The notes under the pieces: model-generated
What the model saw: only the letters and a program-made list of their open reading frames with translations
What the model was told of the DNA's origin: nothing
Databases searched by the model: none
In this document: piece by piece, positions 1 through 64,000 of the stretch
Position numbering within the stretch: the stretch's first letter is position 1
How the letters are laid out: the number at the start of each line of letters is the position of its first letter
Assembly (NCBI RefSeq): GCF_030695525.1
Contig: NZ_JAUYSS010000020.1
Coordinates: 1 to 64,000, forward strand
DNA: 64,000 bases
DNA from: Daejeonella sp.
GTDB lineage: Bacteria > Bacteroidota > Bacteroidia > Sphingobacteriales > Sphingobacteriaceae
Direction: 5' to 3'
Position numbers and translations under genes: made by a program

Positions 1-141
1 AAGGCCATAAGCTGGACTGATTCAGTTAGAATCAATTTCTCCGACTTCGTTGCAATGGAACAGAAACAGCAAAGTGCAAAAAATAACCCAATACATTCAC
101 TGTCTAACTTGTTTTACGCTCGTAATTAGCCAAACTTTAGA

Positions 142-159
142 ACCCGCCTAAAGGCGGGT
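142..159. repeat. Short GC-rich inverted repeat
   Basis: Perfect 8-bp arms (ACCCGCCT / AGGCGGGT) are separated by two bases. No T-run follows on either strand, so a Rho-independent terminator is possible but weakly supported. Confidence 0.45.
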
Positions 160-310
160 CCTATTGAGCGATACTTCTATACCCGAGATTAAAATAAACA
201 ATCATTAAGAAAATACCCTCATTCCTAAATATGGCAAGAGTTTCAATTCTGCTGCTCGGATAAACCTTAATAAAAAATTTCCCCGGACACTAGTAATTTG
301 TGAATGAGCA

Positions 311-329
311 ACCCAGATAGCTATCGGGT
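311..329. repeat. REP-like palindrome (CCGATAGCTATCGG family)
   Basis: An imperfect copy of a palindrome that recurs between genes at 3378-3395, 4893-4910 and 5043-5062. The core is ACCCgATAGCTATCGGGT. It lies outside genes, as dispersed REP-type elements do. Confidence 0.6.
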
Positions 330-581
330 TAGCAAATGGGGGAAACCGTTCTCCATCTAACATAATGCCGAGGAGCGATATTTATTCACTTACTTGCTTA
401 GGCCTTTCATTTTGTCTGAACCATGATTCAGATGATTTAGGTGATTATTATGAATCATTACAATCAGGCTAATCGGACTAATCAAAAAAATGGCAGTTCA
501 AACAAAATACTGCTTATTAAATCATTAATTTTAAAACCAACCTGACAGGCAAAATTAAATAATAAACACCTGCCACGCTGC

Positions 582-1742
582 ATGAAACAAAAACCCACAT
601 TTCATACCATATTTACAGATACAGAGAACTTCCATTTGGTTAAGGATGTTGGGCAGATTCCATACTTCATGTACAAAACAGAAGGCTATGATGCAGAACT
701 AATCAGCTATAGAAATAATGAAGCCTATCCTTACATAAATAAAGAAGTTAAGGGCCTAAAACTAAGGTTCATCCCTGATAAGGGCAGACTCTTTTATTTT
801 GAATTGGGAATAGTATCCTACCTGTGGTCCTTTGCAAAATCAATTGATGTTTTAAACCTCTTCCATTTCAAAAAAGATCATTTACTTTATCTGCTTCTCT
901 ATAAAATACTAAATCCGAAAGGAAAAGCTTATATAAAACTGGATATGGATATCCTGTTTTTTAAAGATTACAATGCTTTTCTCTATTCCAGGTATTCCGT
1001 CAAAAACTACCTTCTAAAAGGTATAACAAAATGGATGTTTAAATTAACACATGTTTTTTCTGTTGAAACTGAGGAAGCCAGATCATACCTTATTAAAGTG
1101 TACCCGGAGCTGGAGCAAAAATTAATCTGCATCCCAAATGGGGTAGATAACCTCTATCTGGATGAAGAAATTAAATTAAAACCCTGGGAAGAGAAAGAGG
1201 ATATTATCATCACAGTCGGTAGAATAGGAACCCTTCAAAAAAACACTGAACTATTTCTTGAAGCATTGAAAATAACAAAGCTTAATAATTGGAAAGTATA
1301 TATTCTGGGGCCTGTTGAGGAAGATTTTCAGAATTATATTAAACAATATTTTCTGGAAAATCCCCAATTAAAAAACAGCATCATATTCACAGGAAATGTC
1401 ACTGACAGAAAGGAGCTTTTTGAATGGTATAACCGGGCTAAAATATTCTGTTTAACATCCCGCTTCGAAGGATTCCCGATTGCGTTTCCCGAAGCACTAT
1501 ACTTTGGGGATTACATTATCAGTACCCCAGTTTCAAGTTCAGTACACATCACAAATAATGGTCAGTTCGGAAAGGTAGTAAAGGCTGACACACCTGATTT
1601 TGCAGCAGCAATTATTGAATGTATAGCAGATGGCTTTTTGACTTCCGAACAGTTTGAGAATACAATAAAATTCTCCAGAGCTAATTTCACCTGGCCCGGT
1701 ATCGCTAAAAAACTCTCTGAAAAGCTGAAAGAAAATGCGTAA
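582..1742 (+). CDS. Glycosyltransferase family 4 (GT-B fold)
   Basis: A 386-residue cytoplasmic glycosyltransferase that probably adds one sugar to the lipid-linked glycan repeat. The C-terminal half carries the usual GT4 signs: IPNGVD at about 184-189, a nucleotide-binding strand and VGR turn at about 211-213, and the E-x7-E motif in SRFEGFPIAFPEA (E296 and E304). The N-terminal half is the poorly conserved acceptor domain. No membrane segment or signal peptide is seen. The gene overlaps the flippase downstream by 8 bases, so the two are co-transcribed. Donor and acceptor cannot be read from the sequence. It is on the plus strand, facing the end of the large leftward glycan locus. Confidence 0.88.
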   Translation: MKQKPTFHTIFTDTENFHLVKDVGQIPYFMYKTEGYDAELISYRNNEAYPYINKEVKGLKLRFIPDKGRLFYFELGIVSYLWSFAKSIDVLNLFHFKKDHLLYLLLYKILNPKGKAYIKLDMDILFFKDYNAFLYSRYSVKNYLLKGITKWMFKLTHVFSVETEEARSYLIKVYPELEQKLICIPNGVDNLYLDEEIKLKPWEEKEDIIITVGRIGTLQKNTELFLEALKITKLNNWKVYILGPVEEDFQNYIKQYFLENPQLKNSIIFTGNVTDRKELFEWYNRAKIFCLTSRFEGFPIAFPEALYFGDYIISTPVSSSVHITNNGQFGKVVKADTPDFAAAIIECIADGFLTSEQFENTIKFSRANFTWPGIAKKLSEKLKENA

Positions 1743-2961
1743 GCAAATACTGAAAGATTCAGCCACTTATTTAAGTGGAAGCATCATCGTCCAGATTCTG
1801 GGATTTATCGGATTAATCTGTTTAATGCGCTTTCTTCCGGTTGCAGAGTATGGGAAGTATACCTATATCATTGAATTCATTTCCATTTTTGGCTTTTTCT
1901 CTGATGGGGGGTTTACTCAGCATATTATTAAAGAAAGCAGTCAAAATCCGGGATCGGTCGAAAAAATATATGCTAAAGCACAATCAGCTCAGTTGCTGAT
2001 CAGCGGATTCATGCTTGCTCTTATCCTTAGTATCAGCTATCCTACGAATTCGATACAGGACTTTTATTATCTCTCTGTTTTCGGACTTAGTGTTGTAATC
2101 AGTGCCTGGTTTGCACCAATGCTTGCTATATTAATTGCATCAGGCAGAAAAGACCTGATATTTTTTAAGGATGTTACTTTGAGTGTTACAAGACTGCTGT
2201 TTATCCTTCTTGGAATCTACCTGCAAGCCCCTTTTGCTTACTTTATTTACCTCGGCTTTATTAACTGCCTCGTTTTATTCATACTGTTCCTATATACCAG
2301 GCGACAGACAGAGTTTAAGCACATTCTAAACTTTAAGCCGACAGTGTCAGATAGTATGGGATTTATCAGGCATGGTTTTCTATTTACCGTCCTGATGGCT
2401 GCTAATGTGATCTACAATAAAATTGATATCATTATGCTGGAGAAGATGATTGGGAGTACAGAAGTAGGTTATTATTCGGGTGCAACCCGATTCATCTATC
2501 CCTTTATGTTCATTTCGGGCGCATTTATGACTGCCATATTCCCAAAACTGGCAAAACATTCCGAAGAAAAAGATAAATTCAGGAGCATCCAAAACCTTGC
2601 TTTATATTATCTGGGGGGGATCGGGATATTACTTAGCAGCTCACTTTTCTTTGGTGCAGATCTGATCTTTCAATTATTTTTTGGAGATAAATACGATAAT
2701 TCGATCCCAGTGTTTAAAATACTGGTTTGGTACCTCGCTATTGTTTTCATTTACGGACCGATCAGTAATAGCCTGGTGGCCAAAAACAAGGTTCAATTTC
2801 TGGTATACCTGAACCTGATTATGATTGTTCTAAATGTTGCATTGAATTTCTTTCTTATCCCGGTTTACGGAGCAAAAGGTGCGGCAATGGCTACTATTAT
2901 TTGTGAAATACTGATACTGGGTTCTGCGGTAATATATTGGAAGGGAATTGAGACACCTTAG
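1735..2961 (+). CDS. wzx: Wzx-type oligosaccharide flippase
   Basis: A 408-residue polytopic membrane protein with about 12 hydrophobic helices, of the MOP/polysaccharide-biosynthesis (RfbX) family. Wzx flips undecaprenyl-diphosphate-linked repeat units across the inner membrane. Family features are the run KIDIIMLEKM..G..EVGYYSGATR in the middle and FLIPVYGAKGAAMAT near the C-terminus. Length is normal for the family. It starts inside the upstream glycosyltransferase gene and is the only Wzx-type flippase in the window. The Wzy candidate is 20 kb away on the other strand (23086-24075). A run of seven G lies inside the gene at about 2613-2619. Confidence 0.88.
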   Translation: MRKQILKDSATYLSGSIIVQILGFIGLICLMRFLPVAEYGKYTYIIEFISIFGFFSDGGFTQHIIKESSQNPGSVEKIYAKAQSAQLLISGFMLALILSISYPTNSIQDFYYLSVFGLSVVISAWFAPMLAILIASGRKDLIFFKDVTLSVTRLLFILLGIYLQAPFAYFIYLGFINCLVLFILFLYTRRQTEFKHILNFKPTVSDSMGFIRHGFLFTVLMAANVIYNKIDIIMLEKMIGSTEVGYYSGATRFIYPFMFISGAFMTAIFPKLAKHSEEKDKFRSIQNLALYYLGGIGILLSSSLFFGADLIFQLFFGDKYDNSIPVFKILVWYLAIVFIYGPISNSLVAKNKVQFLVYLNLIMIVLNVALNFFLIPVYGAKGAAMATIICEILILGSAVIYWKGIETP

Positions 2962-2976
2962 CTTTCGGGTGGAGAT

Positions 2977-2994
2977 CCGTCATTGAAATGACGG
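2977..2994. repeat. Inverted repeat after wzx
   Basis: Arms CCGTCATT and AATGACGG are separated by GA, 16 bases after the wzx stop. A third half-copy (CCGTCATT) follows at about 3004. It could act as a terminator hairpin but lacks a T-run, so it may be another dispersed palindrome. Confidence 0.4.
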
Positions 2995-3026
2995 GATGGG
3001 TGTCCGTCATTTGCTCAGTAGGATGT

Positions 3027-3072
3027 GACTTACGAAATCACTTTCCGCTCGCCCATGTGATTTCGGTAAGTC
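3027..3072. repeat. Dispersed hairpin element, copy 1
   Basis: Arms GACTTACGAAATCAC (3027-3041) and GTGATTTCGGTAAGTC (3057-3072) pair almost perfectly across a loop containing TTTCCGCTCGCCCAT. Related copies lie at 4969-5013 and 8225-8270, all between genes. Confidence 0.65.
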
Positions 3073-3167
3073 TTTTCATTGTCAACTGTCCTTGCCTGTC
3101 AACTCTCAATTATCAACCATCTGTCTCCGGGGAAAGCTTGAAATGGAATTTCATGAGCGTTAGGAGG

Positions 3168-3411
3168 TTCCAGCCTTCGCTGGAATGACCGGCGTTGTTT
3201 GAAGGATTGAGGAGGTTTTCGCTTTCGCGAGAATGACAAGCATGGGGGGGATGAAGGAGATTCCGGCCTTCGCCGGAATCTGATTGGTATCAATTTCTAG
3301 TTTTAATGAAGGAATTTTTCAGGCAAACGATCCTGACGAAGGTCAGGATCTCCCCAATACTAAAAAAATGCATTGTCATCCGATAGGTATCGGATCTGGC
3401 GAAGGCCAGAA
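3168..3411. repeat. Cluster of REP-like palindromes (TCCxGCGAAGGCxGGA family)
   Basis: At least five short palindromes share the centre CGAAGG/CCTTCG: 3168-3185, 3216-3233, 3260-3279, 3329-3350 and 3394-3411. Stems differ while the centre is kept (GGC/GCC, AGC/GCT, CTGAC/GTCAG), so base pairing is conserved more than sequence. A matching cluster lies at 7891-8013. Confidence 0.7.
3378..3395. repeat. REP-like palindrome
   Basis: ATCCGATAGGTATCGGAT, a variant of the CCGATAGCTATCGG family found at 311, 4893 and 5043. Confidence 0.6.
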
Positions 3412-3451
3412 CCCCCTGCCTCTTAAATAATGCCTGATAAAAACCAAAACC

Positions 3452-4660
3452 TTATAATTTCATCCATTCATTACAAGATATCACATCCACAGCAAGTCCT
3501 TTCCTTTCTAAACGGTCATTTTGATTCAGGGTAACAATTGTCCCTCGTTTTAGTTTGAAAAACTCCATAGCTTCAATCATTCCATTCAGCTCACGATCAA
3601 GATTGTCCTGATCTAAATGATAACATACCTGTACTGCCTGAACTATAGCTCCTTTACTAAATACAATAAAATCACATTCTCCTTTCTCTGAGAAATAATA
3701 GATTTCTTTATAATGTCTTCTTAAATGTAAATAAATGAGATTCTCAAATTTGTGTCCTTTATCATCAGTAAAAGAACCTGAATTTACACTTACCATACCC
3801 GTATCAATAGCATATACTTTCCGGGGATTAACCAATTGTTTTCTGATAGAATAGCTGAATTTGGGGACAAGCTGTATTAAATATGCATATTCCAAATGCG
3901 ATAAATATTCCATTATCGTACTGGTAGAGGCAATATCAAACATACTTTTCAAGCGATTACCGGTGATTAGCTTTCCTACATTAGAAACAAGATACAATGC
4001 CAGCCGCTGCAAATTTTTTACATCTCTTATTCCATACCTTATGGCAATGTCTCTTATGAGGATATCCTCAAATAAATGCTGAAGGATCTCATCTTTCTCA
4101 TGTTTCACATATTCGGGGAAGCCTCCGGTATCCAGATACTTTAATATAGAATCTTCATTTGATTTTAGTTTGTTAAATAACTTGAATTCGTGATAGGAAA
4201 AGGGAAATAACTCTTTGGTTATATGTCTTCCAGTCAATTTTGTTCCTAACTCCCGGCTCAATAAAGAAGCATTAGACCCTGTAACAACTAATTTATACCC
4301 CTCATCTAACTTCTGGCGCACATACTTTTCCCATTCGGGTATAATTTGGATTTCATCAAAAAGCAATACTTTAGTTTCCGAATCTTTAATCACCTCATCC
4401 AGCCGCAAAAAATCATTAGGCTCAAACTCATATAGTCTTGGATCTTCAAAATTAAGATATAAAGCATCCTGGTATTTATCTTTCAACAATTGGAAAAGTA
4501 AGGTACTTTTCCCGCATCTGCGTATTCCGGAAACAATCAATACGTGTGAAGACAGATCAGGAAGTGAGCTTAATGCTTCTCGTTTCAAGCCGGTTTCCTG
4601 AATGGAAAGATTTGCTTTTTGAGCATCTATGATCCGGAAAATAGTTGATTTAAGCAACAT
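3452..4660 (-). CDS. AAA ATPase with DUF4143 domain
   Basis: A 402-residue protein of the common bacterial AAA/DUF4143 family. Walker A is GIRRCGKST (about 45-53), Walker B is VLLFDEIQ (about 98-105), and a sensor-like VTGSN sits near 126-130. The C-terminal DUF4143 part has a PD-(D/E)xK-like segment, GECDFIVFSKG...VQVCY. The cellular role of the family is not established. It has its own predicted promoter (4678-4708) and stands alone between repeat-rich spacers, with no visible link to the glycan genes; it may be an independent insertion. The start is an ATG in good register. Confidence 0.9.
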   Translation of the reverse strand: MLLKSTIFRIIDAQKANLSIQETGLKREALSSLPDLSSHVLIVSGIRRCGKSTLLFQLLKDKYQDALYLNFEDPRLYEFEPNDFLRLDEVIKDSETKVLLFDEIQIIPEWEKYVRQKLDEGYKLVVTGSNASLLSRELGTKLTGRHITKELFPFSYHEFKLFNKLKSNEDSILKYLDTGGFPEYVKHEKDEILQHLFEDILIRDIAIRYGIRDVKNLQRLALYLVSNVGKLITGNRLKSMFDIASTSTIMEYLSHLEYAYLIQLVPKFSYSIRKQLVNPRKVYAIDTGMVSVNSGSFTDDKGHKFENLIYLHLRRHYKEIYYFSEKGECDFIVFSKGAIVQAVQVCYHLDQDNLDRELNGMIEAMEFFKLKRGTIVTLNQNDRLERKGLAVDVISCNEWMKL

Positions 4661-4677
4661 AATAAAGATGTTTGATA

Positions 4678-4708
4678 TAAATGTACAATTTTATACTTTC
4701 ATAGCAAA
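4678..4708 (-). promoter_or_regulatory. Predicted Bacteroidota-type promoter for the DUF4143 gene
   Basis: Read on the minus strand, TTTG (4708-4705) is followed after exactly 19 bases by TACATTTA (4685-4678). This fits the Bacteroidota consensus TTTG-N19-TAnnTTTG with one mismatch. The start codon is 17 bases further on. Confidence 0.6.
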
Positions 4709-4892
4709 CAAAATTGTTTGTTAGTAAACAATAAGTATGTTTGATTATTTAATCCTGGTTGCTTAGAAAAAGCCTGCTGATCTCATGGTTGGCTCACATG
4801 CACCGACATAAGTATTAAACCTGGCAATGAAGTATGATATGAAGACGAAATCTACTTTCTGCTCGTCTATTTGATTTAAGTCGGGAAATCAG

Positions 4893-4910
4893 ACCCGATA
4901 GCTATCGGGT
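4893..4910. repeat. REP-like palindrome
   Basis: Perfect palindrome ACCCGATAGCTATCGGGT, the cleanest copy of the family also seen at 311, 3378 and 5043. Confidence 0.65.
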
Positions 4911-4968
4911 TACGAATTTACCTGGGCGTCATGCATTTAAATTCGTCAGTCGCCCCTTAATAGTATGT

Positions 4969-5013
4969 GACTGACGAAATCACTTTCCGCTCGGCTAGGT
5001 GATTTCGTAAGTC
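4969..5013. repeat. Dispersed hairpin element, copy 2
   Basis: Arms at 4969-4983 and 4999-5013 (GTGATTTCGTAAGTC) around a TTTCCGCTCGG loop; same family as 3027-3072. Confidence 0.6.
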
Positions 5014-5042
5014 TTTACTTCACTGTCAATTATCAACTGCCA

Positions 5043-5062
5043 ACCCGATAGTACTATCGGGT
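5043..5062. repeat. REP-like palindrome
   Basis: Perfect palindrome ACCCGATAGTACTATCGGGT, a version with a longer core of the family at 4893. Confidence 0.6.
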
Positions 5063-5182
5063 GTCAACTAACCTAATTCCACCATATACTACAATTGTAC
5101 AATGAAGTACTCTTTCCATTTTCAAATTTGCTAATTCTCAAATTTGCTAATTCTCAATTCTCAATTCTCCACTCTCAATTAA

Positions 5183-6847
5183 CTAAAACCTATACATCAC
5201 CCCCACCTTCACCTGATAATTCAACCTGTCCCAGCCCGTAACAAAATACTCAGGTGGTCGGTTATAGAGCACATATTGATAATTAAGTGAACGGATCATA
5301 GCACCCTTAGCACTAAATACCAGATTTTTATAATCCCAGTCGGCCGAAACCGCAGCACTCATATCCACATAATGTTTCCTGAAATCAGGAGGGTCTATGT
5401 ACATCTGATAATAAAAATCGTTATTATGAAGATATCGTTCAAATTGAAGCCCTATTCTTTTCAAACCCTTAAACCAGCTGATATCCAGCGACTGAAGATT
5501 ACTTCCGGGACCAATACCCGCTCCCAGAACCTGACCCATCTGCGTATAGCCCTGCCTGACAACAGAACTTGTATACCAGCCACCTTTTTCAGGAAGATGG
5601 GTTTGCTGAAGCTCGGTAAACTCCAATGAGGCCTGAATATATTCACCCGGCCGTTTATTCAAAGGCAGAATTTTTCTAAATCCAAGCAAATAAGCTGCTG
5701 ACCTGTCGGGTTCTCTTAAAAATGCAGTTATACTATGTTTCCCCTGGTGTCCGTATTCCCCATAGATTTCAGCCTTTGCTTCCTGCATGACCCAACGAAA
5801 AAACAGACTGGAATACCTGTCTCTAATAGATGCGGCTTCCTTACTTTCAAAGGGCAGCAACAAGGGCAGAAAATCTGAAGGCCTCTTTCCTGCATCCTGA
5901 TTATACATCTGGGAAACCTGACTTGCACCAATAAACAGTCCCGGAACTCCTTTTGGATTATACGTTAAAACAAATCCCGAAAGATAACGCCAATCATCCC
6001 TTTTGGGGATATAAAGCGATTGGCCTTCGTAAACCCTGTTCTCCTGTGGAGGTAAAATTCCGGAGTTCTCCAGACGTCCGGCAATTAACTGAGCCTCAAA
6101 GGATCCTATCGGTGTTTGAACCGGTCGACTGGTATTTAGTGTGATATGTTTAAACCCGGGTGCATTATTACTCATCAGCAGGGAACTCCTTCTCCCCGGC
6201 CCCCACCAGAGATTTTCATTAGAAATTCCCACAGAAATTGGGTCGAAAGTTAAACGGACGCTGCTTTGTCCCCAGAACAATTTTGAATAGGGATCTTCTC
6301 CATAACGTTCCGTGATATCAGACACATTAAAATAATTATTATAATACCTCGCCCAAACCACATCATACTGTTCCGATGGAAAGCCCTCAAATTCTGCATT
6401 CTCTGCATAAACATATTCCGGTTTTAATTGAATACTTAAAGGTCCGTATTTAAAGAACGCTCCAAAACTCAATTGAGTCTGATTCCCTTTTGCAGGAATC
6501 ATGGCTCCATCATTCCAGTCGTAAGGAAGAAGAGAATTGTACTGATGCTGCAAATTAAGAGGAAGTAGTTGAAGGTATGCCTTATCTCCTTCAAGGCTAA
6601 AACGGCTGTTGAACTTAAAAAGTCGGTTTTCAGCTGAAAGGGTATCAATTCCGGATCTCAATTGATCCCCGGCAAACAGTGGTCTGATTGTAAAAGAAAT
6701 GAGTGAATCCTTACTACCCAACAATTGCTCCCTGCGATAAGTATCTTCAAGAACAGGCATACCTACCGGCAGTGTCTGAGCAATGCTTATTCCTGAAAAA
6801 ATCAGGATTTGCAAGAGGATAAATAATAAGGCCTTTTTCCGCATCAT
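5183..6847 (-). CDS. wzi: Capsule assembly Wzi family outer-membrane protein (copy 1)
   Basis: About 554 residues. An N-terminal signal peptide (MRKKALLFILLQILIFSG...AQ) is followed by a beta-barrel-type sequence ending in ...VGVMYRF, the aromatic C-terminus typical of outer-membrane proteins. Family-type phrases include LKPEYVYAENAEF, WGQSSVRLTFDPISVGISNENLWWGPGRR and NAPGFKHITLNTSRPV. Wzi proteins help hold or assemble surface polysaccharide at the outer membrane. I chose the ATG at 6847 over an upstream TTG at 6862 because it opens directly into the signal peptide. It starts one base after the stop of the upstream lipoprotein gene, so the two are probably co-transcribed. A clear paralogue lies at 8308-9876. 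Confidence 0.88.
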   Translation of the reverse strand: MMRKKALLFILLQILIFSGISIAQTLPVGMPVLEDTYRREQLLGSKDSLISFTIRPLFAGDQLRSGIDTLSAENRLFKFNSRFSLEGDKAYLQLLPLNLQHQYNSLLPYDWNDGAMIPAKGNQTQLSFGAFFKYGPLSIQLKPEYVYAENAEFEGFPSEQYDVVWARYYNNYFNVSDITERYGEDPYSKLFWGQSSVRLTFDPISVGISNENLWWGPGRRSSLLMSNNAPGFKHITLNTSRPVQTPIGSFEAQLIAGRLENSGILPPQENRVYEGQSLYIPKRDDWRYLSGFVLTYNPKGVPGLFIGASQVSQMYNQDAGKRPSDFLPLLLPFESKEAASIRDRYSSLFFRWVMQEAKAEIYGEYGHQGKHSITAFLREPDRSAAYLLGFRKILPLNKRPGEYIQASLEFTELQQTHLPEKGGWYTSSVVRQGYTQMGQVLGAGIGPGSNLQSLDISWFKGLKRIGLQFERYLHNNDFYYQMYIDPPDFRKHYVDMSAAVSADWDYKNLVFSAKGAMIRSLNYQYVLYNRPPEYFVTGWDRLNYQVKVGVMYRF

Positions 6848-6848
6848 A

Positions 6849-7511
6849 TCATCTGAATTCAATCGTCTTAACCATCATATTATCAACCGACCAGCTTTCA
6901 TTACAATTCTTATTGGCTGGATCAGGATCTTCAAGCTGTGCATAGCAGCCTATATCCAGAGTGCTTTGGGTATGCTCAAACGTGTATAATATCTTGTACA
7001 TAGACGTTCCTCCTTTGGTATCCTTTAATATACAGGCTCCCGGCAGATCGGTTTTAATGGCATTACTATTTGGCTTATTATTAAAGAAAACAAATCCTCC
7101 ATTAACATGGGATGGCTGCAGTACCGGAAAAGCCTGTGAACAATTTGTACACAAACCATTCGCAAAGGTTGAATAGATTGCACTCCAGCCATCTATATTC
7201 ATGATCCAGATATCGGGACCTTCGGGCTTTGCCGCATTCCCATCCCAGGTATCATGTATATAGAGGTCAAAACTAATTTGAACCATATTATGCTTTGGTA
7301 AACTATCTAATTTTAAGAGAAACCCATTTTGAGAATACCTCCCGATAACCTTTGACCCATTATAATCCTCAATTTTACCATCAATAATCCCCGACAAATT
7401 ACCGCCCTCAAAATCATTCTTGTAAATTATAGTATCCTTTTGCAAGCCTTTGCAGGATGCAAATGAGATTATAAGGATAATTACAAGTATATGTTGAAAT
7501 CTATTTTGCAT
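6849..7511 (-). CDS. Lipoprotein of unknown function
   Basis: About 220 residues starting MQNRFQHILVIILIISFASC. A hydrophobic stretch and the lipobox FASC predict a lipoprotein. The rest looks like a secreted beta-sandwich (NDFEGGNLSG, SFDLYIHDTWDGN, PDIWIMNIDGW), reminiscent of carbohydrate-binding or concanavalin-like domains, but I do not recognise the family. The frame is open to 7592, yet that extra part only translates a 7-base repeat, so the ATG at 7511 is the likely start. It is squeezed between two Wzi paralogues and abuts the downstream one, suggesting a joint role in capsule attachment at the outer membrane. The repeat array begins 6 bases before the start codon. Confidence 0.72.
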   Translation of the reverse strand: MQNRFQHILVIILIISFASCKGLQKDTIIYKNDFEGGNLSGIIDGKIEDYNGSKVIGRYSQNGFLLKLDSLPKHNMVQISFDLYIHDTWDGNAAKPEGPDIWIMNIDGWSAIYSTFANGLCTNCSQAFPVLQPSHVNGGFVFFNNKPNSNAIKTDLPGACILKDTKGGTSMYKILYTFEHTQSTLDIGCYAQLEDPDPANKNCNESWSVDNMMVKTIEFR

Positions 7512-7516
7512 TGGTG

Positions 7517-7572
7517 GAGTATTGAGTAATGAGTATTGAGTATTGAGTATTGAGTATTGAGTAATGAGTATT
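7517..7572. repeat. Heptanucleotide tandem array in a gene leader
   Basis: Eight head-to-tail 7-base units (GAGTATT six times, GAGTAAT twice), with a degenerate ninth after 7572. On the minus strand this lies just upstream of the lipoprotein start at 7511, so it is in the mRNA leader. A similar degenerate array precedes gmd (58456-58483). Confidence 0.85.
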
Positions 7573-7712
7573 GAGATTAAATTGTGCTTCATTTAAAATA
7601 TCCGTCTTAGTACTGTCATTCCTGCCTAGCCGCAGGCAGGCCGAAATAGAAGGGATTTTCTGCCATTTCACTTCAATTATTGTAATGGTACATTTTATTA
7701 CTATTTGCTAAT

Positions 7713-7758
7713 TATCTAATTTGCTAATTAACTCATTAATAGATTTCTCTTCGCGTTA
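7713..7758. repeat. 46-base direct repeat, copy A
   Basis: Differs from 8064-8109 at one position. It includes the TTGCTAATTAACTCATTAA and TTTCTCTTCGCGTTA segments. Confidence 0.75.
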
Positions 7759-7890
7759 ATCCTTTCTATCCTTTCAAAAATCCCTGTGCGCTTCGTCTGA
7801 AGGAGTTTGAATTACAATCACTCTTCTCCGTCTGGGCGGGATGGAACAGGTTCCAGCTTTCACCCAATGTTATTATTTAAGAGACAGGAG

Positions 7891-8013
7891 GTTCTGGCCT
7901 TCGCCAGGATCGCTTGCCCCAAAAAGCACCTGTAACGATACCACTCAGATTCCGGCGAAGGCCGGAATCTCCCTATTCCACCCCTCGGATTGTCATTCCA
8001 GCGAAGGCTGGAA
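7891..8013. repeat. Second cluster of REP-like palindromes
   Basis: Three palindromes with the CGAAGG/CCTTCG centre, at 7891-7910, 7947-7970 (long stem, AGATTCCGGC arms) and 7996-8013, plus a half-copy near 7850. They match the cluster at 3168-3411. Confidence 0.7.
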
Positions 8014-8063
8014 CCTCCTAAACTCACGAAATTCCATTTCAAGCTTTCCCCGGACATAGTGAT

Positions 8064-8109
8064 TATCTAATTTGCTAATTAACTCATTAACAGATTTCTC
8101 TTCGCGTTA
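8064..8109. repeat. 46-base direct repeat, copy B
   Basis: Partner of 7713-7758. Confidence 0.75.
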
Positions 8110-8224
8110 CTACTTCCTATCCATTCAACAATCCCATTCGCTCATCGAAATGATGAGACCATTTGCTCATTTGCTAATTATCTAATTTGCTAATTCCCTA
8201 CCCCTCATTTAAACCGGAACATGT

Positions 8225-8270
8225 GAAGACGAAATCTCTCTTCCGCTCGCCCATGTGTTTTCGTAAGTCT
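8225..8270. repeat. Dispersed hairpin element, degenerate copy 3
   Basis: GAAGACGAAATC...TTCCGCTCGCCCATGTG...CGTAAGTCTTT resembles 3027-3072 but with weaker pairing. Confidence 0.5.
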
Positions 8271-8307
8271 TTCCATTCTCAATTCTCAACTCTCCACTCT
8301 CAACTAA

Positions 8308-9876
8308 CTAAAACCTATACATCACCCCCACCTCCCCATTCACATGAAAAACATTTTTATTAGCAGAACCATAAGATCCCGAGAGCCACTGATAATTCAC
8401 CGACTCTATCGCCTGTAATTTAGCATTCAAAATAAATTTCTTATAGGTCCAATTGCCAACAACGGCGGCGCTGAAATCTATCCATGGGCCATAACCATAT
8501 ACATTTGCAAGATCTCCATTATGCTCATAGCGCTCCAATTGCAGACCGATTTGCTTCAAACCTTTTACCCAAAAAGCATTCACTGACTGAAAATTTCCCC
8601 CCGGGCCTATACCTGAACCCAAAACTTCTCCGCGATTCGTATAGCCATGTAATACCAGACCATGAGTATACCATTCACCAGCATCCCTAACTATCCGGTC
8701 AATGGACTGTTCCATATGAGTAAGTTCTATACCCAATTGAATGTACTCATCCTTCCTGCCTTTATAAGGAATAAGTTTACTCATCCCCAGAGTATATGCT
8801 CTCGAATGTTCAGGACTCATCAGGAAATCGCGGGTATTATAAGCATGGTCATTTTTACCATATTCAAAATAAAGCTCTGCTCTGGATCCGGTCAAAAGCC
8901 AGCGAGCGAATACTGAAGTAAGCTGATCCCTTCTTTTAGCATCTTCGTTTGTATTTTTTTTCTGAAAAGCCTGAAAAAGGGGCAGGTAATCAGCAAAACT
9001 ATCATCCATGTCCTCATGATAGGTCTGAAAACCTCTGGTCAGGCCAAGGAACAGACCCGGAACCCAACGGGGCTGATAGCTCATTACCATTCCTGATAAA
9101 TACCGCCAGTCATCAGGCATGCCCACAGTAAAACCGGATCCTTCTAAACGGCCTGAAATGATCTGAGCTTCTATAGATCCAACTGGAGTCTTTACCGGTC
9201 GACTGGTATTTAGAGTAAGATGTTTAAATCCAGGAGCTGTATTGCTCATCAGAATCGAATTTTGCTTTCCGGGACCCCACCAGAGGTTCTCATTGGAAAG
9301 GCCGAAAGAAACCGGGTCAAAATTTAGACGTATACTGCTTTGCCCCCAGGATAGCCTCGAATAGGGATCCTGACCAAAACGTACCGGAAGATCTGCAGAG
9401 CCATAATGAGAGCTAAACTCCCTGAATTCTCCATTACCTGCAAAGACGTATTCAGGTCTGATTTGAACACTAAGCGGCCCTGCTTTTGCAAAGAAACCCG
9501 CACTTAACAGGCTCTGGTATCCCTTGCCAGGGATCATTGCACCGTCATTCCGGCTGTAAGCCGGATGCCCATTATATCGCTGTTGCCAGGAAAAAGGTAG
9601 AATAAGAATTTTGTTTTTGCCGGAAGCTGAGCGATAGAGCTGTTTACCAAAATCTAATAAGGTATCTGCTGCCCTTCCGCTTTCACCCTCAATCGAAAAA
9701 GGAGAAATGGGACGTACTGTAAACGAAATGCTCGAGTCCAGATCCCCAATTAACTGCTTTCTTTGTAAATAATTTTCCAAAGCAATTGTACCGGGAGGTA
9801 GGCTTTGTGTAAAACCCAATTCACAACTAAATAATAAGGTAAGGAAAAGAATAAAATACTTTCCTCCAATTCTCAT
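8308..9876 (-). CDS. wzi: Capsule assembly Wzi family outer-membrane protein (copy 2)
   Basis: About 522 residues, paralogous to the protein at 5183-6847. Both share FDPVSxGxSNENLWWGPG, the NTSRPV segment, WRYLSGxVxxYxP..VPGLF and the C-terminus VGVMYRF. The N-terminus is a signal peptide (MRIGGKYFILFLTLLFSC...TQ). I chose the ATG at 9876 over the TTG at 9921 because AGGA lies about 8 bases upstream and the signal peptide begins there. It sits downstream of the PglF-like dehydratase gene, at the end of the long leftward locus. The paralogues differ most in the barrel segments before the NENLWWGPG region, so they may serve different glycans. Confidence 0.88.
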   Translation of the reverse strand: MRIGGKYFILFLTLLFSCELGFTQSLPPGTIALENYLQRKQLIGDLDSSISFTVRPISPFSIEGESGRAADTLLDFGKQLYRSASGKNKILILPFSWQQRYNGHPAYSRNDGAMIPGKGYQSLLSAGFFAKAGPLSVQIRPEYVFAGNGEFREFSSHYGSADLPVRFGQDPYSRLSWGQSSIRLNFDPVSFGLSNENLWWGPGKQNSILMSNTAPGFKHLTLNTSRPVKTPVGSIEAQIISGRLEGSGFTVGMPDDWRYLSGMVMSYQPRWVPGLFLGLTRGFQTYHEDMDDSFADYLPLFQAFQKKNTNEDAKRRDQLTSVFARWLLTGSRAELYFEYGKNDHAYNTRDFLMSPEHSRAYTLGMSKLIPYKGRKDEYIQLGIELTHMEQSIDRIVRDAGEWYTHGLVLHGYTNRGEVLGSGIGPGGNFQSVNAFWVKGLKQIGLQLERYEHNGDLANVYGYGPWIDFSAAVVGNWTYKKFILNAKLQAIESVNYQWLSGSYGSANKNVFHVNGEVGVMYRF

Positions 9877-9942
9877 GTTTAATCCTAAAAGTACTGAATT
9901 AGATCTGATCACAAATTTCAATTATATCTTCAGCTCTACGGA

Positions 9943-11913
9943 TTATAGATCAGATAGGGATTTGTCAGGTATTTCTACGGGGCTGTCAAGCTCCTCGTAA
10001 ATAGAATTATTACTTTTAAATTCCGGCACAATTTCCTTCATCTTAATAACAACCTGCCTGTCCTTATATTCGCAGCTTAATTTGATCAGCTCTGATATAT
10101 GCTTACTGATGGTTTGAAAATGATATTCCCTTACCTGTGCGACCATGATCTTTTCATGATGGGTAGGCATGGTATTCTCCAGATCATTTAATAATTCTTC
10201 ATAAAGTTTTTCACCCGGTCTGAGTCCTGAAAATTCAATCGTGATATCCTGATGAGGCACCAGACCCGACAAACGAATCATTTTCTTCGCCAGTTCAATT
10301 ATTTTAACCGATTTACCCATGTCGAAGATAAAGATTTCGCCCCCTTCACCCATTGATCCAGCTTCCAGAACCAAACGGCAGGCTTCAGGTATGGTCATAA
10401 AATAACGCGTAATATCCGGATGAGTCACAGTAATCGGGCCCCCTTTCTGGATCTGTGCTTTAAATCTTGGGATTACAGAACCATTTGAGCCGAGCACATT
10501 ACCGAAACGGGTGGTAATAAAGAGTGTGTTTACACTGGAACGACTCTTCTCATTGAGATGGCTCAGACCATTTGTATAAATTGTAGGCTCTATATACTTA
10601 AATGAATTAAATAAGGATTGTACATAGATTTCTGCAATTCGTTTGGAAGCTCCCATCACATTGGTCGGGTTAACAGCCTTATCCGTTGAGATCATTACAA
10701 ATTTATTCACCCCATACTTCACAGACAGATCAGCGACAACCTTGGTTCCCATCACATTGGTCCGTACTGCCTCTCCCGGATTATGTTCCATCAGGGGGAC
10801 ATGTTTATATGCTGCGGCATGGTATACATAATGGGGTTTGAAAGTCTGGAACAGCAGCTCCATACGGCAACGATCCCTCACATCCCCGATAAAAGAATGA
10901 AAATTATTTTCCAGATTATTTTCCTGAAGCTCAAGATGGAGTTCATGCAATGGGGTCTCACTCTGATCATTCAGAATGATCATCTGAGGTGCAAACTGGG
11001 CGATTTGACGAACGATCTCAGAACCGATAGAACCTGCCGCGCCTGTAACTAACACCCTCTTCCCTTTGATTTGCTCGGAGATGATATCATTATGAATCTC
11101 AATAGGCTCTCTTTCAAGCAAATCCTCAATCTTGATATTCTGCAATTGCTTACTCGATAGCTGTCCGTTAATCCAGGAACGTACAGGAGGCAGGGTCAAT
11201 ACTTTTATATCATTCTCAAGGCAAAGATCTACAATCCTGTTTTTCCGGTCGGGATGGATGTTTTGAGAGGCAATAATCAGATCATCAATTTTGTCGTCCC
11301 GTATCAGACTCAGAAACTCCCGGGTATGAAAGATCTTGATCCCGTCTATAGCTTTACCTGTTTTACGCTCATCATCATCAATAAAGGCTGTTAAAAGCAT
11401 ATTAACCTTATTATCATGATCCAGAGTCCTTTTGGCCGCAATCCCTGCTTCCCCTGCACCGTAAATAATAACCCGGCGTTTATCCATTCTGAAATTCTTT
11501 ACATACATAAAGAAGTATTTCACCATCACCCTATAAGTGATCAGTAATAAGAATCCTGTTAATCCATTAATCACCAGAATAACATTGGAAATATAAGGCT
11601 CCTTTTTAAAACTGACCAGAACTAAATTAACGAGGACAAATAGGCCATTACTGATCAGAACTGAGAATAATATACGGAAGGAATCCTGCGCACTCGTATA
11701 GCGGATAATCCCTGCATAGGTCTTGATAATCAGGAAAACAAAACTATTTAATATAGTGAATACCAGAATATTCCGGCTCAGCTCATTGGCATTAATTTCC
11801 TCTGCATTAAAATTATATTTCAGAAAATAAGCAAAACTGAGGGAAAATGCGCAGACAAAAAGATCTAAGCAGAAAATAATCCAGCGCGGTACAATGTTGA
11901 TATGATTAAACAA
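9943..11913 (-). CDS. Membrane nucleotide-sugar 4,6-dehydratase (PglF/WbpM/CapD family)
   Basis: A 656-residue full-length member of the family. Four N-terminal membrane helices (about 10-130) are followed by a Rossmann domain with GAGEAG (about 151-156) and a C-terminal SDR-type 4,6-dehydratase with VTGAAGSIGSEIVRQ (about 290-305). The catalytic segment STDKAVNPTNVMGASK has Met where classical SDRs have Tyr, as is usual in this family. The family converts UDP-GlcNAc to the 4-keto-6-deoxy sugar used for bacillosamine, QuiNAc and related sugars. It may feed the PglE-like aminotransferase at 12504. The start appears to be TTG; no in-frame ATG precedes the first helix. A strong -7 box and a 25-base palindrome lie just upstream. 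Confidence 0.9.
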   Translation of the reverse strand: MFNHINIVPRWIIFCLDLFVCAFSLSFAYFLKYNFNAEEINANELSRNILVFTILNSFVFLIIKTYAGIIRYTSAQDSFRILFSVLISNGLFVLVNLVLVSFKKEPYISNVILVINGLTGFLLLITYRVMVKYFFMYVKNFRMDKRRVIIYGAGEAGIAAKRTLDHDNKVNMLLTAFIDDDERKTGKAIDGIKIFHTREFLSLIRDDKIDDLIIASQNIHPDRKNRIVDLCLENDIKVLTLPPVRSWINGQLSSKQLQNIKIEDLLEREPIEIHNDIISEQIKGKRVLVTGAAGSIGSEIVRQIAQFAPQMIILNDQSETPLHELHLELQENNLENNFHSFIGDVRDRCRMELLFQTFKPHYVYHAAAYKHVPLMEHNPGEAVRTNVMGTKVVADLSVKYGVNKFVMISTDKAVNPTNVMGASKRIAEIYVQSLFNSFKYIEPTIYTNGLSHLNEKSRSSVNTLFITTRFGNVLGSNGSVIPRFKAQIQKGGPITVTHPDITRYFMTIPEACRLVLEAGSMGEGGEIFIFDMGKSVKIIELAKKMIRLSGLVPHQDITIEFSGLRPGEKLYEELLNDLENTMPTHHEKIMVAQVREYHFQTISKHISELIKLSCEYKDRQVVIKMKEIVPEFKSNNSIYEELDSPVEIPDKSLSDL

Positions 11914-11935
11914 AGCTGTTTTCTTAGTTTATTAG

Positions 11936-11943
11936 CAAATATA
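11936..11943 (-). promoter_or_regulatory. Predicted -7 box for the PglF-like gene
   Basis: On the minus strand, TATATTTG matches TAnnTTTG perfectly, 22 bases before the TTG start. No TTTG is found at the expected -33 place; an inverted repeat (11951-11975) occupies it instead, which would fit a regulated promoter. Confidence 0.5.
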
Positions 11944-11950
11944 GTATAAA

Positions 11951-11975
11951 TTCTATTCAAAATAATTGAATAGAA
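11951..11975. promoter_or_regulatory. Operator-like perfect inverted repeat
   Basis: TTCTATTCAA and TTGAATAGAA form perfect 10-base arms around AATAA. Its position, 7 bases upstream of the -7 box and covering the -33 region, is what a regulator-binding site would have. No regulator gene is adjacent. Confidence 0.5.
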
Positions 11976-12503
11976 AATTGATTTGAATAATTGACCGTGG
12001 CAATTCAAAGAATTCTGCTAAATAGGTTCTTCGATTAGGAGGTCAGAGGAAAGACAAGCGAACTTATTTTGGGGTTTTATGGAGTGATTGATGTTTGGGA
12101 GACTCACCCCTATGAACTGAACAGCATTCGGTTCAGTTAGACCCTCCTTACCGAGTGATCAAGGATTAAAGATTCTATTATGAACACTTTCATAATGGGA
12201 TATTATCCGGACTAATAAAAAGAGTCATTCCTTTGTAAATCATCTAAGATGTAGAAGCAATCTCACTTTGACATCTTGTTATTAGTCTCCTTGAGTTTCA
12301 TTCACCTAGTTTCAGTGGGGAAATAGCTGCATTAGAATTTTGATTTTCGAACACTGTTATCTCATTAACTAAAAAAAACTCATTGAAAAAACAATCTCTT
12401 ACCATTTTCTCTAAAAATCTATAATTAAACCGTTAGAAGAAATTAAACGAAATCCCTTCTGTACCACAAATCCCTGAATTGTTAAATTATATTAAATGTA
12501 ATA
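11976..12503. other. Gene-free gap inside the glycan locus
   Basis: About 530 bases with no supported gene. One weak hairpin (AACTGAAC / GTTCAGTT, 12115-12138) is present. A short segment around 12095-12120 resembles, inverted, the sequence near 62445-62465. The gap separates the aminotransferase operon from the dehydratase/wzi operon. Confidence 0.55.
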
Positions 12504-13643
12504 TCAAACCTCAGCTTTCTGAAAAACCCTAAGTATAACATTTACAGTCCGTTCCAGTTCCTCTTCTTTAAGGTTTGATCCTGAAGGTAAACACAATCCG
12601 TTATTAAACAATTCCTCGCTCATTTTTCCACCATAAAATGGAGAACTACTAAAAACAGGTTGTAAATGCATAGGTTTCCATAGTGGTCTGGATTCTATAT
12701 TCTCAGCTTCCAGTGCCAAACGTATTGTTTCTCTTGTAATACCATTTTCTGGATTAACCAGAATAGCTGAAAGCCAACGATTGGAAAAATACCCTTTGGG
12801 CTCCTCTAAAAAAGATATAGAACTTACCCCCAAAAATGCTTTTTTATAGAATTCAAAGTTTGCTCTTCTTAAGGCAATATGCCTATCCAAAACCTCCATT
12901 TGCCCCCTGCCGATTCCTGCACATATATTACTCATCCGATAATTATAGCCGATCTGAGAATGCTGATAATGCGGTGCAGTATCCCTCGCCTGAGTTGCTA
13001 AAAAAATAGCACGGTCTGTATTCCTCTTCTCTTTTGCGACTAATGCCCCCCCCCCAGAGGTTGTAATTATTTTATTTCCATTAAAGGAAAGACAAGCCAT
13101 TTCGCCAAAAGTGCCACAATGTTTGCCATTAATTTCTGAACCTAAGGCCTCTGCTGCATCTTCAAGTACCGGAATGCCATATTTTTCAGCAATAGCCATG
13201 ATATCAGACATTTTTGCGGGCATACCATATAGATGGACAGGTATAATCGCCTTTGGCTTCCTACCTTTGGAAATCCGATCTCTAATTGCCATCTCGAGGA
13301 ATTCGGGGGACATATTCCAAGTATCAGGCTCTGAATCAATAAATACTGGAGTCGCCCCTAAATAAGCTATTGGATTAGCTGAAGCTGAGAAGGTCATACT
13401 TTGACAAATAACCTCATCGCCCGGAGAAACACCCAAAAGAATTAAAGCCAGGTGTATTGCTGCTGTGCCTGAACACAAAGCTACAACATTTGAATCTGCA
13501 TTTAAGTATAACTTTAAATCTACTTCAAAACCTGTAACATTGGGGCCCAAAGGTGCGACCCAATTAGTAACGAAAGCCTCCTGTACATATTGCATTTCAT
13601 TTCCACCCATGTGCGGTGAAGAAAGCCATATTTTATCATCCAT
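12504..13643 (-). CDS. DegT/DnrJ/EryC1 sugar aminotransferase (PglE-like)
   Basis: A 379-residue PLP-dependent enzyme that puts an amino group on a 4-keto-6-deoxy nucleotide sugar. The N-terminus WLSSPHMGGNE...NWVAPLGP is typical of the PglE-type branch. EDAAEALGS (161-169) and the PLP lysine K191 in SFNGNKIITTSGGG are present. It overlaps the metallophosphoesterase gene upstream by 8 bases, so it belongs to the operon coming from the PglC-like transferase. With the PglF-like dehydratase it could make a 4-amino-4,6-dideoxy sugar, but no PglD-type acetyltransferase is nearby. The Gly-Gly-Gly at 197-199 is encoded by an unbroken run of ten G, a possible slippage site. Confidence 0.88.
   Translation of the reverse strand: MDDKIWLSSPHMGGNEMQYVQEAFVTNWVAPLGPNVTGFEVDLKLYLNADSNVVALCSGTAAIHLALILLGVSPGDEVICQSMTFSASANPIAYLGATPVFIDSEPDTWNMSPEFLEMAIRDRISKGRKPKAIIPVHLYGMPAKMSDIMAIAEKYGIPVLEDAAEALGSEINGKHCGTFGEMACLSFNGNKIITTSGGGALVAKEKRNTDRAIFLATQARDTAPHYQHSQIGYNYRMSNICAGIGRGQMEVLDRHIALRRANFEFYKKAFLGVSSISFLEEPKGYFSNRWLSAILVNPENGITRETIRLALEAENIESRPLWKPMHLQPVFSSSPFYGGKMSEELFNNGLCLPSGSNLKEEELERTVNVILRVFQKAEV
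13046..13055 (-). repeat. Ten-base poly-G tract inside an aminotransferase gene
   Basis: Ten consecutive C on the given strand (G on the coding strand) encode Gly197-Gly199 and the first base of Ala200. Homopolymers of this length are prone to slippage; a change of one or two bases would frameshift the gene at mid-length. In this sequence the frame is intact. Confidence 0.8.
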
Positions 13644-14283
13644 TACAAATACTTTTATTTAAATAGTAATTAACACAAATTTCCGGATACTTCCTTAATT
13701 TCATTTCATTTATTATAATGAAATGATCATATACAACATTTTTTAAACTAATAGTGTTAGAATCGGTATCATATATCAGATACTGGATAACATTTATCCA
13801 TTTTCTATTTTGCCCAAGACTCCCAGTATTAATCAAAGAAAAATTATCTACTATACGTTTAAACTGATGATGTGAGTGACCTATTATATAATTTTTATCA
13901 ATTGATAAGAGTGGAGTATCAGGAAAGATATAACGATTCTGAATTGTATGCTGCACGGTGTAGTCAACACACACCAGAGACGAAGCATAATTTAATATCG
14001 ATTCCTGATGATAAAAGAAGGGATAGCAAAAATCAAAAAATGCACGAGCCACCTCATTCTGACCAGAGTAAATCCCGGAAAGAAAATATTCTTCATGATT
14101 CCCTTTCAGCAATGTAATTTCATCCAGTCCTGCAAGTAGTTGAACGCATTCGTTGCTCCAGGGACCGTAATTAACTACATCCCCATGGCAAACTAATCGG
14201 TCGAAATTGCCATGTTCCCTACTTAGCGCAATTTCAAGGGCAGGTAAATTCCCATGGACATCTCCGAAGATTAGTACTCTCAT
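13636..14283 (-). CDS. Calcineurin-like metallophosphoesterase (YfcE/MJ0936-like)
   Basis: About 215 residues. Metal-binding motifs are complete: GDVHGN (7-12), GDVVNYGP (34-41), GNHE (61-64), GHSHHQ (135-140) and NTGSLGQ (152-158). The family hydrolyses phosphoesters; the substrate here is unknown. The ATG at 14283 is chosen because it overlaps the upstream epimerase stop as ATGA and opens on the conserved MRVLIFGDVHGN; the longer frame would only add non-conserved sequence. It is the third gene of an ATP-grasp, epimerase, phosphoesterase cassette that recurs at 38487-41036. A phosphatase in such a run suggests dephosphorylation of a sugar phosphate or of a phosphorylated acyl or amino-acid donor, which is inference. 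Confidence 0.85.
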   Translation of the reverse strand: MRVLIFGDVHGNLPALEIALSREHGNFDRLVCHGDVVNYGPWSNECVQLLAGLDEITLLKGNHEEYFLSGIYSGQNEVARAFFDFCYPFFYHQESILNYASSLVCVDYTVQHTIQNRYIFPDTPLLSIDKNYIIGHSHHQFKRIVDNFSLINTGSLGQNRKWINVIQYLIYDTDSNTISLKNVVYDHFIIINEMKLRKYPEICVNYYLNKSICNG

Positions 14284-15089
14284 TTCATCATCTGCCTTAT
14301 TCCATCGGTGAATGCTACTTTTGGTGCCCATTGCAGCTTTTGGAATGATAAGGTTGGATCGAATCGGTAGGAATCCCCCATTTCTATACCGGTATATTGA
14401 ACTTCACATTTGGAAATCTTTGCTATTTCCTCAGCAACTTCTCTATTGCTTATTGAGATACCGGTAGCACCTAAATAAATATCATTCGATTCGGTTTCCC
14501 ATACTCTAACACAGAAGTCTACCGCATCGTTGATATAAATATAATCCTGTTTTCTTCCCCCATTCCCAAATAACATAATTTTTCCGTTTTCCTTTGCGCT
14601 CTTAATAAGTTTTGGAATAAAAGACTGATTAGTTATTCCTGGTCCATATATGTAGGTAAAACGAATAACCGAGAAATTACTCAAGGAGGTAACAATAAAT
14701 TCTGCAGCTAATTTTGAAAGAGCGTACAAGGTTGGGTTATTGAAAGAGCTCGTTTCATTTATGATGTCGCTGTGAGAGCCATAAACATTTGAGCTGGATA
14801 TATACACACATCTGGCATTTACGAATTTTCCAGTGATAGCGGATAGAAGCTCATTAATACTCAACAATTCCTTGTGAGAGCACGTATAGTTACCGATTGC
14901 AAAAAATATACACTGGGGATTCATATCCGACTCTAATAGCTCATCCGATGTCATTATAGTAGCCCGTTTGTCTATATTGTCTTTTCTTTGATTATAAACA
15001 GCCGTTACATTAACCTTTAAATCTAAGAATCTCCTTACCAATTCAGATCCTAAAAAGCCATTAGCTCCAACTACAGCAATAGTTCTCAT
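14280..15089 (-). CDS. NAD-dependent sugar epimerase/dehydratase (extended SDR)
   Basis: About 269 residues, short for the family. The nucleotide-binding GANGFLG is at 8-14, YISSSNVYG at about 96-104, and the YxxxK pair is Y122/K126 in LYALSKLAAE. The HPYYG-like region is RFTYIYGPG. It may reduce, epimerise or dehydrate a nucleotide sugar; the substrate is unknown. The start at 15089 is chosen because it lies one base after the ATP-grasp stop and gives the normal N-terminus; the upstream TTG frame is spurious. It is the middle gene of the cassette duplicated at 39221-40102. Confidence 0.85.
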   Translation of the reverse strand: MRTIAVVGANGFLGSELVRRFLDLKVNVTAVYNQRKDNIDKRATIMTSDELLESDMNPQCIFFAIGNYTCSHKELLSINELLSAITGKFVNARCVYISSSNVYGSHSDIINETSSFNNPTLYALSKLAAEFIVTSLSNFSVIRFTYIYGPGITNQSFIPKLIKSAKENGKIMLFGNGGRKQDYIYINDAVDFCVRVWETESNDIYLGATGISISNREVAEEIAKISKCEVQYTGIEMGDSYRFDPTLSFQKLQWAPKVAFTDGIRQMMK

Positions 15090-15090
15090 A

Positions 15091-16128
15091 CTATTTAAAA
15101 AATGGATGATACACGCATGTTGGGTTCTGTAGCGAATTGTTGCTTTTAAAAACCTCCATCTCTTTTTCTTCGACAAAGATATCTGCCCATGCTCTCATTA
15201 TAACTCCATTTTTTAGCTTTGGCTGAACGACATTCTTACTCTCAAAAAGATAGTCAAGTGTGGCAACTACTTCATTAAAACCGAAAAAACTTCGGATTGG
15301 CGTAGTACCGCTAAACCTTGAATTAATTTCAAAAATAATCGGCACTCCATTCTTTACTCTAAATTGAAAATTGCTTGGTCCAAAAATATTAAGACTCTCG
15401 GATATCTGAGCAATAAATTTTCCATACTTCTCGTAGGTTTTATCATAGTAGGCACGGTAGGTATTACCATCTCGAAGATCTCGTTTTAAAGTAACCACGA
15501 CCTTACATTCACCACCAAATACAAGACAGCCCGAAGTGAATTCACCTTCATCTTCAGAAATATATTCTTGTACTACTAAATTGTTGGCATACGAAGCAAT
15601 TTGATCTAAATCCCGCTCTGTATTAATCATTAATAAACCCTTAGACCTTGCGCCATCAACAGGCTTAGCTATGTAGGGGTATTGATTGAGTTCTTTTAAA
15701 TGTTTGATTCCTTCGATATCGTTAGACATATACGATAGAGGAAAGGGAAAGTTATTCGCTTTCAAGTAATTAGCAGTGAGCCATTTATCATTTGCAATCT
15801 CAATAACCCTCTCATCCGATACGACTACACTCAATTGATACTTAGATTCAAGGTAGGCCTTTTGCTTCGAAAAGATTGGAAGTTCTGCATCTGTACCAAC
15901 CAGTATAGCATCTATATTTTCAGCGATGATGATTTCCTCAATAGAGTTTATAAACTGAGGGTCATTTGCAACCAAAATTGTATGCGCCTTGTCTCCAAGC
16001 CAATGGCCGGTCGATCGCACATCTGGATCTGCCGTGTGTATCTGATACTTATCTTTATCTTCTCTTAAACATCGAAGAATCCCCTGTCCCAAAACCGCGC
16101 CTGCACCTGTAACTAATATTTTTCTCAT
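15091..16128 (-). CDS. ATP-grasp ligase (CarB-like)
   Basis: 345 residues. An N-terminal Rossmann-like pre-ATP-grasp domain (MRKILVTGAGAVLGQG) is followed by the ATP-grasp fold: NDKWLTANYLK, PYIAKPVDGARSKG (ATP-binding lysine and loop), VVQEYISEDEGEFT and the metal/ATP site IFEINSRFSGTTPIRSFFGFNE. Such enzymes couple a carboxylate to an amine or thiol via an acyl phosphate. In a sugar locus, joining an amino acid or other acid to an amino sugar is a reasonable guess. One base separates it from each neighbour (PglC-like transferase and epimerase). A second copy of this gene type with the same neighbours lies at 40095-41036. Confidence 0.87.
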   Translation of the reverse strand: MRKILVTGAGAVLGQGILRCLREDKDKYQIHTADPDVRSTGHWLGDKAHTILVANDPQFINSIEEIIIAENIDAILVGTDAELPIFSKQKAYLESKYQLSVVVSDERVIEIANDKWLTANYLKANNFPFPLSYMSNDIEGIKHLKELNQYPYIAKPVDGARSKGLLMINTERDLDQIASYANNLVVQEYISEDEGEFTSGCLVFGGECKVVVTLKRDLRDGNTYRAYYDKTYEKYGKFIAQISESLNIFGPSNFQFRVKNGVPIIFEINSRFSGTTPIRSFFGFNEVVATLDYLFESKNVVQPKLKNGVIMRAWADIFVEEKEMEVFKSNNSLQNPTCVYHPFFK

Positions 16129-16129
16129 T

Positions 16130-16744
16130 TTACTTATTACTTTCGTTCCCTTTAAATACTTCCATCAGTATCGAATCATTAGGGCTGACCCCTTCAGATT
16201 TAAAAACCTTTACAAGAGTTAATAATAGTATCTTTAAATCAATAATGAAACTGATATTGTCGACATACCAAACATCAAGTTCGAACTTTTCTTTCCATGA
16301 TATTGTGTTTCGTCCATTCACTTGTGCCCAACCTGTAATTCCAGGCCTTATTTCATGACGACGCTGCTGTTTTTCATTATATAAGGGTAAATATTCAGGG
16401 AGGAGTGGTCTGGGTCCAATTAAACTCATATCTCCAATGATTACATTTAACAACTGAGGCATCTCATCTAAAGAGGTTCTACGAACCAACCGACCTAAAA
16501 GAGTCAAACGTTCTACATCAGGTAGTAACTGTCCGGCTTTATCTTTTCGATCATTCATAGTTCTAAACTTCACGATCTTGAAAATTTTTGCGTTCTTGCC
16601 GGGTCTTTTTTGACTGAAAAACGGTTTACCCTGATTAGCCACGTACAATGAAATCGTAATTACAACAAATAGTGGCAGAAGTGTCAAAAATCCAAAAAGA
16701 GCAAAAATAAAATCAAATATTCTCTTGAAATAATGCTTATACAT
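16130..16744 (-). CDS. Initiating sugar-phosphate transferase (PglC/WcaJ C-domain type)
   Basis: 204 residues, the short single-helix form of the bacterial sugar transferase family. It moves a sugar phosphate from a nucleotide sugar to undecaprenyl phosphate, starting the glycan. Visible features are the N-terminal re-entrant helix (11-36), the KRPGK...FRTM region, the catalytic D93-E94 in [21 protein letters not shown] (104-113) and [14 protein letters not shown]. It overlaps the upstream glycosyltransferase gene by 8 bases. It is the only initiating transferase in the window. Neighbouring PglE- and PglF-like genes suggest a diacetamido or 4-amino sugar as first residue; FucNAc or QuiNAc are alternatives. 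Confidence 0.92.
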
Positions 16745-17948
16745 TTGGAAACTTGCTCATAATTTTATTGTAAGAATGCTCTACCAGGTAATTTTCAAGT
16801 AGAAACTGATATCCATTTTCTCCCATTACTTTACATTTATCCTTGTCCGATGCAAGCATGTCTAAGTAATAATTGAAAGCTTTAAAATCACCACTTTCGA
16901 CCCAATATCCATATTTATTGCGTTCCATAATTGTGCCCAGATCAGTACTTAGATCAATAGCTGATAAAACAGGCATTCTCACTTCTAAATAAGATAACAA
17001 CCTCGAAGGATAATTCGGAACGGTAAATCGCCTATCCAAAAATATCAATCCAACATCACAAGCCTGTAGTAACTTATCATATTCTGGTTTGATAAGGCTT
17101 TTCATCAGAATAACATTGCCAATTTGATGCAGACGTACTGCTTTATTAATTGCTGAATATTCTGTGCCATCTCCTACAATAACAAAAAAAACACTTCTGT
17201 TTTCCTTATTTGAAATTAATACTTCTATAAGGAAGTTTACTCCCTGAGGTTTACCGAGATTACCTCCGTAAATAAACGCGGCAACCTCATCCGGGATACC
17301 ATATTGTCGTCTTACCAAGTTTCGTTCTTCTTCGCATATCAAGGCCAAAAGAGGTTCTATACTATTAGGATTTATTTCTACTTTATATTCATCAATCTGA
17401 GGGTTTTGTTTAATCACAAAGTCAACATTCGCAGGCGACATGCAGCCTATGAAATCTGAAACTTCGTATAATTCTCTTTCCTTCTTCAAAAAAAACTTAT
17501 GAAGAAGCCCATTTTTCTTAAACAGGCCTAAATCGACAGCATTTTGAGGAAATATATCTTTTAAAAGCAAATAGGTTGTTGCATTATCCCTATTCTTAAT
17601 GTAGGAAACCGCCTTTGTAAAGGTTATTGGGGGTGTAGAATAAAGTACCAAATCAAAGTGAACATCCTTAAAATACCTTTTGATTTGATGCAAAAACTGC
17701 CTTTCTAGCATCAAAGTAGCAAGACCTTTTTCAATAAATCCCGTTTTCTGGAAATTCATGGTTCTCACCTTCAGGAGTTTCAAATGTCCCGCTGAAGTGA
17801 GTCCGGTTTTTTCCTTATTTCGTCGCTCGGACGGATAAACAACGTAAACGCTATGATTTTCTGACATGAATTTTCGTATCAAATCCATATAGATTCCCCG
17901 ATCATCAATATTGGAAAAACGAACAATACTTAAAAAAAGGATATTCAT
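16737..17948 (-). CDS. Glycosyltransferase family 4 (WbuB/FucNAc-transferase-like)
   Basis: A 403-residue GT-B enzyme. N-terminal acceptor domain starts [23 protein letters not shown]; the donor domain has [21 protein letters not shown] and [30 protein letters not shown]. This overall pattern resembles WbuB-type transferases found next to UDP-L-FucNAc genes. It directly abuts the CapG/FnlC gene (no gap) and overlaps the initiating transferase, so it most likely adds FucNAc as the second residue. The donor assignment is from context. Confidence 0.85.
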
Positions 17949-19085
17949 TTACTTTTCAGACCAGACAACTCTTTTCACATAATCAACGTAGCTAATGATA
18001 ATCCGAACAATCTTTCCACTGACATTAGGCATGCTATAGTCTTTAACCTGCTGGAACTTTCTTTCCTCCCGAATTGATCCGGATAAAACCCTTAAACCCT
18101 GCATAATACGGGCTCCATTCATTCCGACCATCATCACTGTAGCTTCTTCCATTGCTTCAGGCCGTTCATGCGCATCTCTAAGGTTTAAAGCGGGGAAATT
18201 AAGAATAGAAGATTCTTCTGAAATAGTTCCACTATCGGATAGCACAGCCAAAGATTTCATCTGTAAAGCATTGTAATCGCTGAAACTCAGAGGTTTTAGA
18301 AAGTGAACAAGAGGATCCATCTTAATATCCTTCAATTCTATCATCTTACGGGTACGTGGATGCGTGCTTACAATAATTGGGTGACCATATGTTTTAGCAA
18401 TTAGATTGAGACTTTCCATCAAACCTGAGAAATTCTCTTCACTACTTATATTTTCTTCACGATGCGAGGAAACTACGAAGTAATTACCCTCTTTCAAATC
18501 AAGACGTTCTAATACATCAGATGAGTCAATCTGAGGGCGGTAATGATTCAATACCTCAAACATTGGTGAACCAGTTTTAATAATCCGATCCGCAGGCAAT
18601 CCCTCCCTAAGTAAATACTCACGCGCAATATCACTATACGTTAGGTTTACATCAGAAATATGGTCAACTATCTTCCGATTTGTTTCTTCCGGAACCCGCT
18701 GATCAAAACATCTATTACCCGCTTCCATGTGAAATATAGGAATATGGCGTTTCTTTGCCGGAATCGCACATAAGCATGAATTAGTATCCCCTAAAACCAA
18801 AAATGCATCGGGTTTTTCGTTTTCAAGCAAAGAGTCGATTTTAATTAAAATATTACCAATAGTCTCCACCGCGCTACTACCAGCGGCATCTAAAAAAAAG
18901 TCTGGTTCGCGTAAACCTAGGTCGGCAAAGAATATTTGATTTAATTCATAATCATAATTTTGGCCCGTATGAACAATAACATGGTTAATAGCCGTGGATT
19001 CGTCCAGAGCGGCAATCACTCTTGACAGTCGTATTATCTCGGGGCGCGTACCCACTACGGTCATTACCGTAAGTTTAGATTCCAT
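17949..19085 (-). CDS. fnlC: UDP-GlcNAc 2-epimerase family, CapG/FnlC type (UDP-L-FucNAc synthesis)
   Basis: 378 residues of the non-hydrolysing 2-epimerase family. MTVVGTRPEIIRLS, HTGQNYDYELNQIFF, LGLREPDFFLDA, VLGDTNSC, EAGNRCFDQRVPEETNR, SSHREENI and SDSGTISEE are all present. It follows CapE- and CapF-like genes (12 bases after CapF), so it most likely inverts C2 of UDP-2-acetamido-2,6-dideoxy-L-talose to give UDP-L-FucNAc. A plain WecB-type ManNAc epimerase is less likely given the neighbours and the sequence branch. Confidence 0.9.
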   Translation of the reverse strand: MESKLTVMTVVGTRPEIIRLSRVIAALDESTAINHVIVHTGQNYDYELNQIFFADLGLREPDFFLDAAGSSAVETIGNILIKIDSLLENEKPDAFLVLGDTNSCLCAIPAKKRHIPIFHMEAGNRCFDQRVPEETNRKIVDHISDVNLTYSDIAREYLLREGLPADRIIKTGSPMFEVLNHYRPQIDSSDVLERLDLKEGNYFVVSSHREENISSEENFSGLMESLNLIAKTYGHPIIVSTHPRTRKMIELKDIKMDPLVHFLKPLSFSDYNALQMKSLAVLSDSGTISEESSILNFPALNLRDAHERPEAMEEATVMMVGMNGARIMQGLRVLSGSIREERKFQQVKDYSMPNVSGKIVRIIISYVDYVKRVVWSEK

Positions 19086-19097
19086 TTTAATCTCTTA

Positions 19098-20219
19098 TTA
19101 AACCGCTTCTGAATATGTATCAGGATCATTTGGGTCATAAAACTCATTAATCCAAAAATTCATATATAAATCATCATCACCTATATTCTGTATATTATGC
19201 GCATACCAAATCGGCATATCTAAAAATGCAGGTTCATCTCCGTCGAGATAAAACGCAAGTATCTCCTCATACCCAACTCTTCTTAACTTAACTAACGCCT
19301 TTCCTTTGATCACTGCAAATCTTTCGATTTTTCTGGTATGAAAATGATTTCCCCGGGTTATTCCAGGTTTCGTCATAGAAAACGAAACTTGTCCACCAAT
19401 ATTGAGACGGATTACTTCAACAAAACTTCCCCTGGCATCAGAGTTCTTTACATAGTTAACAGGATAGTGGGTTTTAAAATCTATATAACTTCTAAAAGTA
19501 TTGAAAAGATTTAGTTCAAAAGAGTTATTTAATTTAGGGATTACTCCAAGCACGAGATACTCATTTTTGAAGCATTCCAGAAGCGAAAGAATTTCAGAAA
19601 CTTTGTATTCGTCACTATGGGATATATGGTGCAACTCATGCCCCATACCGCACCTTATCTCATTTAAAATCAATTTTATTAGATCGCTGACGTAAATAAG
19701 CTTCACAGATGCATCCTGCATAATTTCGGGTTGTTCATTATGAGTTAGTTGATAGCAAAAGGTAGCAATAAATGAATTGTAATATGGTTTACCAAAGGGT
19801 CCAAAAATATTTGGCATTAGCAGACCTGTAAATTTCCCTCCCGCATTTTTGGACCATCTTTCCAGCAATTGTCGCCCTTCTCTTTTACTTTTACCATACA
19901 AGTTATCCTGCTCCTCTTGAGAAGAAGAGGAAAACAATACGTGTGCCTTGCTTTTAGATTTTTCTAAAGCTTCTACTAGTTTTTCAACCAACTCTACATT
20001 GGTTTTGTATAAAACTTCGGGGTCCGGATGCCTATTCATCGCAGCGAGATGAACAATAATATCACACTTGCCTACAAACTCCGTAAGTTGAGGAGGATTC
20101 TTGAAAAAATCAGAATGATATTCAACTATCTCGAACTCATAAGGAAAAAGGCCAAGCGTGTTATAGAGATGCTGTCCTACAAAACCCTCCTGACCAGTTA
20201 TACCAACATTTAATTTCAT
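19098..20219 (-). CDS. fnlB: CapF/FnlB bifunctional reductase-cupin (UDP-L-FucNAc synthesis)
   Basis: 373 residues. An N-terminal SDR domain (VGITGQEGFVGQHL, FSSSSQEEQDNLYGKSK) is fused to a C-terminal cupin (about 265-373) with the metal-binding run GNHFHTRKIERF. In characterised CapF the cupin epimerises C3 and the SDR part reduces C4 of the CapE product. Length and domain order are normal. It lies between fnlC and fnlA genes; a 176-base gap with a possible -7 box (20289-20296) separates it from fnlA. Confidence 0.92.
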   Translation of the reverse strand: MKLNVGITGQEGFVGQHLYNTLGLFPYEFEIVEYHSDFFKNPPQLTEFVGKCDIIVHLAAMNRHPDPEVLYKTNVELVEKLVEALEKSKSKAHVLFSSSSQEEQDNLYGKSKREGRQLLERWSKNAGGKFTGLLMPNIFGPFGKPYYNSFIATFCYQLTHNEQPEIMQDASVKLIYVSDLIKLILNEIRCGMGHELHHISHSDEYKVSEILSLLECFKNEYLVLGVIPKLNNSFELNLFNTFRSYIDFKTHYPVNYVKNSDARGSFVEVIRLNIGGQVSFSMTKPGITRGNHFHTRKIERFAVIKGKALVKLRRVGYEEILAFYLDGDEPAFLDMPIWYAHNIQNIGDDDLYMNFWINEFYDPNDPDTYSEAV

Positions 20220-20288
20220 GCAACTGTTTTTACTGACCTTCTTTGTTTCTCTGCATCTAACGCTAGCTGAATGAATAGAAATTCAGAC

Positions 20289-20296
20289 CAAATCTA
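20289..20296 (-). promoter_or_regulatory. Possible -7 box upstream of capF/fnlB
   Basis: TAGATTTG on the minus strand fits TAnnTTTG, about 70 bases before the start codon. No -33 element is visible, and one such match by chance in this AT-rich gap is plausible. Confidence 0.25.
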
Positions 20297-20395
20297 CGTT
20301 ATAAGAATGCCTATTATATAGAGATATATTTAGAAGCTTATATATGAATTTAAAATATAGACTTATATGTCTTAGATAAAGTCTCTGTGAGTTGA

Positions 20396-21445
20396 TCAAA
20401 CTAAATATTGCGCGGCCTTAGCATCCCCAAAAATTTCATACTTAATTAACGGCAAATCACTCAGGATCTGCTTTATACCTATTACGTCAAGTTGGCGGGT
20501 ATTGTGAGAATGATAGTCTTCAATTTTTGACACGTCAATTTCACCGTCAGTAAAATACTGATTATAATTCAAATTTCTATTATCTGCTGGAATTCTGTAA
20601 AAATCGCCCATATCCTGAGCTTTCGCCATTTCCTCTCTCGTACATAACGTCTCGTATAATTTCTCGCCATGACGGGTTCCAATGATCTTTATAGTATTAT
20701 CAGCATTACAGAGTTCCTTAAGGGCCTTTGCCAAATCACCTATCGTACTTGCGGAAGCTTTATTTACGAAAAGGTCTCCCTGCTCCCCGTGTTCAAAAGC
20801 AAATAAAACAAGGTCTACTGCTTCATCAAGGGACATGAGAAATCTTGTCATTTTAGGATCTGTGATGGTAAGACTCTTCCCTTCCTTAATCTGTTTTAAA
20901 AATAAAGGAATTACAGAACCGCGTGATCCCATAACGTTTCCATAACGTGTTAAGCAGACCGTCGTTGTGTTATTAATAATATTTCTTGCAGTAGCGATCG
21001 CAACTTTTTCCATTAATGCTTTTGAGATCCCCATTGCATTGATTGGATAAGCTGCCTTATCAGTACTTAAACAAATTACTTTTTCGACACCCTCGTGAAT
21101 TGCAGCATTTAATACATTTTCTGTTCCTAAAACATTCGTCTTTACAGCCTCCATCGGATAAAACTCACAGGACGGTACCTGTTTCAAAGCTGCCGCATGA
21201 AAAATGAAGTCAACACCAATCATCGCTGATCTAATGCTATTATAATCCCGTACATCACCAATATAAAATTTCAATTTTTCATCTTGGAATTTTTCACGCA
21301 TGTCGTTTTGCTTCTTCTCATCCCGACTAAATATTCTTATTTCTTTAAGATCGGAATTAAGGAATTTTTGCAAAACTGCATTACCAAATGATCCAGTACC
21401 ACCTGTTATTAGTAGAATTTTGTTTTCATACATATTTATAGTCAT
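20396..21445 (-). CDS. fnlA: CapE/FnlA UDP-GlcNAc 4,6-dehydratase (5-inverting)
   Basis: 349 residues. Near-consensus FnlA/CapE throughout: LLITGGTGSFGNAVL, RIFSRDEKKQNDMR, HAAALKQVPSCEFYPMEAV, STDKAAYPINAMGISKALMEK, GTRHGEKLYE and EDYHSHNTRQLDV. The enzyme dehydrates UDP-GlcNAc and inverts C5 as the first step to UDP-L-FucNAc. The start at 21445 gives four extra residues; the ATG at 21433 (MYENKILLITGG) fits family alignments as well or better. It heads the trio. As its first product is the same as that of PseB, it might also feed PseC in this locus, which lacks a separate PseB. Confidence 0.93.
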   Translation of the reverse strand: MTINMYENKILLITGGTGSFGNAVLQKFLNSDLKEIRIFSRDEKKQNDMREKFQDEKLKFYIGDVRDYNSIRSAMIGVDFIFHAAALKQVPSCEFYPMEAVKTNVLGTENVLNAAIHEGVEKVICLSTDKAAYPINAMGISKALMEKVAIATARNIINNTTTVCLTRYGNVMGSRGSVIPLFLKQIKEGKSLTITDPKMTRFLMSLDEAVDLVLFAFEHGEQGDLFVNKASASTIGDLAKALKELCNADNTIKIIGTRHGEKLYETLCTREEMAKAQDMGDFYRIPADNRNLNYNQYFTDGEIDVSKIEDYHSHNTRQLDVIGIKQILSDLPLIKYEIFGDAKAAQYLV

Positions 21446-21896
21446 TTTATTACAAATTTCATTCCGCCAGTAACGCTTAAAGAAAACTTCCTATTATTAA
21501 AAGCAGGCTGATTTTTTACAAATCTACACCATCAATCACACAATCTGAAATCAGATTGCCATAAACATCATTAACAAATAAGGTTTATCGTACTTTTATG
21601 GCACCCTTGCCGGTAAAACAGTTACCCTCACTTACAGTTAAATCTTAAGAACAGTTAAATATTTAGAATTTTACGACTAAAACTTCAATTTGCAGTCACA
21701 ATTATTCGATATCATATAGTTTTATTTTTCCGTTCAGGAGAGGCCGTGTTCTTCCAATAGCACGAAGACTAAATCATTTCTCATCCCGAATGAAAATATG
21801 AATTCTCTTTCATCTGTATGCGGAATTCTTTTTAAAAGGCCATTGCCGGATATGGACTAGCACCATCAACAACTAATAAACGTTGCTTGTAACATA
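21446..21896. other. Gene-free gap
   Basis: No gene is seen. One perfect 8-base inverted repeat (CAATCTGA / TCAGATTG, 21541-21558) without a T-run is present. The gap separates the FucNAc trio from the upstream Wzy/glycosyltransferase group. Confidence 0.55.
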
Positions 21897-22982
21897 TTAC
21901 AATGTTTTTTTGATTATTCTAAAAAAATCTTTCCAAGATTTTGTGTTTCCTTTTGTATAAGACTCGTATTTTTTCCCCTTTGCTAAACACAATTCAATTA
22001 TTGCATCCCCCCAAGCACCAACATCTTGATAATTCAAATATTTAACACCACTATAACCATCTAATACTTCTCTTGAATAAGGTAAATCAGCAACAATAAT
22101 TGGCAAACCGAAAGAAGCAGCTTCAATTAATGGTAGCCCTAATGTTTCAATATAACTTGGGAATATAAGAGCATCCACATTATTAAATAGCCAAATTACT
22201 TCTCCATGAGAAATTTTGTCTAAAAAAACGATGTCAATGTTTTCATAATTAGGCTGTAACTCAATTTCATCTTTCACAGTTGTTAGATATAAAACAATCT
22301 TATTCGTTAAAAGCGTATCAATTAACTTAAACGCTTGAAAAATTAGCGCATGGTCTTTATATATATATGGTGCTGCAGGGTAAAATAGATTTATTTTTTT
22401 TTGCTCAAGTTGAACTCTTGATATTTCAGCGGTTTGTGGTATTTCCAAATCTGGAAATATTACATGAACTTTAGTTTCATTAAAATCGAATTTTTTCACA
22501 AATTCTGTCTTTATAAATTCCAGTTGCACAAATATTTCAGTCCGTGAATTCATGAATATCTTCACAAAAAAGGGATAAATATATTTATAAAACCATAGAG
22601 AACGTTCTCCCTTTTTAAATAAATTCCATTTATTTGAAAATAGGGGAATCGGTTGATGATAATAAATATAATTTGGAATTTTATAACCAACTTGAAAATT
22701 AGTATTTTGAAGTGAAACAGTAATTGCAGGATTGACATTGTTAATTTTCAACCATTTTTTGACGCCGAATGCATCCCACATGATTCGATTTAAGAATGAG
22801 GTAACATTTACATGAACTAAACGAAGATTCTTTTTTGAGTGAGTTATAACAACAGACCTGTCAACAAACACTAAATATGTTATATTATCGTCAGGTATCG
22901 CATTTATAAACTGATGTAAAATTGTTAATGCACCTCCCGATCTCAGAGCTGAAGCATTTACAACTATTATTTTTTCAACCAT
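21897..22982 (-). CDS. Glycosyltransferase family 4
   Basis: 361 residues. N-terminus IIVVNASALRSGGALTILHQF; the C-terminal donor domain has the E-x7-E motif in FPSYIETLGLPLIEAASFGLPIIVAD, and LFYPAAPYIYKDHALIFQA at the domain start. It is AT-rich, like the Wzy gene beside it, as is common for serotype-specific genes. It lies 103 bases downstream of the Wzy candidate. Donor and acceptor are unknown. Confidence 0.85.
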   Translation of the reverse strand: MVEKIIVVNASALRSGGALTILHQFINAIPDDNITYLVFVDRSVVITHSKKNLRLVHVNVTSFLNRIMWDAFGVKKWLKINNVNPAITVSLQNTNFQVGYKIPNYIYYHQPIPLFSNKWNLFKKGERSLWFYKYIYPFFVKIFMNSRTEIFVQLEFIKTEFVKKFDFNETKVHVIFPDLEIPQTAEISRVQLEQKKINLFYPAAPYIYKDHALIFQAFKLIDTLLTNKIVLYLTTVKDEIELQPNYENIDIVFLDKISHGEVIWLFNNVDALIFPSYIETLGLPLIEAASFGLPIIVADLPYSREVLDGYSGVKYLNYQDVGAWGDAIIELCLAKGKKYESYTKGNTKSWKDFFRIIKKTL

Positions 22983-23085
22983 GGTATATATTTAATCAGA
23001 CTCTACCGCGTGGCGTATTAGGGCTAAGATATTAAGGATTCTTAATGGGAGTCTGTTATTTCAAATTATTGAGTCTAACCATCTT

Positions 23086-24075
23086 TCAAAAACCGTGTCC
23101 GTTTTTCAGTACATTCGAAACAAAAATTATTGATTTGGCAAAATAATAAAACGATGTGACTACAACTCCAAAATTAATTCCCTTATTAATTCTGAGGGCG
23201 TAAAACATGAAATATAAGTAAGCCATCATGGTAACTCGTTCTGGTCCGACAATGGACGATGATATAATAATAATAAAGAAAATGAAGAACGTTGCCATTT
23301 TCTCGCGGGAATAAAAGAGTGAGAGAACCAAGAATATTAATGGCTGGAATGTGTTTAAAAGTAACCCTTTCGACGCACTATTATCGGAATATGCATTAAG
23401 CTTATACAAAATGTGTTCACTTAGAAATATTATAGGAATAAAAAGAATAATTATAAAAACAACTTTCGTAAACTTCAGCTTAAACTTTAAGGTTAAAAAA
23501 AATGATACCACGGACTGCATTACCATTGCAAAAAATCGACTCAAAACTAATATTAGCATCTGTACGTGAGTAAGGATGGACAATACTATGAAGAGGTACG
23601 TTTTTTTGACACGGAGAGATAATAGAACTGCTATAAAGAAGAAGATAAACGCGAATTTGAGTCGCTCTGCAGAAAAATACAACACAAGCAGATAAAAATT
23701 CGTGAAGATAATAAAAACGATAATGCCTATAGAAACCCGCCATTTAAAAAAAAGACGAGTCAGGACATTAGCTAAAATAGCATTAGCAAATGCCATTACA
23801 ACATCTTTTGGGATCCCCAAATTTGAAAATATCCACAGAATCAGAAAATGGATCGGTTCGTCAGAAGTTATATAAAGATGATATTGAAGGTAACCTTGTA
23901 ATACATTCACGCCTTTTATACCATCATATGCATTATTATAAGGCACCTGGTCACCTTCAAAATAAAATGGAGAAAAGAACAAGCTTAAAAGTAAAACCAG
24001 AATTGTAATGGTATTACGAATCAGCAATTCAATTGATATTTTATTTCTGGACGATAAAACTTGAATAAAGCTCAT
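23086..24075 (-). CDS. wzy: Polysaccharide polymerase candidate (EpsG/Wzy-like)
   Basis: About 329 residues with roughly ten hydrophobic helices. A loop after the first helix (SPFYFEGDQVPYNNAYDG), FSAERLKFAF and the overall layout resemble EpsG/Wzy-type proteins, which join repeat units on the periplasmic side. The start at 24075 is chosen because it overlaps the upstream GT2 stop as ATGA; the nine residues further upstream are read from the GT2 gene. It is the only polymerase candidate in the window. Sequence conservation in this class is low, so the call rests on topology and context. Confidence 0.72.
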   Translation of the reverse strand: MSFIQVLSSRNKISIELLIRNTITILVLLLSLFFSPFYFEGDQVPYNNAYDGIKGVNVLQGYLQYHLYITSDEPIHFLILWIFSNLGIPKDVVMAFANAILANVLTRLFFKWRVSIGIIVFIIFTNFYLLVLYFSAERLKFAFIFFFIAVLLSLRVKKTYLFIVLSILTHVQMLILVLSRFFAMVMQSVVSFFLTLKFKLKFTKVVFIIILFIPIIFLSEHILYKLNAYSDNSASKGLLLNTFQPLIFLVLSLFYSREKMATFFIFFIIIISSSIVGPERVTMMAYLYFMFYALRINKGINFGVVVTSFYYFAKSIIFVSNVLKNGHGF

Positions 24076-25013
24076 TTTGCCATGATAATTCTTTTCACCC
24101 ACGAAGCAGGAAGTATTTTTTTCAGTATACCTCTAAAAAAGGTATCCGCAATAATAAATGAATAATAAGCTGAAACAAGAGGGAAAGAACCATGATTTAA
24201 AGCAACTTTTCGTGAGGCCCGAACAGTTTCCAGGCGATTAGAATCGGACAAACCACCGGAAATCACACTCGATATAATAACGTCTTTATAATTGAAAGTT
24301 ACACCATCGGAGTAAGCTTGATAAAAAAATTCCATGTCGGCAACTATCTTGTTCAGTCTATTGTACAAGTTTCTCTTATGGTATTTCAAAGAGATGAAAG
24401 TTGATTGGTGCGAAAACTGCATCCCTTTCCACAATTTAGCAGGGGAACCAGCAGATTGAGCTCTGGAAAAACCATTATATCGTATGTCTACGTTTCCATA
24501 AATAATATCGCCATCATTTACATTTTTATCAAATATCGTTTCCAGCGTGGTCGAAGTGAAATATGAATCACCTGCATTCATGAAATTAATCCAGTCCCCA
24601 GAAGCAAGTTTGATACCTTTATTCATAGCATCGTATATTCCATCATCTATATCGCTTATTATGTAATCTATTGTAGTCTCATACTTCATTATAATATCCA
24701 ATGTACCATCAGTTGAGCCACCGTCTATAACAATATACTCAACATTGTCATAAGTTTGACTTAATACGTTTTGAATGGTTTTTTCAATGAATTGTTCACC
24801 ATTATAAACAACAGTCACTACAGTAATTAAGCTTTTTCCTGGCAAACTTGTTTTAAAATAACCCTTGGTTCTTAGCCCTCCTTTTTCGCCTTGGGGCAAG
24901 AACAAATCAATTTCGGATGCAGTGTCCAATACCCGATCATAATCAGGCTTTTGGGCTGTCAACATTCGAGTTGTACTGGCAGAAGGGTCTAAACAAATTA
25001 TTTCTTTTGGCAT
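24072..25013 (-). CDS. Glycosyltransferase family 2
   Basis: 313 residues. The GT-A domain begins at about residue 61: LITVVTVVYNGEQFIEKTI, VIDGGSTDGT (nucleotide-binding Asp), and DDGIYDAMNKGIKLASGDWINFMNAGD with the DxD-like metal region. The unusual 60-residue N-terminal part (MPKEIICLDPSAST...) contains no recognised domain. It overlaps the Wzy gene by 4 bases. A predicted terminator lies between it and the next upstream gene, so it may head its own unit. Confidence 0.88.
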   Translation of the reverse strand: MPKEIICLDPSASTTRMLTAQKPDYDRVLDTASEIDLFLPQGEKGGLRTKGYFKTSLPGKSLITVVTVVYNGEQFIEKTIQNVLSQTYDNVEYIVIDGGSTDGTLDIIMKYETTIDYIISDIDDGIYDAMNKGIKLASGDWINFMNAGDSYFTSTTLETIFDKNVNDGDIIYGNVDIRYNGFSRAQSAGSPAKLWKGMQFSHQSTFISLKYHKRNLYNRLNKIVADMEFFYQAYSDGVTFNYKDVIISSVISGGLSDSNRLETVRASRKVALNHGSFPLVSAYYSFIIADTFFRGILKKILPASWVKRIIMAK

Positions 25014-25090
25014 CTTTTCTTTTGAATCTACTCTTGGTCTTACGATATCTATTCTAAATATTTAATGGAAGCCGCTCTCATTCTGACTAT

Positions 25091-25150
25091 AAAAAAGGCC
25101 ACTGTAATCCGTAATGCGGATTATAGACATTAGTTAGCCCAGCTGGCCTT
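25091..25150 (-). terminator. Predicted Rho-independent terminator or attenuator
   Basis: On the minus strand AAGGCCA (25150-25144) pairs with TGGCCTT (25101-25095), followed by a T-run (25096-25091). An inner hairpin (25102-25111 with 25117-25126, one mismatch) sits between the arms. It lies 40 bases after the stop of the sialyltransferase-like gene, in the middle of the long leftward locus. Confidence 0.6.
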
Positions 25151-25189
25151 GCGATAAAGGTGAATAAAATGATACAAGAAAGTTGTACT

Positions 25190-26197
25190 TCAGTTCATTT
25201 TATTAGTGAGTAAAATCTTCGCGTTCTTCCGAAGGTTTTCTATTGACAGAATCAGATCGCTAAGAGATGTAGGGAAATTTATCTGTATTTCACCGGGTAA
25301 GTGGCCCAAATGATCAATTCTACGCTTTACCAAATCTTCCGTCATCCCACAAAACTTAATTACCGAAAAGGCTTTTGAACCGAAGCTAACTAATGCTGTG
25401 GAGGCACAACCGATAACAGCTACAAAATCCTGATCAACCAGTTCTATTGGTATATGGTTAGGTATTTCATTAAACAAAAGGTGGCTCGGTAGCGGAAGTT
25501 TTCCCTCTTCCCTGGGATGGTTCTTAGTAAATATTTGGAATCCACGAAGTGTGAGTTCGTCTGTCAGGCTCCGATAAGTTGAGATTAAGGCTTCATCACT
25601 AACAGTTTCACTGGCTAAAATAATAAGGATATTAGACGTTGATTTCTTTAGCGAAGTCGAAAAGGCCCGTCGAGCAGAGATAGAATCTTCGATCCTATGA
25701 TGAAGAATGTTATTCCCGTAACTAACCTTAGACAAGACGTAATATGAACCAGCATTGTTGTCATGTGGCACTTCGTATTCGACAAAATCCCTGGACATCC
25801 CAAGAAAATGAACCAGTTTTCGATGGTAGATTGAGCTTATCGGAACACCCTCTACTTTGCGAAAAGAATTTAATGTAACTTGAGGGTAGAACTCACCTTT
25901 GGCCCTAATTATGTCGATAACTACATCGAAATTAAACCAGCAACACTCATGGAAAAAATATACTTTAGTATTAGAAAGCTTTACAGAAAGTAATTTTCTA
26001 ATAATAAAAAACCAACCCGCTATATGTTGCTTGGGAACGACAGACAATTTTATATGAGGCTTGTCCTTAACAAAGTATTCATAAGATTGCTGTAAACTTA
26101 CCCCAGTCATAACAATCTCACAAATATCCCACTCTCCCGATTTGGCTTTAAGTAGCGGAACAGGTAATGTAGATGCAACGAATGCTATATTACCCAT
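25190..26197 (-). CDS. Sialyltransferase-like glycosyltransferase (POLYST/GT52-like), putative
   Basis: 335 residues, no membrane helix. The C-terminal half has TKNHPREEG, then IPIELV and VIGCASTALVSFGSKAF, which match the order HP ... P-E ... S-S/T of bacterial sialyl- and polysialyltransferases that use CMP-sialic acids. The N-terminal half is less informative. In a locus with up to three nonulosonate synthases, a CMP-nonulosonate transferase is expected, and this is the best candidate. It abuts the methyltransferase gene upstream with one base between. Overall similarity is remote. Confidence 0.55.
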   Translation of the reverse strand: MGNIAFVASTLPVPLLKAKSGEWDICEIVMTGVSLQQSYEYFVKDKPHIKLSVVPKQHIAGWFFIIRKLLSVKLSNTKVYFFHECCWFNFDVVIDIIRAKGEFYPQVTLNSFRKVEGVPISSIYHRKLVHFLGMSRDFVEYEVPHDNNAGSYYVLSKVSYGNNILHHRIEDSISARRAFSTSLKKSTSNILIILASETVSDEALISTYRSLTDELTLRGFQIFTKNHPREEGKLPLPSHLLFNEIPNHIPIELVDQDFVAVIGCASTALVSFGSKAFSVIKFCGMTEDLVKRRIDHLGHLPGEIQINFPTSLSDLILSIENLRKNAKILLTNKMN

Positions 26198-26198
26198 T

Positions 26199-26837
26199 TT
26201 AGCTTTTCAATCCTTTGACATTTAAACTTATGGGTACAGGACCAATTTTTGAAATAAAATCACGGTCTGACCAGTCTCCAATAGATTGACCAAAATCCTC
26301 TGCAGTGGTCCACTCACAAACGGAGACGAAACCGTTAGAAATTAATAATTCAGATAGCAGTGACAAATTATAAATTGAGCGATGAAAATTATAATCATAG
26401 TCTTGTCCACCCATTAGCGCATACTTGACAGTTTCCAAATTGTTGTCATTGTTACCGTATATCTTAATAATTGAATCGAATGATGGAACTGAGATCCTCA
26501 AAGTTCCTCCTATTTTTAATTTACTAAACACCAGCTTTATAAAAGATTGGGCTTCTTGGAACGAAATATGTTCCAATACATGGCATAAATATATTTCACC
26601 GATGCTACCCTCTGTAAATTCGTCCAATTGCATATTATTTGAAACGATATGAACATGATCAAAATTTCTAGCATCAACATTAACCCAACCTTGCAAATTT
26701 ATCTCACCGGTTCCTATGTGTACTTTCAATCCCGGGCTGTTCACCTTTGTAAAAATTGGTTCTGGTCTATCATTGTTTTTAAAAGCATTTATCTGCCTTC
26801 TAATAATGTCTTGTACTGACTTTAAGATCTTTTTCAT
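26199..26837 (-). CDS. SAM-dependent methyltransferase
   Basis: 212 residues. Motif I is atypical: KVHIGTGEINLQGWVNVDAR; it is followed by IYLCHVLEHISFQEA and LKIGGTLRISVPSFD, as in small methyltransferases from glycan clusters. It may methylate a sugar or an N-acyl group; it could also be a non-catalytic SAM-fold protein. It is encoded between an SDR and the sialyltransferase-like gene, in the same orientation with small gaps. Confidence 0.7.
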   Translation of the reverse strand: MKKILKSVQDIIRRQINAFKNNDRPEPIFTKVNSPGLKVHIGTGEINLQGWVNVDARNFDHVHIVSNNMQLDEFTEGSIGEIYLCHVLEHISFQEAQSFIKLVFSKLKIGGTLRISVPSFDSIIKIYGNNDNNLETVKYALMGGQDYDYNFHRSIYNLSLLSELLISNGFVSVCEWTTAEDFGQSIGDWSDRDFISKIGPVPISLNVKGLKS

Positions 26838-26876
26838 TTTTTTTATAAGATTAAATTAATTTTACTGTAGGAACTA

Positions 26877-27698
26877 TTACCAGGCAGTTCTGCCGCCATC
26901 AGCTGAAATCGTTGCTCCATTTATATAACTTGAAGCAAGGCTTAACAAAAAGATTATGACACCATGATATTCAGTTTTATGAGCCATTCTATTCATTGGA
27001 ATTCGTTTAATTAGCTCACTGACGAACTCTTCATTTTGATTATTTTCCACACCGCCGGGACAAACAACATTGCATCTGACATTACGATGCGCCCAGTAGG
27101 TGGAAACATATTTAGTTATGCCTATTATGCCAGTCTTAACCACAGAGTAAGTGATAGGTTTCACGGGTTGCATAGACTCCTCAACCCCATCTACCCGATA
27201 CAACCTTTGATCAGGCGATATGAGACCGAGATCCGAAGAAATATTAACAATACTACCACCATCCACGTTCTTGGAAATTTCAAATCCATAATACTTTATG
27301 CAAAGAAAAGTTCCTTTTAAGGCAACATCCAAATCCATGTGCCAAACATTTGAAGGGAAATTTTCAAGTCGCGAAAAATTAATATCCGTCGTATTTTCCA
27401 CTTTTGGATTATTTGCCGCATTATTAACTAGTCCATCAATTTTTCCATATTTAGCTATTATGGCCTTACAGCTTTTGTCAATTTGGTCCTCGTCGGTAAT
27501 ATCAACCGAAAATGCACTTGCATCGATCTCATATTTGCTATTTAAGTCTGAAACCTGCTTATTTAATATCTCTTCGTTTAAATCTAACAATACCGGTGTC
27601 CCGCCGGCATCTGCGATAGCAGCGACATGTTCCCTGCCTAATAAGCCAGATGCGCCAGTTACAATGACAATTTTGTCTTTTAATGAAAATAGGTCCAT
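26877..27698 (-). CDS. SDR family oxidoreductase (PtmA-like)
   Basis: 273 residues of the classical SDR type. VTGASGLLGREHVA is the NAD(P)-binding loop; VNNAA and NISSDLG follow, and the catalytic Tyr-Lys is in ITYSVVKTGIIG. A long insert (about 20 residues around SPDQRLYRVDGVEESMQPV) lies between the catalytic Ser and Tyr. SDRs of this kind are found beside CMP-legionaminate synthetase genes, for example ptmA beside ptmB in Campylobacter, where their role is not settled. It is five bases from the second SDR gene. Confidence 0.82.
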   Translation of the reverse strand: MDLFSLKDKIVIVTGASGLLGREHVAAIADAGGTPVLLDLNEEILNKQVSDLNSKYEIDASAFSVDITDEDQIDKSCKAIIAKYGKIDGLVNNAANNPKVENTTDINFSRLENFPSNVWHMDLDVALKGTFLCIKYYGFEISKNVDGGSIVNISSDLGLISPDQRLYRVDGVEESMQPVKPITYSVVKTGIIGITKYVSTYWAHRNVRCNVVCPGGVENNQNEEFVSELIKRIPMNRMAHKTEYHGVIIFLLSLASSYINGATISADGGRTAW

Positions 27699-27703
27699 GT
27701 TGT

Positions 27704-28468
27704 TTAAAAAGTTATTGTTTGTCCACCATCAATAATAAAACAAGAACCGGTTATAAACGATGCTTTTGGAGAACTTAAAAAAAGAACTAAATTCGCTACT
27801 TCTTCGGGCTGACCAAATCGTTTCAAGGGTACTTTTTCATTAAGCATTTTCAATACCGCTTCTGAATTGTCATTCATTTTTTTCCCCCATGTACCATTTT
27901 CTACCCAGATATTTCCGGGCGCTACAACATTAACTCTGATGTGAGGCGCTAGCTTGTGGGACAAGATTTTTGAAAATGATATCAGTGCTGACTTAGCCAC
28001 ACTGTAATCAGTTGGAGCGCCTATATATTCGATTCCAGCAATCGAGGAAACAAAAACAAAAGCCCCTTCTTTTACCGATCGACTGAATACCCTGGCGGTA
28101 TTTACAGCTGTATCAAAGTTTGTAGCCCATGAATTTTTCCATAAGTCCTTTCCGTTTATTGCATTATTTAGACTTTGTCCATTTCCAACATTTGAGATAA
28201 CCACATCGATGGATCTGTTTCCTTTTAGTGTTTTCGAAATTTTCACCAAACAATTTTCAAGTTCCGACTCGATTTTTGCATCAGCGTTATAAAAAAAAAC
28301 CCGGTTCTCATACTGTTCGTTTAATGCTACTTCAACCTCTGTCTTTGAATTCCTGGATACAACGTGTACAACAGCTCGCTCTAATAGAAAGCTCTTGACT
28401 ATTGAAAGACCTATTCCATTAGTACCCCCAATTACCACTATGGTTTTATTGTCTAATTCCAGCTCCAT
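27704..28468 (-). CDS. SDR family oxidoreductase
   Basis: 254 residues. GGTNGIGLSIVKSF (NAD(P) loop), VVISNVGNG, VFVSSIAG and the catalytic Y-x3-K in TDYSVAKSALISF are all present, with VNVVAPGNIW after it. A complete, probably active short-chain reductase. It is encoded four bases after the CMP-sugar synthetase and next to a second, different SDR. Two paired SDRs suggest a redox step, or an oxidation-reduction epimerisation, on the nonulosonic acid or its precursor. Confidence 0.83.
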   Translation of the reverse strand: MELELDNKTIVVIGGTNGIGLSIVKSFLLERAVVHVVSRNSKTEVEVALNEQYENRVFFYNADAKIESELENCLVKISKTLKGNRSIDVVISNVGNGQSLNNAINGKDLWKNSWATNFDTAVNTARVFSRSVKEGAFVFVSSIAGIEYIGAPTDYSVAKSALISFSKILSHKLAPHIRVNVVAPGNIWVENGTWGKKMNDNSEAVLKMLNEKVPLKRFGQPEEVANLVLFLSSPKASFITGSCFIIDGGQTITF

Positions 28469-28471
28469 TGG

Positions 28472-29158
28472 TTACTTTATTAAAAACTCTTTCATTAAGG
28501 CAGAGCACATTTTTAAATCTTCCGACGAATCAATCTCAAACATTTTCCAAAAATCCATTTCAACAAGGCCAATCCTATCACCAAATCTATTATTACCATT
28601 GATAAGAACTTCTGGTTTAAAGAGGTAAAAAGATCCATTCTCAATATATTGTTTCGGAATATCCTGGCGGCGTTTTCTATTTCTCCAATCGTAGTTTACG
28701 CTTTCTAAAATTCCCGTATCGTTCCTTTGCCAGAAAAACAGATCTTCCGCAATACTACAAGAAAAAAAGGAATCGAATTCCCCGGATTGCGCCAGCTTAA
28801 TACCTCTAGCCACGTCGGCTGCTTCTCTTAAAGGAGAAGTAACCTGAGGAGCTAGCACCCAATCAATTTTTTCGTCTTCAATTTTGGATATGTAATCAAT
28901 ACCATGAATCCATGCTTCTTCAGATGTAGCAAAGTCCCCAGAAATGTCATCTGGTCGCTTTATTGTTTTAGCTCCATACTTCGCCGCAGTTTCTAAAATT
29001 TCATCCGAGTCCGAACTTACCCACGCAGAATTTGCACCTCCTTCCAGGCAATTTTGAATTGTCCAGGCGATCAAAGGCTGCCCACAAAAATCAATTATGT
29101 TTTTCTTGGGCAAGCCCTTTGACCCGCCTCTAGCTAAAATTATAGATACCGTATTCAT
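28472..29158 (-). CDS. CMP-nonulosonate cytidylyltransferase (NeuA/LegF-like)
   Basis: 228 residues. The signature SIILARGGSKGLPKKNI starts at residue 5; WVSSDSDEILETAAKYGA and RPDDISGDFATSEEAW follow the NeuA/LegF pattern, and APQVTSPLR is the nucleotide-sugar site. It activates an eight- or nine-carbon 2-keto sugar acid with CTP. The stop directly abuts the TIM-barrel gene's side (no gap at 29158/29159). It probably serves the synthase at 32644-34536; whether it also serves the PseI-like product is unknown. Confidence 0.9.
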   Translation of the reverse strand: MNTVSIILARGGSKGLPKKNIIDFCGQPLIAWTIQNCLEGGANSAWVSSDSDEILETAAKYGAKTIKRPDDISGDFATSEEAWIHGIDYISKIEDEKIDWVLAPQVTSPLREAADVARGIKLAQSGEFDSFFSCSIAEDLFFWQRNDTGILESVNYDWRNRKRRQDIPKQYIENGSFYLFKPEVLINGNNRFGDRIGLVEMDFWKMFEIDSSEDLKMCSALMKEFLIK

Positions 29159-29989
29159 TTAATTTTGTAACAATTTTTCTTTAAAATATTTTAGTTGCTT
29201 TTTAAATATCTCCACACCTTCATCGTCCCGGTATACCTGCATAATAAAAGGCGCTTTATAGCTAATTTTATTTAGCGCAATTAGAAAATTGTCGAAATCA
29301 GTGTCGCCCGAACCCAGCTCAACTGATCCTCCGTTAAGTTTTCGATCCTTGATATGAATATCAGAAATTCGGGAACCATAGGCTTCAAATTCCTCGATTA
29401 TGTTAAAACCAAAAGAGGCACTATTTCCAGTATCATAGTTAACAGTAACTCTAGATGACGGCAATTCGGATAACAGTTCATAGAAGTCTTTCGGCCCTAA
29501 GTCTGTTTCCAGACTTAGATTCACATTCTGTTTTTCTGCTTCCTCAATTAAGATTTGTATATTATCAATAAATCGCTCGGTTGAGCCATCACCTTTTAAC
29601 GACGATTGATCTACACAAGGGATAACTATGTCTTTAATGTCCAGCATGCTGGCATTTTTCAGCAAGTTGATCATCACCAACTGGCTGTTTTCAACTACTT
29701 TTTGATCCGAATGGTGTAATGGAGCTTCCATAAAATAATCTGCACAAATCGAACTCACGAAAACACCTGTTGTATCAATGCTGTGCTGAATCTGGTCTAG
29801 TCCCTTTCTGGAGTATAATGGGTTCAGTATATAGTCGTTATGATCAAATATGAATTCAATACAATCTAATCCCAATTCTGCTGCTATAGGAAATTCCTTA
29901 TCCCAGTATCCAAGAGGGTGTGCCTGGAATCGGCCATTAAGTTTAGGTAAAAGCCTACCCTGCATTATTCCTATCTTATTGCTAACCAT
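29159..29989 (-). CDS. Sugar phosphate isomerase/epimerase (xylose-isomerase-like TIM barrel)
   Basis: 276 residues of the AP-endonuclease-2/xylose-isomerase-like family. Likely metal ligands are E161 (LETDLGP), D186 (NYDTGNS), H212 (DIHIKD) and a later Gln/Glu (IMQVYRD). The N-terminus GIMQGRLLPK is typical. The exact substrate is not known. The gene sits between a class IV aminotransferase and the CMP-sugar synthetase. A second barrel of the same superfamily is fused to the NeuB enzyme at 32644, so two such activities occur in this block. Confidence 0.82.
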   Translation of the reverse strand: MVSNKIGIMQGRLLPKLNGRFQAHPLGYWDKEFPIAAELGLDCIEFIFDHNDYILNPLYSRKGLDQIQHSIDTTGVFVSSICADYFMEAPLHHSDQKVVENSQLVMINLLKNASMLDIKDIVIPCVDQSSLKGDGSTERFIDNIQILIEEAEKQNVNLSLETDLGPKDFYELLSELPSSRVTVNYDTGNSASFGFNIIEEFEAYGSRISDIHIKDRKLNGGSVELGSGDTDFDNFLIALNKISYKAPFIMQVYRDDEGVEIFKKQLKYFKEKLLQN

Positions 29990-30004
29990 TTTGTGCTTGT
30001 AATG

Positions 30005-30988
30005 CTATTTTGATTTGAAACGGTACGGAGTCGGGGCATCTGAAGAACCCGCTCCGTCTGTATTATTCCAGGTTTGGATCTGTTTAGATATATCAACACC
30101 TGTGTTTTCTGACCATGCTTTCAACAGGGAATTGAAAACGCCGCCAACTTTACCATCTCCTATTGGCAAGCCATTCAGTCTGGTTACTGGAAGCATACAG
30201 AACGGAGTACCAGTCATAAAAGCCTCATCTGCTGTATGAACATCATAAGGATCAATGTTTTTCTCTAATACTTTCAACCCTAATTGTGGGCATAATTCCT
30301 TCATAACATACTCTCTGGAAATTCCTCGGAGTATATCACGACCTTCAGGGCTTATGATTGTATTATCTTTGATTATAAAAAAATTATCTCCAGTTCCTTC
30401 AGAAATATAACCCGCTGTATCAAGGAGAAGAGCCCAATTATCATCGCCCGCAAATTGTGAGGCTTCAATATTAGCCATGAGATAGAAAATTCTGCTTCTA
30501 TTTTTGATCTTTGGATCCAGCAAACTTGCAGGGATTGCGCGCTGTGAAGTAATAACCGCATTTATACCTTTCTCAAATAAATGACCCATACCAGCTACTG
30601 TCCATCTTAGCGGGAAGTCGGCAATAACTACATTGGGACCCTTATGTAAGCCTTCAATTCTTTGATATATGCCGAGTGTGCCCCTTGAAACATCAATCAT
30701 CAAACGATGTTCATCGTCAGCACCAAACAGATGGTCATTAGCCTCGATTGTCTCATAGCAATGTTTCTCCATTTGTTCTATAGTCATGTCAAGAGGAATT
30801 CTCAAGATTTTCAGTCCGTAATAAAGCCGTTCCAGGTGCTCCCTTAATTTAAACTGCTTTTTGTTAAAAGACCGTGTCATTTCAAATACCATGTCTCCAA
30901 ACATTAGCGCAGAATCATAAACGGAAATCTTCGCTTCAATTTCGGGAATAAGCTTCCCGTTCATCCATATTAATCTACTGTTACTCAT
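30005..30988 (-). CDS. Class IV (branched-chain / D-amino-acid type) aminotransferase
   Basis: 327 residues. N-terminus IWMNGKLIPEIEAKISVYDSAL..GDMVFE is the fold-type IV start; the PLP lysine is probably K162 (PKIKNRSRIFY), and SEGTGDNFF (196-204) plus GTPFCMLPV are the PLP/phosphate elements. Such enzymes make branched-chain or D-amino acids or aminodeoxychorismate. A member inside a sugar operon, 2 bases from one methyltransferase gene and 15 bases from the isomerase, may make an unusual amino or keto acid used to decorate the sugar. The C-terminal tail (about 30 residues, TWNNTDGAGSSDAPTPYRF) is extra. Confidence 0.85.
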   Translation of the reverse strand: MSNSRLIWMNGKLIPEIEAKISVYDSALMFGDMVFEMTRSFNKKQFKLREHLERLYYGLKILRIPLDMTIEQMEKHCYETIEANDHLFGADDEHRLMIDVSRGTLGIYQRIEGLHKGPNVVIADFPLRWTVAGMGHLFEKGINAVITSQRAIPASLLDPKIKNRSRIFYLMANIEASQFAGDDNWALLLDTAGYISEGTGDNFFIIKDNTIISPEGRDILRGISREYVMKELCPQLGLKVLEKNIDPYDVHTADEAFMTGTPFCMLPVTRLNGLPIGDGKVGGVFNSLLKAWSENTGVDISKQIQTWNNTDGAGSSDAPTPYRFKSK

Positions 30989-30990
30989 AT

Positions 30991-31647
30991 CTATTTTTTG
31001 AATTTACCTATAAACCAAGAATCGTTAGCGTTGTCCTTAAATTGCTCATACCAGATGGACTTCTGAAGAGATAATGTGCTTTTATCTATTAAACTAATTA
31101 AAGTCTGCGGATCTGGAATGACATCTTTCCCTACAAAATTTGAACTTAACGGGGGAAAGTTCTGTACAACTAATAAGGTGTCACCCGAAGACATTTGATC
31201 AAATATATTTTTGATTACCACTGATAATTTTGGAAAAACATACCACAACGTACCTCTGATTACATGAATGGACTCTTCGTTTATTGATGCCACGTCGAAG
31301 CTGTTCGGGTTCATCAGATCCCCGGTCTTAAAGCTATAGTTCGGAAAATTGTTTTGAGCTTTTACAATAGCCGTTTCTGAAATATCGAAACCTAATCCGT
31401 TACCGCCTAGACCCCTTACTAAAATATCCAGATAATGGCCTGTGCCACAGCCATAGTCGATGATCCTGCTGATGTTCTTTTCATCTGCCAAAAGTTCCTT
31501 AGTCAATCTTACATCGATCCAGCTTTCTTGTTGATTTTGGCGCCATGGGATGTCACTGGCATTTTTATACATTTGCTCAAATTGAGCAATTAACTTACCA
31601 TCCTTAATAACATAATCATGATAGTCTGTAGAGTTGATCTCATTCAT
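30991..31647 (-). CDS. Class I SAM-dependent methyltransferase
   Basis: 218 residues. Motif I is IIDYGCGTGHYLDIL; GFDISETAIVKAQ is motif II, and HVIRGTLWYVFPKL and SGDTLLVVQNFPP follow. The N-terminal 45 residues (NSTDYHDYVIKDGKLIAQFEQMY) resemble sugar-cluster methyltransferases. Substrate unknown; it is packed between the class IV aminotransferase and another methyltransferase. Confidence 0.82.
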   Translation of the reverse strand: MNEINSTDYHDYVIKDGKLIAQFEQMYKNASDIPWRQNQQESWIDVRLTKELLADEKNISRIIDYGCGTGHYLDILVRGLGGNGLGFDISETAIVKAQNNFPNYSFKTGDLMNPNSFDVASINEESIHVIRGTLWYVFPKLSVVIKNIFDQMSSGDTLLVVQNFPPLSSNFVGKDVIPDPQTLISLIDKSTLSLQKSIWYEQFKDNANDSWFIGKFKK

Positions 31648-31656
31648 AACAATAAA

Positions 31657-32514
31657 TTATTTAAGGCTTATACTAGCTACAATTGTGTCAGCCTTTCCTA
31701 TTGATGCCAATTGCTGAGCATAAGCGTTGTCAAGTTCTTTGGAACTTAAAAACGACCAATTTGCGTGTCCCCCTGGCCTATCATTGGAAAGCCAATGAAG
31801 GTGATTCGACAGTCCGTATCTTTGGACTTGTTTCACCCAGTTTAATTTTAGGCCGCTTTTCCTAATTAAGTCAACCATTGTGTGTTGGTTAAACAAAAAA
31901 AGATGTTGGCTCCAATATGTAAAATTTGAAAAAGCTTCGTTCTTATACAAGGTCAGCAATGCATCATCGCTACTAGGAACTTCGATAATAATTTCTCCAT
32001 TCACATTCAACAATTTTGATAGTTCGACTAAAACTGAAGCTGGATCCGAGAGGTGTTCAAACACATGGAATGAAGTAATAAGATCGTATCGGGAAGTCGA
32101 ATTAGCTAATGCTTCACTTAAGGACTTCCAAACTTTAAGGCCTTGTTCAGCAAAAAAGGGCTGCATTCTTTCTTCAAGCTCTACACCATCCGACTTATTG
32201 GAAAATAATTTCGATTTGATAAGAAATCCGCCATTTCCACATCCAAAATCCAAGACATTTTTACCAATTAATTTCGGTTTAAACATCTCAAATCTACGTA
32301 AGTCATCTGTCTCAGTCGATTTAAGCCAATCACTGATTGAAATTTCTGTGGAGTGCATTTTGCCTTCCTCGTAGTGTCGTTCTGAAATGTGATCAGTACG
32401 GGAAAGTGTAACCAAACCGCAATTAGTACATTCAATTACTTTAATTTCTTCTATGTCTCTGACTTTTCCAGGTCTATCTACGAAATCACTTTTATCACAT
32501 AAGTAACAAACCAT
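31657..32514 (-). CDS. SAM-dependent methyltransferase with N-terminal zinc ribbon
   Basis: 285 residues. The N-terminus carries CYLC (3-6) and CTNC (32-35), a four-cysteine zinc-binding pattern seen in sugar C-methyltransferase relatives. The Rossmann core has VLDFGCGNGGFL and SFHVFEHLSDPASVL. Carbon or nitrogen methylation of an activated sugar is possible. It is ten bases from the next methyltransferase gene; a 129-base gap separates it from the NeuB fusion gene upstream. Confidence 0.8.
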   Translation of the reverse strand: MVCYLCDKSDFVDRPGKVRDIEEIKVIECTNCGLVTLSRTDHISERHYEEGKMHSTEISISDWLKSTETDDLRRFEMFKPKLIGKNVLDFGCGNGGFLIKSKLFSNKSDGVELEERMQPFFAEQGLKVWKSLSEALANSTSRYDLITSFHVFEHLSDPASVLVELSKLLNVNGEIIIEVPSSDDALLTLYKNEAFSNFTYWSQHLFLFNQHTMVDLIRKSGLKLNWVKQVQRYGLSNHLHWLSNDRPGGHANWSFLSSKELDNAYAQQLASIGKADTIVASISLK

Positions 32515-32643
32515 ATTATATTTCTTTTATTTTTTGGTTACCTGGCATGCCCGGGCAATCTATAAATTTGATTATCTAATTGTACAAATCTGAAGGGAAC
32601 TGCAGATCCCGGTTACACTCAGGATAATAAATGATATTTTCAT

Positions 32644-34536
32644 CTACATCAGTTTCTGTAGTTTTTCGAGTGCTATCCAAAAGCCTTCTCCATTATTTTT
32701 GTGGCCCTGCCATATTTCAGGAATAAACGTAGCATTTGGACACCCCTCATTTAATATTTTACCAAGTCTCACAAAATCCATGTCACCCTCACCTATTTGC
32801 AAGCCCTCGCCATTTAACCCTTTAGCATCACCCATATGAATGTGTGCTGTAAATGGAGCAATTTTCTCGGCAAAATCATAGAAATCATACTTAAAATAAT
32901 TACAGGTCAGCATACTATGTGACACATCAAAACACATTCGCAAGTTATACTGCTTACAGTATTCTATAATCTCGTCCACATGAACAAAAATATTCTGGTA
33001 GCGCTGCCCGCCGAAATGCCATGGAAAAGGGGCCATTGTCTGAGGAATAATCTCAACACCTTCAGTGTCCAGTTCTGCCAGGCTTTCAAAAAAACGCTCG
33101 TAATATGATTTTTTTATGCTCTCCGGAAAAGGAGCATCCATACTGAATCCGCCAATATTTGCAACGATCTGTGGTTTGGCTTCCTTCGGAAAAAATGCCT
33201 TCAACTTCCGGGTTATATCAATAACCTTTTGCGTTTCTATCATGGAAATTTTCCGATATTCAGCGTCTGGCGATGCAAGATCCATTAAATGACTGCCTTT
33301 AAAGAGTTCAGGTGCATGAACTACAAAACCAAAATCATATGTCCCCCTTAAAAAATCGTTAATATTTAAGTCCATGTCCGAATAGGAGAGGTGGAACTCA
33401 AACATGTCGGGCTTAATCATTTCAACATATTTCCCGAAATCGTGATATCGAACCGGAACTCCCCATGGATGCTTGAAAGTATAATTCTTTATAATCTCTT
33501 CTTCATCGCTTAAATCCGTTTTGAAAAAGAAATCTTCAAAATCCATGTCACGGTTTAGCTTCAGACCAATTAAGTCCTCGTAGTTTTGAGGCGATAAGCC
33601 TTGTCCGGGACTAAGAACTTTTACATCTTCCGGATTTACGATTGCTCCCTTTTTTAAATCCCGAGCCGCTACCAGGCTTTTACCTAGATTCTCCCTGTTT
33701 ATCATCTCCCCCTGACTCAATTTTCGGCTTCCCGCTTCACCTAATGCCATCTCTATTTCTCTGCAGCCGTTGACCATACTCTTGAACTCTTCAAATTCAA
33801 GGCTTGCCGCGTGATCTGGCCCCTCCATTTTCCTGTCTAAAGTGAAATGACGCTCTATAACTTTAGCTCCCAAAGCGACCGCGGCTAAAGTTACATTAAT
33901 TCCCCTTTCGTGTCCGGAGTATCCAATTAGTGGATGAATTTCCTTCAATGATTGCATCCAGTTTAGGTTAATATCATGCAATGGAGCTGGATATGTACTA
34001 TTACAATGCAATAATACGAATGGAGCTTTTCTTTTATTTAGAAAATCTACAGTGAATTTTACCTCTTCTGATGTACTCATTCCGGTAGATAGAATCAGAG
34101 GCTTTTTAGTCTGTGACAATCTATCCAGCAATGGTAAATTTGTTAAATCAGCTGATGCGACTTTAAATGCAGCAACGTTGAACGATTCAAGTATATCTAC
34201 ACTAGTAATATCCCAGGGAGTACATAAATATAAGATCCCTTTGGTTCTGCAGTACTCAGACAATTTGCGTTGTTGGTCGACTGTTAGTTCAAATTTATTC
34301 AACAGATCAATTATATACTCAGTACCAAGATCTTCTCCGGATTTTTCTAAGCTTCTGGAACGGTACACCTCTTTAATATGCCTCATCTGAAACTTAGCAC
34401 AATCGGCTCCCATTTCAAGGGCTTTATCAATCATAAATTTGGCTCGTTCAAAATCACCATTGTGATTATTGCCGATCTCTGCGATTATAAAGGTCCTTTT
34501 TTCGCCAACCAAAAACTTGTCTATCTGTATTTTCAT
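32644..34536 (-). CDS. NeuB-family nonulosonate synthase fused to a xylose-isomerase-like TIM barrel
   Basis: 630 residues, nearly twice the usual NeuB length. Residues 1-270 are a NeuB barrel (AEIGNNHNG at 19-27, FKVAS near 124, HCNSTYPAP at 177-185, GYSGHE at 205-210, IERHFTLDRKMEGPDH at 227-242). Residues 282-337 form the SAF antifreeze-like domain (PGQGLSP). Residues about 355-630 are a second barrel of the sugar isomerase/AP-endonuclease-2 type, with possible metal ligands D537, H540, H565 and E606. NeuB enzymes condense phosphoenolpyruvate with an N-acetylated hexose; the second domain may supply or process the sugar. One base separates it from the CBS-GHMP kinase gene. GYSGHE has Gly where other members have Asp. 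Confidence 0.9.
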   Translation of the reverse strand: MKIQIDKFLVGEKRTFIIAEIGNNHNGDFERAKFMIDKALEMGADCAKFQMRHIKEVYRSRSLEKSGEDLGTEYIIDLLNKFELTVDQQRKLSEYCRTKGILYLCTPWDITSVDILESFNVAAFKVASADLTNLPLLDRLSQTKKPLILSTGMSTSEEVKFTVDFLNKRKAPFVLLHCNSTYPAPLHDINLNWMQSLKEIHPLIGYSGHERGINVTLAAVALGAKVIERHFTLDRKMEGPDHAASLEFEEFKSMVNGCREIEMALGEAGSRKLSQGEMINRENLGKSLVAARDLKKGAIVNPEDVKVLSPGQGLSPQNYEDLIGLKLNRDMDFEDFFFKTDLSDEEEIIKNYTFKHPWGVPVRYHDFGKYVEMIKPDMFEFHLSYSDMDLNINDFLRGTYDFGFVVHAPELFKGSHLMDLASPDAEYRKISMIETQKVIDITRKLKAFFPKEAKPQIVANIGGFSMDAPFPESIKKSYYERFFESLAELDTEGVEIIPQTMAPFPWHFGGQRYQNIFVHVDEIIEYCKQYNLRMCFDVSHSMLTCNYFKYDFYDFAEKIAPFTAHIHMGDAKGLNGEGLQIGEGDMDFVRLGKILNEGCPNATFIPEIWQGHKNNGEGFWIALEKLQKLM

Positions 34537-34537
34537 C

Positions 34538-35917
34538 CTAATTTGATTTATTTGCCAAACTTTCTCTGATTGACCATGTTTTTAGGCCCTCTCCTTCGAA
34601 CTTGAAATTTCTAACTTCGTGACCACGTTCCCTCAACGCTTTGACAAGAGTTTGCTTTCTAAATGGATGGCAGTAGAAAAGGAAGTAACCTCCTCCACCT
34701 GCCCCAAGTATTTTACCCCCAATAGCCCCATTATTGCGGGCAAAATCATAGATATCGTCAAACTGCTTACTCGAGATATTCTCTCCAAACTGCTTTTTCA
34801 ACTCCCAAGCCTGGTGCAATGAATTTCCAAACTCAAACAATTTCCCTCGTAGTAGCTGGTCACGAATTTCGTATGTAAGGGCTACATTTTGTTTCACAAG
34901 CTCCTTCACGTTGGATTTACTCATTTCCTTTTTTTGGTTTACATGAATATCCCCGGAATCATGATTCACTCCGGTATAACACAAAATTAAATTCTCTTCA
35001 AGCTCGGAAACTATATCGTTATGAACTCTCAGCGGATAAACTTGATTTTTTTCATATTTAAATTCCATGAAGTTGATACCGCCAAAAATCGTGGCGTACT
35101 GATCTTGCCACCCTCCTGCAATACCCTGGTAAACCCGTTCTGCCTGATAAGCTAATTCAGCCAGCTCGTAAGAATCGAATTTATCATTCCTCAACTGGTT
35201 AAAGCACCCCAAAACCGTTGCTGATACAACCGCAGAACCACCTAATCCGGATTTCATGGGAAAATCTGAATTTAAGTACAATTCAAATCCAAAAGCGGGC
35301 TGGATCGCTTTAATTGTAGATTGAATTAATCCGAAAGACGACTCTTTTCCTAAAAGTTCTTCTAAATTCTCAGCTTCAATACTTTGATCTAAATCACTGG
35401 AAACAATTCTTATAGATTCATCGTTTCTTACCTTTAACAGAGCGTGGGCATAAATGTTAATCGTTGCATTTATCACTGCTCCCGGCTCGTCTACAAAATA
35501 GTGAGTCAGATCCGACCCTCCGCCACCAAAACTAATCCGTACTGGTGATCTCGCACGAACGTAAATGGAATCCTCTAGTTGTGTGGGAAAGTAAGTGTGA
35601 GTAATAATATCCAATAGCCTTCTATTCTCATCGAGAATTGGAATGATGCGAATTTTATGGTCTAATTTTTTTAAAAGTGTTTCTCTCGATGTAAATTTAT
35701 CGGCGGATACAAAATCTGTATTTAAGCAGTCCTCTAATTTCTCGTTTAAAGAAACACCTGAAAGTATTTTCCTGCGAATATCTCCGTCGGTTGCAAGTCC
35801 TGTTACGCAACCGTTGCTATCCGTTCCAAATATTATTCCAAAGTGATTAGCTTCTATTTTTTCCAGACCTTCTTTCAATGAGGCGCTAAAAGCCAGCTGG
35901 AGCAAGTTCAAATTCAT
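34538..35917 (-). CDS. hddA: CBS-pair fused to GHMP heptose kinase (HddA-like)
   Basis: 459 residues. Residues 1-110 are a tandem CBS-like domain (GIIFGTDSNGCVTGLATDGDIRR, IRIIPILDENRRLLDIIT). Residues about 120-455 are a GHMP kinase close to D-glycero-alpha-D-manno-heptose 7-phosphate kinase: RSPVRISFGGGGSDLTHYF, ATP loop PMKSGLGGSAVVSA (220-233), GGWQDQYATIFGG and GAGGGGYFLF. CBS domains often sense adenine nucleotides. It would fill the kinase step missing from the GmhA/GmhB/HddC genes at 51.6-53.5 kb, 16 kb upstream. It lies beside the NeuB fusion, so a role on a nonulosonate precursor cannot be excluded. Confidence 0.87.
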   Translation of the reverse strand: MNLNLLQLAFSASLKEGLEKIEANHFGIIFGTDSNGCVTGLATDGDIRRKILSGVSLNEKLEDCLNTDFVSADKFTSRETLLKKLDHKIRIIPILDENRRLLDIITHTYFPTQLEDSIYVRARSPVRISFGGGGSDLTHYFVDEPGAVINATINIYAHALLKVRNDESIRIVSSDLDQSIEAENLEELLGKESSFGLIQSTIKAIQPAFGFELYLNSDFPMKSGLGGSAVVSATVLGCFNQLRNDKFDSYELAELAYQAERVYQGIAGGWQDQYATIFGGINFMEFKYEKNQVYPLRVHNDIVSELEENLILCYTGVNHDSGDIHVNQKKEMSKSNVKELVKQNVALTYEIRDQLLRGKLFEFGNSLHQAWELKKQFGENISSKQFDDIYDFARNNGAIGGKILGAGGGGYFLFYCHPFRKQTLVKALRERGHEVRNFKFEGEGLKTWSIRESLANKSN

Positions 35918-36038
35918 ATTTATTATTTGATCATTAGTTAAGCAATTTAAAATAATTTGCCTGATTCTGTAAGGTACAAATCATGAGCTTTTGATTTGAT
36001 ATTTAAAAAATAAGGATTCTTTCACCTTAATGTGAAGT

Positions 36039-37460
36039 TTAAAATATTTCTAATAGTTTATCAAACTCACACTTAAATTTCCCAACTAAGGTATCATCAA
36101 GCTTTCCCGTCAAACCAATACCACTGGCATTTGTTAGGGTTTTATTAGACAATAAGGATACTAAAAATTCATGCGATTCTCGGGCTATTGTTTCATTAAA
36201 TAGTAGTAAGTCAGAAGAAAGGCTACTTAAATCCGCCAAATCGTCAATATGAATAACTCCTGGGAGGCCTTTATACCATGGAAACCCAGTCACAATCGTA
36301 TGCAGACCATTCAGGGCACGTTCAACAGCCACAGTTCCAGTAATAGTTACAGGTAAATATTTCCGGCATCTCGCACCTCCGTATTTTTCTCCCGCTACAT
36401 CTTTAACAAAAAGGCAATTTAACGACTCTAAGTGCTTATAGTAATCTATATTTCTGTAAGCTCCAACTTGTGTTGCTCCAACCGATGTGAAGTAAAATGA
36501 ACTTGCAAAATGTTCCTTATAATATAGCTTGTCTCCATATCCTAACGACCGCAGTTTGTATATTATATCTATATGATTACACAATTTTCCACCTTCAGGA
36601 AAAGAACTTGCCTCAGGTTGGAAGTGAGCCATTATAATTAAGTTCACTCTAGGATTAACAGGAAGAGGTACCCCAGTTAGTTTTTTTTCACAGTATAAAA
36701 GTGCCTTTCTTTGGGCTATTACTTGATTTAGATTTTGAAACGGATAGCTGTCAGTTGTATAAGCGAAATCGTTATTATCTGCAGATTTCCGGCTTATCAA
36801 TATATTCCTAGTAAATCGAAAAACTGAGCGAAGGTCGTGATATAGAGAGAAGAAAATCGCTTTAATATAATTGTTCTCATTAGAAGCAATAACATCCTGT
36901 CCGATTTTTGGCGCATGGTTCTCCTTTGATCTTTGGGAGAATGCTTGAACATCAGCACTAGCATCATATTCGGAAATTTCATAATTCAACACTTTTCTGG
37001 TTACTATATCTTCAATTTGATTTAAGGGCAATAAATGTCCCGTTATAATATTGAAGGCTAGATATATTCTGGGAACTGAAGCCAATCTTCCTGCGAGGTC
37101 CAAAATCGTTGAATCAAGGTGGTGATATACACTAGTACTCATCATACATTTACTTATACCATAGTACTTTAGACCTGTCGCTATACAAAGGACTTGTCTA
37201 GCGGCTCTCCTTAACAGTAGTTCATATGTATCACCACGTGAATTCCATCGACTAATTGTCGGCATATTAGCCCGTAGCGTATCTATAATTTGGCTAAATT
37301 CTTTTGTATAATCTAGCGGTTGAAAATGATCAATCGCTATACTCCTTCTAACTCCATCAATTAGTATTGACCATCCATGATTGCCAAATAGCACAACATT
37401 TTCATTATCCTCATATAGATGACTAACTTGTTTGTCAAAAAAACATAAAGCAATCTTCAT
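36039..37460 (-). CDS. Kdo-transferase-like / capsule polysaccharide synthesis protein, putative
   Basis: 473 residues, no clear membrane helix. The C-terminal third has KLYYKEHFA, then LFVKDVAGEK, VTITGTVAVERALNGLHTIVTGFPWYKGLPGVIHI. This order (K-E-H ... T-G-T-x-x-x-E ... G ... Y) is that of the PF05159 capsule-synthesis/Kdo-transferase-like family. The usual HP is EHF here. A CMP-sugar-using transferase would fit the nonulosonate context. The gap to the kinase gene is 121 bases and that to the next upstream gene is 320 bases. Confidence 0.6.
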   Translation of the reverse strand: MKIALCFFDKQVSHLYEDNENVVLFGNHGWSILIDGVRRSIAIDHFQPLDYTKEFSQIIDTLRANMPTISRWNSRGDTYELLLRRAARQVLCIATGLKYYGISKCMMSTSVYHHLDSTILDLAGRLASVPRIYLAFNIITGHLLPLNQIEDIVTRKVLNYEISEYDASADVQAFSQRSKENHAPKIGQDVIASNENNYIKAIFFSLYHDLRSVFRFTRNILISRKSADNNDFAYTTDSYPFQNLNQVIAQRKALLYCEKKLTGVPLPVNPRVNLIIMAHFQPEASSFPEGGKLCNHIDIIYKLRSLGYGDKLYYKEHFASSFYFTSVGATQVGAYRNIDYYKHLESLNCLFVKDVAGEKYGGARCRKYLPVTITGTVAVERALNGLHTIVTGFPWYKGLPGVIHIDDLADLSSLSSDLLLFNETIARESHEFLVSLLSNKTLTNASGIGLTGKLDDTLVGKFKCEFDKLLEIF

Positions 37461-37780
37461 AAATAATTTGATTATTTTCTAATTTTAGATACTATTCGTT
37501 TACTGTTCTTCATTTCAAATAAATGCACTCACTGCTAAATGAAGTAACTGAAATTTCAAACTCCTGTGAATAAATAACATATATACTAAGTATGCAGATC
37601 CCAACTCTCCCAGTCAGCATTGTGAAAAAGAGGGATAGGCGGGTGGCGAGAGGGTACTTTAAAACGAAATGTAGAATGGAAAAAATCCCGACCCGGATAT
37701 GTCTCTTTGCCGTTCTTTATCATGACCTAATACAAAAGTCTTTCAAAATAAATTCCAAAAACCGCCTGATCATTCCTTAA
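37461..37780. other. Gene-free gap between two blocks
   Basis: 320 bases without a supported gene or clear promoter or terminator. It separates the PIG-L/phosphoesterase/epimerase/ATP-grasp group from the second nonulosonate block and may hold an undetected start site. Confidence 0.45.
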
Positions 37781-38497
37781 TTAAGCCTGAATACATCTTA
37801 CAAGGGTAAATGCCTCTGCGAGCGGACACCCGACAGCTACCCCCCAACGCTGAGCTTGTATTTTCAATGCTTCGGGGGACCGTGGATGTGGGAAATCACG
37901 TTTCTCAAAATCATACATCTCCATGCCCGTAATTTTTGCATTTAGATTATCTTCTGAAATGCTAAAAAATAAGTTCGGCAAAAAATGTCTCGGGTCTGTT
38001 GGCGATCTCCACTCTGTACCGGATGGTGTTTCAAATGTAATAATTGTTTTGACTGATTCATGCGACATTGGACGACAAGCAGTAATAACAGCTTCAAAAC
38101 ATCTTTGGTGATCAACATTCACATCTCCCCCATGATGTGTAAAGATAACTTCAGGTGAAAACGATTGCTTTTCGGCCTCCACAATTTTAATAATATCCAA
38201 TAAAGCAATACTATCAAACCTATTATCGGGAAGGTCGTAAGTCCTTACACTTTGGTAGCCAATTGATTTTTGAGCTGCCCTAATATTTGCATTATGAATG
38301 ACCAGCTCCTTTTTCCATAGTTCTGGATCGCGGTTGTTTGATCGGGATGTTATACCTTCCCCAAGTATAATGACGTGTGCGGCAACATTAAATTCTGAAA
38401 TCAATTTATTCATTGTGCCACCCAAGCCCAAAACCTCGTCGTCTGGATGTGCGACCACCACCATAATTCTTTTATTTCTTAAAAGGTTAATTATCAT
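37781..38497 (-). CDS. PIG-L family N-acetyl sugar deacetylase
   Basis: 238 residues. Zinc site AHPDDEVLGLGGTM (AHPDDE, 16-21), with the distal HxxH-like DHQRCFEAV in HHGGDVNVDHQ. PIG-L enzymes remove N-acetyl groups from sugars such as GlcNAc-PI and mycothiol precursors. Here it overlaps the metallophosphoesterase gene by 11 bases and so ends the ATP-grasp, epimerase, phosphoesterase cassette. A freed amine would be a natural substrate for the cassette's ATP-grasp ligase; this is inference. Confidence 0.88.
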   Translation of the reverse strand: MIINLLRNKRIMVVVAHPDDEVLGLGGTMNKLISEFNVAAHVIILGEGITSRSNNRDPELWKKELVIHNANIRAAQKSIGYQSVRTYDLPDNRFDSIALLDIIKIVEAEKQSFSPEVIFTHHGGDVNVDHQRCFEAVITACRPMSHESVKTIITFETPSGTEWRSPTDPRHFLPNLFFSISEDNLNAKITGMEMYDFEKRDFPHPRSPEALKIQAQRWGVAVGCPLAEAFTLVRCIQA

Positions 38498-39224
38498 ATC
38501 TCCAGGGGCTTGTTCTTATTATATTAGGGCATAAATTTTCATTGAAATCATCAAGGTCTCTAATGACTCCATCTGAATTTAAGATCGCCATTTTGTCGAT
38601 GCAAAATGAACTAATGGGTTGGTCGGCAAGAAAACACGCGGCGGTATCAATACCGATCTTTGATTTTGACACAAACGGCGTGAAAAAACCTGTGTGCCCA
38701 AAAATCACGCGGTAGCTCTGCATGTAAAGTTCTTCATGACTTATAAAATCATATCTGTTGAAAAGCAGTTCCTCAACTCTAATATTTTCAATTTTAATGG
38801 AGTAATTCTCAGGTTTAATTCCGCTATGAACTGCGATAAAAGAGTCGCTTTTCCAATAGGGCTTCAAACTTGCAAAAAAATCGCCATATTCAGACATCAG
38901 AATTTTCTTCCCTTCGTAAAAATCAGTTAGTCCTAAAGATTTAAGAGTGGCAATTCCTCCGTACTTTGCTAGATATTCTTTTGTCTTTATGTCTTCTGCT
39001 TCCAGTTTCATCCAGCAATGCTCATGATTACCAAGAAGAAAAGTACAATCCATGTTCTTACTTAGATTGATGATAAAATCTAATACAGCTCGTGGATTAT
39101 CCCCTTTATCCAGATAATCTCCGATAAAAATCAGCTCAGGGTTCTTATCATAGATGAATATATAATTCATCAATGATGTAAGCTTACTTATTTCTCCATG
39201 AACGTCACCAATTACAAACCTCAT
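38487..39224 (-). CDS. Metallophosphoesterase (PrpE/ApaH-like)
   Basis: 245 residues. GDVHGE (6-11), GDYLDKG (35-41), GNHEHC (65-70), AVHSG and VIFGHTGF provide the full set of metal ligands; GIDTAACF is typical of the Ser/Thr-phosphatase-like branch. It overlaps the epimerase gene as ATGA. The counterpart at 13636 belongs to a different branch of the superfamily, although gene order is the same, so the two cassettes were probably assembled separately. Confidence 0.87.
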   Translation of the reverse strand: MRFVIGDVHGEISKLTSLMNYIFIYDKNPELIFIGDYLDKGDNPRAVLDFIINLSKNMDCTFLLGNHEHCWMKLEAEDIKTKEYLAKYGGIATLKSLGLTDFYEGKKILMSEYGDFFASLKPYWKSDSFIAVHSGIKPENYSIKIENIRVEELLFNRYDFISHEELYMQSYRVIFGHTGFFTPFVSKSKIGIDTAACFLADQPISSFCIDKMAILNSDGVIRDLDDFNENLCPNIIRTSPWRYDN

Positions 39225-40102
39225 ACACTTTTGATGTAGGCTGCCAATTTTCCGTAGTAATCCTCTTTAACTGGAATTAATCCTTTCAATTTTTTATTTG
39301 AAAGAAAGAATGGTTCATAGCCTTTTTTTTCTTCATATAACTCGCCCTTGTTACTCAAGGTCTGTGCTTTTATGAATTCAAAAGTGTTATAGAAATCTGT
39401 TTCCATACCATAACAAACATTGAATATGTTTGTCCTTTCCTTCCATGCGTACCGTTCGATGAAAGAACCGATCATCTCACACAGATCATCAATATGAATG
39501 GTCTCCCAGTAAATTAAGTTCTTGGTGGAAAGCTGAATTGGAATATTATTTTTCAGCTTATATATCATATTGTAAATAAACCCGCTTTTCTTGTCCCCTC
39601 CATAAATACCAGGCAAACGCAGGATCACACAAACAACTGCAGAACTTTGACCAAAGAACGTCGTTATGCACTCGCCCATATATTTGCTAAGCCCATAAGT
39701 ACTTACCGGACCGATCTTATCCTCTTCGCATACCGGAGGTTGTTCCACAGGAGCATACACCGTCATCGATGAAATATAAATCACCTTTTGGGTTATATCA
39801 TGATCCTTCAGATATTGAAGAAAAGAAGCATAACCTATGGTATTCACAGCCAAGTCAGGATGACTGAGGTTGGTTGAGGATATCGAACTCAACTTTGCGG
39901 CAAGCACAATAATAAGATCGAATTTATAGGACTTCAACGAATTGTAGCTCTTAGGATCTTCAAAATCTATCTGAAAATAATTCGGTTGCTTAGAAATGCG
40001 CGAACCTGTTATGAAAACCTCCGAACCTATTTTATCTAAATAAGTGCATAGATGCCTACCCAGATAACCAGTAGCGCCAACAAGAAGAATTTTTTTAAGC
40101 AT
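39221..40102 (-). CDS. NAD-dependent sugar epimerase/dehydratase (extended SDR)
   Basis: 293 residues. VGATGYLGRHL (8-18), YISSMTVYAP (109-118), catalytic Y136/K140 in TYGLSKYMGE and RLPGIYGG are all standard. Longer than the counterpart at 14280. Overlaps both neighbours (4 and 8 bases), so it is translated together with the ATP-grasp and phosphoesterase genes. Substrate unknown. Confidence 0.86.
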   Translation of the reverse strand: MLKKILLVGATGYLGRHLCTYLDKIGSEVFITGSRISKQPNYFQIDFEDPKSYNSLKSYKFDLIIVLAAKLSSISSTNLSHPDLAVNTIGYASFLQYLKDHDITQKVIYISSMTVYAPVEQPPVCEEDKIGPVSTYGLSKYMGECITTFFGQSSAVVCVILRLPGIYGGDKKSGFIYNMIYKLKNNIPIQLSTKNLIYWETIHIDDLCEMIGSFIERYAWKERTNIFNVCYGMETDFYNTFEFIKAQTLSNKGELYEEKKGYEPFFLSNKKLKGLIPVKEDYYGKLAAYIKSV

Positions 40103-41036
40103 TATAGAAGATATTTTCCCAGCGCCTGTGCAAATACATATTTTCTACAGGGCTTTTGAAAGGGCCCTTGTAGTCCTTATCAAAGTATTCCAGATAAGCT
40201 CTTATAGGATCGGCTCCTCCCTCTATTTCCATTATGGTTGTTGTCGAAAACCTGGGATTAATTTCAAATACTTTAATGTCTCCAGATGGGGTCAGTATCA
40301 ACTGTACATTGAATGGACCGCAAGGTTTAAATTCTTCAACAATCTTTTTAACAATTTGATCGATCGCTTGATTATTTTCGGTTATAGCAATTTGAGTTAT
40401 ACCCTTTTTCTTGATTATTCGTTTACTGCTAATGCTCAAAAGATCGTTTCGATTATTTGTTAATGCACCAACAGTATACTCAACACCTGTGAGCATTGGT
40501 TGAATTAAGATTTCCTCGGGAGTATATCCTTCCAACTTGTAATAGGCATCCAGTTGGTCAGCATCCTTTATTTTCATTATGCCACGGCTGCCACGGCCTG
40601 AGATTGGTTTAATAAAAATAGGAAAACCAAGCTCGGAATTATAAAAATCACCAGTGTAAGAAATAACGTCTGATATATTCGCTTCTTTTAAGCGTTGCAT
40701 CAATACAAACTTGTTCAAACAAAGTTCAGAAAAATCTGCTGCAGGGCTAATTACTTTAACATCCCCGAAATCTTCAATATTTCGTTTCGCTTCTACGATT
40801 TCCTCATCAATAAGAGGAATGTAAAAATCTATTTTCAAGTTTTCTATCAATTCCTTAATCAAAATCCAATAGCTTTCGTCAGAAATCAAGGGACTGACAT
40901 GGAAATTTAAGTCAGGGTATAGGAACTTTAACTGAGGGTCAGCATCCACATAATGAATTTCGTAGTCAGAACTAAGTCTATCATGTAAATATGGGAATAA
41001 AGATCCTCCCAGTCCAGAAATCAGCAGCTTCCTCAT
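40095..41036 (-). CDS. ATP-grasp ligase (CarB-like)
   Basis: 313 residues. N-terminal domain MRKLLISGLGGSLFPYL; ATP-grasp elements NKFVLMQRLKEAN, FPIFIKPISGRGSRGI (ATP-binding Lys and glycine loop), ILIQPMLTGVEYTV and VFEINPRFSTTTIMEIEGG. It starts a cassette of ATP-grasp, epimerase, phosphoesterase and deacetylase. Same domain plan as 15091-16128 but clearly divergent, so it probably has a different substrate. Confidence 0.87.
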   Translation of the reverse strand: MRKLLISGLGGSLFPYLHDRLSSDYEIHYVDADPQLKFLYPDLNFHVSPLISDESYWILIKELIENLKIDFYIPLIDEEIVEAKRNIEDFGDVKVISPAADFSELCLNKFVLMQRLKEANISDVISYTGDFYNSELGFPIFIKPISGRGSRGIMKIKDADQLDAYYKLEGYTPEEILIQPMLTGVEYTVGALTNNRNDLLSISSKRIIKKKGITQIAITENNQAIDQIVKKIVEEFKPCGPFNVQLILTPSGDIKVFEINPRFSTTTIMEIEGGADPIRAYLEYFDKDYKGPFKSPVENMYLHRRWENIFYNA

Positions 41037-41039
41037 TTC

Positions 41040-41756
41040 TTATTCACCGTTCTTTTTTAAGGCAAGTGTTGGTTGCCTGGTGTTTGTAATATGTAGCACT
41101 TCATATTTATCACCATGCTCATTCAGGAATTCTCTTGCTGCGGTCGTCTCGCCTGGCCAAGTAGGGTGATTCCATTCATCGAAAACAAAAAGACCTCCCT
41201 TCATAAGTCTTGAATGCAAAGAATCCAGAATGATTTTAGTCGAGGCATAAAGGTCGGTATCGCAGTACACCAATGAAAAGGAAAGTGAAGGATCAGCCGC
41301 TAACAACGCAGGTAAAGTATCCTCGATATATCCCTTTTGAATATTTATATTATCCTCAAGGCTATTTAGCGCCATAAGGTCCGTTAACTCTTCCAAGTTA
41401 CCCCTATATGCCCCCTTTAAACTTACAGCTTCATTATCCTTTTCATCAAATTCAGTCAAACCCTCAAAACTATCAAATGAGTAAACTAATTTATTTGAAT
41501 ATGGATCTATCATATTTAGCACCTTTGCCATAAACATTACATTGGAACCCTTCCATGAACCAAATTCGGCTATATGTCCAGGAACTTTAATTGTGGTTTT
41601 CAATAGCTCGTAAATAGATAATACCCGTTGTAAATTAACATTTCCAACATAAAGCGGCCAATGATCCATAACCTCCCAAATATCTCTTTTCCCATATTTT
41701 AAACTAAACTTCTTACGTTCAGTTAAATACTTTTTGTCAATTTTTTCGAACTTCAT
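41040..41756 (-). CDS. TylF/MycF-type O-methyltransferase
   Basis: 238 residues. HIAEFGSWKGSN is the SAM site; FDSFEGL, LVYCDTDLYASTKIIL and FVFDEWNHPTWPGETTAA are characteristic of the macrocin-O-methyltransferase family, which methylates sugar hydroxyls with a metal ion. Probably adds an O-methyl group to a sugar or nonulosonic acid. It is three bases from the ATP-grasp gene and 22 from the PseI-like gene. Confidence 0.87.
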   Translation of the reverse strand: MKFEKIDKKYLTERKKFSLKYGKRDIWEVMDHWPLYVGNVNLQRVLSIYELLKTTIKVPGHIAEFGSWKGSNVMFMAKVLNMIDPYSNKLVYSFDSFEGLTEFDEKDNEAVSLKGAYRGNLEELTDLMALNSLEDNINIQKGYIEDTLPALLAADPSLSFSLVYCDTDLYASTKIILDSLHSRLMKGGLFVFDEWNHPTWPGETTAAREFLNEHGDKYEVLHITNTRQPTLALKKNGE

Positions 41757-41778
41757 TTTTTGCGTTTTAGGTTATAAA

Positions 41779-42810
41779 TTATATCATATCCCATGTTATT
41801 GGGTTATCGGCTTCAATATCTCTAGTTGCGGCTCTTCCAATGATCATGTTTATCATTGACGGCTGAATTCCATATCCCGGTCTTTTTATTACGATATCCT
41901 GATCCTGAATAATTTCTCCTTTGGAGATACTTCTAGCAGATAAGATACTTCTACGAGCGTTCTTATAGAATTCCATCTCCTCGTCCCGTGGCCCATTTTT
42001 CATCCCATCTCCGAGTCCAGACTCAATGTCCCGAATCTTCCTCACCATATCCGCAAGCTCATGAGGTTCAATTGCAAAAGCATGATCTGGCCCTTCCATT
42101 TTGCGGCTTAGGGTGTAATGTTTTTCAATCACTTTAGCACCAAGTGCAACTGCTGCGCAAGCAATATGATCGCCCATCGTATGGTCAGAATAACCTGTGA
42201 TTACATTAAATGCCTTCCTGATCGTATCCATTGCATTTAGGTTAGAGAGGTGGGGCGGGGCAGGATACACCGAGGTGCATTGTAAAACTATCAGATTATC
42301 GTTACCATTTCCCCTACAAATATTCACTGCGTTTTCGATCTCAGATAATTTACACATCCCTGCTGAAAACATCACAGCCTTCCCTGTTTTGCTAATCTCG
42401 TCTATCAGCCTAACATCAACCATATCAAATGATGCAACTTTTATAATTGGCATATCGACCCCCACCGCTATTTGAATTGCTTCCGAATCACAGGGAGAGT
42501 CAAGAAAATCAACTTGTTGCCTTTTACATATCTCTGATAATCTAGCATGCCAAGAACGGTCGATCTCAAGCTTTTCAATTAATGAGTAAATATCTTCTTT
42601 ATACATCCCCATTTTGGGAGTATTTTTGGAATAATGATTTTTCGCTTTAAAAGTTTGAAATTTTACTGCATCTACACCCGCACCGGCTGCTTTTTCTATT
42701 AATTCGCAGGCAAGATCAAAACTGCCATTATGATTACTTCCAATTTCTGAAATAATGTAACATGGGGATTCATTGGATATAGTCCGATACAGCGTCTTAA
42801 TTCCTTTCAT
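41779..42810 (-). CDS. pseI: Nonulosonate synthase (PseI/LegI-like NeuB family)
   Basis: 343 residues of normal length. SEIGSNHNG (21-29), AVKFQTFKA, IIKVASFD, QCTSVYPAP, GYSDHT (metal-binding His), IEKHYTLSRKMEGPDHAFA and the SAF domain (KRPGYGIQPS) are complete. It condenses phosphoenolpyruvate with a 2,4-diacetamido-2,4,6-trideoxyhexose. Its PseG-type neighbour points to pseudaminic acid; legionaminic acid is the alternative. The start at 42810 is in frame with the first conserved strand. Confidence 0.9.
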   Translation of the reverse strand: MKGIKTLYRTISNESPCYIISEIGSNHNGSFDLACELIEKAAGAGVDAVKFQTFKAKNHYSKNTPKMGMYKEDIYSLIEKLEIDRSWHARLSEICKRQQVDFLDSPCDSEAIQIAVGVDMPIIKVASFDMVDVRLIDEISKTGKAVMFSAGMCKLSEIENAVNICRGNGNDNLIVLQCTSVYPAPPHLSNLNAMDTIRKAFNVITGYSDHTMGDHIACAAVALGAKVIEKHYTLSRKMEGPDHAFAIEPHELADMVRKIRDIESGLGDGMKNGPRDEEMEFYKNARRSILSARSISKGEIIQDQDIVIKRPGYGIQPSMINMIIGRAATRDIEADNPITWDMI

Positions 42811-42843
42811 CTCGATATGCGATTTTTCAACATTGTTTACAAT

Positions 42844-44259
42844 TCAATAATAATTTAATCGGAAGACTTTATATTTTATACTGTTATTCACGTAATCTCC
42901 CGCTTCCTCGAAACTAAGCGACTTAAAAACAGCTACTGAGCTGATATTTTCAGCTTTTACGATAGCCTTAAAACTCCCTTTGCCAATGCGATCAATCGAT
43001 TTCTTTAACATCAGCTTACCTAGGCCCTTGCTTCGGAAATCTTTGTCGACTGAATAATCAATTATAAAATGATCGCCTTTCAGGTCAAATCTCACTTGCC
43101 CGACCGGTTTGCCACTCCTTTCTAAAATAAATATCCTGGAGTTGCCTCCGGATAGTATCTTACTGAACCAAGCGATATGCTCTTTCCATTCTATTTTATT
43201 GTTATTTACTGCATTCATTCGAACAGCAGGCTCATTTGCCCAGGAAAACAAAAGCTTACAATCTTCAGATTTTACATCTCTCAGACTGATTGTCAACCCG
43301 AGAATTTTTCCTAATATTCTCTTGCTTGATTTTCCGTCTATCAGCCTCTTATTACCTCCAGAATTACTCAAAACAGATTTCACAGCCCTCGCGATATCCT
43401 TTTCTAAAAAATTTGCTGCATTTTCAAAAGCTCCCGATTGAAGGAACCTTTCAAAAATTATACGCTGATTTTCGGCATAAGTTCCCGAAATTACAATGCA
43501 ACCAGCAGCAAGGGCTTCAAAAAGTATCCCGCTTGATGGCACTATGGCAAGTTCTGATCTCAACATTAGCGCTAACATCTCATCCTCATTTATAGAATGA
43601 TGATGTTTTATCCTGATATCCTTGCCTACAAGACTTTTGAGGCTTTCCATTTGATCATATGCAGGACCTGTTATTACCACAATCTCCCGGAATTGTTCAA
43701 ATGGAATTATTGCTTTGGTGGTCGAGAGGGTCAGATTTTTGTAATCCCCACCCCCAAAACAGATCATTGCCGATTGTATTGTTGAGATTCTCCTTTTTTT
43801 TTGAGCCTGCTCTAAAAATGCGGGCCTTAGCAGAACGTAATCCAGTCCAAGTGCAAATTGTGTTGATTTTGTCGCCCGGTAGTCACTTTGAGAAACTCCC
43901 GGAGCGTGGTTAATTATGAGATCTGCAACGAACTCTGTTTCGTGCAGATCATCAATATAGATCAATTTTCCGGAAAGGGATTTAACTTTCTTTTGATACT
44001 CAATATCGAACGAGTAACCATCCAGCACAACCATGTCCTTATCCGATATGAGTGAATAGAAATCATCCTCGCTCTCGATAAAAATTACTTCAAACCCTGC
44101 CTTGTTGAGATCATCCTTAATACTTTCAGGGATGTGCCGGCAAACAAAAATAGGCTCAAATTCCGAATTCAGCATCTGAGCCAAAGCGATACAGCGCATC
44201 AAATGGCCCAAACCGATGCTCAGGCTTCCATCTGTTCTGATGTAAATCTTTTCTCTCAA
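42844..44259 (-). CDS. pseG: PseG-GNAT fusion (nucleotide-sugar hydrolase plus acetyltransferase)
   Basis: 471 residues. Residues 1 to about 320 are PseG-like: RTDGSLSIGLGHLMRC with catalytic H19, DGYSFD, YIDDLHETEFVADLIINHAPG, MICFGGGDY and IVPSSGILFEALAAGC. PseG removes UDP from the diacetamido trideoxy sugar. Residues about 325-471 are a GNAT domain (LRDVKSEDCKLLFSWANEPAVR, GQVRF, SVDKDFRSKGLGKLML) like PseH, which acetylates the 4-amino group just before PseG acts. Thus two consecutive steps are on one chain. It overlaps the class III aminotransferase gene by four bases (ATGA). Confidence 0.9.
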   Translation of the reverse strand: MREKIYIRTDGSLSIGLGHLMRCIALAQMLNSEFEPIFVCRHIPESIKDDLNKAGFEVIFIESEDDFYSLISDKDMVVLDGYSFDIEYQKKVKSLSGKLIYIDDLHETEFVADLIINHAPGVSQSDYRATKSTQFALGLDYVLLRPAFLEQAQKKRRISTIQSAMICFGGGDYKNLTLSTTKAIIPFEQFREIVVITGPAYDQMESLKSLVGKDIRIKHHHSINEDEMLALMLRSELAIVPSSGILFEALAAGCIVISGTYAENQRIIFERFLQSGAFENAANFLEKDIARAVKSVLSNSGGNKRLIDGKSSKRILGKILGLTISLRDVKSEDCKLLFSWANEPAVRMNAVNNNKIEWKEHIAWFSKILSGGNSRIFILERSGKPVGQVRFDLKGDHFIIDYSVDKDFRSKGLGKLMLKKSIDRIGKGSFKAIVKAENISSVAVFKSLSFEEAGDYVNNSIKYKVFRLNYY

Positions 44260-45620
44260 AGAACTTTCCTGAATACGGGTTTTGCCGGTGCACCGATCAA
44301 TAAACTTTCAAAACCATTTTCTAAGGCCTGTTTATATAATGGCAATACTTCATCAAAAGCCTTTGCAAAATACAGCACATCTTCTTCTGAATGAGAAAAG
44401 CATGGCACAAATGCACCTTGGAAAAGAACACCTCTTTTAATCATTTCCTGCATGACAAGTGTTCTCATTCCGTTAGAAACCTCGTTGAGGGAATCATAAA
44501 AGCTATAACCAATAAGCCAGTTGGTAGAGCTTATTTTAATACATTTGGAAAGACCGTGATCATTTATGATTTGATTGCACATCGAAATTAGCTTGTCGCC
44601 TATGGCATGATTATGTTCAATGACATTATATTGCTGAAACTCATCAATAGTAGCAATAGCTGCCGACATCGTGTGAGTTTCCCCGCCGTGAGTTGTGGAT
44701 ATCAAAAAAACCTTCTCTTCACCTTCTTTGGTAATACCGCCCAGATCCATTACATCGTTCTTTCCAGTAAGAGCGCAAAATGAAAAACCATTAGCAATCC
44801 CTTTGCCCCAGGTTGCCATATCGGGATCGAGATTCCATTTAGAGATAGAACCTGGGAAACTCGTTTTAAAACCAGTAACCATTTCATCCATGATAAAAAG
44901 AGCTCCGTTTTGATGGGTAAGCGCGATTAGTTCTCTGATATAAGTTTCCTTCTCAGTGTCGCTTCTATTGTCACTTTTTTCAGGTTCGGTTATGATGCAG
45001 GCAATCTGACCCGGGTAAGTCTCGAACATTGCTTTTACAGAAGCAATATCGTATGACTGGAATGTTACCGAAAGCTTTGTAATTTCTTCAGGAATACCTT
45101 TGTTACAGAGTGTTGTTCCTATGAACCAATCATCATAACTATAAAATGGGTGATCTTTAGGAAACGCAACAAGATTTCGCCCTGTCTTTGCCCTTGCCAG
45201 CTTAACAGCAGCTGTTGTCACAATGGAACCGTTCTTGGCAAATTTAATTCGATCATGGGCAGGCACCAGGGACAAAAATTTCTCTGCCATTTCTTTTTCA
45301 AGAACCGATGGTCTTTGAAAATTCACTCCATTGCCCAACTCATCTTGAATCGCTTGAAGTATAGATTGATATGCGTGGCCTAAACTTACAGATGTAAGCC
45401 CCATTGGGCAATCCAGGTACTCGTTCCCATCGATATCCCAAATATGAGAGCCTTTACCATGGGAAATAGCTGCAGGTGCTAATTGGGGAAACTGGTCATC
45501 GCCTTTTGAATAAGTATGGGCTCCCCCAGGAATCAGATTGTGAATCGCTTTTTTGTATGCGTTCGATTTATGAAAATTAGTAATGTTTCGAAGTTTAACT
45601 CCATTAAATGTACTTACCAT
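44256..45620 (-). CDS. Class III aminotransferase (glutamate-1-semialdehyde aminomutase-like)
   Basis: 454 residues. Fold-type I class III features: GGAHTYSKG, IWDIDGNEYLDCPMGLTSVSLGH, DEMVTGF (245-251) and the PLP lysine K273 in WGKGIANGFS. The family includes aminomutases and aminotransferases acting on small aldehydes or keto groups, and members recur in glycan and flagellin-glycosylation clusters. A sugar-aldehyde or sugar-ketone substrate is likely here. It lies 36 bases after the SpsF-like gene and overlaps pseG-GNAT. Confidence 0.86.
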   Translation of the reverse strand: MVSTFNGVKLRNITNFHKSNAYKKAIHNLIPGGAHTYSKGDDQFPQLAPAAISHGKGSHIWDIDGNEYLDCPMGLTSVSLGHAYQSILQAIQDELGNGVNFQRPSVLEKEMAEKFLSLVPAHDRIKFAKNGSIVTTAAVKLARAKTGRNLVAFPKDHPFYSYDDWFIGTTLCNKGIPEEITKLSVTFQSYDIASVKAMFETYPGQIACIITEPEKSDNRSDTEKETYIRELIALTHQNGALFIMDEMVTGFKTSFPGSISKWNLDPDMATWGKGIANGFSFCALTGKNDVMDLGGITKEGEEKVFLISTTHGGETHTMSAAIATIDEFQQYNVIEHNHAIGDKLISMCNQIINDHGLSKCIKISSTNWLIGYSFYDSLNEVSNGMRTLVMQEMIKRGVLFQGAFVPCFSHSEEDVLYFAKAFDEVLPLYKQALENGFESLLIGAPAKPVFRKVL

Positions 45621-45656
45621 AATAGTTAAAGCTGAGATGTTCTTGTCGATCTGGTG

Positions 45657-46409
45657 TTATCTGTTCATTGTAGAGTATCCGATCTCTGTAAACGGTGCGA
45701 TCAAATCCTTCAGCGATGGATGGGAGTCCAAATAGTCCACCATAGCCTGAATGGAAAACCTTGGCGCATCTTCCTTAAATTCCCGGAACAATATTCTGCA
45801 CACCGCGAGATCCTCCGGATTATCAACAGTTAAACGCAAATCCTTACGGTTAAGACTGTCCGGACATATCACCTTTGAAATCTTGAAATCGTTTTTATTT
45901 TCTCTGATATATAAAGAACAATGCTCAGATTGATGACGAGCATCTCCTTTATCATGAGATATTTCCATGGCAGATTGCGACATAATTTCGAATCCTGTTC
46001 CATCTATAATTTCATCCAAAAAAGTTGCATCCAACCCTTCATCAACATGTTTTTTCCATAAATATTCAACAGGTTCATAATAAAGAAAAGGAGATTCGCT
46101 TGTCACCCTGAAAATATCTGTCGCCTTTGCAAGCTTGCCGCACTCAACCAGTCTAGACAAAACATCATGCTCGTCACCGACAACATAACGCAGCCCTTTT
46201 TCTTCAGCAAGATGCTTAAAGACCTCGTTTTCAATACCAGTGGAAATTCCCAAAACGATCTCATCAATACAAGGTATCGTTTGAAGGCAGTTGATAATAT
46301 TATCCAGTATACGCGTTCCCTGATCAACATCCAGGTTTTGAAGCGGTTTCCCATAAAGTCGTGATCCTTGATTCCGACACGCGATAGCAGATACGAGACG
46401 TCTTTCCAT
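45657..46409 (-). CDS. SpsF-like cytidylyltransferase / sugar nucleotidyltransferase
   Basis: 250 residues. ACRNQGSRLYGKPLQNL is the nucleotide loop in the SpsF style (ARxxSxRLPGK in related proteins), and RILDNIINCLQ, DEIVLGISTG, YVVGDEHDVLSRLVECG and DLRLTVDNPEDLAVCR follow. SpsF proteins activate a sugar acid with CTP or act in related roles. It is five bases from the divergent NeuB-like gene, so these two probably work on the same molecule. Substitutions in the loop (N-Q-G in place of the common S-S/T-R) suggest an altered substrate. Confidence 0.8.
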   Translation of the reverse strand: MERRLVSAIACRNQGSRLYGKPLQNLDVDQGTRILDNIINCLQTIPCIDEIVLGISTGIENEVFKHLAEEKGLRYVVGDEHDVLSRLVECGKLAKATDIFRVTSESPFLYYEPVEYLWKKHVDEGLDATFLDEIIDGTGFEIMSQSAMEISHDKGDARHQSEHCSLYIRENKNDFKISKVICPDSLNRKDLRLTVDNPEDLAVCRILFREFKEDAPRFSIQAMVDYLDSHPSLKDLIAPFTEIGYSTMNR

Positions 46410-46414
46410 AATTA

Positions 46415-47416
46415 TTAAACAATATCCGAAGGTGTAACCGCAGCATTTCGTGATATGCTATTAGCAAGCCTTTTATTATAAACTGAATTTATATCTGTTA
46501 TAAAATTTTCCGACGAGGTTCGTTTAAGTACCAGATCCTGAGGTTCCAACACCTTACCACTCTCCAAACTATTTGAAGTAACAACATGTCGTCTAATCAT
46601 TTTTCTGTATCCTATTTCTGATTCACTCATACCATAGTCCTCACTTTCTGCAGAAACGCCTAATGCATAGTAGCAGTCTCTCAGGATCCTGGTAAACTCT
46701 TGAAACTCATCCGGGTTTAATGCCGCTTCAAAGTCTTCAAGCTTCATATTCTTACCCAAAGTTAAATGCTTTTCAAATACTGTTGCCCCAGCCCCCAAAG
46801 CCACTGCAGGTATCGCAAATCGCAAAGGGTCTATTGGATCTGTGTGATCCGCGAAGCCTATTTTAACGTTAGGGTGAATTTTACCCAGCGATTTCACATA
46901 TACACCAATCCTGGAAATCTGATTACTTTCTGTCGAGGTCGGGTATCCCTGAAATCCTGCAAAAACGCAAACCTTCTTACTTTCAAGAATTTCCAATGCG
47001 GTGCGAAGCTCTGATGCATAAGCACCTCCAGCTCCAAGAAGTACATAAGGAATTGAACTCTGACAAACCATATTGAGAAGTCCAATATTCGAAATATCTG
47101 TCCCATGAAGTTTTATAGTTTGTACACCGATCGATTCTGCCAGAATTAAGCTTCTTGTACCAAAAATATCCAGATAAAGATCAATGTTTAACGAATGAGC
47201 ATAGTCAACTAATTCTTTCCATACCTGATCTGGCATCTCCAGGGATCTAAAAAGATCGTAGTATTTATAATCAGGTGTAGCAAGCTCATCGGCATACACC
47301 AATTGGAACTTTGCAGCATCCGCTCCTGAATTTGCTGCTGCCCTTATAAGTAAACGTGCCTGTTCTGGTTTCCCCTCAAAACCTTGAGCTAATTCTGCAA
47401 TTATTTCAACTTTCAT
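46415..47416 (-). CDS. Divergent NeuB-family synthase
   Basis: 333 residues with the NeuB barrel plus SAF layout, but several conserved motifs are changed. The usual E-I-G-x-N-H-N-G is AELAQGFEG (7-15), F-K-x-A-S is IKLHGTDIS (101-109), H/Q-C-x-S-x-Y-P is FAGFQGYPT (152-160), and the G-P-D-H part is replaced by KLEDFEAAL after VFEKHLTLGKNM. The metal-ligand histidines are kept (H191 in FADHTD, H217 in EKHLTL), so catalysis is plausible with a different acceptor sugar. It is the third NeuB-type synthase here and sits with an SpsF-like enzyme, an aldo/keto reductase and a class III aminotransferase. Confidence 0.85.
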   Translation of the reverse strand: MKVEIIAELAQGFEGKPEQARLLIRAAANSGADAAKFQLVYADELATPDYKYYDLFRSLEMPDQVWKELVDYAHSLNIDLYLDIFGTRSLILAESIGVQTIKLHGTDISNIGLLNMVCQSSIPYVLLGAGGAYASELRTALEILESKKVCVFAGFQGYPTSTESNQISRIGVYVKSLGKIHPNVKIGFADHTDPIDPLRFAIPAVALGAGATVFEKHLTLGKNMKLEDFEAALNPDEFQEFTRILRDCYYALGVSAESEDYGMSESEIGYRKMIRRHVVTSNSLESGKVLEPQDLVLKRTSSENFITDINSVYNKRLANSISRNAAVTPSDIV

Positions 47417-47431
47417 TTTTACAAATATTAA

Positions 47432-48301
47432 TCATTCAAATGTAGACCAAAGTGCCGGATTAATTAGCTCAGCATCTTGATTTTTAAAAAAATCAGGATA
47501 AACAATATTTTTTTTATCTGCGGCGGCACATATTTCTTTAAGCTGTTCCAAACTGTCAACTCCTACAATAACATTATCCACCTCTATGAATGACAACACA
47601 TAATTAATACAGGCTTCTAATCTGGTGGTTCCTGACTGTTTAAGAAATTCCTCATAGCTGTCCCAGATAGATTCCCATCGGCTGAATTTTTTAGGACGTT
47701 CTTCTCGTTCCATCAACAATAGACCCTGTAGAAATGCCGACCTTACATGAACCTGGTTGCCATTCTCCTTTAATTTTTTAAAAAAGTTCTCGAAGCGCGT
47801 GTCTATCAAATTAAAAGGAACTTGGACAATACTCAATCCAGTAAGTTCATCTATTAAGCTTAATTCATCTGTTTCATAAACAGAAATACCCGTTTGTTCA
47901 ACCATAGACGAGGATTCCATTTCTGTCAGTGCTTCGTATAATTCCGCACCTCTATCTTCATTTAATTGATTAGGTTTGTGAAGCAATAAACCATATAAAC
48001 AAGGAATTTTCAACCTTTCCAATGAAGCTTCTACTGATTGATAAACCCATTGCCTAATGTTGGGGCATTGATTCGACAATGGGGGGAGTTTTGATATAAC
48101 TCTCCATCCATTTATACCCACTTTACCCAGTTGGGCTTCACTATCGCCATAAGCTATTGCTGTGTCGATGGTGTTTATACCTTGACTATTGGCGTAATTC
48201 AGAATGCAATCAATTTCCGACAGCTTAACTTGGCCCTTATTGTTAGCAATGCCATAATTTAACCCAAACTGCGCAGTTCCTAAGGCTAATTTGTCTATCA
48301 T
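47432..48301 (-). CDS. Aldo/keto reductase
   Basis: 289 residues. The catalytic tetrad is visible: D46 (NTIDTAIAYG), Y51, K71 (VISKLPP) and H108 (LLLHKP). NADPH-binding elements are near the C-terminus (YVLSFIEVDNVIVGVDS). Probably reduces a keto group or aldehyde on a sugar or acid intermediate. Fifteen bases separate it from the divergent NeuB gene, and it is read first of the subcluster. Confidence 0.87.
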   Translation of the reverse strand: MIDKLALGTAQFGLNYGIANNKGQVKLSEIDCILNYANSQGINTIDTAIAYGDSEAQLGKVGINGWRVISKLPPLSNQCPNIRQWVYQSVEASLERLKIPCLYGLLLHKPNQLNEDRGAELYEALTEMESSSMVEQTGISVYETDELSLIDELTGLSIVQVPFNLIDTRFENFFKKLKENGNQVHVRSAFLQGLLLMEREERPKKFSRWESIWDSYEEFLKQSGTTRLEACINYVLSFIEVDNVIVGVDSLEQLKEICAAADKKNIVYPDFFKNQDAELINPALWSTFE

Positions 48302-48409
48302 AGATGCTTAAATGAATTTCCCAGGTTGATAACCTACGACCTCTAGTATTTGTACGTTCAGTGTGATAATATCTTTTATGAATTTTATACAGTGGCTTAA
48401 CGGGTTCTT

Positions 48410-49579
48410 CTAATTAAAAATACTTTTCAAAACCTCAATGACTTTTGACTGTTGATCATTAGTCAATGACGAAAAAACCGGAATACTAATGGCACTTTTA
48501 AAATATTTTTCGGCTTCTTCGCAATATCCAATTTGGAAACCCATACTTTCATAATATGGTTGCCTATATACTGGGATATAGTGAAGATTCACATTTATTC
48601 CTGCCTCTTGAAATCGATCATAAACCTCTCTTTGGCTCTTATGGGTTGCCTTAACGTTAATTCGAATTGGATACAGGTGATAACTTGAGTATGTATCAGG
48701 ATTCTGCCAGGGAGTTACAACTGGTAAATTCTTCAGTTCATTATCATACAGCTGCGCAATCCTTTGACGCTCCTTCACAAATTGATTTAATCTGGTCAAT
48801 TGGCTTAACCCTAATGCTGCATGGATATCTGTCATCCTGTAGTTGTAGCCTAGGGTAATTTGCTGATAATTCCAGATTTCGTCTGAGGGCCTTGATTGCA
48901 TTTCATCTTGGTCACTGGTGATACCGTGACTACGGAGCCGTTGTAGTCTCTTCGATAGTTTCGAGTCATTTGTGGTTATCAACCCTCCTTCTCCTGTAGT
49001 AATTATTTTAACCGGATGAAAGCTAAATATGGTGATGTCACTGTAACGGCAATTACCAACCGGATCCCCTTTGTATTTACCCCCAATTGCATGAGAAGCA
49101 TCTTCAATTATTCTAAACCCATATTTCTTCGACAGTGTGTGTATGGCAGTCATTTCACATGACTGGCCTGCTAAATGTACAGGCATCACGATCTTAGGAA
49201 GCTTACCTACCTTTTCTGCTGCGACTAACTTTTCAGAGAGTTTCTCAACGTCCATATTGTAAGTGTGTGGATTTATATCGACAAAGTCTACTGAAGCACC
49301 ACAATAAATCGCGCAATTAGCTGAGGCTACGAAGGTAATAGGACTGGTCCACAACAAATCGCCTGGCCCTAGATCAAGTGCCAGACAAGCGAGATGTAGT
49401 GCTGCAGTTGCACTACTTAAAGCAATGGCGTGTTCTGCATTACAATAATTTGCGATTGCCTTTTCGAACGCTGGTAAGGCTGGACCCTGCGTTAGGTAAT
49501 CTGAGTGCAACACGTCAACTACGCTGTCTATATCCTGCTGACTAATGTCCTGCCGACCGTATGGTATCGAAGATATCAT
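48410..49579 (-). CDS. pseC: PseC aminotransferase (UDP-4-amino-4,6-dideoxy-N-acetyl-L-altrosamine synthesis)
   Basis: 389 residues. PseC-type N-terminus IPYGRQDISQQDIDSVVDVL, SDYLTQGP, SSATAALHLACLALDLGPGD, EDASHAIGG (159-167) and PLP lysine K191 (SFHPVKIITTGEGG). HLYPIRI and NLHYIPVYRQPYY also match PseC. It transaminates the 4-keto product of PseB, or of CapE, to the 4-amino sugar that the GNAT part of the PseG fusion then acetylates. No PseB gene lies nearby. A 203-base gap upstream separates it from the ABC exporter. Confidence 0.93.
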   Translation of the reverse strand: MISSIPYGRQDISQQDIDSVVDVLHSDYLTQGPALPAFEKAIANYCNAEHAIALSSATAALHLACLALDLGPGDLLWTSPITFVASANCAIYCGASVDFVDINPHTYNMDVEKLSEKLVAAEKVGKLPKIVMPVHLAGQSCEMTAIHTLSKKYGFRIIEDASHAIGGKYKGDPVGNCRYSDITIFSFHPVKIITTGEGGLITTNDSKLSKRLQRLRSHGITSDQDEMQSRPSDEIWNYQQITLGYNYRMTDIHAALGLSQLTRLNQFVKERQRIAQLYDNELKNLPVVTPWQNPDTYSSYHLYPIRINVKATHKSQREVYDRFQEAGINVNLHYIPVYRQPYYESMGFQIGYCEEAEKYFKSAISIPVFSSLTNDQQSKVIEVLKSIFN

Positions 49580-49782
49580 TTTTTTCGTTTTTAACTTTTT
49601 AATTCATTCTATAGCTGGGCACTAACTAGTAAACCATCCGAACTTTTGTAAATATGTCTACTCTTTGTGACAGTAATTGTTGTGAGCATTTCGATCTCGG
49701 ATTATAAAATTCTAAGTTAGAAGAAGTTTGCTTTTAATTGACAGATTAAAGAAGTTTGTCAAATTGAGAATAACTTTTTTGT

Positions 49783-51552
49783 TTAGGGATTCACAATTTC
49801 TTCATAAGTGCCTGTACGGATAATATTTCCGTTTGCTAACTCTACAATATCTGTGCATTTTCTTAGCGTTGAAAGCCTATGCGCAACAATGAGAATAGTT
49901 AGTTCGCTACCGAGGCTTTCTATCGCTTCCATTACATTTTGCTCTGTTTCATTATCCAGGGCACTAGTTGCTTCGTCAAATACAATAACATCAGCGTTCT
50001 TGTATAGCGCTCTAGCTATGCCTATTCGCTGCCGTTGCCCGCCCGAAAGGCGAACCCCCCGTTCACCAACAAATGTATCATACTTTTTGTCCCAAGATTC
50101 GATAGTTACAGCAATCTGTGCCTTTGACGCCGCTTCTCGCACTCGGGCATGATCAATTAGTTTTTCAGGTACACCAAACGCAATGTTCTCTGCAATTGTA
50201 CTATCTGCCAGAAAAATAGCTTGCGGTACATGTGCAATATGTGCCTGCCAATTCCTGCAATTTTCTTGACAAATAATCTCATCATCAATCAATAAGCTTC
50301 CTGTAGTAGGCTGTAATAACCCCATCACAATATCTAACAAAGTACTTTTTCCACTTCCTGTGGAACCGATGAACCCTATGCGGGCACCCTTGGGAATAGT
50401 TAGGTTAAAATCCCGCAGAACCCATGGAGCTCCCGTATCATACCTGAACGAAAGGTTATCAAGTTTGATATCAGATTTAAATGAAATTGGCTCGGTAAAT
50501 GCTGAATTAGCAAAATTTGGTAGTTCCTGATCAAGCAGATCCAAAGTGTCACGTAATAATTCCTCTGTGCCACGCATTGCGGTCCAGCTACTATAAGCCT
50601 GTTGCATAATTGGCAACATACGCTGAGCACCCAGTGCGAGAGCGCCTAAAACAGGAATTGCAGTAACGAGGCCATTTTTGCCACCGGCAAGTGAAAAAGC
50701 CAATACCGCAATCAATACCATTCCAAGAGCTTCTATTCCAAAGCGAGGTGTATTGGCTATAATAACAACGTTTGCCTGTGCCCGACGTAATGGGCCATCT
50801 GCTTTTTGATAAACCTCACAATAAACTGACTGAGTGCCATCAATAAGCATGTCCCGAATACCACCCAAACCTTCCTGCAATGCTTTGATAACATGATTAG
50901 ATTCCTGATTAATCCTTGCACTATGTCGGCGTAGTCGCCTCTTAGTAATTTGAATAACCAAGATATAAATTACACCAAAACCAGCGAAAGCAGAAAGTGC
51001 TATTGTTGGGTTTATAGTCAGCAGAACAGCTAATATCATTAATACCATCAGTATAGAATTCAGAATAGTAAGTATAGACATCAGTATATTAGATATCACA
51101 CTATTCACTTTACTCGAAATGCTTGAAATTACCTCGCTACTATTCCTTGAAACATGTACCGAATATGGCTGAAAAAGTGTACGCCTGTAAATGCTCAAAC
51201 TCAAATCGGCCCCTACCGCATAGCTGAGCCGGGTTTGAATCCACAAAGCAATTAGTCGCATAGCCGCAGAAAAAAGTATAGCTATTGAGAAAGCAATGGT
51301 AAGAGGCAGTAGCAATTCCTTTGGTGTCGAAATATTGAAAAAAGTCACGAACGGCTTTGCGAAATGATGATTAAATATAACTTCAGGAGAAGTTAACACA
51401 CCTAAAAATGGAAGAACAGCACTAATGCTTATAACCTCCGCAAAAGACGAAAAGATAATTAGAATGAACAGAATATTCAATTGTACTCGTCTACGCCCAT
51501 CTATATGTTTCCAAAGACGCTGTATTAATCTCCTTAGGTTACCCCTTTCCAT
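49783..51552 (-). CDS. ABC exporter, fused membrane and ATPase domains (PglK/MsbA-like)
   Basis: 589 residues. Six helices occupy about residues 20-310; the ATPase domain has Walker A GSTGSGKST (396-404), signature LSGGQRQR, Walker B VIVFDEATSALD and H-loop IVAHRLSTL. Half-transporters of this type flip lipid-linked glycans (PglK) or lipid A (MsbA). In this locus it may flip a second glycan, or support the Wzx at 1735. It starts a stretch between the heptose genes and pseC, with gaps of about 95 and 200 bases. Confidence 0.87.
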   Translation of the reverse strand: MERGNLRRLIQRLWKHIDGRRRVQLNILFILIIFSSFAEVISISAVLPFLGVLTSPEVIFNHHFAKPFVTFFNISTPKELLLPLTIAFSIAILFSAAMRLIALWIQTRLSYAVGADLSLSIYRRTLFQPYSVHVSRNSSEVISSISSKVNSVISNILMSILTILNSILMVLMILAVLLTINPTIALSAFAGFGVIYILVIQITKRRLRRHSARINQESNHVIKALQEGLGGIRDMLIDGTQSVYCEVYQKADGPLRRAQANVVIIANTPRFGIEALGMVLIAVLAFSLAGGKNGLVTAIPVLGALALGAQRMLPIMQQAYSSWTAMRGTEELLRDTLDLLDQELPNFANSAFTEPISFKSDIKLDNLSFRYDTGAPWVLRDFNLTIPKGARIGFIGSTGSGKSTLLDIVMGLLQPTTGSLLIDDEIICQENCRNWQAHIAHVPQAIFLADSTIAENIAFGVPEKLIDHARVREAASKAQIAVTIESWDKKYDTFVGERGVRLSGGQRQRIGIARALYKNADVIVFDEATSALDNETEQNVMEAIESLGSELTILIVAHRLSTLRKCTDIVELANGNIIRTGTYEEIVNP

Positions 51553-51647
51553 TCCTAACCTTGCAGTGTTTTAATAATTCTTAGTTAAACTCATAATATC
51601 TAATCTGCAGCAATCTATTTTTATGTATCTAAGCTTCGCTAATTTAT

Positions 51648-52229
51648 CTAAACAGATTTAAATAACTCCTCTTCTACCAATTCACAGATGATATGACCTA
51701 TTAAAATGTGACATTCCTGAATTCGCGGAGTATCCGTTGAAGGAATATCTAACAGAATATCAGAATGTTCTTTCATGCCGCCGCCATTATTACCCGTCAA
51801 GGAAATAATATTCATTCCTTTACCTTTGGCAACTTCGAATGCTTTTATTATATTTTTCGAATTACCTGAAGTACTAATTCCAACCAGTACATCTCCTTTT
51901 GCACCAATTCCGTCGACAATTCTGGAATAAACATATTCATAGCCATAATCATTAGCAACTGCTGTCAAATAGGACGTGTTACAATGCAATGCCTCTGCTG
52001 GTAAAGATCTTCGGTCCTTGTAAAATCTCCCGGAGAACTCCGCAGCTAAATGTTGAGCATCAGCAGCACTTCCACCATTGCCACAAAACAAAACCTTATT
52101 TCCATTTTTAAATGCCCCTGAAATAGTTCCAACTGCGGCCACGATTTTACATATTAGGTCGGAATCATTTAAGATATTTTGTTTTAAACTTATTGACGAA
52201 GCAATTATTGATAGTGTTTTGTTAACCAT
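51648..52229 (-). CDS. gmhA: Sedoheptulose 7-phosphate isomerase (GmhA)
   Basis: 193 residues with the SIS fold. FCGNGGSAADAQHLAAEFSGRF, RSLPAEALHCNTSYLTAVANDYGYEYVYSR and ISTSGNSKNI are hallmarks of GmhA. It makes D-glycero-D-manno-heptose 7-phosphate, the first step to GDP- or ADP-heptose. It is 25 bases from the HddC-like gene. Confidence 0.93.
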   Translation of the reverse strand: MVNKTLSIIASSISLKQNILNDSDLICKIVAAVGTISGAFKNGNKVLFCGNGGSAADAQHLAAEFSGRFYKDRRSLPAEALHCNTSYLTAVANDYGYEYVYSRIVDGIGAKGDVLVGISTSGNSKNIIKAFEVAKGKGMNIISLTGNNGGGMKEHSDILLDIPSTDTPRIQECHILIGHIICELVEEELFKSV

Positions 52230-52254
52230 ATTATCTCTTGACGTTCTTGTTTCT

Positions 52255-52971
52255 TTACTTTAATTTATAAGATTTACCCTCATTAATCCAATCACAAAAT
52301 CTTTGGTAATCATCAGGTATTCCAATATCAATAAATTCTGTATCTATCGAGATTGCCTTTAGTTTATTGTCTCTTATTAGTTTCGGGAAAATATCAGTCT
52401 CTAAAGAAAAGTATCCTTCTTGACCAACAAAAATTTCCGAATTGAGATGATAGATCCCGGCATTGATCCAGCCAGGCTTCGCAACATCAGTCTTTTCCTT
52501 AAAACCCACTACTTTTTCTTCCAATACTTTTACGGTTCCAAATCTAGCAGCATTGTTAATTTTTGTAATACCAATACTGTTAATTGGTGACTTCACAATT
52601 TCGCCATAACCTGAACTCAACCATGTGTCAGCATTCGTAACTATAAAAGAATCGGTTAACTTCAATTTCATTACCGCATTTGCAATCGACCCACCGGTTC
52701 CTAAGGGCTTGTTCTCAACTATAAACTGAATGTCACAATTCGCCAATACACCAAATTCTTTCTCAGAATTTACAAACGTGATAATTTGTTCGGCCCGATG
52801 ATGCAAGAGAAAAATAATTTCTGTTATACCATTTTCAATCCATTTCTCGAGAATATAATACAAAAATGGTTTTCCATTAATTGGAGCTAATGGCTTAGGT
52901 ACATCATTAATGATAGAGCTTAATCTAGTTCCAAACCCGCCAGCCAGGATTATAAGCCTTCTAATTTCCAC
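52255..52971 (-). CDS. hddC: Heptose-1-phosphate nucleotidyltransferase (HddC-like)
   Basis: 238 residues. LAGGFGTRLSSIINDVPKPLAPING is the nucleotidyltransferase start; ENKPLGTGGSIANAV and TNADTWL follow. With GmhA and a GmhB-type phosphatase beside it, it most likely makes GDP-D-glycero-alpha-D-manno-heptose. It appears to start with GTG at 52971, overlapping the phosphatase gene by 11 bases; no suitable ATG is nearby. Confidence 0.88.
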   Translation of the reverse strand: MEIRRLIILAGGFGTRLSSIINDVPKPLAPINGKPFLYYILEKWIENGITEIIFLLHHRAEQIITFVNSEKEFGVLANCDIQFIVENKPLGTGGSIANAVMKLKLTDSFIVTNADTWLSSGYGEIVKSPINSIGITKINNAARFGTVKVLEEKVVGFKEKTDVAKPGWINAGIYHLNSEIFVGQEGYFSLETDIFPKLIRDNKLKAISIDTEFIDIGIPDDYQRFCDWINEGKSYKLK

Positions 52972-53503
52972 GATGTCCTAAGATTATGTTAGTTAAATCT
53001 TTGTAGTTATCTACACAATTCAATTTACTATACGAAATATTGGAATCTTCAGATTTGATACTCCACTCGGACGAGAACCAAATAGAAAAGCAATTTGCTG
53101 AAATAGCTGTTTGAATATCACTGATGTTATCTCCTACCATAAATAAATTTTGACAAGGGATATTATATTTATCCATTAAATATCGAGCAAATTTGGGAGA
53201 GGGTTTTCTCAGAGAGTTCTCAGACTCGTCCAAATCTGTAGCAATACAAACTTCTTGAAATTGTAGATTATCCAGTCCAATTTGTAAAAGCATTTCATTA
53301 TTAACTTTCTCAACATCATCTAAAGTAAAATAACCTCGGCCAACCCCTGATTGATTAGTATGCAAAAAAATTAAAATATCATTTTCTATTAATTCCTCTA
53401 AGCACTCCCTTACTCCATTAATAAGTTCAACATCTTCAGCTTTATGTAGATAAGGTTTGTATTTTATGAGTGTCCCGTCACGATCAAAAATTACCCCTCT
53501 CAC
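52961..53503 (-). CDS. gmhB: HAD phosphatase, GmhB-like (heptose bisphosphate phosphatase)
   Basis: 180 residues. FDRDGTLI (6-13) is the catalytic aspartate loop; LHTNQSGVGRGYF and MVGDNISDIQTA are the other HAD motifs. It would remove the 7-phosphate of the heptose bisphosphate. The Cys/His zinc cluster usual in GmhB is missing: the region reads CIATDLDESENSLRKPSP with one Cys. It starts with GTG and is co-transcribed with hddC and the Wzz-like gene. Confidence 0.85.
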   Translation of the reverse strand: MRGVIFDRDGTLIKYKPYLHKAEDVELINGVRECLEELIENDILIFLHTNQSGVGRGYFTLDDVEKVNNEMLLQIGLDNLQFQEVCIATDLDESENSLRKPSPKFARYLMDKYNIPCQNLFMVGDNISDIQTAISANCFSIWFSSEWSIKSEDSNISYSKLNCVDNYKDLTNIILGHRGN

Positions 53504-53507
53504 AATC

Positions 53508-54698
53508 CTACAATATCTCCTTTAAGAAACGTGCTAACAATAGGTAAATAATTGAAACAATACCAAATGCTAAACCAGTAAATATTATTCCATTTCTTTT
53601 ACTCATCTTCTCTTGGGGCAAAGGTAAAATAGGTGTATCAATAATTTGGATCAATGGTGTTTCCCTTCTCAAAGAGACTTTAGAAATTTCCAAATTTTTA
53701 ACTAACTCACCCAATATTACAGTATTGGCCTCAACATCTACTTGCCTTGTTTGTGAGGGCACAAGTAATTTCTGTCGGGCTGGGTTTACATTAGGATTAG
53801 CATCTATAGAAGAAGCCATACCACCTAAAGCTGAGTATAAAGCTCTTCTAACAGAGTCAGTTTGGTGCTGTAATATCTTCAGATTTTGAACCGACTTCTT
53901 TGTCTTGGTATCCACATAAAAGTCAGATACTTCCTTAGCAAGTTTTTCAGTAAAATATTTTGCAAAAAGTTCATTTTCAGAAATAAAACGTACTAGAATT
54001 ATACTTGACTTTTTATCAAGTTTATCTACAGTAAGAGGTCCTGATATTATTGTTCTATAAAATTGTCCCAATACACTATCTTGCTTTAAAGTAAATTTAG
54101 AACGATCAGCATTCGGCAAATATAGTATATCATCCAATTCAGCCTTACCTTTCCAGCCTTCACGAAGCTTATTAAATGAAATGTAGAATTCTGCAAGAGT
54201 TTGATTCTTACCCTCTATAGTCACTGTTGACAATAAAACTTTCTCAACCATAGAACGTGACTTCATCAATTGAAATAGATTATCTCCTGCAAATGCTCCT
54301 CCACCACCTCCACCTAAGTCGAATCCAAATTGGCTGGCAATACCCAACGCGCCCCCCATCCCACCAGATTTTTCTTCTTCTAAAGCAAAACTTAATTCAG
54401 CCTTATAAGCAGGCTTTTGGGAGTAAGTATATATAAACCCCAAAATTCCACCTAAAAGTCCAGCAATGAGAATAGTACTCCATTTAGAAAGAAGAAAACC
54501 CGAAAGTTCCTGAACCTTCAGGACAATTTCCTTTAATGAGATATCGTCCGTACTGATACTGCTTTCGCTAAAGTAAGATCCTTTGGGTTGTGAATCTAAA
54601 TCACCATGATTCTTACGACTACCTGTATCAAGTCGCTCATTAGGAACCAATCCAGGAGGAGTAGATTCAGGAAACTTGTCCTTATCAAATTTCTCCAT
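53508..54698 (-). CDS. wzz: Wzz-type chain-length/co-polymerase protein
   Basis: 396 residues. A polar N-terminal tail of about 65 residues, a first membrane helix at about 75-92 (WSTILIAGLLGGILGFIYTY), a periplasmic domain with a glycine-rich patch (FDLGGGGGGAFAGD) and coiled helices, and a second helix near 370-392 give the Wzz plan. The proline-rich DTPILPLPQEKMSKRNG precedes the second helix. No kinase domain is fused. It sets polymer length and couples to the Wza-like exporter, which is encoded two bases upstream. Confidence 0.88.
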   Translation of the reverse strand: MEKFDKDKFPESTPPGLVPNERLDTGSRKNHGDLDSQPKGSYFSESSISTDDISLKEIVLKVQELSGFLLSKWSTILIAGLLGGILGFIYTYSQKPAYKAELSFALEEEKSGGMGGALGIASQFGFDLGGGGGGAFAGDNLFQLMKSRSMVEKVLLSTVTIEGKNQTLAEFYISFNKLREGWKGKAELDDILYLPNADRSKFTLKQDSVLGQFYRTIISGPLTVDKLDKKSSIILVRFISENELFAKYFTEKLAKEVSDFYVDTKTKKSVQNLKILQHQTDSVRRALYSALGGMASSIDANPNVNPARQKLLVPSQTRQVDVEANTVILGELVKNLEISKVSLRRETPLIQIIDTPILPLPQEKMSKRNGIIFTGLAFGIVSIIYLLLARFLKEIL

Positions 54699-54700
54699 AA

Positions 54701-57193
54701 TTATTTAACTAAATTCAAAATAATTACTGCCAAAGAAGCCAATCCACTCGAAATACCAACAATTTCAGCAGCTGACATAGGTCTCTTGTCTACTTTCTTT
54801 GGAACAAAAATCTCAGCACCCGGACTCACTTGAGGGTAATTATTAAAAAAAAATATTTTCCTTGTACTCTTAACCGCACCATTAGCATATAATATGTAAG
54901 ATCGCCTCTTTAATGAACGGTCTGAAAATCCTCCCGACTGAGAAATATAATTTTTAAACCCTCTACCTTTTTCATAAATTATTGTCACAGGTGAAAGGAC
55001 TTCTCCACTCACTTTAATCGTTTGTAATTGTTTAGGTATAGTAATTATATCCCCTTCTTCCATGATTAGATCATATCCAGATCTGGGCGATGCGAGTATC
55101 CTTTCAAGATTAATTCCAACGTTAGTATTTTTTACCGCCTCTTCCGCCTGATCGTCAACATTCGTTGAATCTCCGAAAGTAGCCTGAAGTCGTTTGATCT
55201 TACTCAATTTCTCTTTTGCTAAAGCCGCACTATCTGCATCAGCATCCGGGACACCTGGTCTCTTTAAAGAAGCTCCGGGAGTGTATGCAAGAGCAGTCAA
55301 GCCTCCTGCTCTTTTCACGATATCTGAAATACGTTCATCTTTATTTAATATAGTATATGTACCAGGGTATAATACTTCACCTTGGATCTTGACTTGTCGC
55401 TGAACTTCATAACCGGATGAATTTCTGACAGAAACGATATCAAAAGGCTGCAATACAAAAGCTTCCCTGCTGAATTTAAGATCTCTGTCTATATCTACCT
55501 GAAAGACCTCGGCAGTAACAGCAGACTGTGATAACACATCGCTATTTTTAACCCTTCTTGAAACCTCAACACGACGGGCACTTGCACCTTCGGTAAAACC
55601 TCCCGCTTGTATAATAAGTTCTTCAAGGGTAATATTTTCTGCAAATGGGAAACGCCCGGGCATCCTGACTTCACCATCTATACTTAAGGTATACTCCTCC
55701 CTTAAATCAAAGATGGAAGATATATTGATCAGATCTTCCCTTAACAACTGGATGTCTGGAGAAGTTCCATTTATTACTCCTCCAACATTAAATGACAGTA
55801 CTTCTATCTGATTGTCGGGCTTTAAACGGGTTATGTACCCCCTTTGCATAAAAGCATCTTCCTTTAAACCTTCAGCCTTTTTAATCAATTGGGAAAGCTT
55901 CAAGCCCGGTTCAAGTTCATATTGCCCGGGTCTGAAAATTGCTCCTTCTATACTAACCCGGTTTGCAAATCGTTCCAATACACGGTCGACAAAATACTTA
56001 TCTCCAGTTGATGGTTTATATTCAGAAAAAGCGTCAGAACTGATGTCAGCAATCCTCCGTTCCGTATCCGTATTTTTTAATACCTTAACTCTTGACTTAA
56101 ATGCATTTTCCGTGAAATCACCTGCAAAACTAAGAAGATCCTTGAAAGACTCTCCCGGACGTAATTCAAAAATTCCCGGACGTTTTACCTCACCAACGAT
56201 TTCAATCCGGGATTGATAAACAGGTAAACGAATTATATCCTGATCTTGAAGTCTTAAATTATTAGCAATCTCACCTCGCATCAGAAAATCATAGACATCT
56301 ATAACTGCTATCTTTTTCCCCCCACGAATGAGCTCAATAGCTCTAAAAGATCCATTTTCTGTAGGGCCTCCTGAAGAATAAAGGGCATTGAATACATTAG
56401 CAAGAGAAGGCAGGGTATAAGTTCCTGGCTTAACAACCTCCCCGGTCAGAATTACTTTGATACTGCGGATATTACCGATAGCAACATTGAGATTTGTACT
56501 GCCGTTACGAAGACCTCCGTAAACTGAAGTCATTCTGGAGCGAATTCTGGTTGTTGCAGCTTCTATTGTTAGGCCGGAAACAGGAATTATTCCTACATAT
56601 TGAACATTGATTGTTCCTTCAGGGCTTACTTTTAAATTATAAGAAACTTCCGAATTACCGTAAATATCGATAAGAATTTCATCATTTGGGCCAATAACAT
56701 AGTTCTGCGGAGTAGCCATATTCAAGTTGGGCTCAAAAGTCAGGTTGGAATTTTTGAACAAATCTGCACCGAATATTTTGGAACGAAGTTCCATTAAAGC
56801 TTTTTCGGCTTCCGTCTCCGGATTCTTTTGCTTTGCCAAACTATCTGTTTCATAATTCAGTTGCCTGCCATCTACACCAGCCTTCGGCTGAACCTTATTC
56901 GGATCTGCCTGATCTGACTGGTTCTTGTCTCCTTTTTTTATTTTTTCAACCCGATCACGCAACTTTTTTATCTCTTCAGGGCGCATTCCACGAGCCTGAG
57001 CTATCTGTTCCAACTGGGCATCACCCATACCATTGGCTTCAGCCTGCCTCATAAATGACCTGACCTGATCATCACTCAACTCATCCACGCGGACATTTCC
57101 CATGTTTTGGGGATTTACCTGAGCTAACGCAGGTATGCTGACAACTAAAAGGAAGAGGAAAGCCAGATAGCTTAATGTATGCTTTATTCTCAT
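54701..57193 (-). CDS. wza: Polysaccharide export protein with SLBB repeats (Wza-like)
   Basis: About 830 residues, longer than classical Wza. A signal peptide (MRIKHTLSYLAFLFLLVVS..ALAQ) is followed by a charged, coiled-coil-prone region (about 25-130), the polysaccharide export domain (YVIGPNDEILIDIYGNSEVSY) and several SLBB domains (VKPGTYTLPSL, VKRPGIFELRPG, FRPGQYELEPG, VRMPGRFPF, VLYPGTYTIL, VLSPVTIIY). A C-terminal helix (AAEIVGISSGLASLAVIILNLV) may enter the outer membrane. I chose the ATG at 57193; the TTG at 57214 overlaps a predicted -7 box. It carries polymer through the outer membrane. Confidence 0.9.
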   Translation of the reverse strand: MRIKHTLSYLAFLFLLVVSIPALAQVNPQNMGNVRVDELSDDQVRSFMRQAEANGMGDAQLEQIAQARGMRPEEIKKLRDRVEKIKKGDKNQSDQADPNKVQPKAGVDGRQLNYETDSLAKQKNPETEAEKALMELRSKIFGADLFKNSNLTFEPNLNMATPQNYVIGPNDEILIDIYGNSEVSYNLKVSPEGTINVQYVGIIPVSGLTIEAATTRIRSRMTSVYGGLRNGSTNLNVAIGNIRSIKVILTGEVVKPGTYTLPSLANVFNALYSSGGPTENGSFRAIELIRGGKKIAVIDVYDFLMRGEIANNLRLQDQDIIRLPVYQSRIEIVGEVKRPGIFELRPGESFKDLLSFAGDFTENAFKSRVKVLKNTDTERRIADISSDAFSEYKPSTGDKYFVDRVLERFANRVSIEGAIFRPGQYELEPGLKLSQLIKKAEGLKEDAFMQRGYITRLKPDNQIEVLSFNVGGVINGTSPDIQLLREDLINISSIFDLREEYTLSIDGEVRMPGRFPFAENITLEELIIQAGGFTEGASARRVEVSRRVKNSDVLSQSAVTAEVFQVDIDRDLKFSREAFVLQPFDIVSVRNSSGYEVQRQVKIQGEVLYPGTYTILNKDERISDIVKRAGGLTALAYTPGASLKRPGVPDADADSAALAKEKLSKIKRLQATFGDSTNVDDQAEEAVKNTNVGINLERILASPRSGYDLIMEEGDIITIPKQLQTIKVSGEVLSPVTIIYEKGRGFKNYISQSGGFSDRSLKRRSYILYANGAVKSTRKIFFFNNYPQVSPGAEIFVPKKVDKRPMSAAEIVGISSGLASLAVIILNLVK

Positions 57194-57211
57194 ATCTAAA
57201 TTAATTCCGCG

Positions 57212-57219
57212 CAAAGCTA
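57212..57219 (-). promoter_or_regulatory. Possible -7 box before the wza-like gene
   Basis: TAGCTTTG on the minus strand matches TAnnTTTG exactly, 18 bases before the ATG at 57193. No TTTG at -33 is evident, so this could be chance. Confidence 0.35.
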
Positions 57220-57313
57220 ATTAATCTTTAGTTTATATATACACTTAAATAGGGTATTTAATATCCCTAGACTCATTCGGACAAACCAGATTATTCAATG
57301 TGGGAGATACCCA

Positions 57314-58450
57314 CTATTCAAAATAATTCAATGTGATAAATCCACCTTTTTTAAGATATTCATCTTTTTGCATTAGCTGAAGGTCAGATAAGACCATCTC
57401 TTTAATTAATGCACCCAGATCATATTTCGGTTTCCAGCCTAGCTTCGTATTTGATTTAGTCGGATCACCAATCAATAAATCCACTTCAGTCGGCCTGAAA
57501 TACTTAGGATCCACTTTTACTACCGTAGTCCCTGGCTTTAAGCTTTCCGCTTTAAGCTTTAAGCTCGCTACTTTAGCCTCATCGATATCAATGATCACCC
57601 CTCTTTCATGTTCATCTTTTCCGCTAAACTCTACTTCAATTCCTAATTCTGCAAAGCTCATTTTTACAAAATCACGAACTGTTGTGGTTACCCCTGTGGC
57701 AATCACAAAGTCTTCCGCTTTATCCTGTTGCAGGATCAGCCACATGGCCTCCACATAATCCTTTGCATGTCCCCAATCGCGTTGAGCTGATAAATTACCT
57801 AGATATAAACAATTCTGCAGTCCAAGTGCAATCTTAGCCGCCGCCCTGGTAATTTTACGGGTTACAAAAGTTTCCCCCCTAACCGGACTTTCATGATTAA
57901 ACAATATACCATTGCAGGCAAACATATTATAAGCTTCCCGATAATTAACCGTAATCCAGTAAGCATACATTTTCGCAACCGCATAAGGAGAACGTGGATA
58001 GAATGGTGTTTTCTCACTCTGTGGCACTTCCTGTACCAACCCATAAAGTTCAGAGGTAGAGGCCTGATATATCCTTGTTTTTTTTTCCAAACCTAATGTA
58101 CGAACTGCCTCAAGGATCCTTAAGGTTCCAATTCCATCTGCATTTGCTGTATATTCAGGAGTTTCAAAGCTCACCTGTACATGGCTCATCGCAGCGAGAT
58201 TATAAATCTCATCCGGTTGAGTTTCCTGAATGATACGAATTAAGTTGGTAGAATCTGTCAGATCACCATAATGTAGTTTCAACCTTAGATTACTCTCATG
58301 GGGATCCTGATATAGATGATCTATCCGATCCGTATTAAATAAAGAACTTCTTCTCTTGATACCATGGACAAAATATCCCTTATTTAACAGAAATTCAGTC
58401 AAATAAGCTCCATCTTGACCGGTAATGCCCGTTATTAATGCTGTCTTCAT
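57314..58450 (-). CDS. gmd: GDP-mannose 4,6-dehydratase
   Basis: 378 residues. [47 protein letters not shown], the Tyr-Lys pair in [12 protein letters not shown], and [16 protein letters not shown] are the classical Gmd motifs. It converts GDP-mannose to the 4-keto-6-deoxy form, used by Fcl (59983) for GDP-L-fucose. An unusual [12 protein letters not shown] stretch (just before [13 protein letters not shown]) is encoded by 7-base GCTTTAA-type repeats and looks like a short insertion. A 7-base repeat array also lies in its leader. Confidence 0.95.
57535..57565. repeat. Heptanucleotide repeat inside gmd
   Basis: GCTTTAA, GCTTTCC, GCTTTAA, GCTTTAA, then GCT: just over four 7-base units in the coding region of gmd. 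A gain or loss of one unit would shift the frame. Confidence 0.7.
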
Positions 58451-58455
58451 GAATA

Positions 58456-58483
58456 GAGTATTGAGTAGTTAGTATTGAGTATT
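58456..58483. repeat. Degenerate heptanucleotide array before gmd
   Basis: GAGTATT, GAGTAGT, TAGTATT, GAGTATT: four 7-base units beginning 6 bases upstream of the gmd start codon on the minus strand. Same unit and same spacing to the start codon as the array at 7517. Confidence 0.7.
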
Positions 58484-58739
58484 GAGATAGAATAGTTTAA
58501 TCCGGAAAAGCTTGTTTCCATCAATATTTTTGCTTGATTCATTTTTGCACAAAATTTATTTTAAATCAGAAAAATGCAACTCTGGACAGGCATGGTCATA
58601 ATGGCCAAACTTCGAGGTAATTAAACTGATTTTTCAAATCTTCAAATTATCAAATCTTCAAATCGACCCACCCACGGCTCCGCCCCTTCAGTCACATTTT
58701 CCAATATGACATCTGATAAATTAAAAACTCAGGATTCCC

Positions 58740-59234
58740 TTAAGAAACCCGTATCTTCTCAACTATATTCTTTCTCAGATCAACCTTCACCTGCAGGCCA
58801 AGATCCTCTAAAAGTAAAAGCGCATAATTACCCTTACTCTCCAAAACCTCAGCCTCCTTATCCATCAATGCACCTGAACGTATTCTGATCCTGTCACTCA
58901 CATTCAGATTTTCTGCTACTATGCTATCATGATCATATTGCATCAACCAGCTTTTAAGAAGATCCATTTCCTTATCCCTTATAACAGCAGGTTTACCGCA
59001 GTGATAAACGTAACGAACCACCCCCGGGACTGAAAAAACCCTATCCCGATCCTGATCATCCAGACTAACAAAACAATACGATCTGAACAGAGGCTCCTCC
59101 ACCCATTTCCACCGGTCGCTCCAGAGTTTCTTTCTTTTTAAAAGCGGACAATATACCTCTATTCGTGATAAAGCCAATTTATCTGCAACGGCCTTCTCAT
59201 ACCGCGATTTTGTATAGATCACATACCAGTTCAT
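58740..59234 (-). CDS. UpxY-like NusG-family transcription antiterminator
   Basis: 164 residues. NusG N-terminal domain WYVIYTKSRYEKAVADKL, LFRSYCFVSL and VPGVVRYVYHCGKPAVI; a KOW-like C-terminal part about 108-150 (DRIRIRSGALMDKEAEVLES). UpxY-type proteins let RNA polymerase read through long polysaccharide operons in Bacteroidota. It overlaps the winged-helix gene as ATGA and is read just before gmd, wza and the rest, so it most likely controls this locus. Confidence 0.9.
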   Translation of the reverse strand: MNWYVIYTKSRYEKAVADKLALSRIEVYCPLLKRKKLWSDRWKWVEEPLFRSYCFVSLDDQDRDRVFSVPGVVRYVYHCGKPAVIRDKEMDLLKSWLMQYDHDSIVAENLNVSDRIRIRSGALMDKEAEVLESKGNYALLLLEDLGLQVKVDLRKNIVEKIRVS

Positions 59235-59767
59235 GCCAGGTGATCAAATATTAAAACCATTTCCTTACTATGCTTCTCAACATATACCTCTGCATCCACT
59301 TCTTCAAAGACCAGATACCTTATCTTCCTTCCAATAAGTGGTTCAGCTTTTTCCACCAGACTACTCAGGTAGTTCCGGTCAATATTGTCCCCTATTATCA
59401 TCAGATCAATGATATCCGAATCAAGTCCACGTGCAATCATTCCTTCAAGGTATACACGATGCACATTTCCCAATCGGTCAATTACCTTCTCAATAACTTC
59501 TTCTATACCAATAAACTTTCTGATAATGCTATTCAGATCCTTGAACAAGGGATGAAGCGTATTTGCCCGATAAAGTTTCTTATTGCCATCTGATTCAGCC
59601 AACAATAGCCCGGCTTGTTCAAAGCGATTAAGCTCCTGCCTGATACCATTAGTACTCTCATTAAACTCAGTCTCAAGGCTTCTTAAATAACCCTGATTAT
59701 TGATGTTTAAAAAGAATTTAAGCAATAACTTAATTCTCGTTTTAGAAGTGATAAGGCTTTCGAGCAT
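59231..59767 (-). CDS. Winged-helix regulator with nucleotidyltransferase-like C-terminus
   Basis: 178 residues. The N-terminal part (LITSKTRIKLLLKFFLN..GYLRSLETEFNESTNGIRQELNRFEQAGLL) is an ArsR-like winged helix. The C-terminal part (VYLEGMIARGLDSDIIDLMIIGDNIDRNYL) resembles a minimal nucleotidyltransferase core (D-S-D-I-I-D), although the usual G-S motif reads LEGMIARG. Proteins of this kind are often encoded just before UpxY in Bacteroidota glycan loci. It has its own predicted promoter (59802-59832). Function is not established. Confidence 0.78.
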   Translation of the reverse strand: MLESLITSKTRIKLLLKFFLNINNQGYLRSLETEFNESTNGIRQELNRFEQAGLLLAESDGNKKLYRANTLHPLFKDLNSIIRKFIGIEEVIEKVIDRLGNVHRVYLEGMIARGLDSDIIDLMIIGDNIDRNYLSSLVEKAEPLIGRKIRYLVFEEVDAEVYVEKHSKEMVLIFDHLA

Positions 59768-59801
59768 GATATTGAGTATAATTAGTACTCATTATATAAC
59801 T

Positions 59802-59832
59802 CAAAAGTAATACATATTTTTAGAATGGCAAG
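59802..59832 (-). promoter_or_regulatory. Predicted promoter of the regulator-UpxY unit
   Basis: On the minus strand, CTTG (59832-59829) lies exactly 19 bases before TACTTTTG (59809-59802), which is a perfect TAnnTTTG; the -33 part has one mismatch to TTTG. The start codon is 35 bases downstream of the -7 box. Confidence 0.6.
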
Positions 59833-59982
59833 AAAGATTTGATGAATTGCCATAGTGCGGTGTATTATTTGAATTTAAGAATCTTTTAATGTCAAAGTAA
59901 TAATTCTTCGGTCCAATCAGGATTACATCTTGATAATCAATACTTACTACTATACATTTGCTGTTTAGTTGAAACAATTAAC

Positions 59983-60924
59983 CTAATTAGACCTATTCCT
60001 CAAATAATCTGCATAAGCCAGTTTAAGCCCATCCTCCAGAAATGTTGTATGTTTCCAACCCAGATTATGCAATTTAGTTACATCCAATAATTTTCTGGGC
60101 GTACCATCCGGCTTACTGAAATCATATACCAGATCGCCTTTAAACCCAACCACTTCTTTTACTAAATGAGCGAGTTCACCTATTGTCAGATCTTGACCTG
60201 TACCTATATTTATCAGCTCTGTATCGTTATAATTTTGCATCAGAAAAAAACATGCATCAGCCAAATCATCCGCAAATAAAAATTCCCGTCTGGGTGAGCC
60301 TGAACCCCAAATGCTAACTTCAGCTGCTTTATTCATTTTTGCCTCATGCAATCTCCCAAGCAAAGCAGGCAAAACATGTGAATTCTCAGGATGATAATTA
60401 TCATTATAGCCATAAAGATTGGTCGGCATTACAGATATGAAATTACAACCAAACTGATCACGATAAGCTTCACACAACTTAATTCCAGCAATCTTTGCAA
60501 TTGCATAAGGTTCATTTGTATATTCCAATAAACCCGTCAAAAGATATTCCTCCTTTAAAGGCTGGGAAGCCAGTTTAGGATAAATACAACTAGAACCAAG
60601 GAACAAAAGTTTCTTTACACCAGTGACATAAGAGTTGTGAATCACATTATTTTGGATAGCAAGATTCTCATATAAAAAATCTGCGCGGTAGGTATTATTG
60701 GCAATGATACCTCCAACTTTAGCTGCAGCTAAGAATACAAAGTCAGGTTTTTCCTTTTTAAAAAAATCTGTAACTTCTGCTTGATTTCTAAGATCCAGTT
60801 CAGAGGAGGACCTCACTACCAGGTTAGAAAAACCTTCATTCTCTAGCTTTCTAAAAATTGCTGAACCCACCATTCCTCTGTGCCCAGCTACATATATTTT
60901 TGAGATCTTTTTTAATTCATTCAT
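59983..60924 (-). CDS. fcl: GDP-L-fucose synthase
   Basis: 313 residues. [38 protein letters not shown], the Tyr-Lys pair in [21 protein letters not shown] and [26 protein letters not shown] are the standard Fcl motifs. It epimerises and reduces the Gmd product to GDP-L-fucose. It lies upstream of the regulator-UpxY pair, 1.5 kb from gmd, on the same strand. Confidence 0.95.
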
Positions 60925-61189
60925 TTTTCTTTCGCTGAGGGATTATTAATATAAAATTTGAGTTGCCAGGTTTATACCTATGCTATCAATAAAACAATCT
61001 TTATAATTTAACTTATCATCAAATAAAAAAAAATGATTTGTATAAATATTGTAACCACCAAAATATTAGTGATATAGACTAGTTTTCATATCAAATTTTA
61101 ATATGGGAGCGAAAATAATAAAAGTAATGGTATTTGGAGAACAAAAGACAGTTATACATACTGGAATAATCATTAAATTATTTAAGGTT

Positions 61190-61954
61190 TTAACTGTATC
61201 CCATTAGTTTATAAAATAAATAGCCCACGATCTCATGCATAAGAATTGCCCATTGTCCTATTGCACTCTCCGAAGGAAGTAATATAGTCTCAAGATCCAA
61301 ATTTCTGTCACGTGAATAGAAATCAACGGGGTAGGCTATCACACTTATACCTGCCTTTGTAAAACATCCAATTGAACGCGGAATATGGAAGGACGAAGTG
61401 ACGAGCAAAAAATCCTTACCTAATTTCAGGCTGTCTATCACTTTTTTTGAAAATCTAGCACTTTCTGTCGTGTTTCTGGATTTTTCTTCCAATATTATTG
61501 AGGAATCGGGCACGCCACAATACAGGAATACTTTCCTAAGCTCACCAGCTTCTGCTATTTTTACTCCTAGAACCGCTCCAGAACCCCCGCTGATGAGAAT
61601 TCTTTGAATTTTTCCGGATTTATACAATTGCACTGTATGAAGAACCCGGTCGGCACCTTTACCGAAAAACACCCGGTCAGTAATCCCTTTCCGGTTACTG
61701 GCCACCCCGGTCAAAACAATTGCAGTTTCATATTTTTTTAATCCGCTTAACTGGATAGGCTTATCTTCCCATGCTAAGAATGCTTCATTCACAATAAAAC
61801 TATTGCTGAAAAACAATAGCAATATAATTCCAGTTAAAAACACTTTTTTCTTTGCTGATGGCTTTTTACAAAAAAAAACAGAAAAGAAAATTAGAATTAC
61901 CCATAATAATGGTGAAAGCAGAAAATCAAGGGTTTTTGATAGAATAAAAAACAT
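61190..61954 (-). CDS. YdcF/ElyC family (DUF218) membrane protein
   Basis: 254 residues. Two N-terminal membrane helices (about 8-29 and 36-52) are followed by a DUF218 domain: AIVLTGVAS, DRVLHTVQLYKSGKIQRILISGGSGA, SRNTTESARFSKKVI and LLVTSSFHIPRSIGCF. Members include ElyC and SanA, linked to envelope or lipid-carrier homeostasis. It may support undecaprenyl-linked synthesis in general; no direct link to this locus is proven. It lies 265 bases from fcl. Confidence 0.85.
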   Translation of the reverse strand: MFFILSKTLDFLLSPLLWVILIFFSVFFCKKPSAKKKVFLTGIILLLFFSNSFIVNEAFLAWEDKPIQLSGLKKYETAIVLTGVASNRKGITDRVFFGKGADRVLHTVQLYKSGKIQRILISGGSGAVLGVKIAEAGELRKVFLYCGVPDSSIILEEKSRNTTESARFSKKVIDSLKLGKDFLLVTSSFHIPRSIGCFTKAGISVIAYPVDFYSRDRNLDLETILLPSESAIGQWAILMHEIVGYLFYKLMGYS

Positions 61955-62930
61955 ATTAAATGAATTATGTGTGTATCGTTTAAGGCTGATTTAAGCAGAA
62001 CAAATAACTGCAATTATTTTAAACTTCAGTTCACTATCACTAACTTTTGTATGTTATCAGGCCTCTTTTTATTATAAAAATCAATAAATATTTGAAATAT
62101 CTTTGGTTACAAAATCGTGATACCTTTTGTATCTAAAAAGACAATATTTTATCTTGATTGCAAAGGGTTCAGAGAATGCAATTCAATATGAGGAATTTTA
62201 TTCTACTCATTACCAAGTTTTCCAATTGGTCTTAATCAAGGCCAAATATTGCTTTACAAAAGTAAATATGAAATCAGAATAGGCCTTCTATCCAAAATAT
62301 TGAACTGAACTTACTCCATCAACAATCATTTCTGCTAATTGAATATTTTCTGAAGAAAAGCTGCAGATTGGATCTTTGCAATATCTTTAATCCCTCTCCG
62401 CTCAGGGCGGAGGGCCAAGATGATCCTTGAATCAACGGCTCAGTAATAAGGGTGAGTCTCTAAAAATGCTGAAACCATTCCATTAATATTATACATTAGG
62501 ATCTTAATTGTAGTACGTAAGAAACGGCAAATAAATCCTTCTTCAGCAAAATTTCATACTCCTAGTGATGAGATTCTTCGTCGCCTCCCATTTTCTACAA
62601 AATCAGAAACTAATCCGCTCCTCTGAATGACAACCATCACAAACGAGCTCAATAGTCCATCGACAAATCCTCCCAATTTGCTCATTTTCAAATTCTCCCG
62701 GCGCCTACTGAAACATGCCTTGCAGAACATTGAACACCAGATTTATGCCTTATAATTATTAGTCTAATGGAGCTTAACCCGTCAATTTCCTTCATACATC
62801 CGTCAAATGCGATCTATCCCCGTCAGCACTCCTTAAATGTAAAGATCTACTATATTTTTATCGAAAGAGGGCAGGAAAATAGCGCTATCCTTCTGGCCGG
62901 TAATTAGTATTCATCTTAAAAATCAGGAAA
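61955..62930. other. Gene-poor kilobase
   Basis: About 976 bases without a supported gene. It holds one GC-rich hairpin-like sequence (CCCTCTCCGC ... GGCGGAGGG, about 62392-62414) and a segment at about 62445-62465 that resembles the inverse of 12095-12120. No RNA gene was recognised. It separates the glycan locus from the genes at the right end. Confidence 0.5.
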
Positions 62931-62993
62931 ATGAAACGATTAAAAATTGGCTTCAGTAGAAGTCTCGGTAGGAATTTTTATGCGCCGTCAAGA

Positions 62994-63155
62994 ATGGTGC
63001 TTAAAGCTAAACTTGGCATAGCCATAGTGATTATAATACTATTTAGCAGTTGTACAAAAGACGATCTTCCATGCCCGGATAAAAGAGTGAAAGAAAAGTT
63101 AAAAGAGTGTCGCGGCTGCAGTGGAAGCTGGGATCTAACTGATACTGTCCCATAG
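62994..63155 (+). CDS. Small cysteine-containing lipoprotein
   Basis: About 53 residues from the ATG at 62994: a lysine-containing start, a hydrophobic stretch (GIAIVIIILF) and the lipobox FSSC, then a short tail with three more cysteines (DLPCPDK, ECRGCSG). An upstream ATG at 62931, preceded by AGGA, would give 74 residues with a less typical signal peptide; both are possible. No family is recognised. A very strong hairpin follows its stop codon, supporting a real transcript. Confidence 0.5.
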   Translation: MVLKAKLGIAIVIIILFSSCTKDDLPCPDKRVKEKLKECRGCSGSWDLTDTVP

Positions 63156-63157
63156 TT

Positions 63158-63213
63158 AACAAACGGAATTGATAAGAGGGTTCGAGGCCTTCTTATCAAT
63201 TCCGTTTGTTGTA
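63158..63213 (+). terminator. Strong hairpin terminator after the small lipoprotein gene
   Basis: Perfect 20-base arms (63158-63177 and 63191-63210) with at least two further pairs inside form a stem of more than 20 bp and a small loop. They begin three bases after the stop codon. The T-rich end of the right arm and the following bases (TTTGTTGTATATTTT) act as the tail. It may also work for leftward transcription. Confidence 0.8.
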
Positions 63214-63347
63214 TATTTTAGATAACCCATCCCAAACTGCTGAGATTTTAGGTTTAGCATTCTCCATCAGACTTTATCGAAGGAAAAATACAATGTCACC
63301 ACTTGTTTGAAATGAATAAAGGAAATTAGCTGACATTCTTTTTTGCC

Positions 63348-63650
63348 ATGAGAAGATCAGAGCTTACTTCTTTTGAATCAACAATCCTGGAACAACTTAA
63401 AGAAAGCTGCAGTATTTTGAAACAAATGCGGGATGAACAGCTTGCATGGTACGCCCGAGTTGAAGAGCAAAAAGATCAACTCTTAGACCGCTATGATATA
63501 ATGCAGAAGTACCACATCAGTGATTCGACCATTTATCGGCTGAAGAAAGATGGCTGTATACACCCCATTTATATTCGGCGAAAGGAATTTTATAGTCTAA
63601 ATGAAATTCAGCTTCTGCTAAGTCAAAATAAGCTTAAGCGAAATTTTTAA
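63348..63650 (+). CDS. Helix-turn-helix DNA-binding protein (excisionase-like HTH_17)
   Basis: 100 residues. An N-terminal helix (EQLKESCSILKQMRDEQLAWYARVEEQ) is followed by LLDRYDIMQKYHISDSTIYRLKKDGCIHPIYIRRKEFYSLNEIQLLL, a MerR/excisionase-type helix-turn-helix with the wing residues before FYSLNEIQ. Such proteins are common in Bacteroidota integrative elements and as small regulators. No integrase or transfer gene is in view, so an element boundary is not shown. Confidence 0.78.
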   Translation: MRRSELTSFESTILEQLKESCSILKQMRDEQLAWYARVEEQKDQLLDRYDIMQKYHISDSTIYRLKKDGCIHPIYIRRKEFYSLNEIQLLLSQNKLKRNF

Positions 63651-63763
63651 TGTTTGCTGAAATAGCAATCCGGAATTTAAGCCTACCATTCCCTCATTCT
63701 CTTTTCTATTTTAATAAAGGATGTTTAATATGAGAAAAATATAAACGATCAAAAAATATAGCC

Positions 63764-63973
63764 ATGATAAAAGAAGAAGCTACACGCCGTCTGAATAACT
63801 TTCTATCCTCCTATACTCTCCAGGAAAGTACAGAAATGCTAAGCCAGGTATACAACCATATTGAAGGCATACATTTTAGTGCTATTGACAACGGTAAAAA
63901 AGACCAAGTGTTGGATTTTTTAGAAGCACTTGAAGAGTTGCTTCCGACCATATATGAACATCATAAAAAGTGA
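63764..63973 (+). CDS. Small protein of unknown function
   Basis: 69 residues, probably all helical (MIKEEATRRLNNFLSSYTLQESTEMLSQVYNHIEGI...VLDFLEALEELLPTIYEHHKK). No signal peptide or known motif. It follows the helix-turn-helix gene by 113 bases in the same direction, and may be an accessory gene of the same unit. Confidence 0.6.
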   Translation: MIKEEATRRLNNFLSSYTLQESTEMLSQVYNHIEGIHFSAIDNGKKDQVLDFLEALEELLPTIYEHHKK

Positions 63974-64000
63974 GCTAGACAATAGCCTAAGTATAATTGA

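Follow-up and report, generated by a model that had tools for sequence, protein, structure and literature searches.

Among the described systems that resemble the locus considered here, the CMP-pseudaminic acid (CMP-Pse) pathway proceeds through PseB, PseC, PseH, PseG, PseI and PseF. Other bacteria use variations on this theme. In the sps legionaminic acid (Leg) pathway of Bacillus subtilis, an SpsF-type cytidylyltransferase is reportedly required for Leg transfer to the forespore surface, as judged from a mutant without complementation, and the available part of the report names no aldo/keto reductase (AKR) (PMC7439481). In the Pse locus of Vibrio sp. B9-25K2, NeuA is absent, and an AKR and SpsF adjoin PseC as a fusion proposed to replace NeuA; the available text assigns the mass spectrometric data to PseAc2 and mentions neither a second NeuB nor a class III aminotransferase (PMC7371886). 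The O-antigen locus of Legionella pneumophila Sg6/Sg12 holds, as far as its accessible description goes, PseG, a “glutamate-1-semialdehyde aminomutase”, an acylneuraminate cytidylyltransferase, an aldo/keto reductase, a DegT aminotransferase, CapD and one NeuB, with HisF/HisH and an LPS biosynthesis protein in addition (PMC3694923). The Shewanella sfmABCDE set was considered as a further counterpart and rejected, its accessible outline giving NeuB, a TPP enzyme, a reductase, a methyltransferase and an ATP-grasp protein (PMC3765264).

The window, by which is meant the whole stretch of 64,000 nucleotides of Daejeonella sp. DNA that was analysed, contains a compact, co-directional row of seven genes on the minus strand, whose operon-like layout suggests co-transcription. 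It comprises PseC (UDP-4-amino-4,6-dideoxy-N-acetyl-altrosamine transaminase; 48410..49579; TIGR03588, 549.6 bits, cut-off 423.5), an AKR of a kind that recurs as an accessory of Pse loci (47432..48301; PF00248, 90.9 bits; motifs DTA..YG, SK and LLLH), a member of a divergent NeuB branch, here called NeuB2 (46415..47416; PF03102, 119.6 bits; SAF domain PF08666, 22.5 bits, cut-off 21), its cytidylyltransferase-like partner SpsF2 (45657..46409; PF02348, 26.0 bits, cut-off 22.6), a class III (HemL-like) aminotransferase (44256..45620; PF00202; NF004856/PRK06209, 525.4 bits, cut-off 486), a PseG-PseH fusion of sugar hydrolase and GNAT parts (42844..44259; TIGR03590, 200 bits and over cut-off; TIGR03585, 44 bits, cut-off 93.1) and a canonical NeuB/PseI (41779..42810). 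The four middle ORFs, which the analysis confirms as real genes, had been singled out in an earlier note as closely spaced, and the gaps across aminotransferase, SpsF2, NeuB2 and AKR are indeed 36, 5 and 15 bases. The same note took them for a pathway distinct from Pse. This part finds no support: the four are flanked directly by PseC on one side and by PseG-PseH and NeuB/PseI (41779-44259) on the other, with PseC and PseG over their cut-offs, and so are embedded in a Pse-type locus.

Compared with the CMP-Pse pathway, the row shares PseC, PseG-PseH and the canonical synthase, adds the AKR, the aminotransferase and NeuB2, and carries SpsF2 in place of PseF. The SpsF-type enzyme is common to this row and to B. 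subtilis, and the AKR and SpsF next to PseC recall the Vibrio locus, in which, unlike here, the two are fused. All the Legionella genes listed above up to and including NeuB have counterparts here, but that locus, as far as described, has a single NeuB. With moderate probability, the four genes occupy the central part of one row whose output is a CMP-activated, and probably also tailored, nonulosonic acid of the Pse type, with the NeuB2-SpsF2 pair taking part; the product would be destined for a surface polysaccharide.

Within such a row, PseC, PseH, PseG and PseI would assemble the acid from an L-arabino-4-ketose. No PseB exceeds the cut-off in the window genome, the best match (327.2 bits at 20468-21433, cut-off 407.75) falling in a FnlA/CapE-like 4,6-dehydratase/5-epimerase (20396..21445, minus strand). 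FnlA/CapE and PseB have a 4-keto product in common, and since PseB is missing above the cut-off, this enzyme may provide the L-arabino-4-ketose for PseC. The canonical NeuB/PseI has NHNG, ordinary PEP-side residues and a Phe at the Pse-type C2 position, and it scores higher with the NeuB model TIGR03569 (357.5 bits, cut-off 399.65) than with the PseI model TIGR03586 (289.8 bits, cut-off 340.25), each below its cut-off. Of the six other NeuB2 loci, the five covered by this comparison (all but L006) have PseB (L007, L008, L009, L028) and/or PseC (L005, L007, L008, L028) over the cut-off; PseG passes in L005, L008 and L028, and PseI in all three related loci checked (L005, L007, L028).

How is the acid activated? 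PseF exceeds its cut-off of 205.7 bits in none of the seven NeuB2 genomes. The window genome, G169 and G250 have full-length PseF-like genes at 108.6-153.5 bits, that of the window lying at 28472-29158 (108.6 bits, match 28496-29149), and G247, G248, G249 and G251 give matches of at most 44.4 bits, several of the NeuB2 genomes being MAGs. The PseF-type genes of loci L031 and L033 are themselves below the cut-off (193 and 187 bits), so that the window PseF-like gene could activate the Pse product. SpsF nevertheless probably fills the PseF slot: among 14 loci with the aminotransferase, all from Pseudomonadota genomes, SpsF1 is found in eight, a PseF-type gene in three, both in none and neither in three. 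SpsF2 would then stand in for PseF and transfer CMP to the acid. A role of SpsF for NeuB2 alone was rejected, because SpsF1 occupies this slot in loci lacking NeuB2.

The PseF-like gene also bears on a different reading, rather unlikely in our judgement, in which a second, separate nonulosonate pathway runs beside Pse: NeuB2 would join PEP to an unusual aldose, and the resulting product would be activated by SpsF2 and decorated by the aminotransferase and AKR. That gene would free SpsF2 for a second acid. In the four genomes where no PseF-type gene was seen (several being MAGs), however, a single SpsF2 would be needed for two NeuBs, and the four genes come without a second full set of precursor enzymes. 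Moreover, the AKR and aminotransferase occur without NeuB2 in nine of the 14 aminotransferase loci, eight of these nine matching PseB and/or PseC, and neither co-diverges with NeuB2, which also counts against treating the four genes as one set, as the earlier note did.

The NeuB2 protein scores far below the cut-offs of the same two synthase models (140.2 bits with TIGR03569 and 108.3 with TIGR03586). A structure prediction for 46415-47416 gives a NeuB fold, a TIM barrel with a SAF domain, at pLDDT 91.1, and the best 12 Foldseek matches are all NeuB/PseI/SpsE-type structures (TM (query) 0.65-0.82). With the synthases 1xuu, 8h2c, 1vli and 3g8r it shares this architecture, the metal histidines and several catalytic-site residues, but it differs from them in lacking NHxG, in an acceptor loop of 14 residues and at several PEP-side positions; in a HMMER alignment, B. 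subtilis SpsE (1vli) is without the GFQ and GG substitutions of NeuB2. The loss of both NHNG and GPDH with retention of both metal histidines had been claimed. NHNG is gone (AQGFEG in the window, GFEG at the NHxG site in 7/7 NeuB2) and the histidines are there (H190 and H216, numbered without the first Met; nm H215 and H236), whereas GPD(H) is lost only in part, the Asp aligned with nmNeuB D247 surviving in LED.

A different acceptor sugar, as the earlier note suggested, is compatible with the acceptor loop, 14 residues long in 9/9 branch rows where the 16 canonical rows compared have 22-35, and with the published specificity positions, at which the NeuB2 residue is that of neither Neu/Leg nor Pse enzymes. 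This account is incomplete, as the PEP side has changed too: positions 110, 131, 182 and 184 are altered in all seven NeuB2, 132 in five and 213 in six, relative to the letters of 39 canonical rows (S/T110, A/G/P/S131, S132, C/A182, S/T/N/A184, S213). All nine branch rows have D/E at 110 (S/T in 39/39 canonical), G at 182 and Q at 184. Known NeuBs themselves differ at positions 132, 182 and 184, according to the available text of PMC7371886. The two most distant branch members have M or L at 110, which means that not every member carries D/E110. The usual substrate pocket looks rebuilt, its chemistry may be new, and PEP condensation cannot be assumed. For the separate pathway, the fold with its SAF domain, the altered loop and the retention of E25, K53, Q55, K129, H215, H236, D247 and R314 in 7/7 NeuB2 speak in favor, and the PEP-side changes speak against.

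Is NeuB2 simply a drifted paralogue of an ordinary Pse/Leg/Neu synthase, with the usual chemistry on a standard substrate? Its matches to general NeuB models and its closest folds would agree with this, yet the idea is highly improbable. A phylogeny groups the seven NeuB2 with four divergent relatives in a single branch, separate from 41 canonical NeuBs, with an SH-aLRT of 99 computed with the pocket columns left out, and the changes fall at positions invariant or nearly so in the 39 canonical rows. In addition, a canonical NeuB, together with SpsF, is already present in 11/11 branch loci (two of them discovered via SpsF), and in the two most distant members (2/11) the lysine aligned with K129 is replaced by D or E.

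To return to the single Pse-type row, the NeuB2 active site, metal-dependent and of the NeuB fold, with its short acceptor loop and rebuilt PEP side, would make or modify the acid for SpsF2. It is tentatively possible, and more doubtful than the row as a whole, that the branch has abandoned PEP and that its metal-dependent active site, in which new conserved side chains would fill the donor side, holds a finished nonulosonic acid and alters it before SpsF adds CMP. Retro-aldol/aldol epimerization of C4 and the reaction of a pyruvate-dependent aldolase are examples of such a change. If true, nonulosonic acid metabolism would gain a new class of enzyme, serving both Pse and legionaminic pathways.

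SpsF2 is modeled at pLDDT 91.6, with the cytidylyltransferase 6oew as best match (TM 0.83). The altered nucleotide loop noticed earlier is borne out: LYGKPL replaces the LP-KV- of the five SpsF1 rows compared, and RVTSESPF their RLT-DCPL; LYGKP and ESP are found in 7/7 SpsF2, LP-K and DCP in the five SpsF1 rows. Judging from the alignment, the Glu at the SpsF1 Asp position could mean that SpsF2 is no CMP-transferase. Pairwise identities across the seven NeuB2 loci correlate at r = 0.98 between NeuB2 and SpsF2, compared with 0.71 for NeuB2 and PseI, 0.40 for NeuB2 and the AKR and 0.17 for NeuB2 and the aminotransferase, values that come from only seven loci, four of them MAG records, and from non-independent pairs. 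Because the aminotransferase diverges on its own, inheritance of all four genes as a single unit was rejected. At 453 bits, SpsF2 occurs in only two of 306 sampled genomes, the two with NeuB2, and the next best match has 121 bits; the PF02348 scan overlooked several SpsF2 genes, and its lists were for that reason left out of absence claims. The comparisons support a distinct, altered NeuB-SpsF pair, and the best reading is that the two work together to make or modify, then CMP-activate, a nonulosonic acid. On the whole, the earlier interpretation is partly supported.

The tight co-divergence, the altered donor side and a natural fusion in locus L083, where a single ORF joins NeuB (PF03102, 136.9 bits) to a cytidylyltransferase (PF02348, 73.2 bits), would also suit a non-catalytic or regulatory pseudo-enzyme that partners SpsF2 or the canonical NeuB. 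Such a role is improbable: the metal-site histidines, K53 and D247 are kept in 9/9 branch rows plus the two further members, and the polar residues that have newly appeared, D, H and Q, do not vary across the seven NeuB2, a constancy that suggests a selected reaction.

The order AKR, NeuB2, SpsF, class III aminotransferase is found in 7/7 NeuB2 loci, from Bacteroidota to a Zoogloeaceae bacterium, and is more than chance; in L005 one additional gene separates AKR from NeuB2, the L006 contig begins within the AKR, and the L007 aminotransferase is non-orthologous. The branch occurs in both Pse and legionaminic loci, with a NeuB2-type/SpsF pair in legionaminic locus L157 and, alongside LegC, in L156. 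No matches to the AKR and aminotransferase were found near the branch members of L082, L083, L156 and L157. NeuB2 was absent from the plasmids (E limit 1e-25) and phages (E limit 1e-15) searched; among viral contigs, 10 sequences matched a pattern, with no confirmed relative. The type of bacterial sialic-acid-like sugar is predicted from NeuB sequences, and a member of this branch would be mistaken there for one more synthase. The branch instead flags glycan loci with a likely extra step, of which no published description was found, and NeuB2 with SpsF2 offers a compact protein pair suited to its in vitro study.

The remaining two genes would act as tailoring genes of the Pse-type row and are common to Pse loci of other bacteria. 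The aminotransferase is an NF004856/PRK06209 protein (179.9 bits with the hemL model, cut-off 527.3), distinct from the housekeeping HemL encoded elsewhere in the genome (554.9 bits, over cut-off). The two could plausibly yield an 8-amino derivative through C8 oxidation and transamination, as in Kdo8N. The specific version, in which AKR and aminotransferase yield 8-amino-8-deoxy-pseudaminic acid and NeuB2/SpsF2 are tuned to it, is compatible with the single row but carries only a small chance of being right. AKRs typically reduce, which counts against this version, and the NeuB2 branch is also found without matches to the two genes. The AKR fused to SpsF belongs, moreover, to a Vibrio that is reported to make PseAc2 (PMC7371886). 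On the other side, the accessible parts of two reports describe 8-amino-3,5,7,8,9-pentadeoxy-manno-nonulosonic acid in the O-antigen of Flexibacter maritimus (Tenacibaculum maritimum) (PMC3210612) and a C8 oxidase, KdnB, that begins Kdo8N synthesis in Shewanella (PMC5125639). For the F. maritimus acid, the records searched yielded no gene cluster that could be linked to it. Among the PRK06209 plasmid homologues examined for a functional hint, none fixes the reaction. Searches with the L043 aminotransferase led to a haloarchaeal plasmid with no NeuB among its listed genes; a Shinella (rhizobial) region with a PRK06209 homologue is a polysaccharide locus, likewise with no NeuB among the genes listed. 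The L043 search also led to a Methylomagnum plasmid, which carries an SpsF1-like gene, transketolase halves and a NeuB.

The Pse genes of the window lie in a row of seven closely spaced genes that run in the same direction and include the four singled out by the earlier note as a nonulosonate-like set; all four were found on the minus strand, exactly where it had placed them. In transcription order, the row (minus strand throughout) starts with PseC (49579-48410; 549.6 bits, above the curated cut-off) and continues with an aldo/keto reductase (AKR, 48301-47432), the divergent NeuB-like protein NeuB2 (47416-46415), its SpsF-like partner SpsF2 (46409-45657), a class III aminotransferase (45620-44256), and a PseG-PseH fusion (44259-42844), the PseG part of which is above the curated cut-off (200 bits) and the PseH part below it (44 bits). 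The seventh gene is a canonical NeuB/PseI (42810-41779), with 357.5 bits for the NeuB model and 289.8 bits for PseI, both below the cut-off. With regard to the aminotransferase, its NCBIfam name is glutamate-1-semialdehyde aminomutase; it reaches only 179.9 bits with the HemL model, and a HemL above the cut-off (554.9 bits) is encoded elsewhere in the genome.

Which genes would take the remaining Pse roles? The top match of the genome to the PseB model is a FnlA/CapE-like gene (20396-21445), which presumably gives the same 4-keto intermediate as PseB. No PseF above the cut-off was found in this genome, the top match being a PseF-like gene at 28472-29158 (108.6 versus 205.7 bits). In the alignment, the canonical NeuB of the row has Phe at the place that discriminates Pse synthases, which carry Phe, from Neu and Leg synthases, which carry Gly (PMC7371886); this place is 132 in that study and 133 in our count of the N. 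meningitidis chain. The simplest view is a single Pse-type pathway: SpsF2 would be the CMP-transferase, the AKR and the aminotransferase would act in tailoring, and NeuB2 would be the partner of SpsF2, making or modifying the acid for activation.

NeuB2 is rare: a search of 395 genomes from the window's phylum found it in two (E 1e-60), and no confirmed relative was found in viral contigs, plasmids or phages. A scan of genome contigs gave loci in a Zoogloeaceae bacterium, Sediminibacterium, Marinoscillum, an uncultured Bacteroidetes bacterium and Chitinophaga pinensis, four of the five being MAG records, and a further locus is present in genome G169. The order AKR, NeuB2, SpsF, class III aminotransferase is kept in the window and in the six other NeuB2 loci, with these exceptions: one gene is inserted in L005, the contig of L006 starts within the AKR, and the aminotransferase of L007 is non-orthologous. 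A canonical NeuB accompanies NeuB2 in all seven. Among the five loci scored besides the window (all but L006), PseB is above the cut-off in L007, L008, L009 and L028, and PseC in L005, L007, L008 and L028. PseI exceeds its cut-off in the three loci scored for it (L005, 497.6 bits; L007, 476.8; L028, 501.4), as does PseG in its three (L005, L008 and L028). PseF does so in none of the seven genomes with NeuB2, several of which are MAGs; three of them have full-length PseF-like genes (108.6-153.5 bits), and the other four have matches of at most 44.4 bits.

NeuB2 and SpsF2 diverge together. Pairwise identities of NeuB2 and SpsF across the seven loci correlate with r = 0.98, and those of NeuB2 with the canonical NeuB, the AKR, PseC and the aminotransferase with 0.71, 0.40, 0.33 and 0.17, respectively, each value resting on 21 non-independent pairs (15 for PseC). 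SpsF2 carries the signatures LYGKP[LI] and RVT[ST]ESPF in all seven loci; in five rows of SpsF1, the ordinary SpsF, these read LP-KV- and RLT-DCPL. When 306 genomes of the phylum were searched with an SpsF2 profile, 24 had a match (E 1e-25), with 453 bits in both the window's genome and G169, and 121 bits for the third best. Among 18 of the weaker loci that were opened, LYGKP occurred in none of the 17 readable and ESPF in none of the nine readable.

Searches with NeuB2 also led to two further relatives at L082 8532-9551 and L083 6542-8299. The latter is a single open frame of 585 residues, of which 32-258 match NeuB (136.9 bits) and 344-549 a cytidylyltransferase (73.2 bits). Two other relatives, L139/L156 and L152/L157, came up as neighbours of weaker SpsF hits, and their SpsF neighbourhood is therefore not independent evidence. 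A quick tree, computed without the pocket columns and with long branches in some rows, separates the 11 branch rows from 41 canonical NeuBs with an SH-aLRT of 99 (an earlier tree had 9 and 39 rows). A canonical NeuB and an SpsF occur in all 11 branch loci, including the two found via SpsF. L157 is a Leg locus, with LegB (510.8 bits), LegC (539.6) and NeuC (365.8) all above the cut-off, and L156 has LegC above it (550.8 bits), with zero matches for a dehydratase candidate at the limit used; L082 and L083 yielded no pathway assignment. Thus, the pair is found in Pse as well as Leg settings.

Another question is what NeuB2 does. Its predicted model (pLDDT 91.1) matches NeuB, PseI and SpsE structures. 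In N. meningitidis NeuB numbering, E25, K53, Q55, K129, D214, H215, H236 and D247 are kept in nine of nine branch members, and R314 in eight. At 20-30% identity, where single positions are possibly misaligned (profile and MAFFT alignments are concordant for the NeuB2 rows), all nine differ from the 39 canonical rows at positions 110 (D/E versus S/T), 182 (G versus C/A) and 184 (Q versus S/T/N/A), seven at position 213 (A versus S) and six at position 132 (non-S versus S). According to PMC7371886, the residues around PEP are those at 110, 129, 131, 132, 182 and 184, of which 132, 182 and 184 vary more from one known enzyme to another; the weight therefore falls on 110, on 132 as counted here, and on 213. 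An excerpt of PMC6795526 includes Thr110, Lys129, Asn184 and Ser213 in the catalytic site and takes Thr110 as a donor point. In addition, the stretch between 55 and 80, overlapping the published C4-C6 specificity region (70-85), has 14 residues in all nine members versus 22-35 in 16 canonical rows. L139 and L152 keep G182, Q184, K53, D247 and the two histidines, and their loop is likewise short (15); they have M or L at 110 and, in a less sure alignment, D or E opposite K129. The boldest reading, tentative and rather unlikely, is that the branch no longer uses PEP and that its substrate is the completed acid, e.g., for a retro-aldol C4 epimerase reaction. A literature search, with most subscription journals outside its scope, gave no recognised description of the branch or of its pairing with SpsF.

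The role given to SpsF2 in a Pse-type pathway can be compared with loci where the neighbouring genes occur without NeuB2. In the phylum of the Zoogloeaceae bacterium, 299 genomes were searched with NF004856, which gave 17 matches (E 1e-100); 14 aminotransferase loci were kept after setting aside the genome of that bacterium and L029 and L030, in which a weak dehydratase match was the only nonulosonate gene seen. An AKR is present in nine of the 14, eight of these having a PseB and/or PseC match, and NeuB2 is the best match in none. SpsF1 occurs in eight and a PseF-type gene in three (two were scored, at 193 and 187 bits, just below the cut-off of 205.7); no locus has both, and three have neither in the stretch seen. 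By these counts SpsF and PseF seem mutually exclusive, and SpsF is likely the CMP-transferase of these loci. This agrees with the Vibrio Pse locus in the available part of PMC7371886, where an AKR-SpsF fusion stands where NeuA is expected and the MS was assigned to PseAc2. For B. subtilis, the accessible text of PMC7439481 reports that Leg transfer to the forespore needs spsF, from a mutant without complementation, and the portion of PMC3694923 with the Legionella pneumophila Sg6 table shows a comparable gene set.

As for tailoring, a two-step oxidation-amination at C8 by the AKR and the aminotransferase is possible, given the 8-amino nonulosonic acid of Flexibacter maritimus (excerpt of PMC3210612) and the C8 oxidation by KdnB for Kdo8N (excerpt of PMC5125639). 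The Vibrio case speaks against such a reaction by the AKR alone.

Several other observations concern SpsF-related and sugar genes. SpsF2 (45657-46409) shows a weak match, 34 bits against a cut-off of 250, to the N-terminal region of the spiro-SPASM model (TIGR04321), and radical SAM genes matching the rest of this model lie near related genes in L031 and L082. A Methylomagnum plasmid (L045, 9235-15073) has a nonulosonate-like row of SpsF1-like, split transketolase, class III aminotransferase, SDR and NeuB genes. In the window, a methyltransferase-like gene occurs together with two SDR-like genes and one resembling PseF (26877-29158 and 31657-32514). Three NeuB2 genomes (L027, L076, L077) contain weak relatives (24-30%) of the methyltransferase-SDR-SDR set, accompanied by one KdsB-like and one Gfo/Idh-like gene; L027 and L077 additionally carry an HpaI-type aldolase, and a fourth (L075) has an HpaI-like gene nearby. 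Perhaps this set and the aldolase genes belong to an aldolase-based second ulosonic acid pathway.

The window also encodes a third NeuB homologue (32644-34536) of 630 aa; it is a canonical NeuB that extends at its C-terminus past the NeuB match. Two copies of a gene set for a calcineurin-like phosphoesterase, an SDR/epimerase and an ATP-grasp protein are present (13636-16128 and 38487-41036); in L007 and L028, phosphoesterase-like and ATP-grasp-like genes adjoin the canonical NeuB, and L005 has such genes too. Lastly, a PIG-L-type deacetylase (37781-38497; PF02585, 71.5 bits) shares 64% identity with one in the NeuB2 locus L009, and PIG-L-like genes are present in L040 and in L042, the latter with a formyltransferase-like gene nearby; deacetylation of the sugar followed by re-acylation is a possible role.
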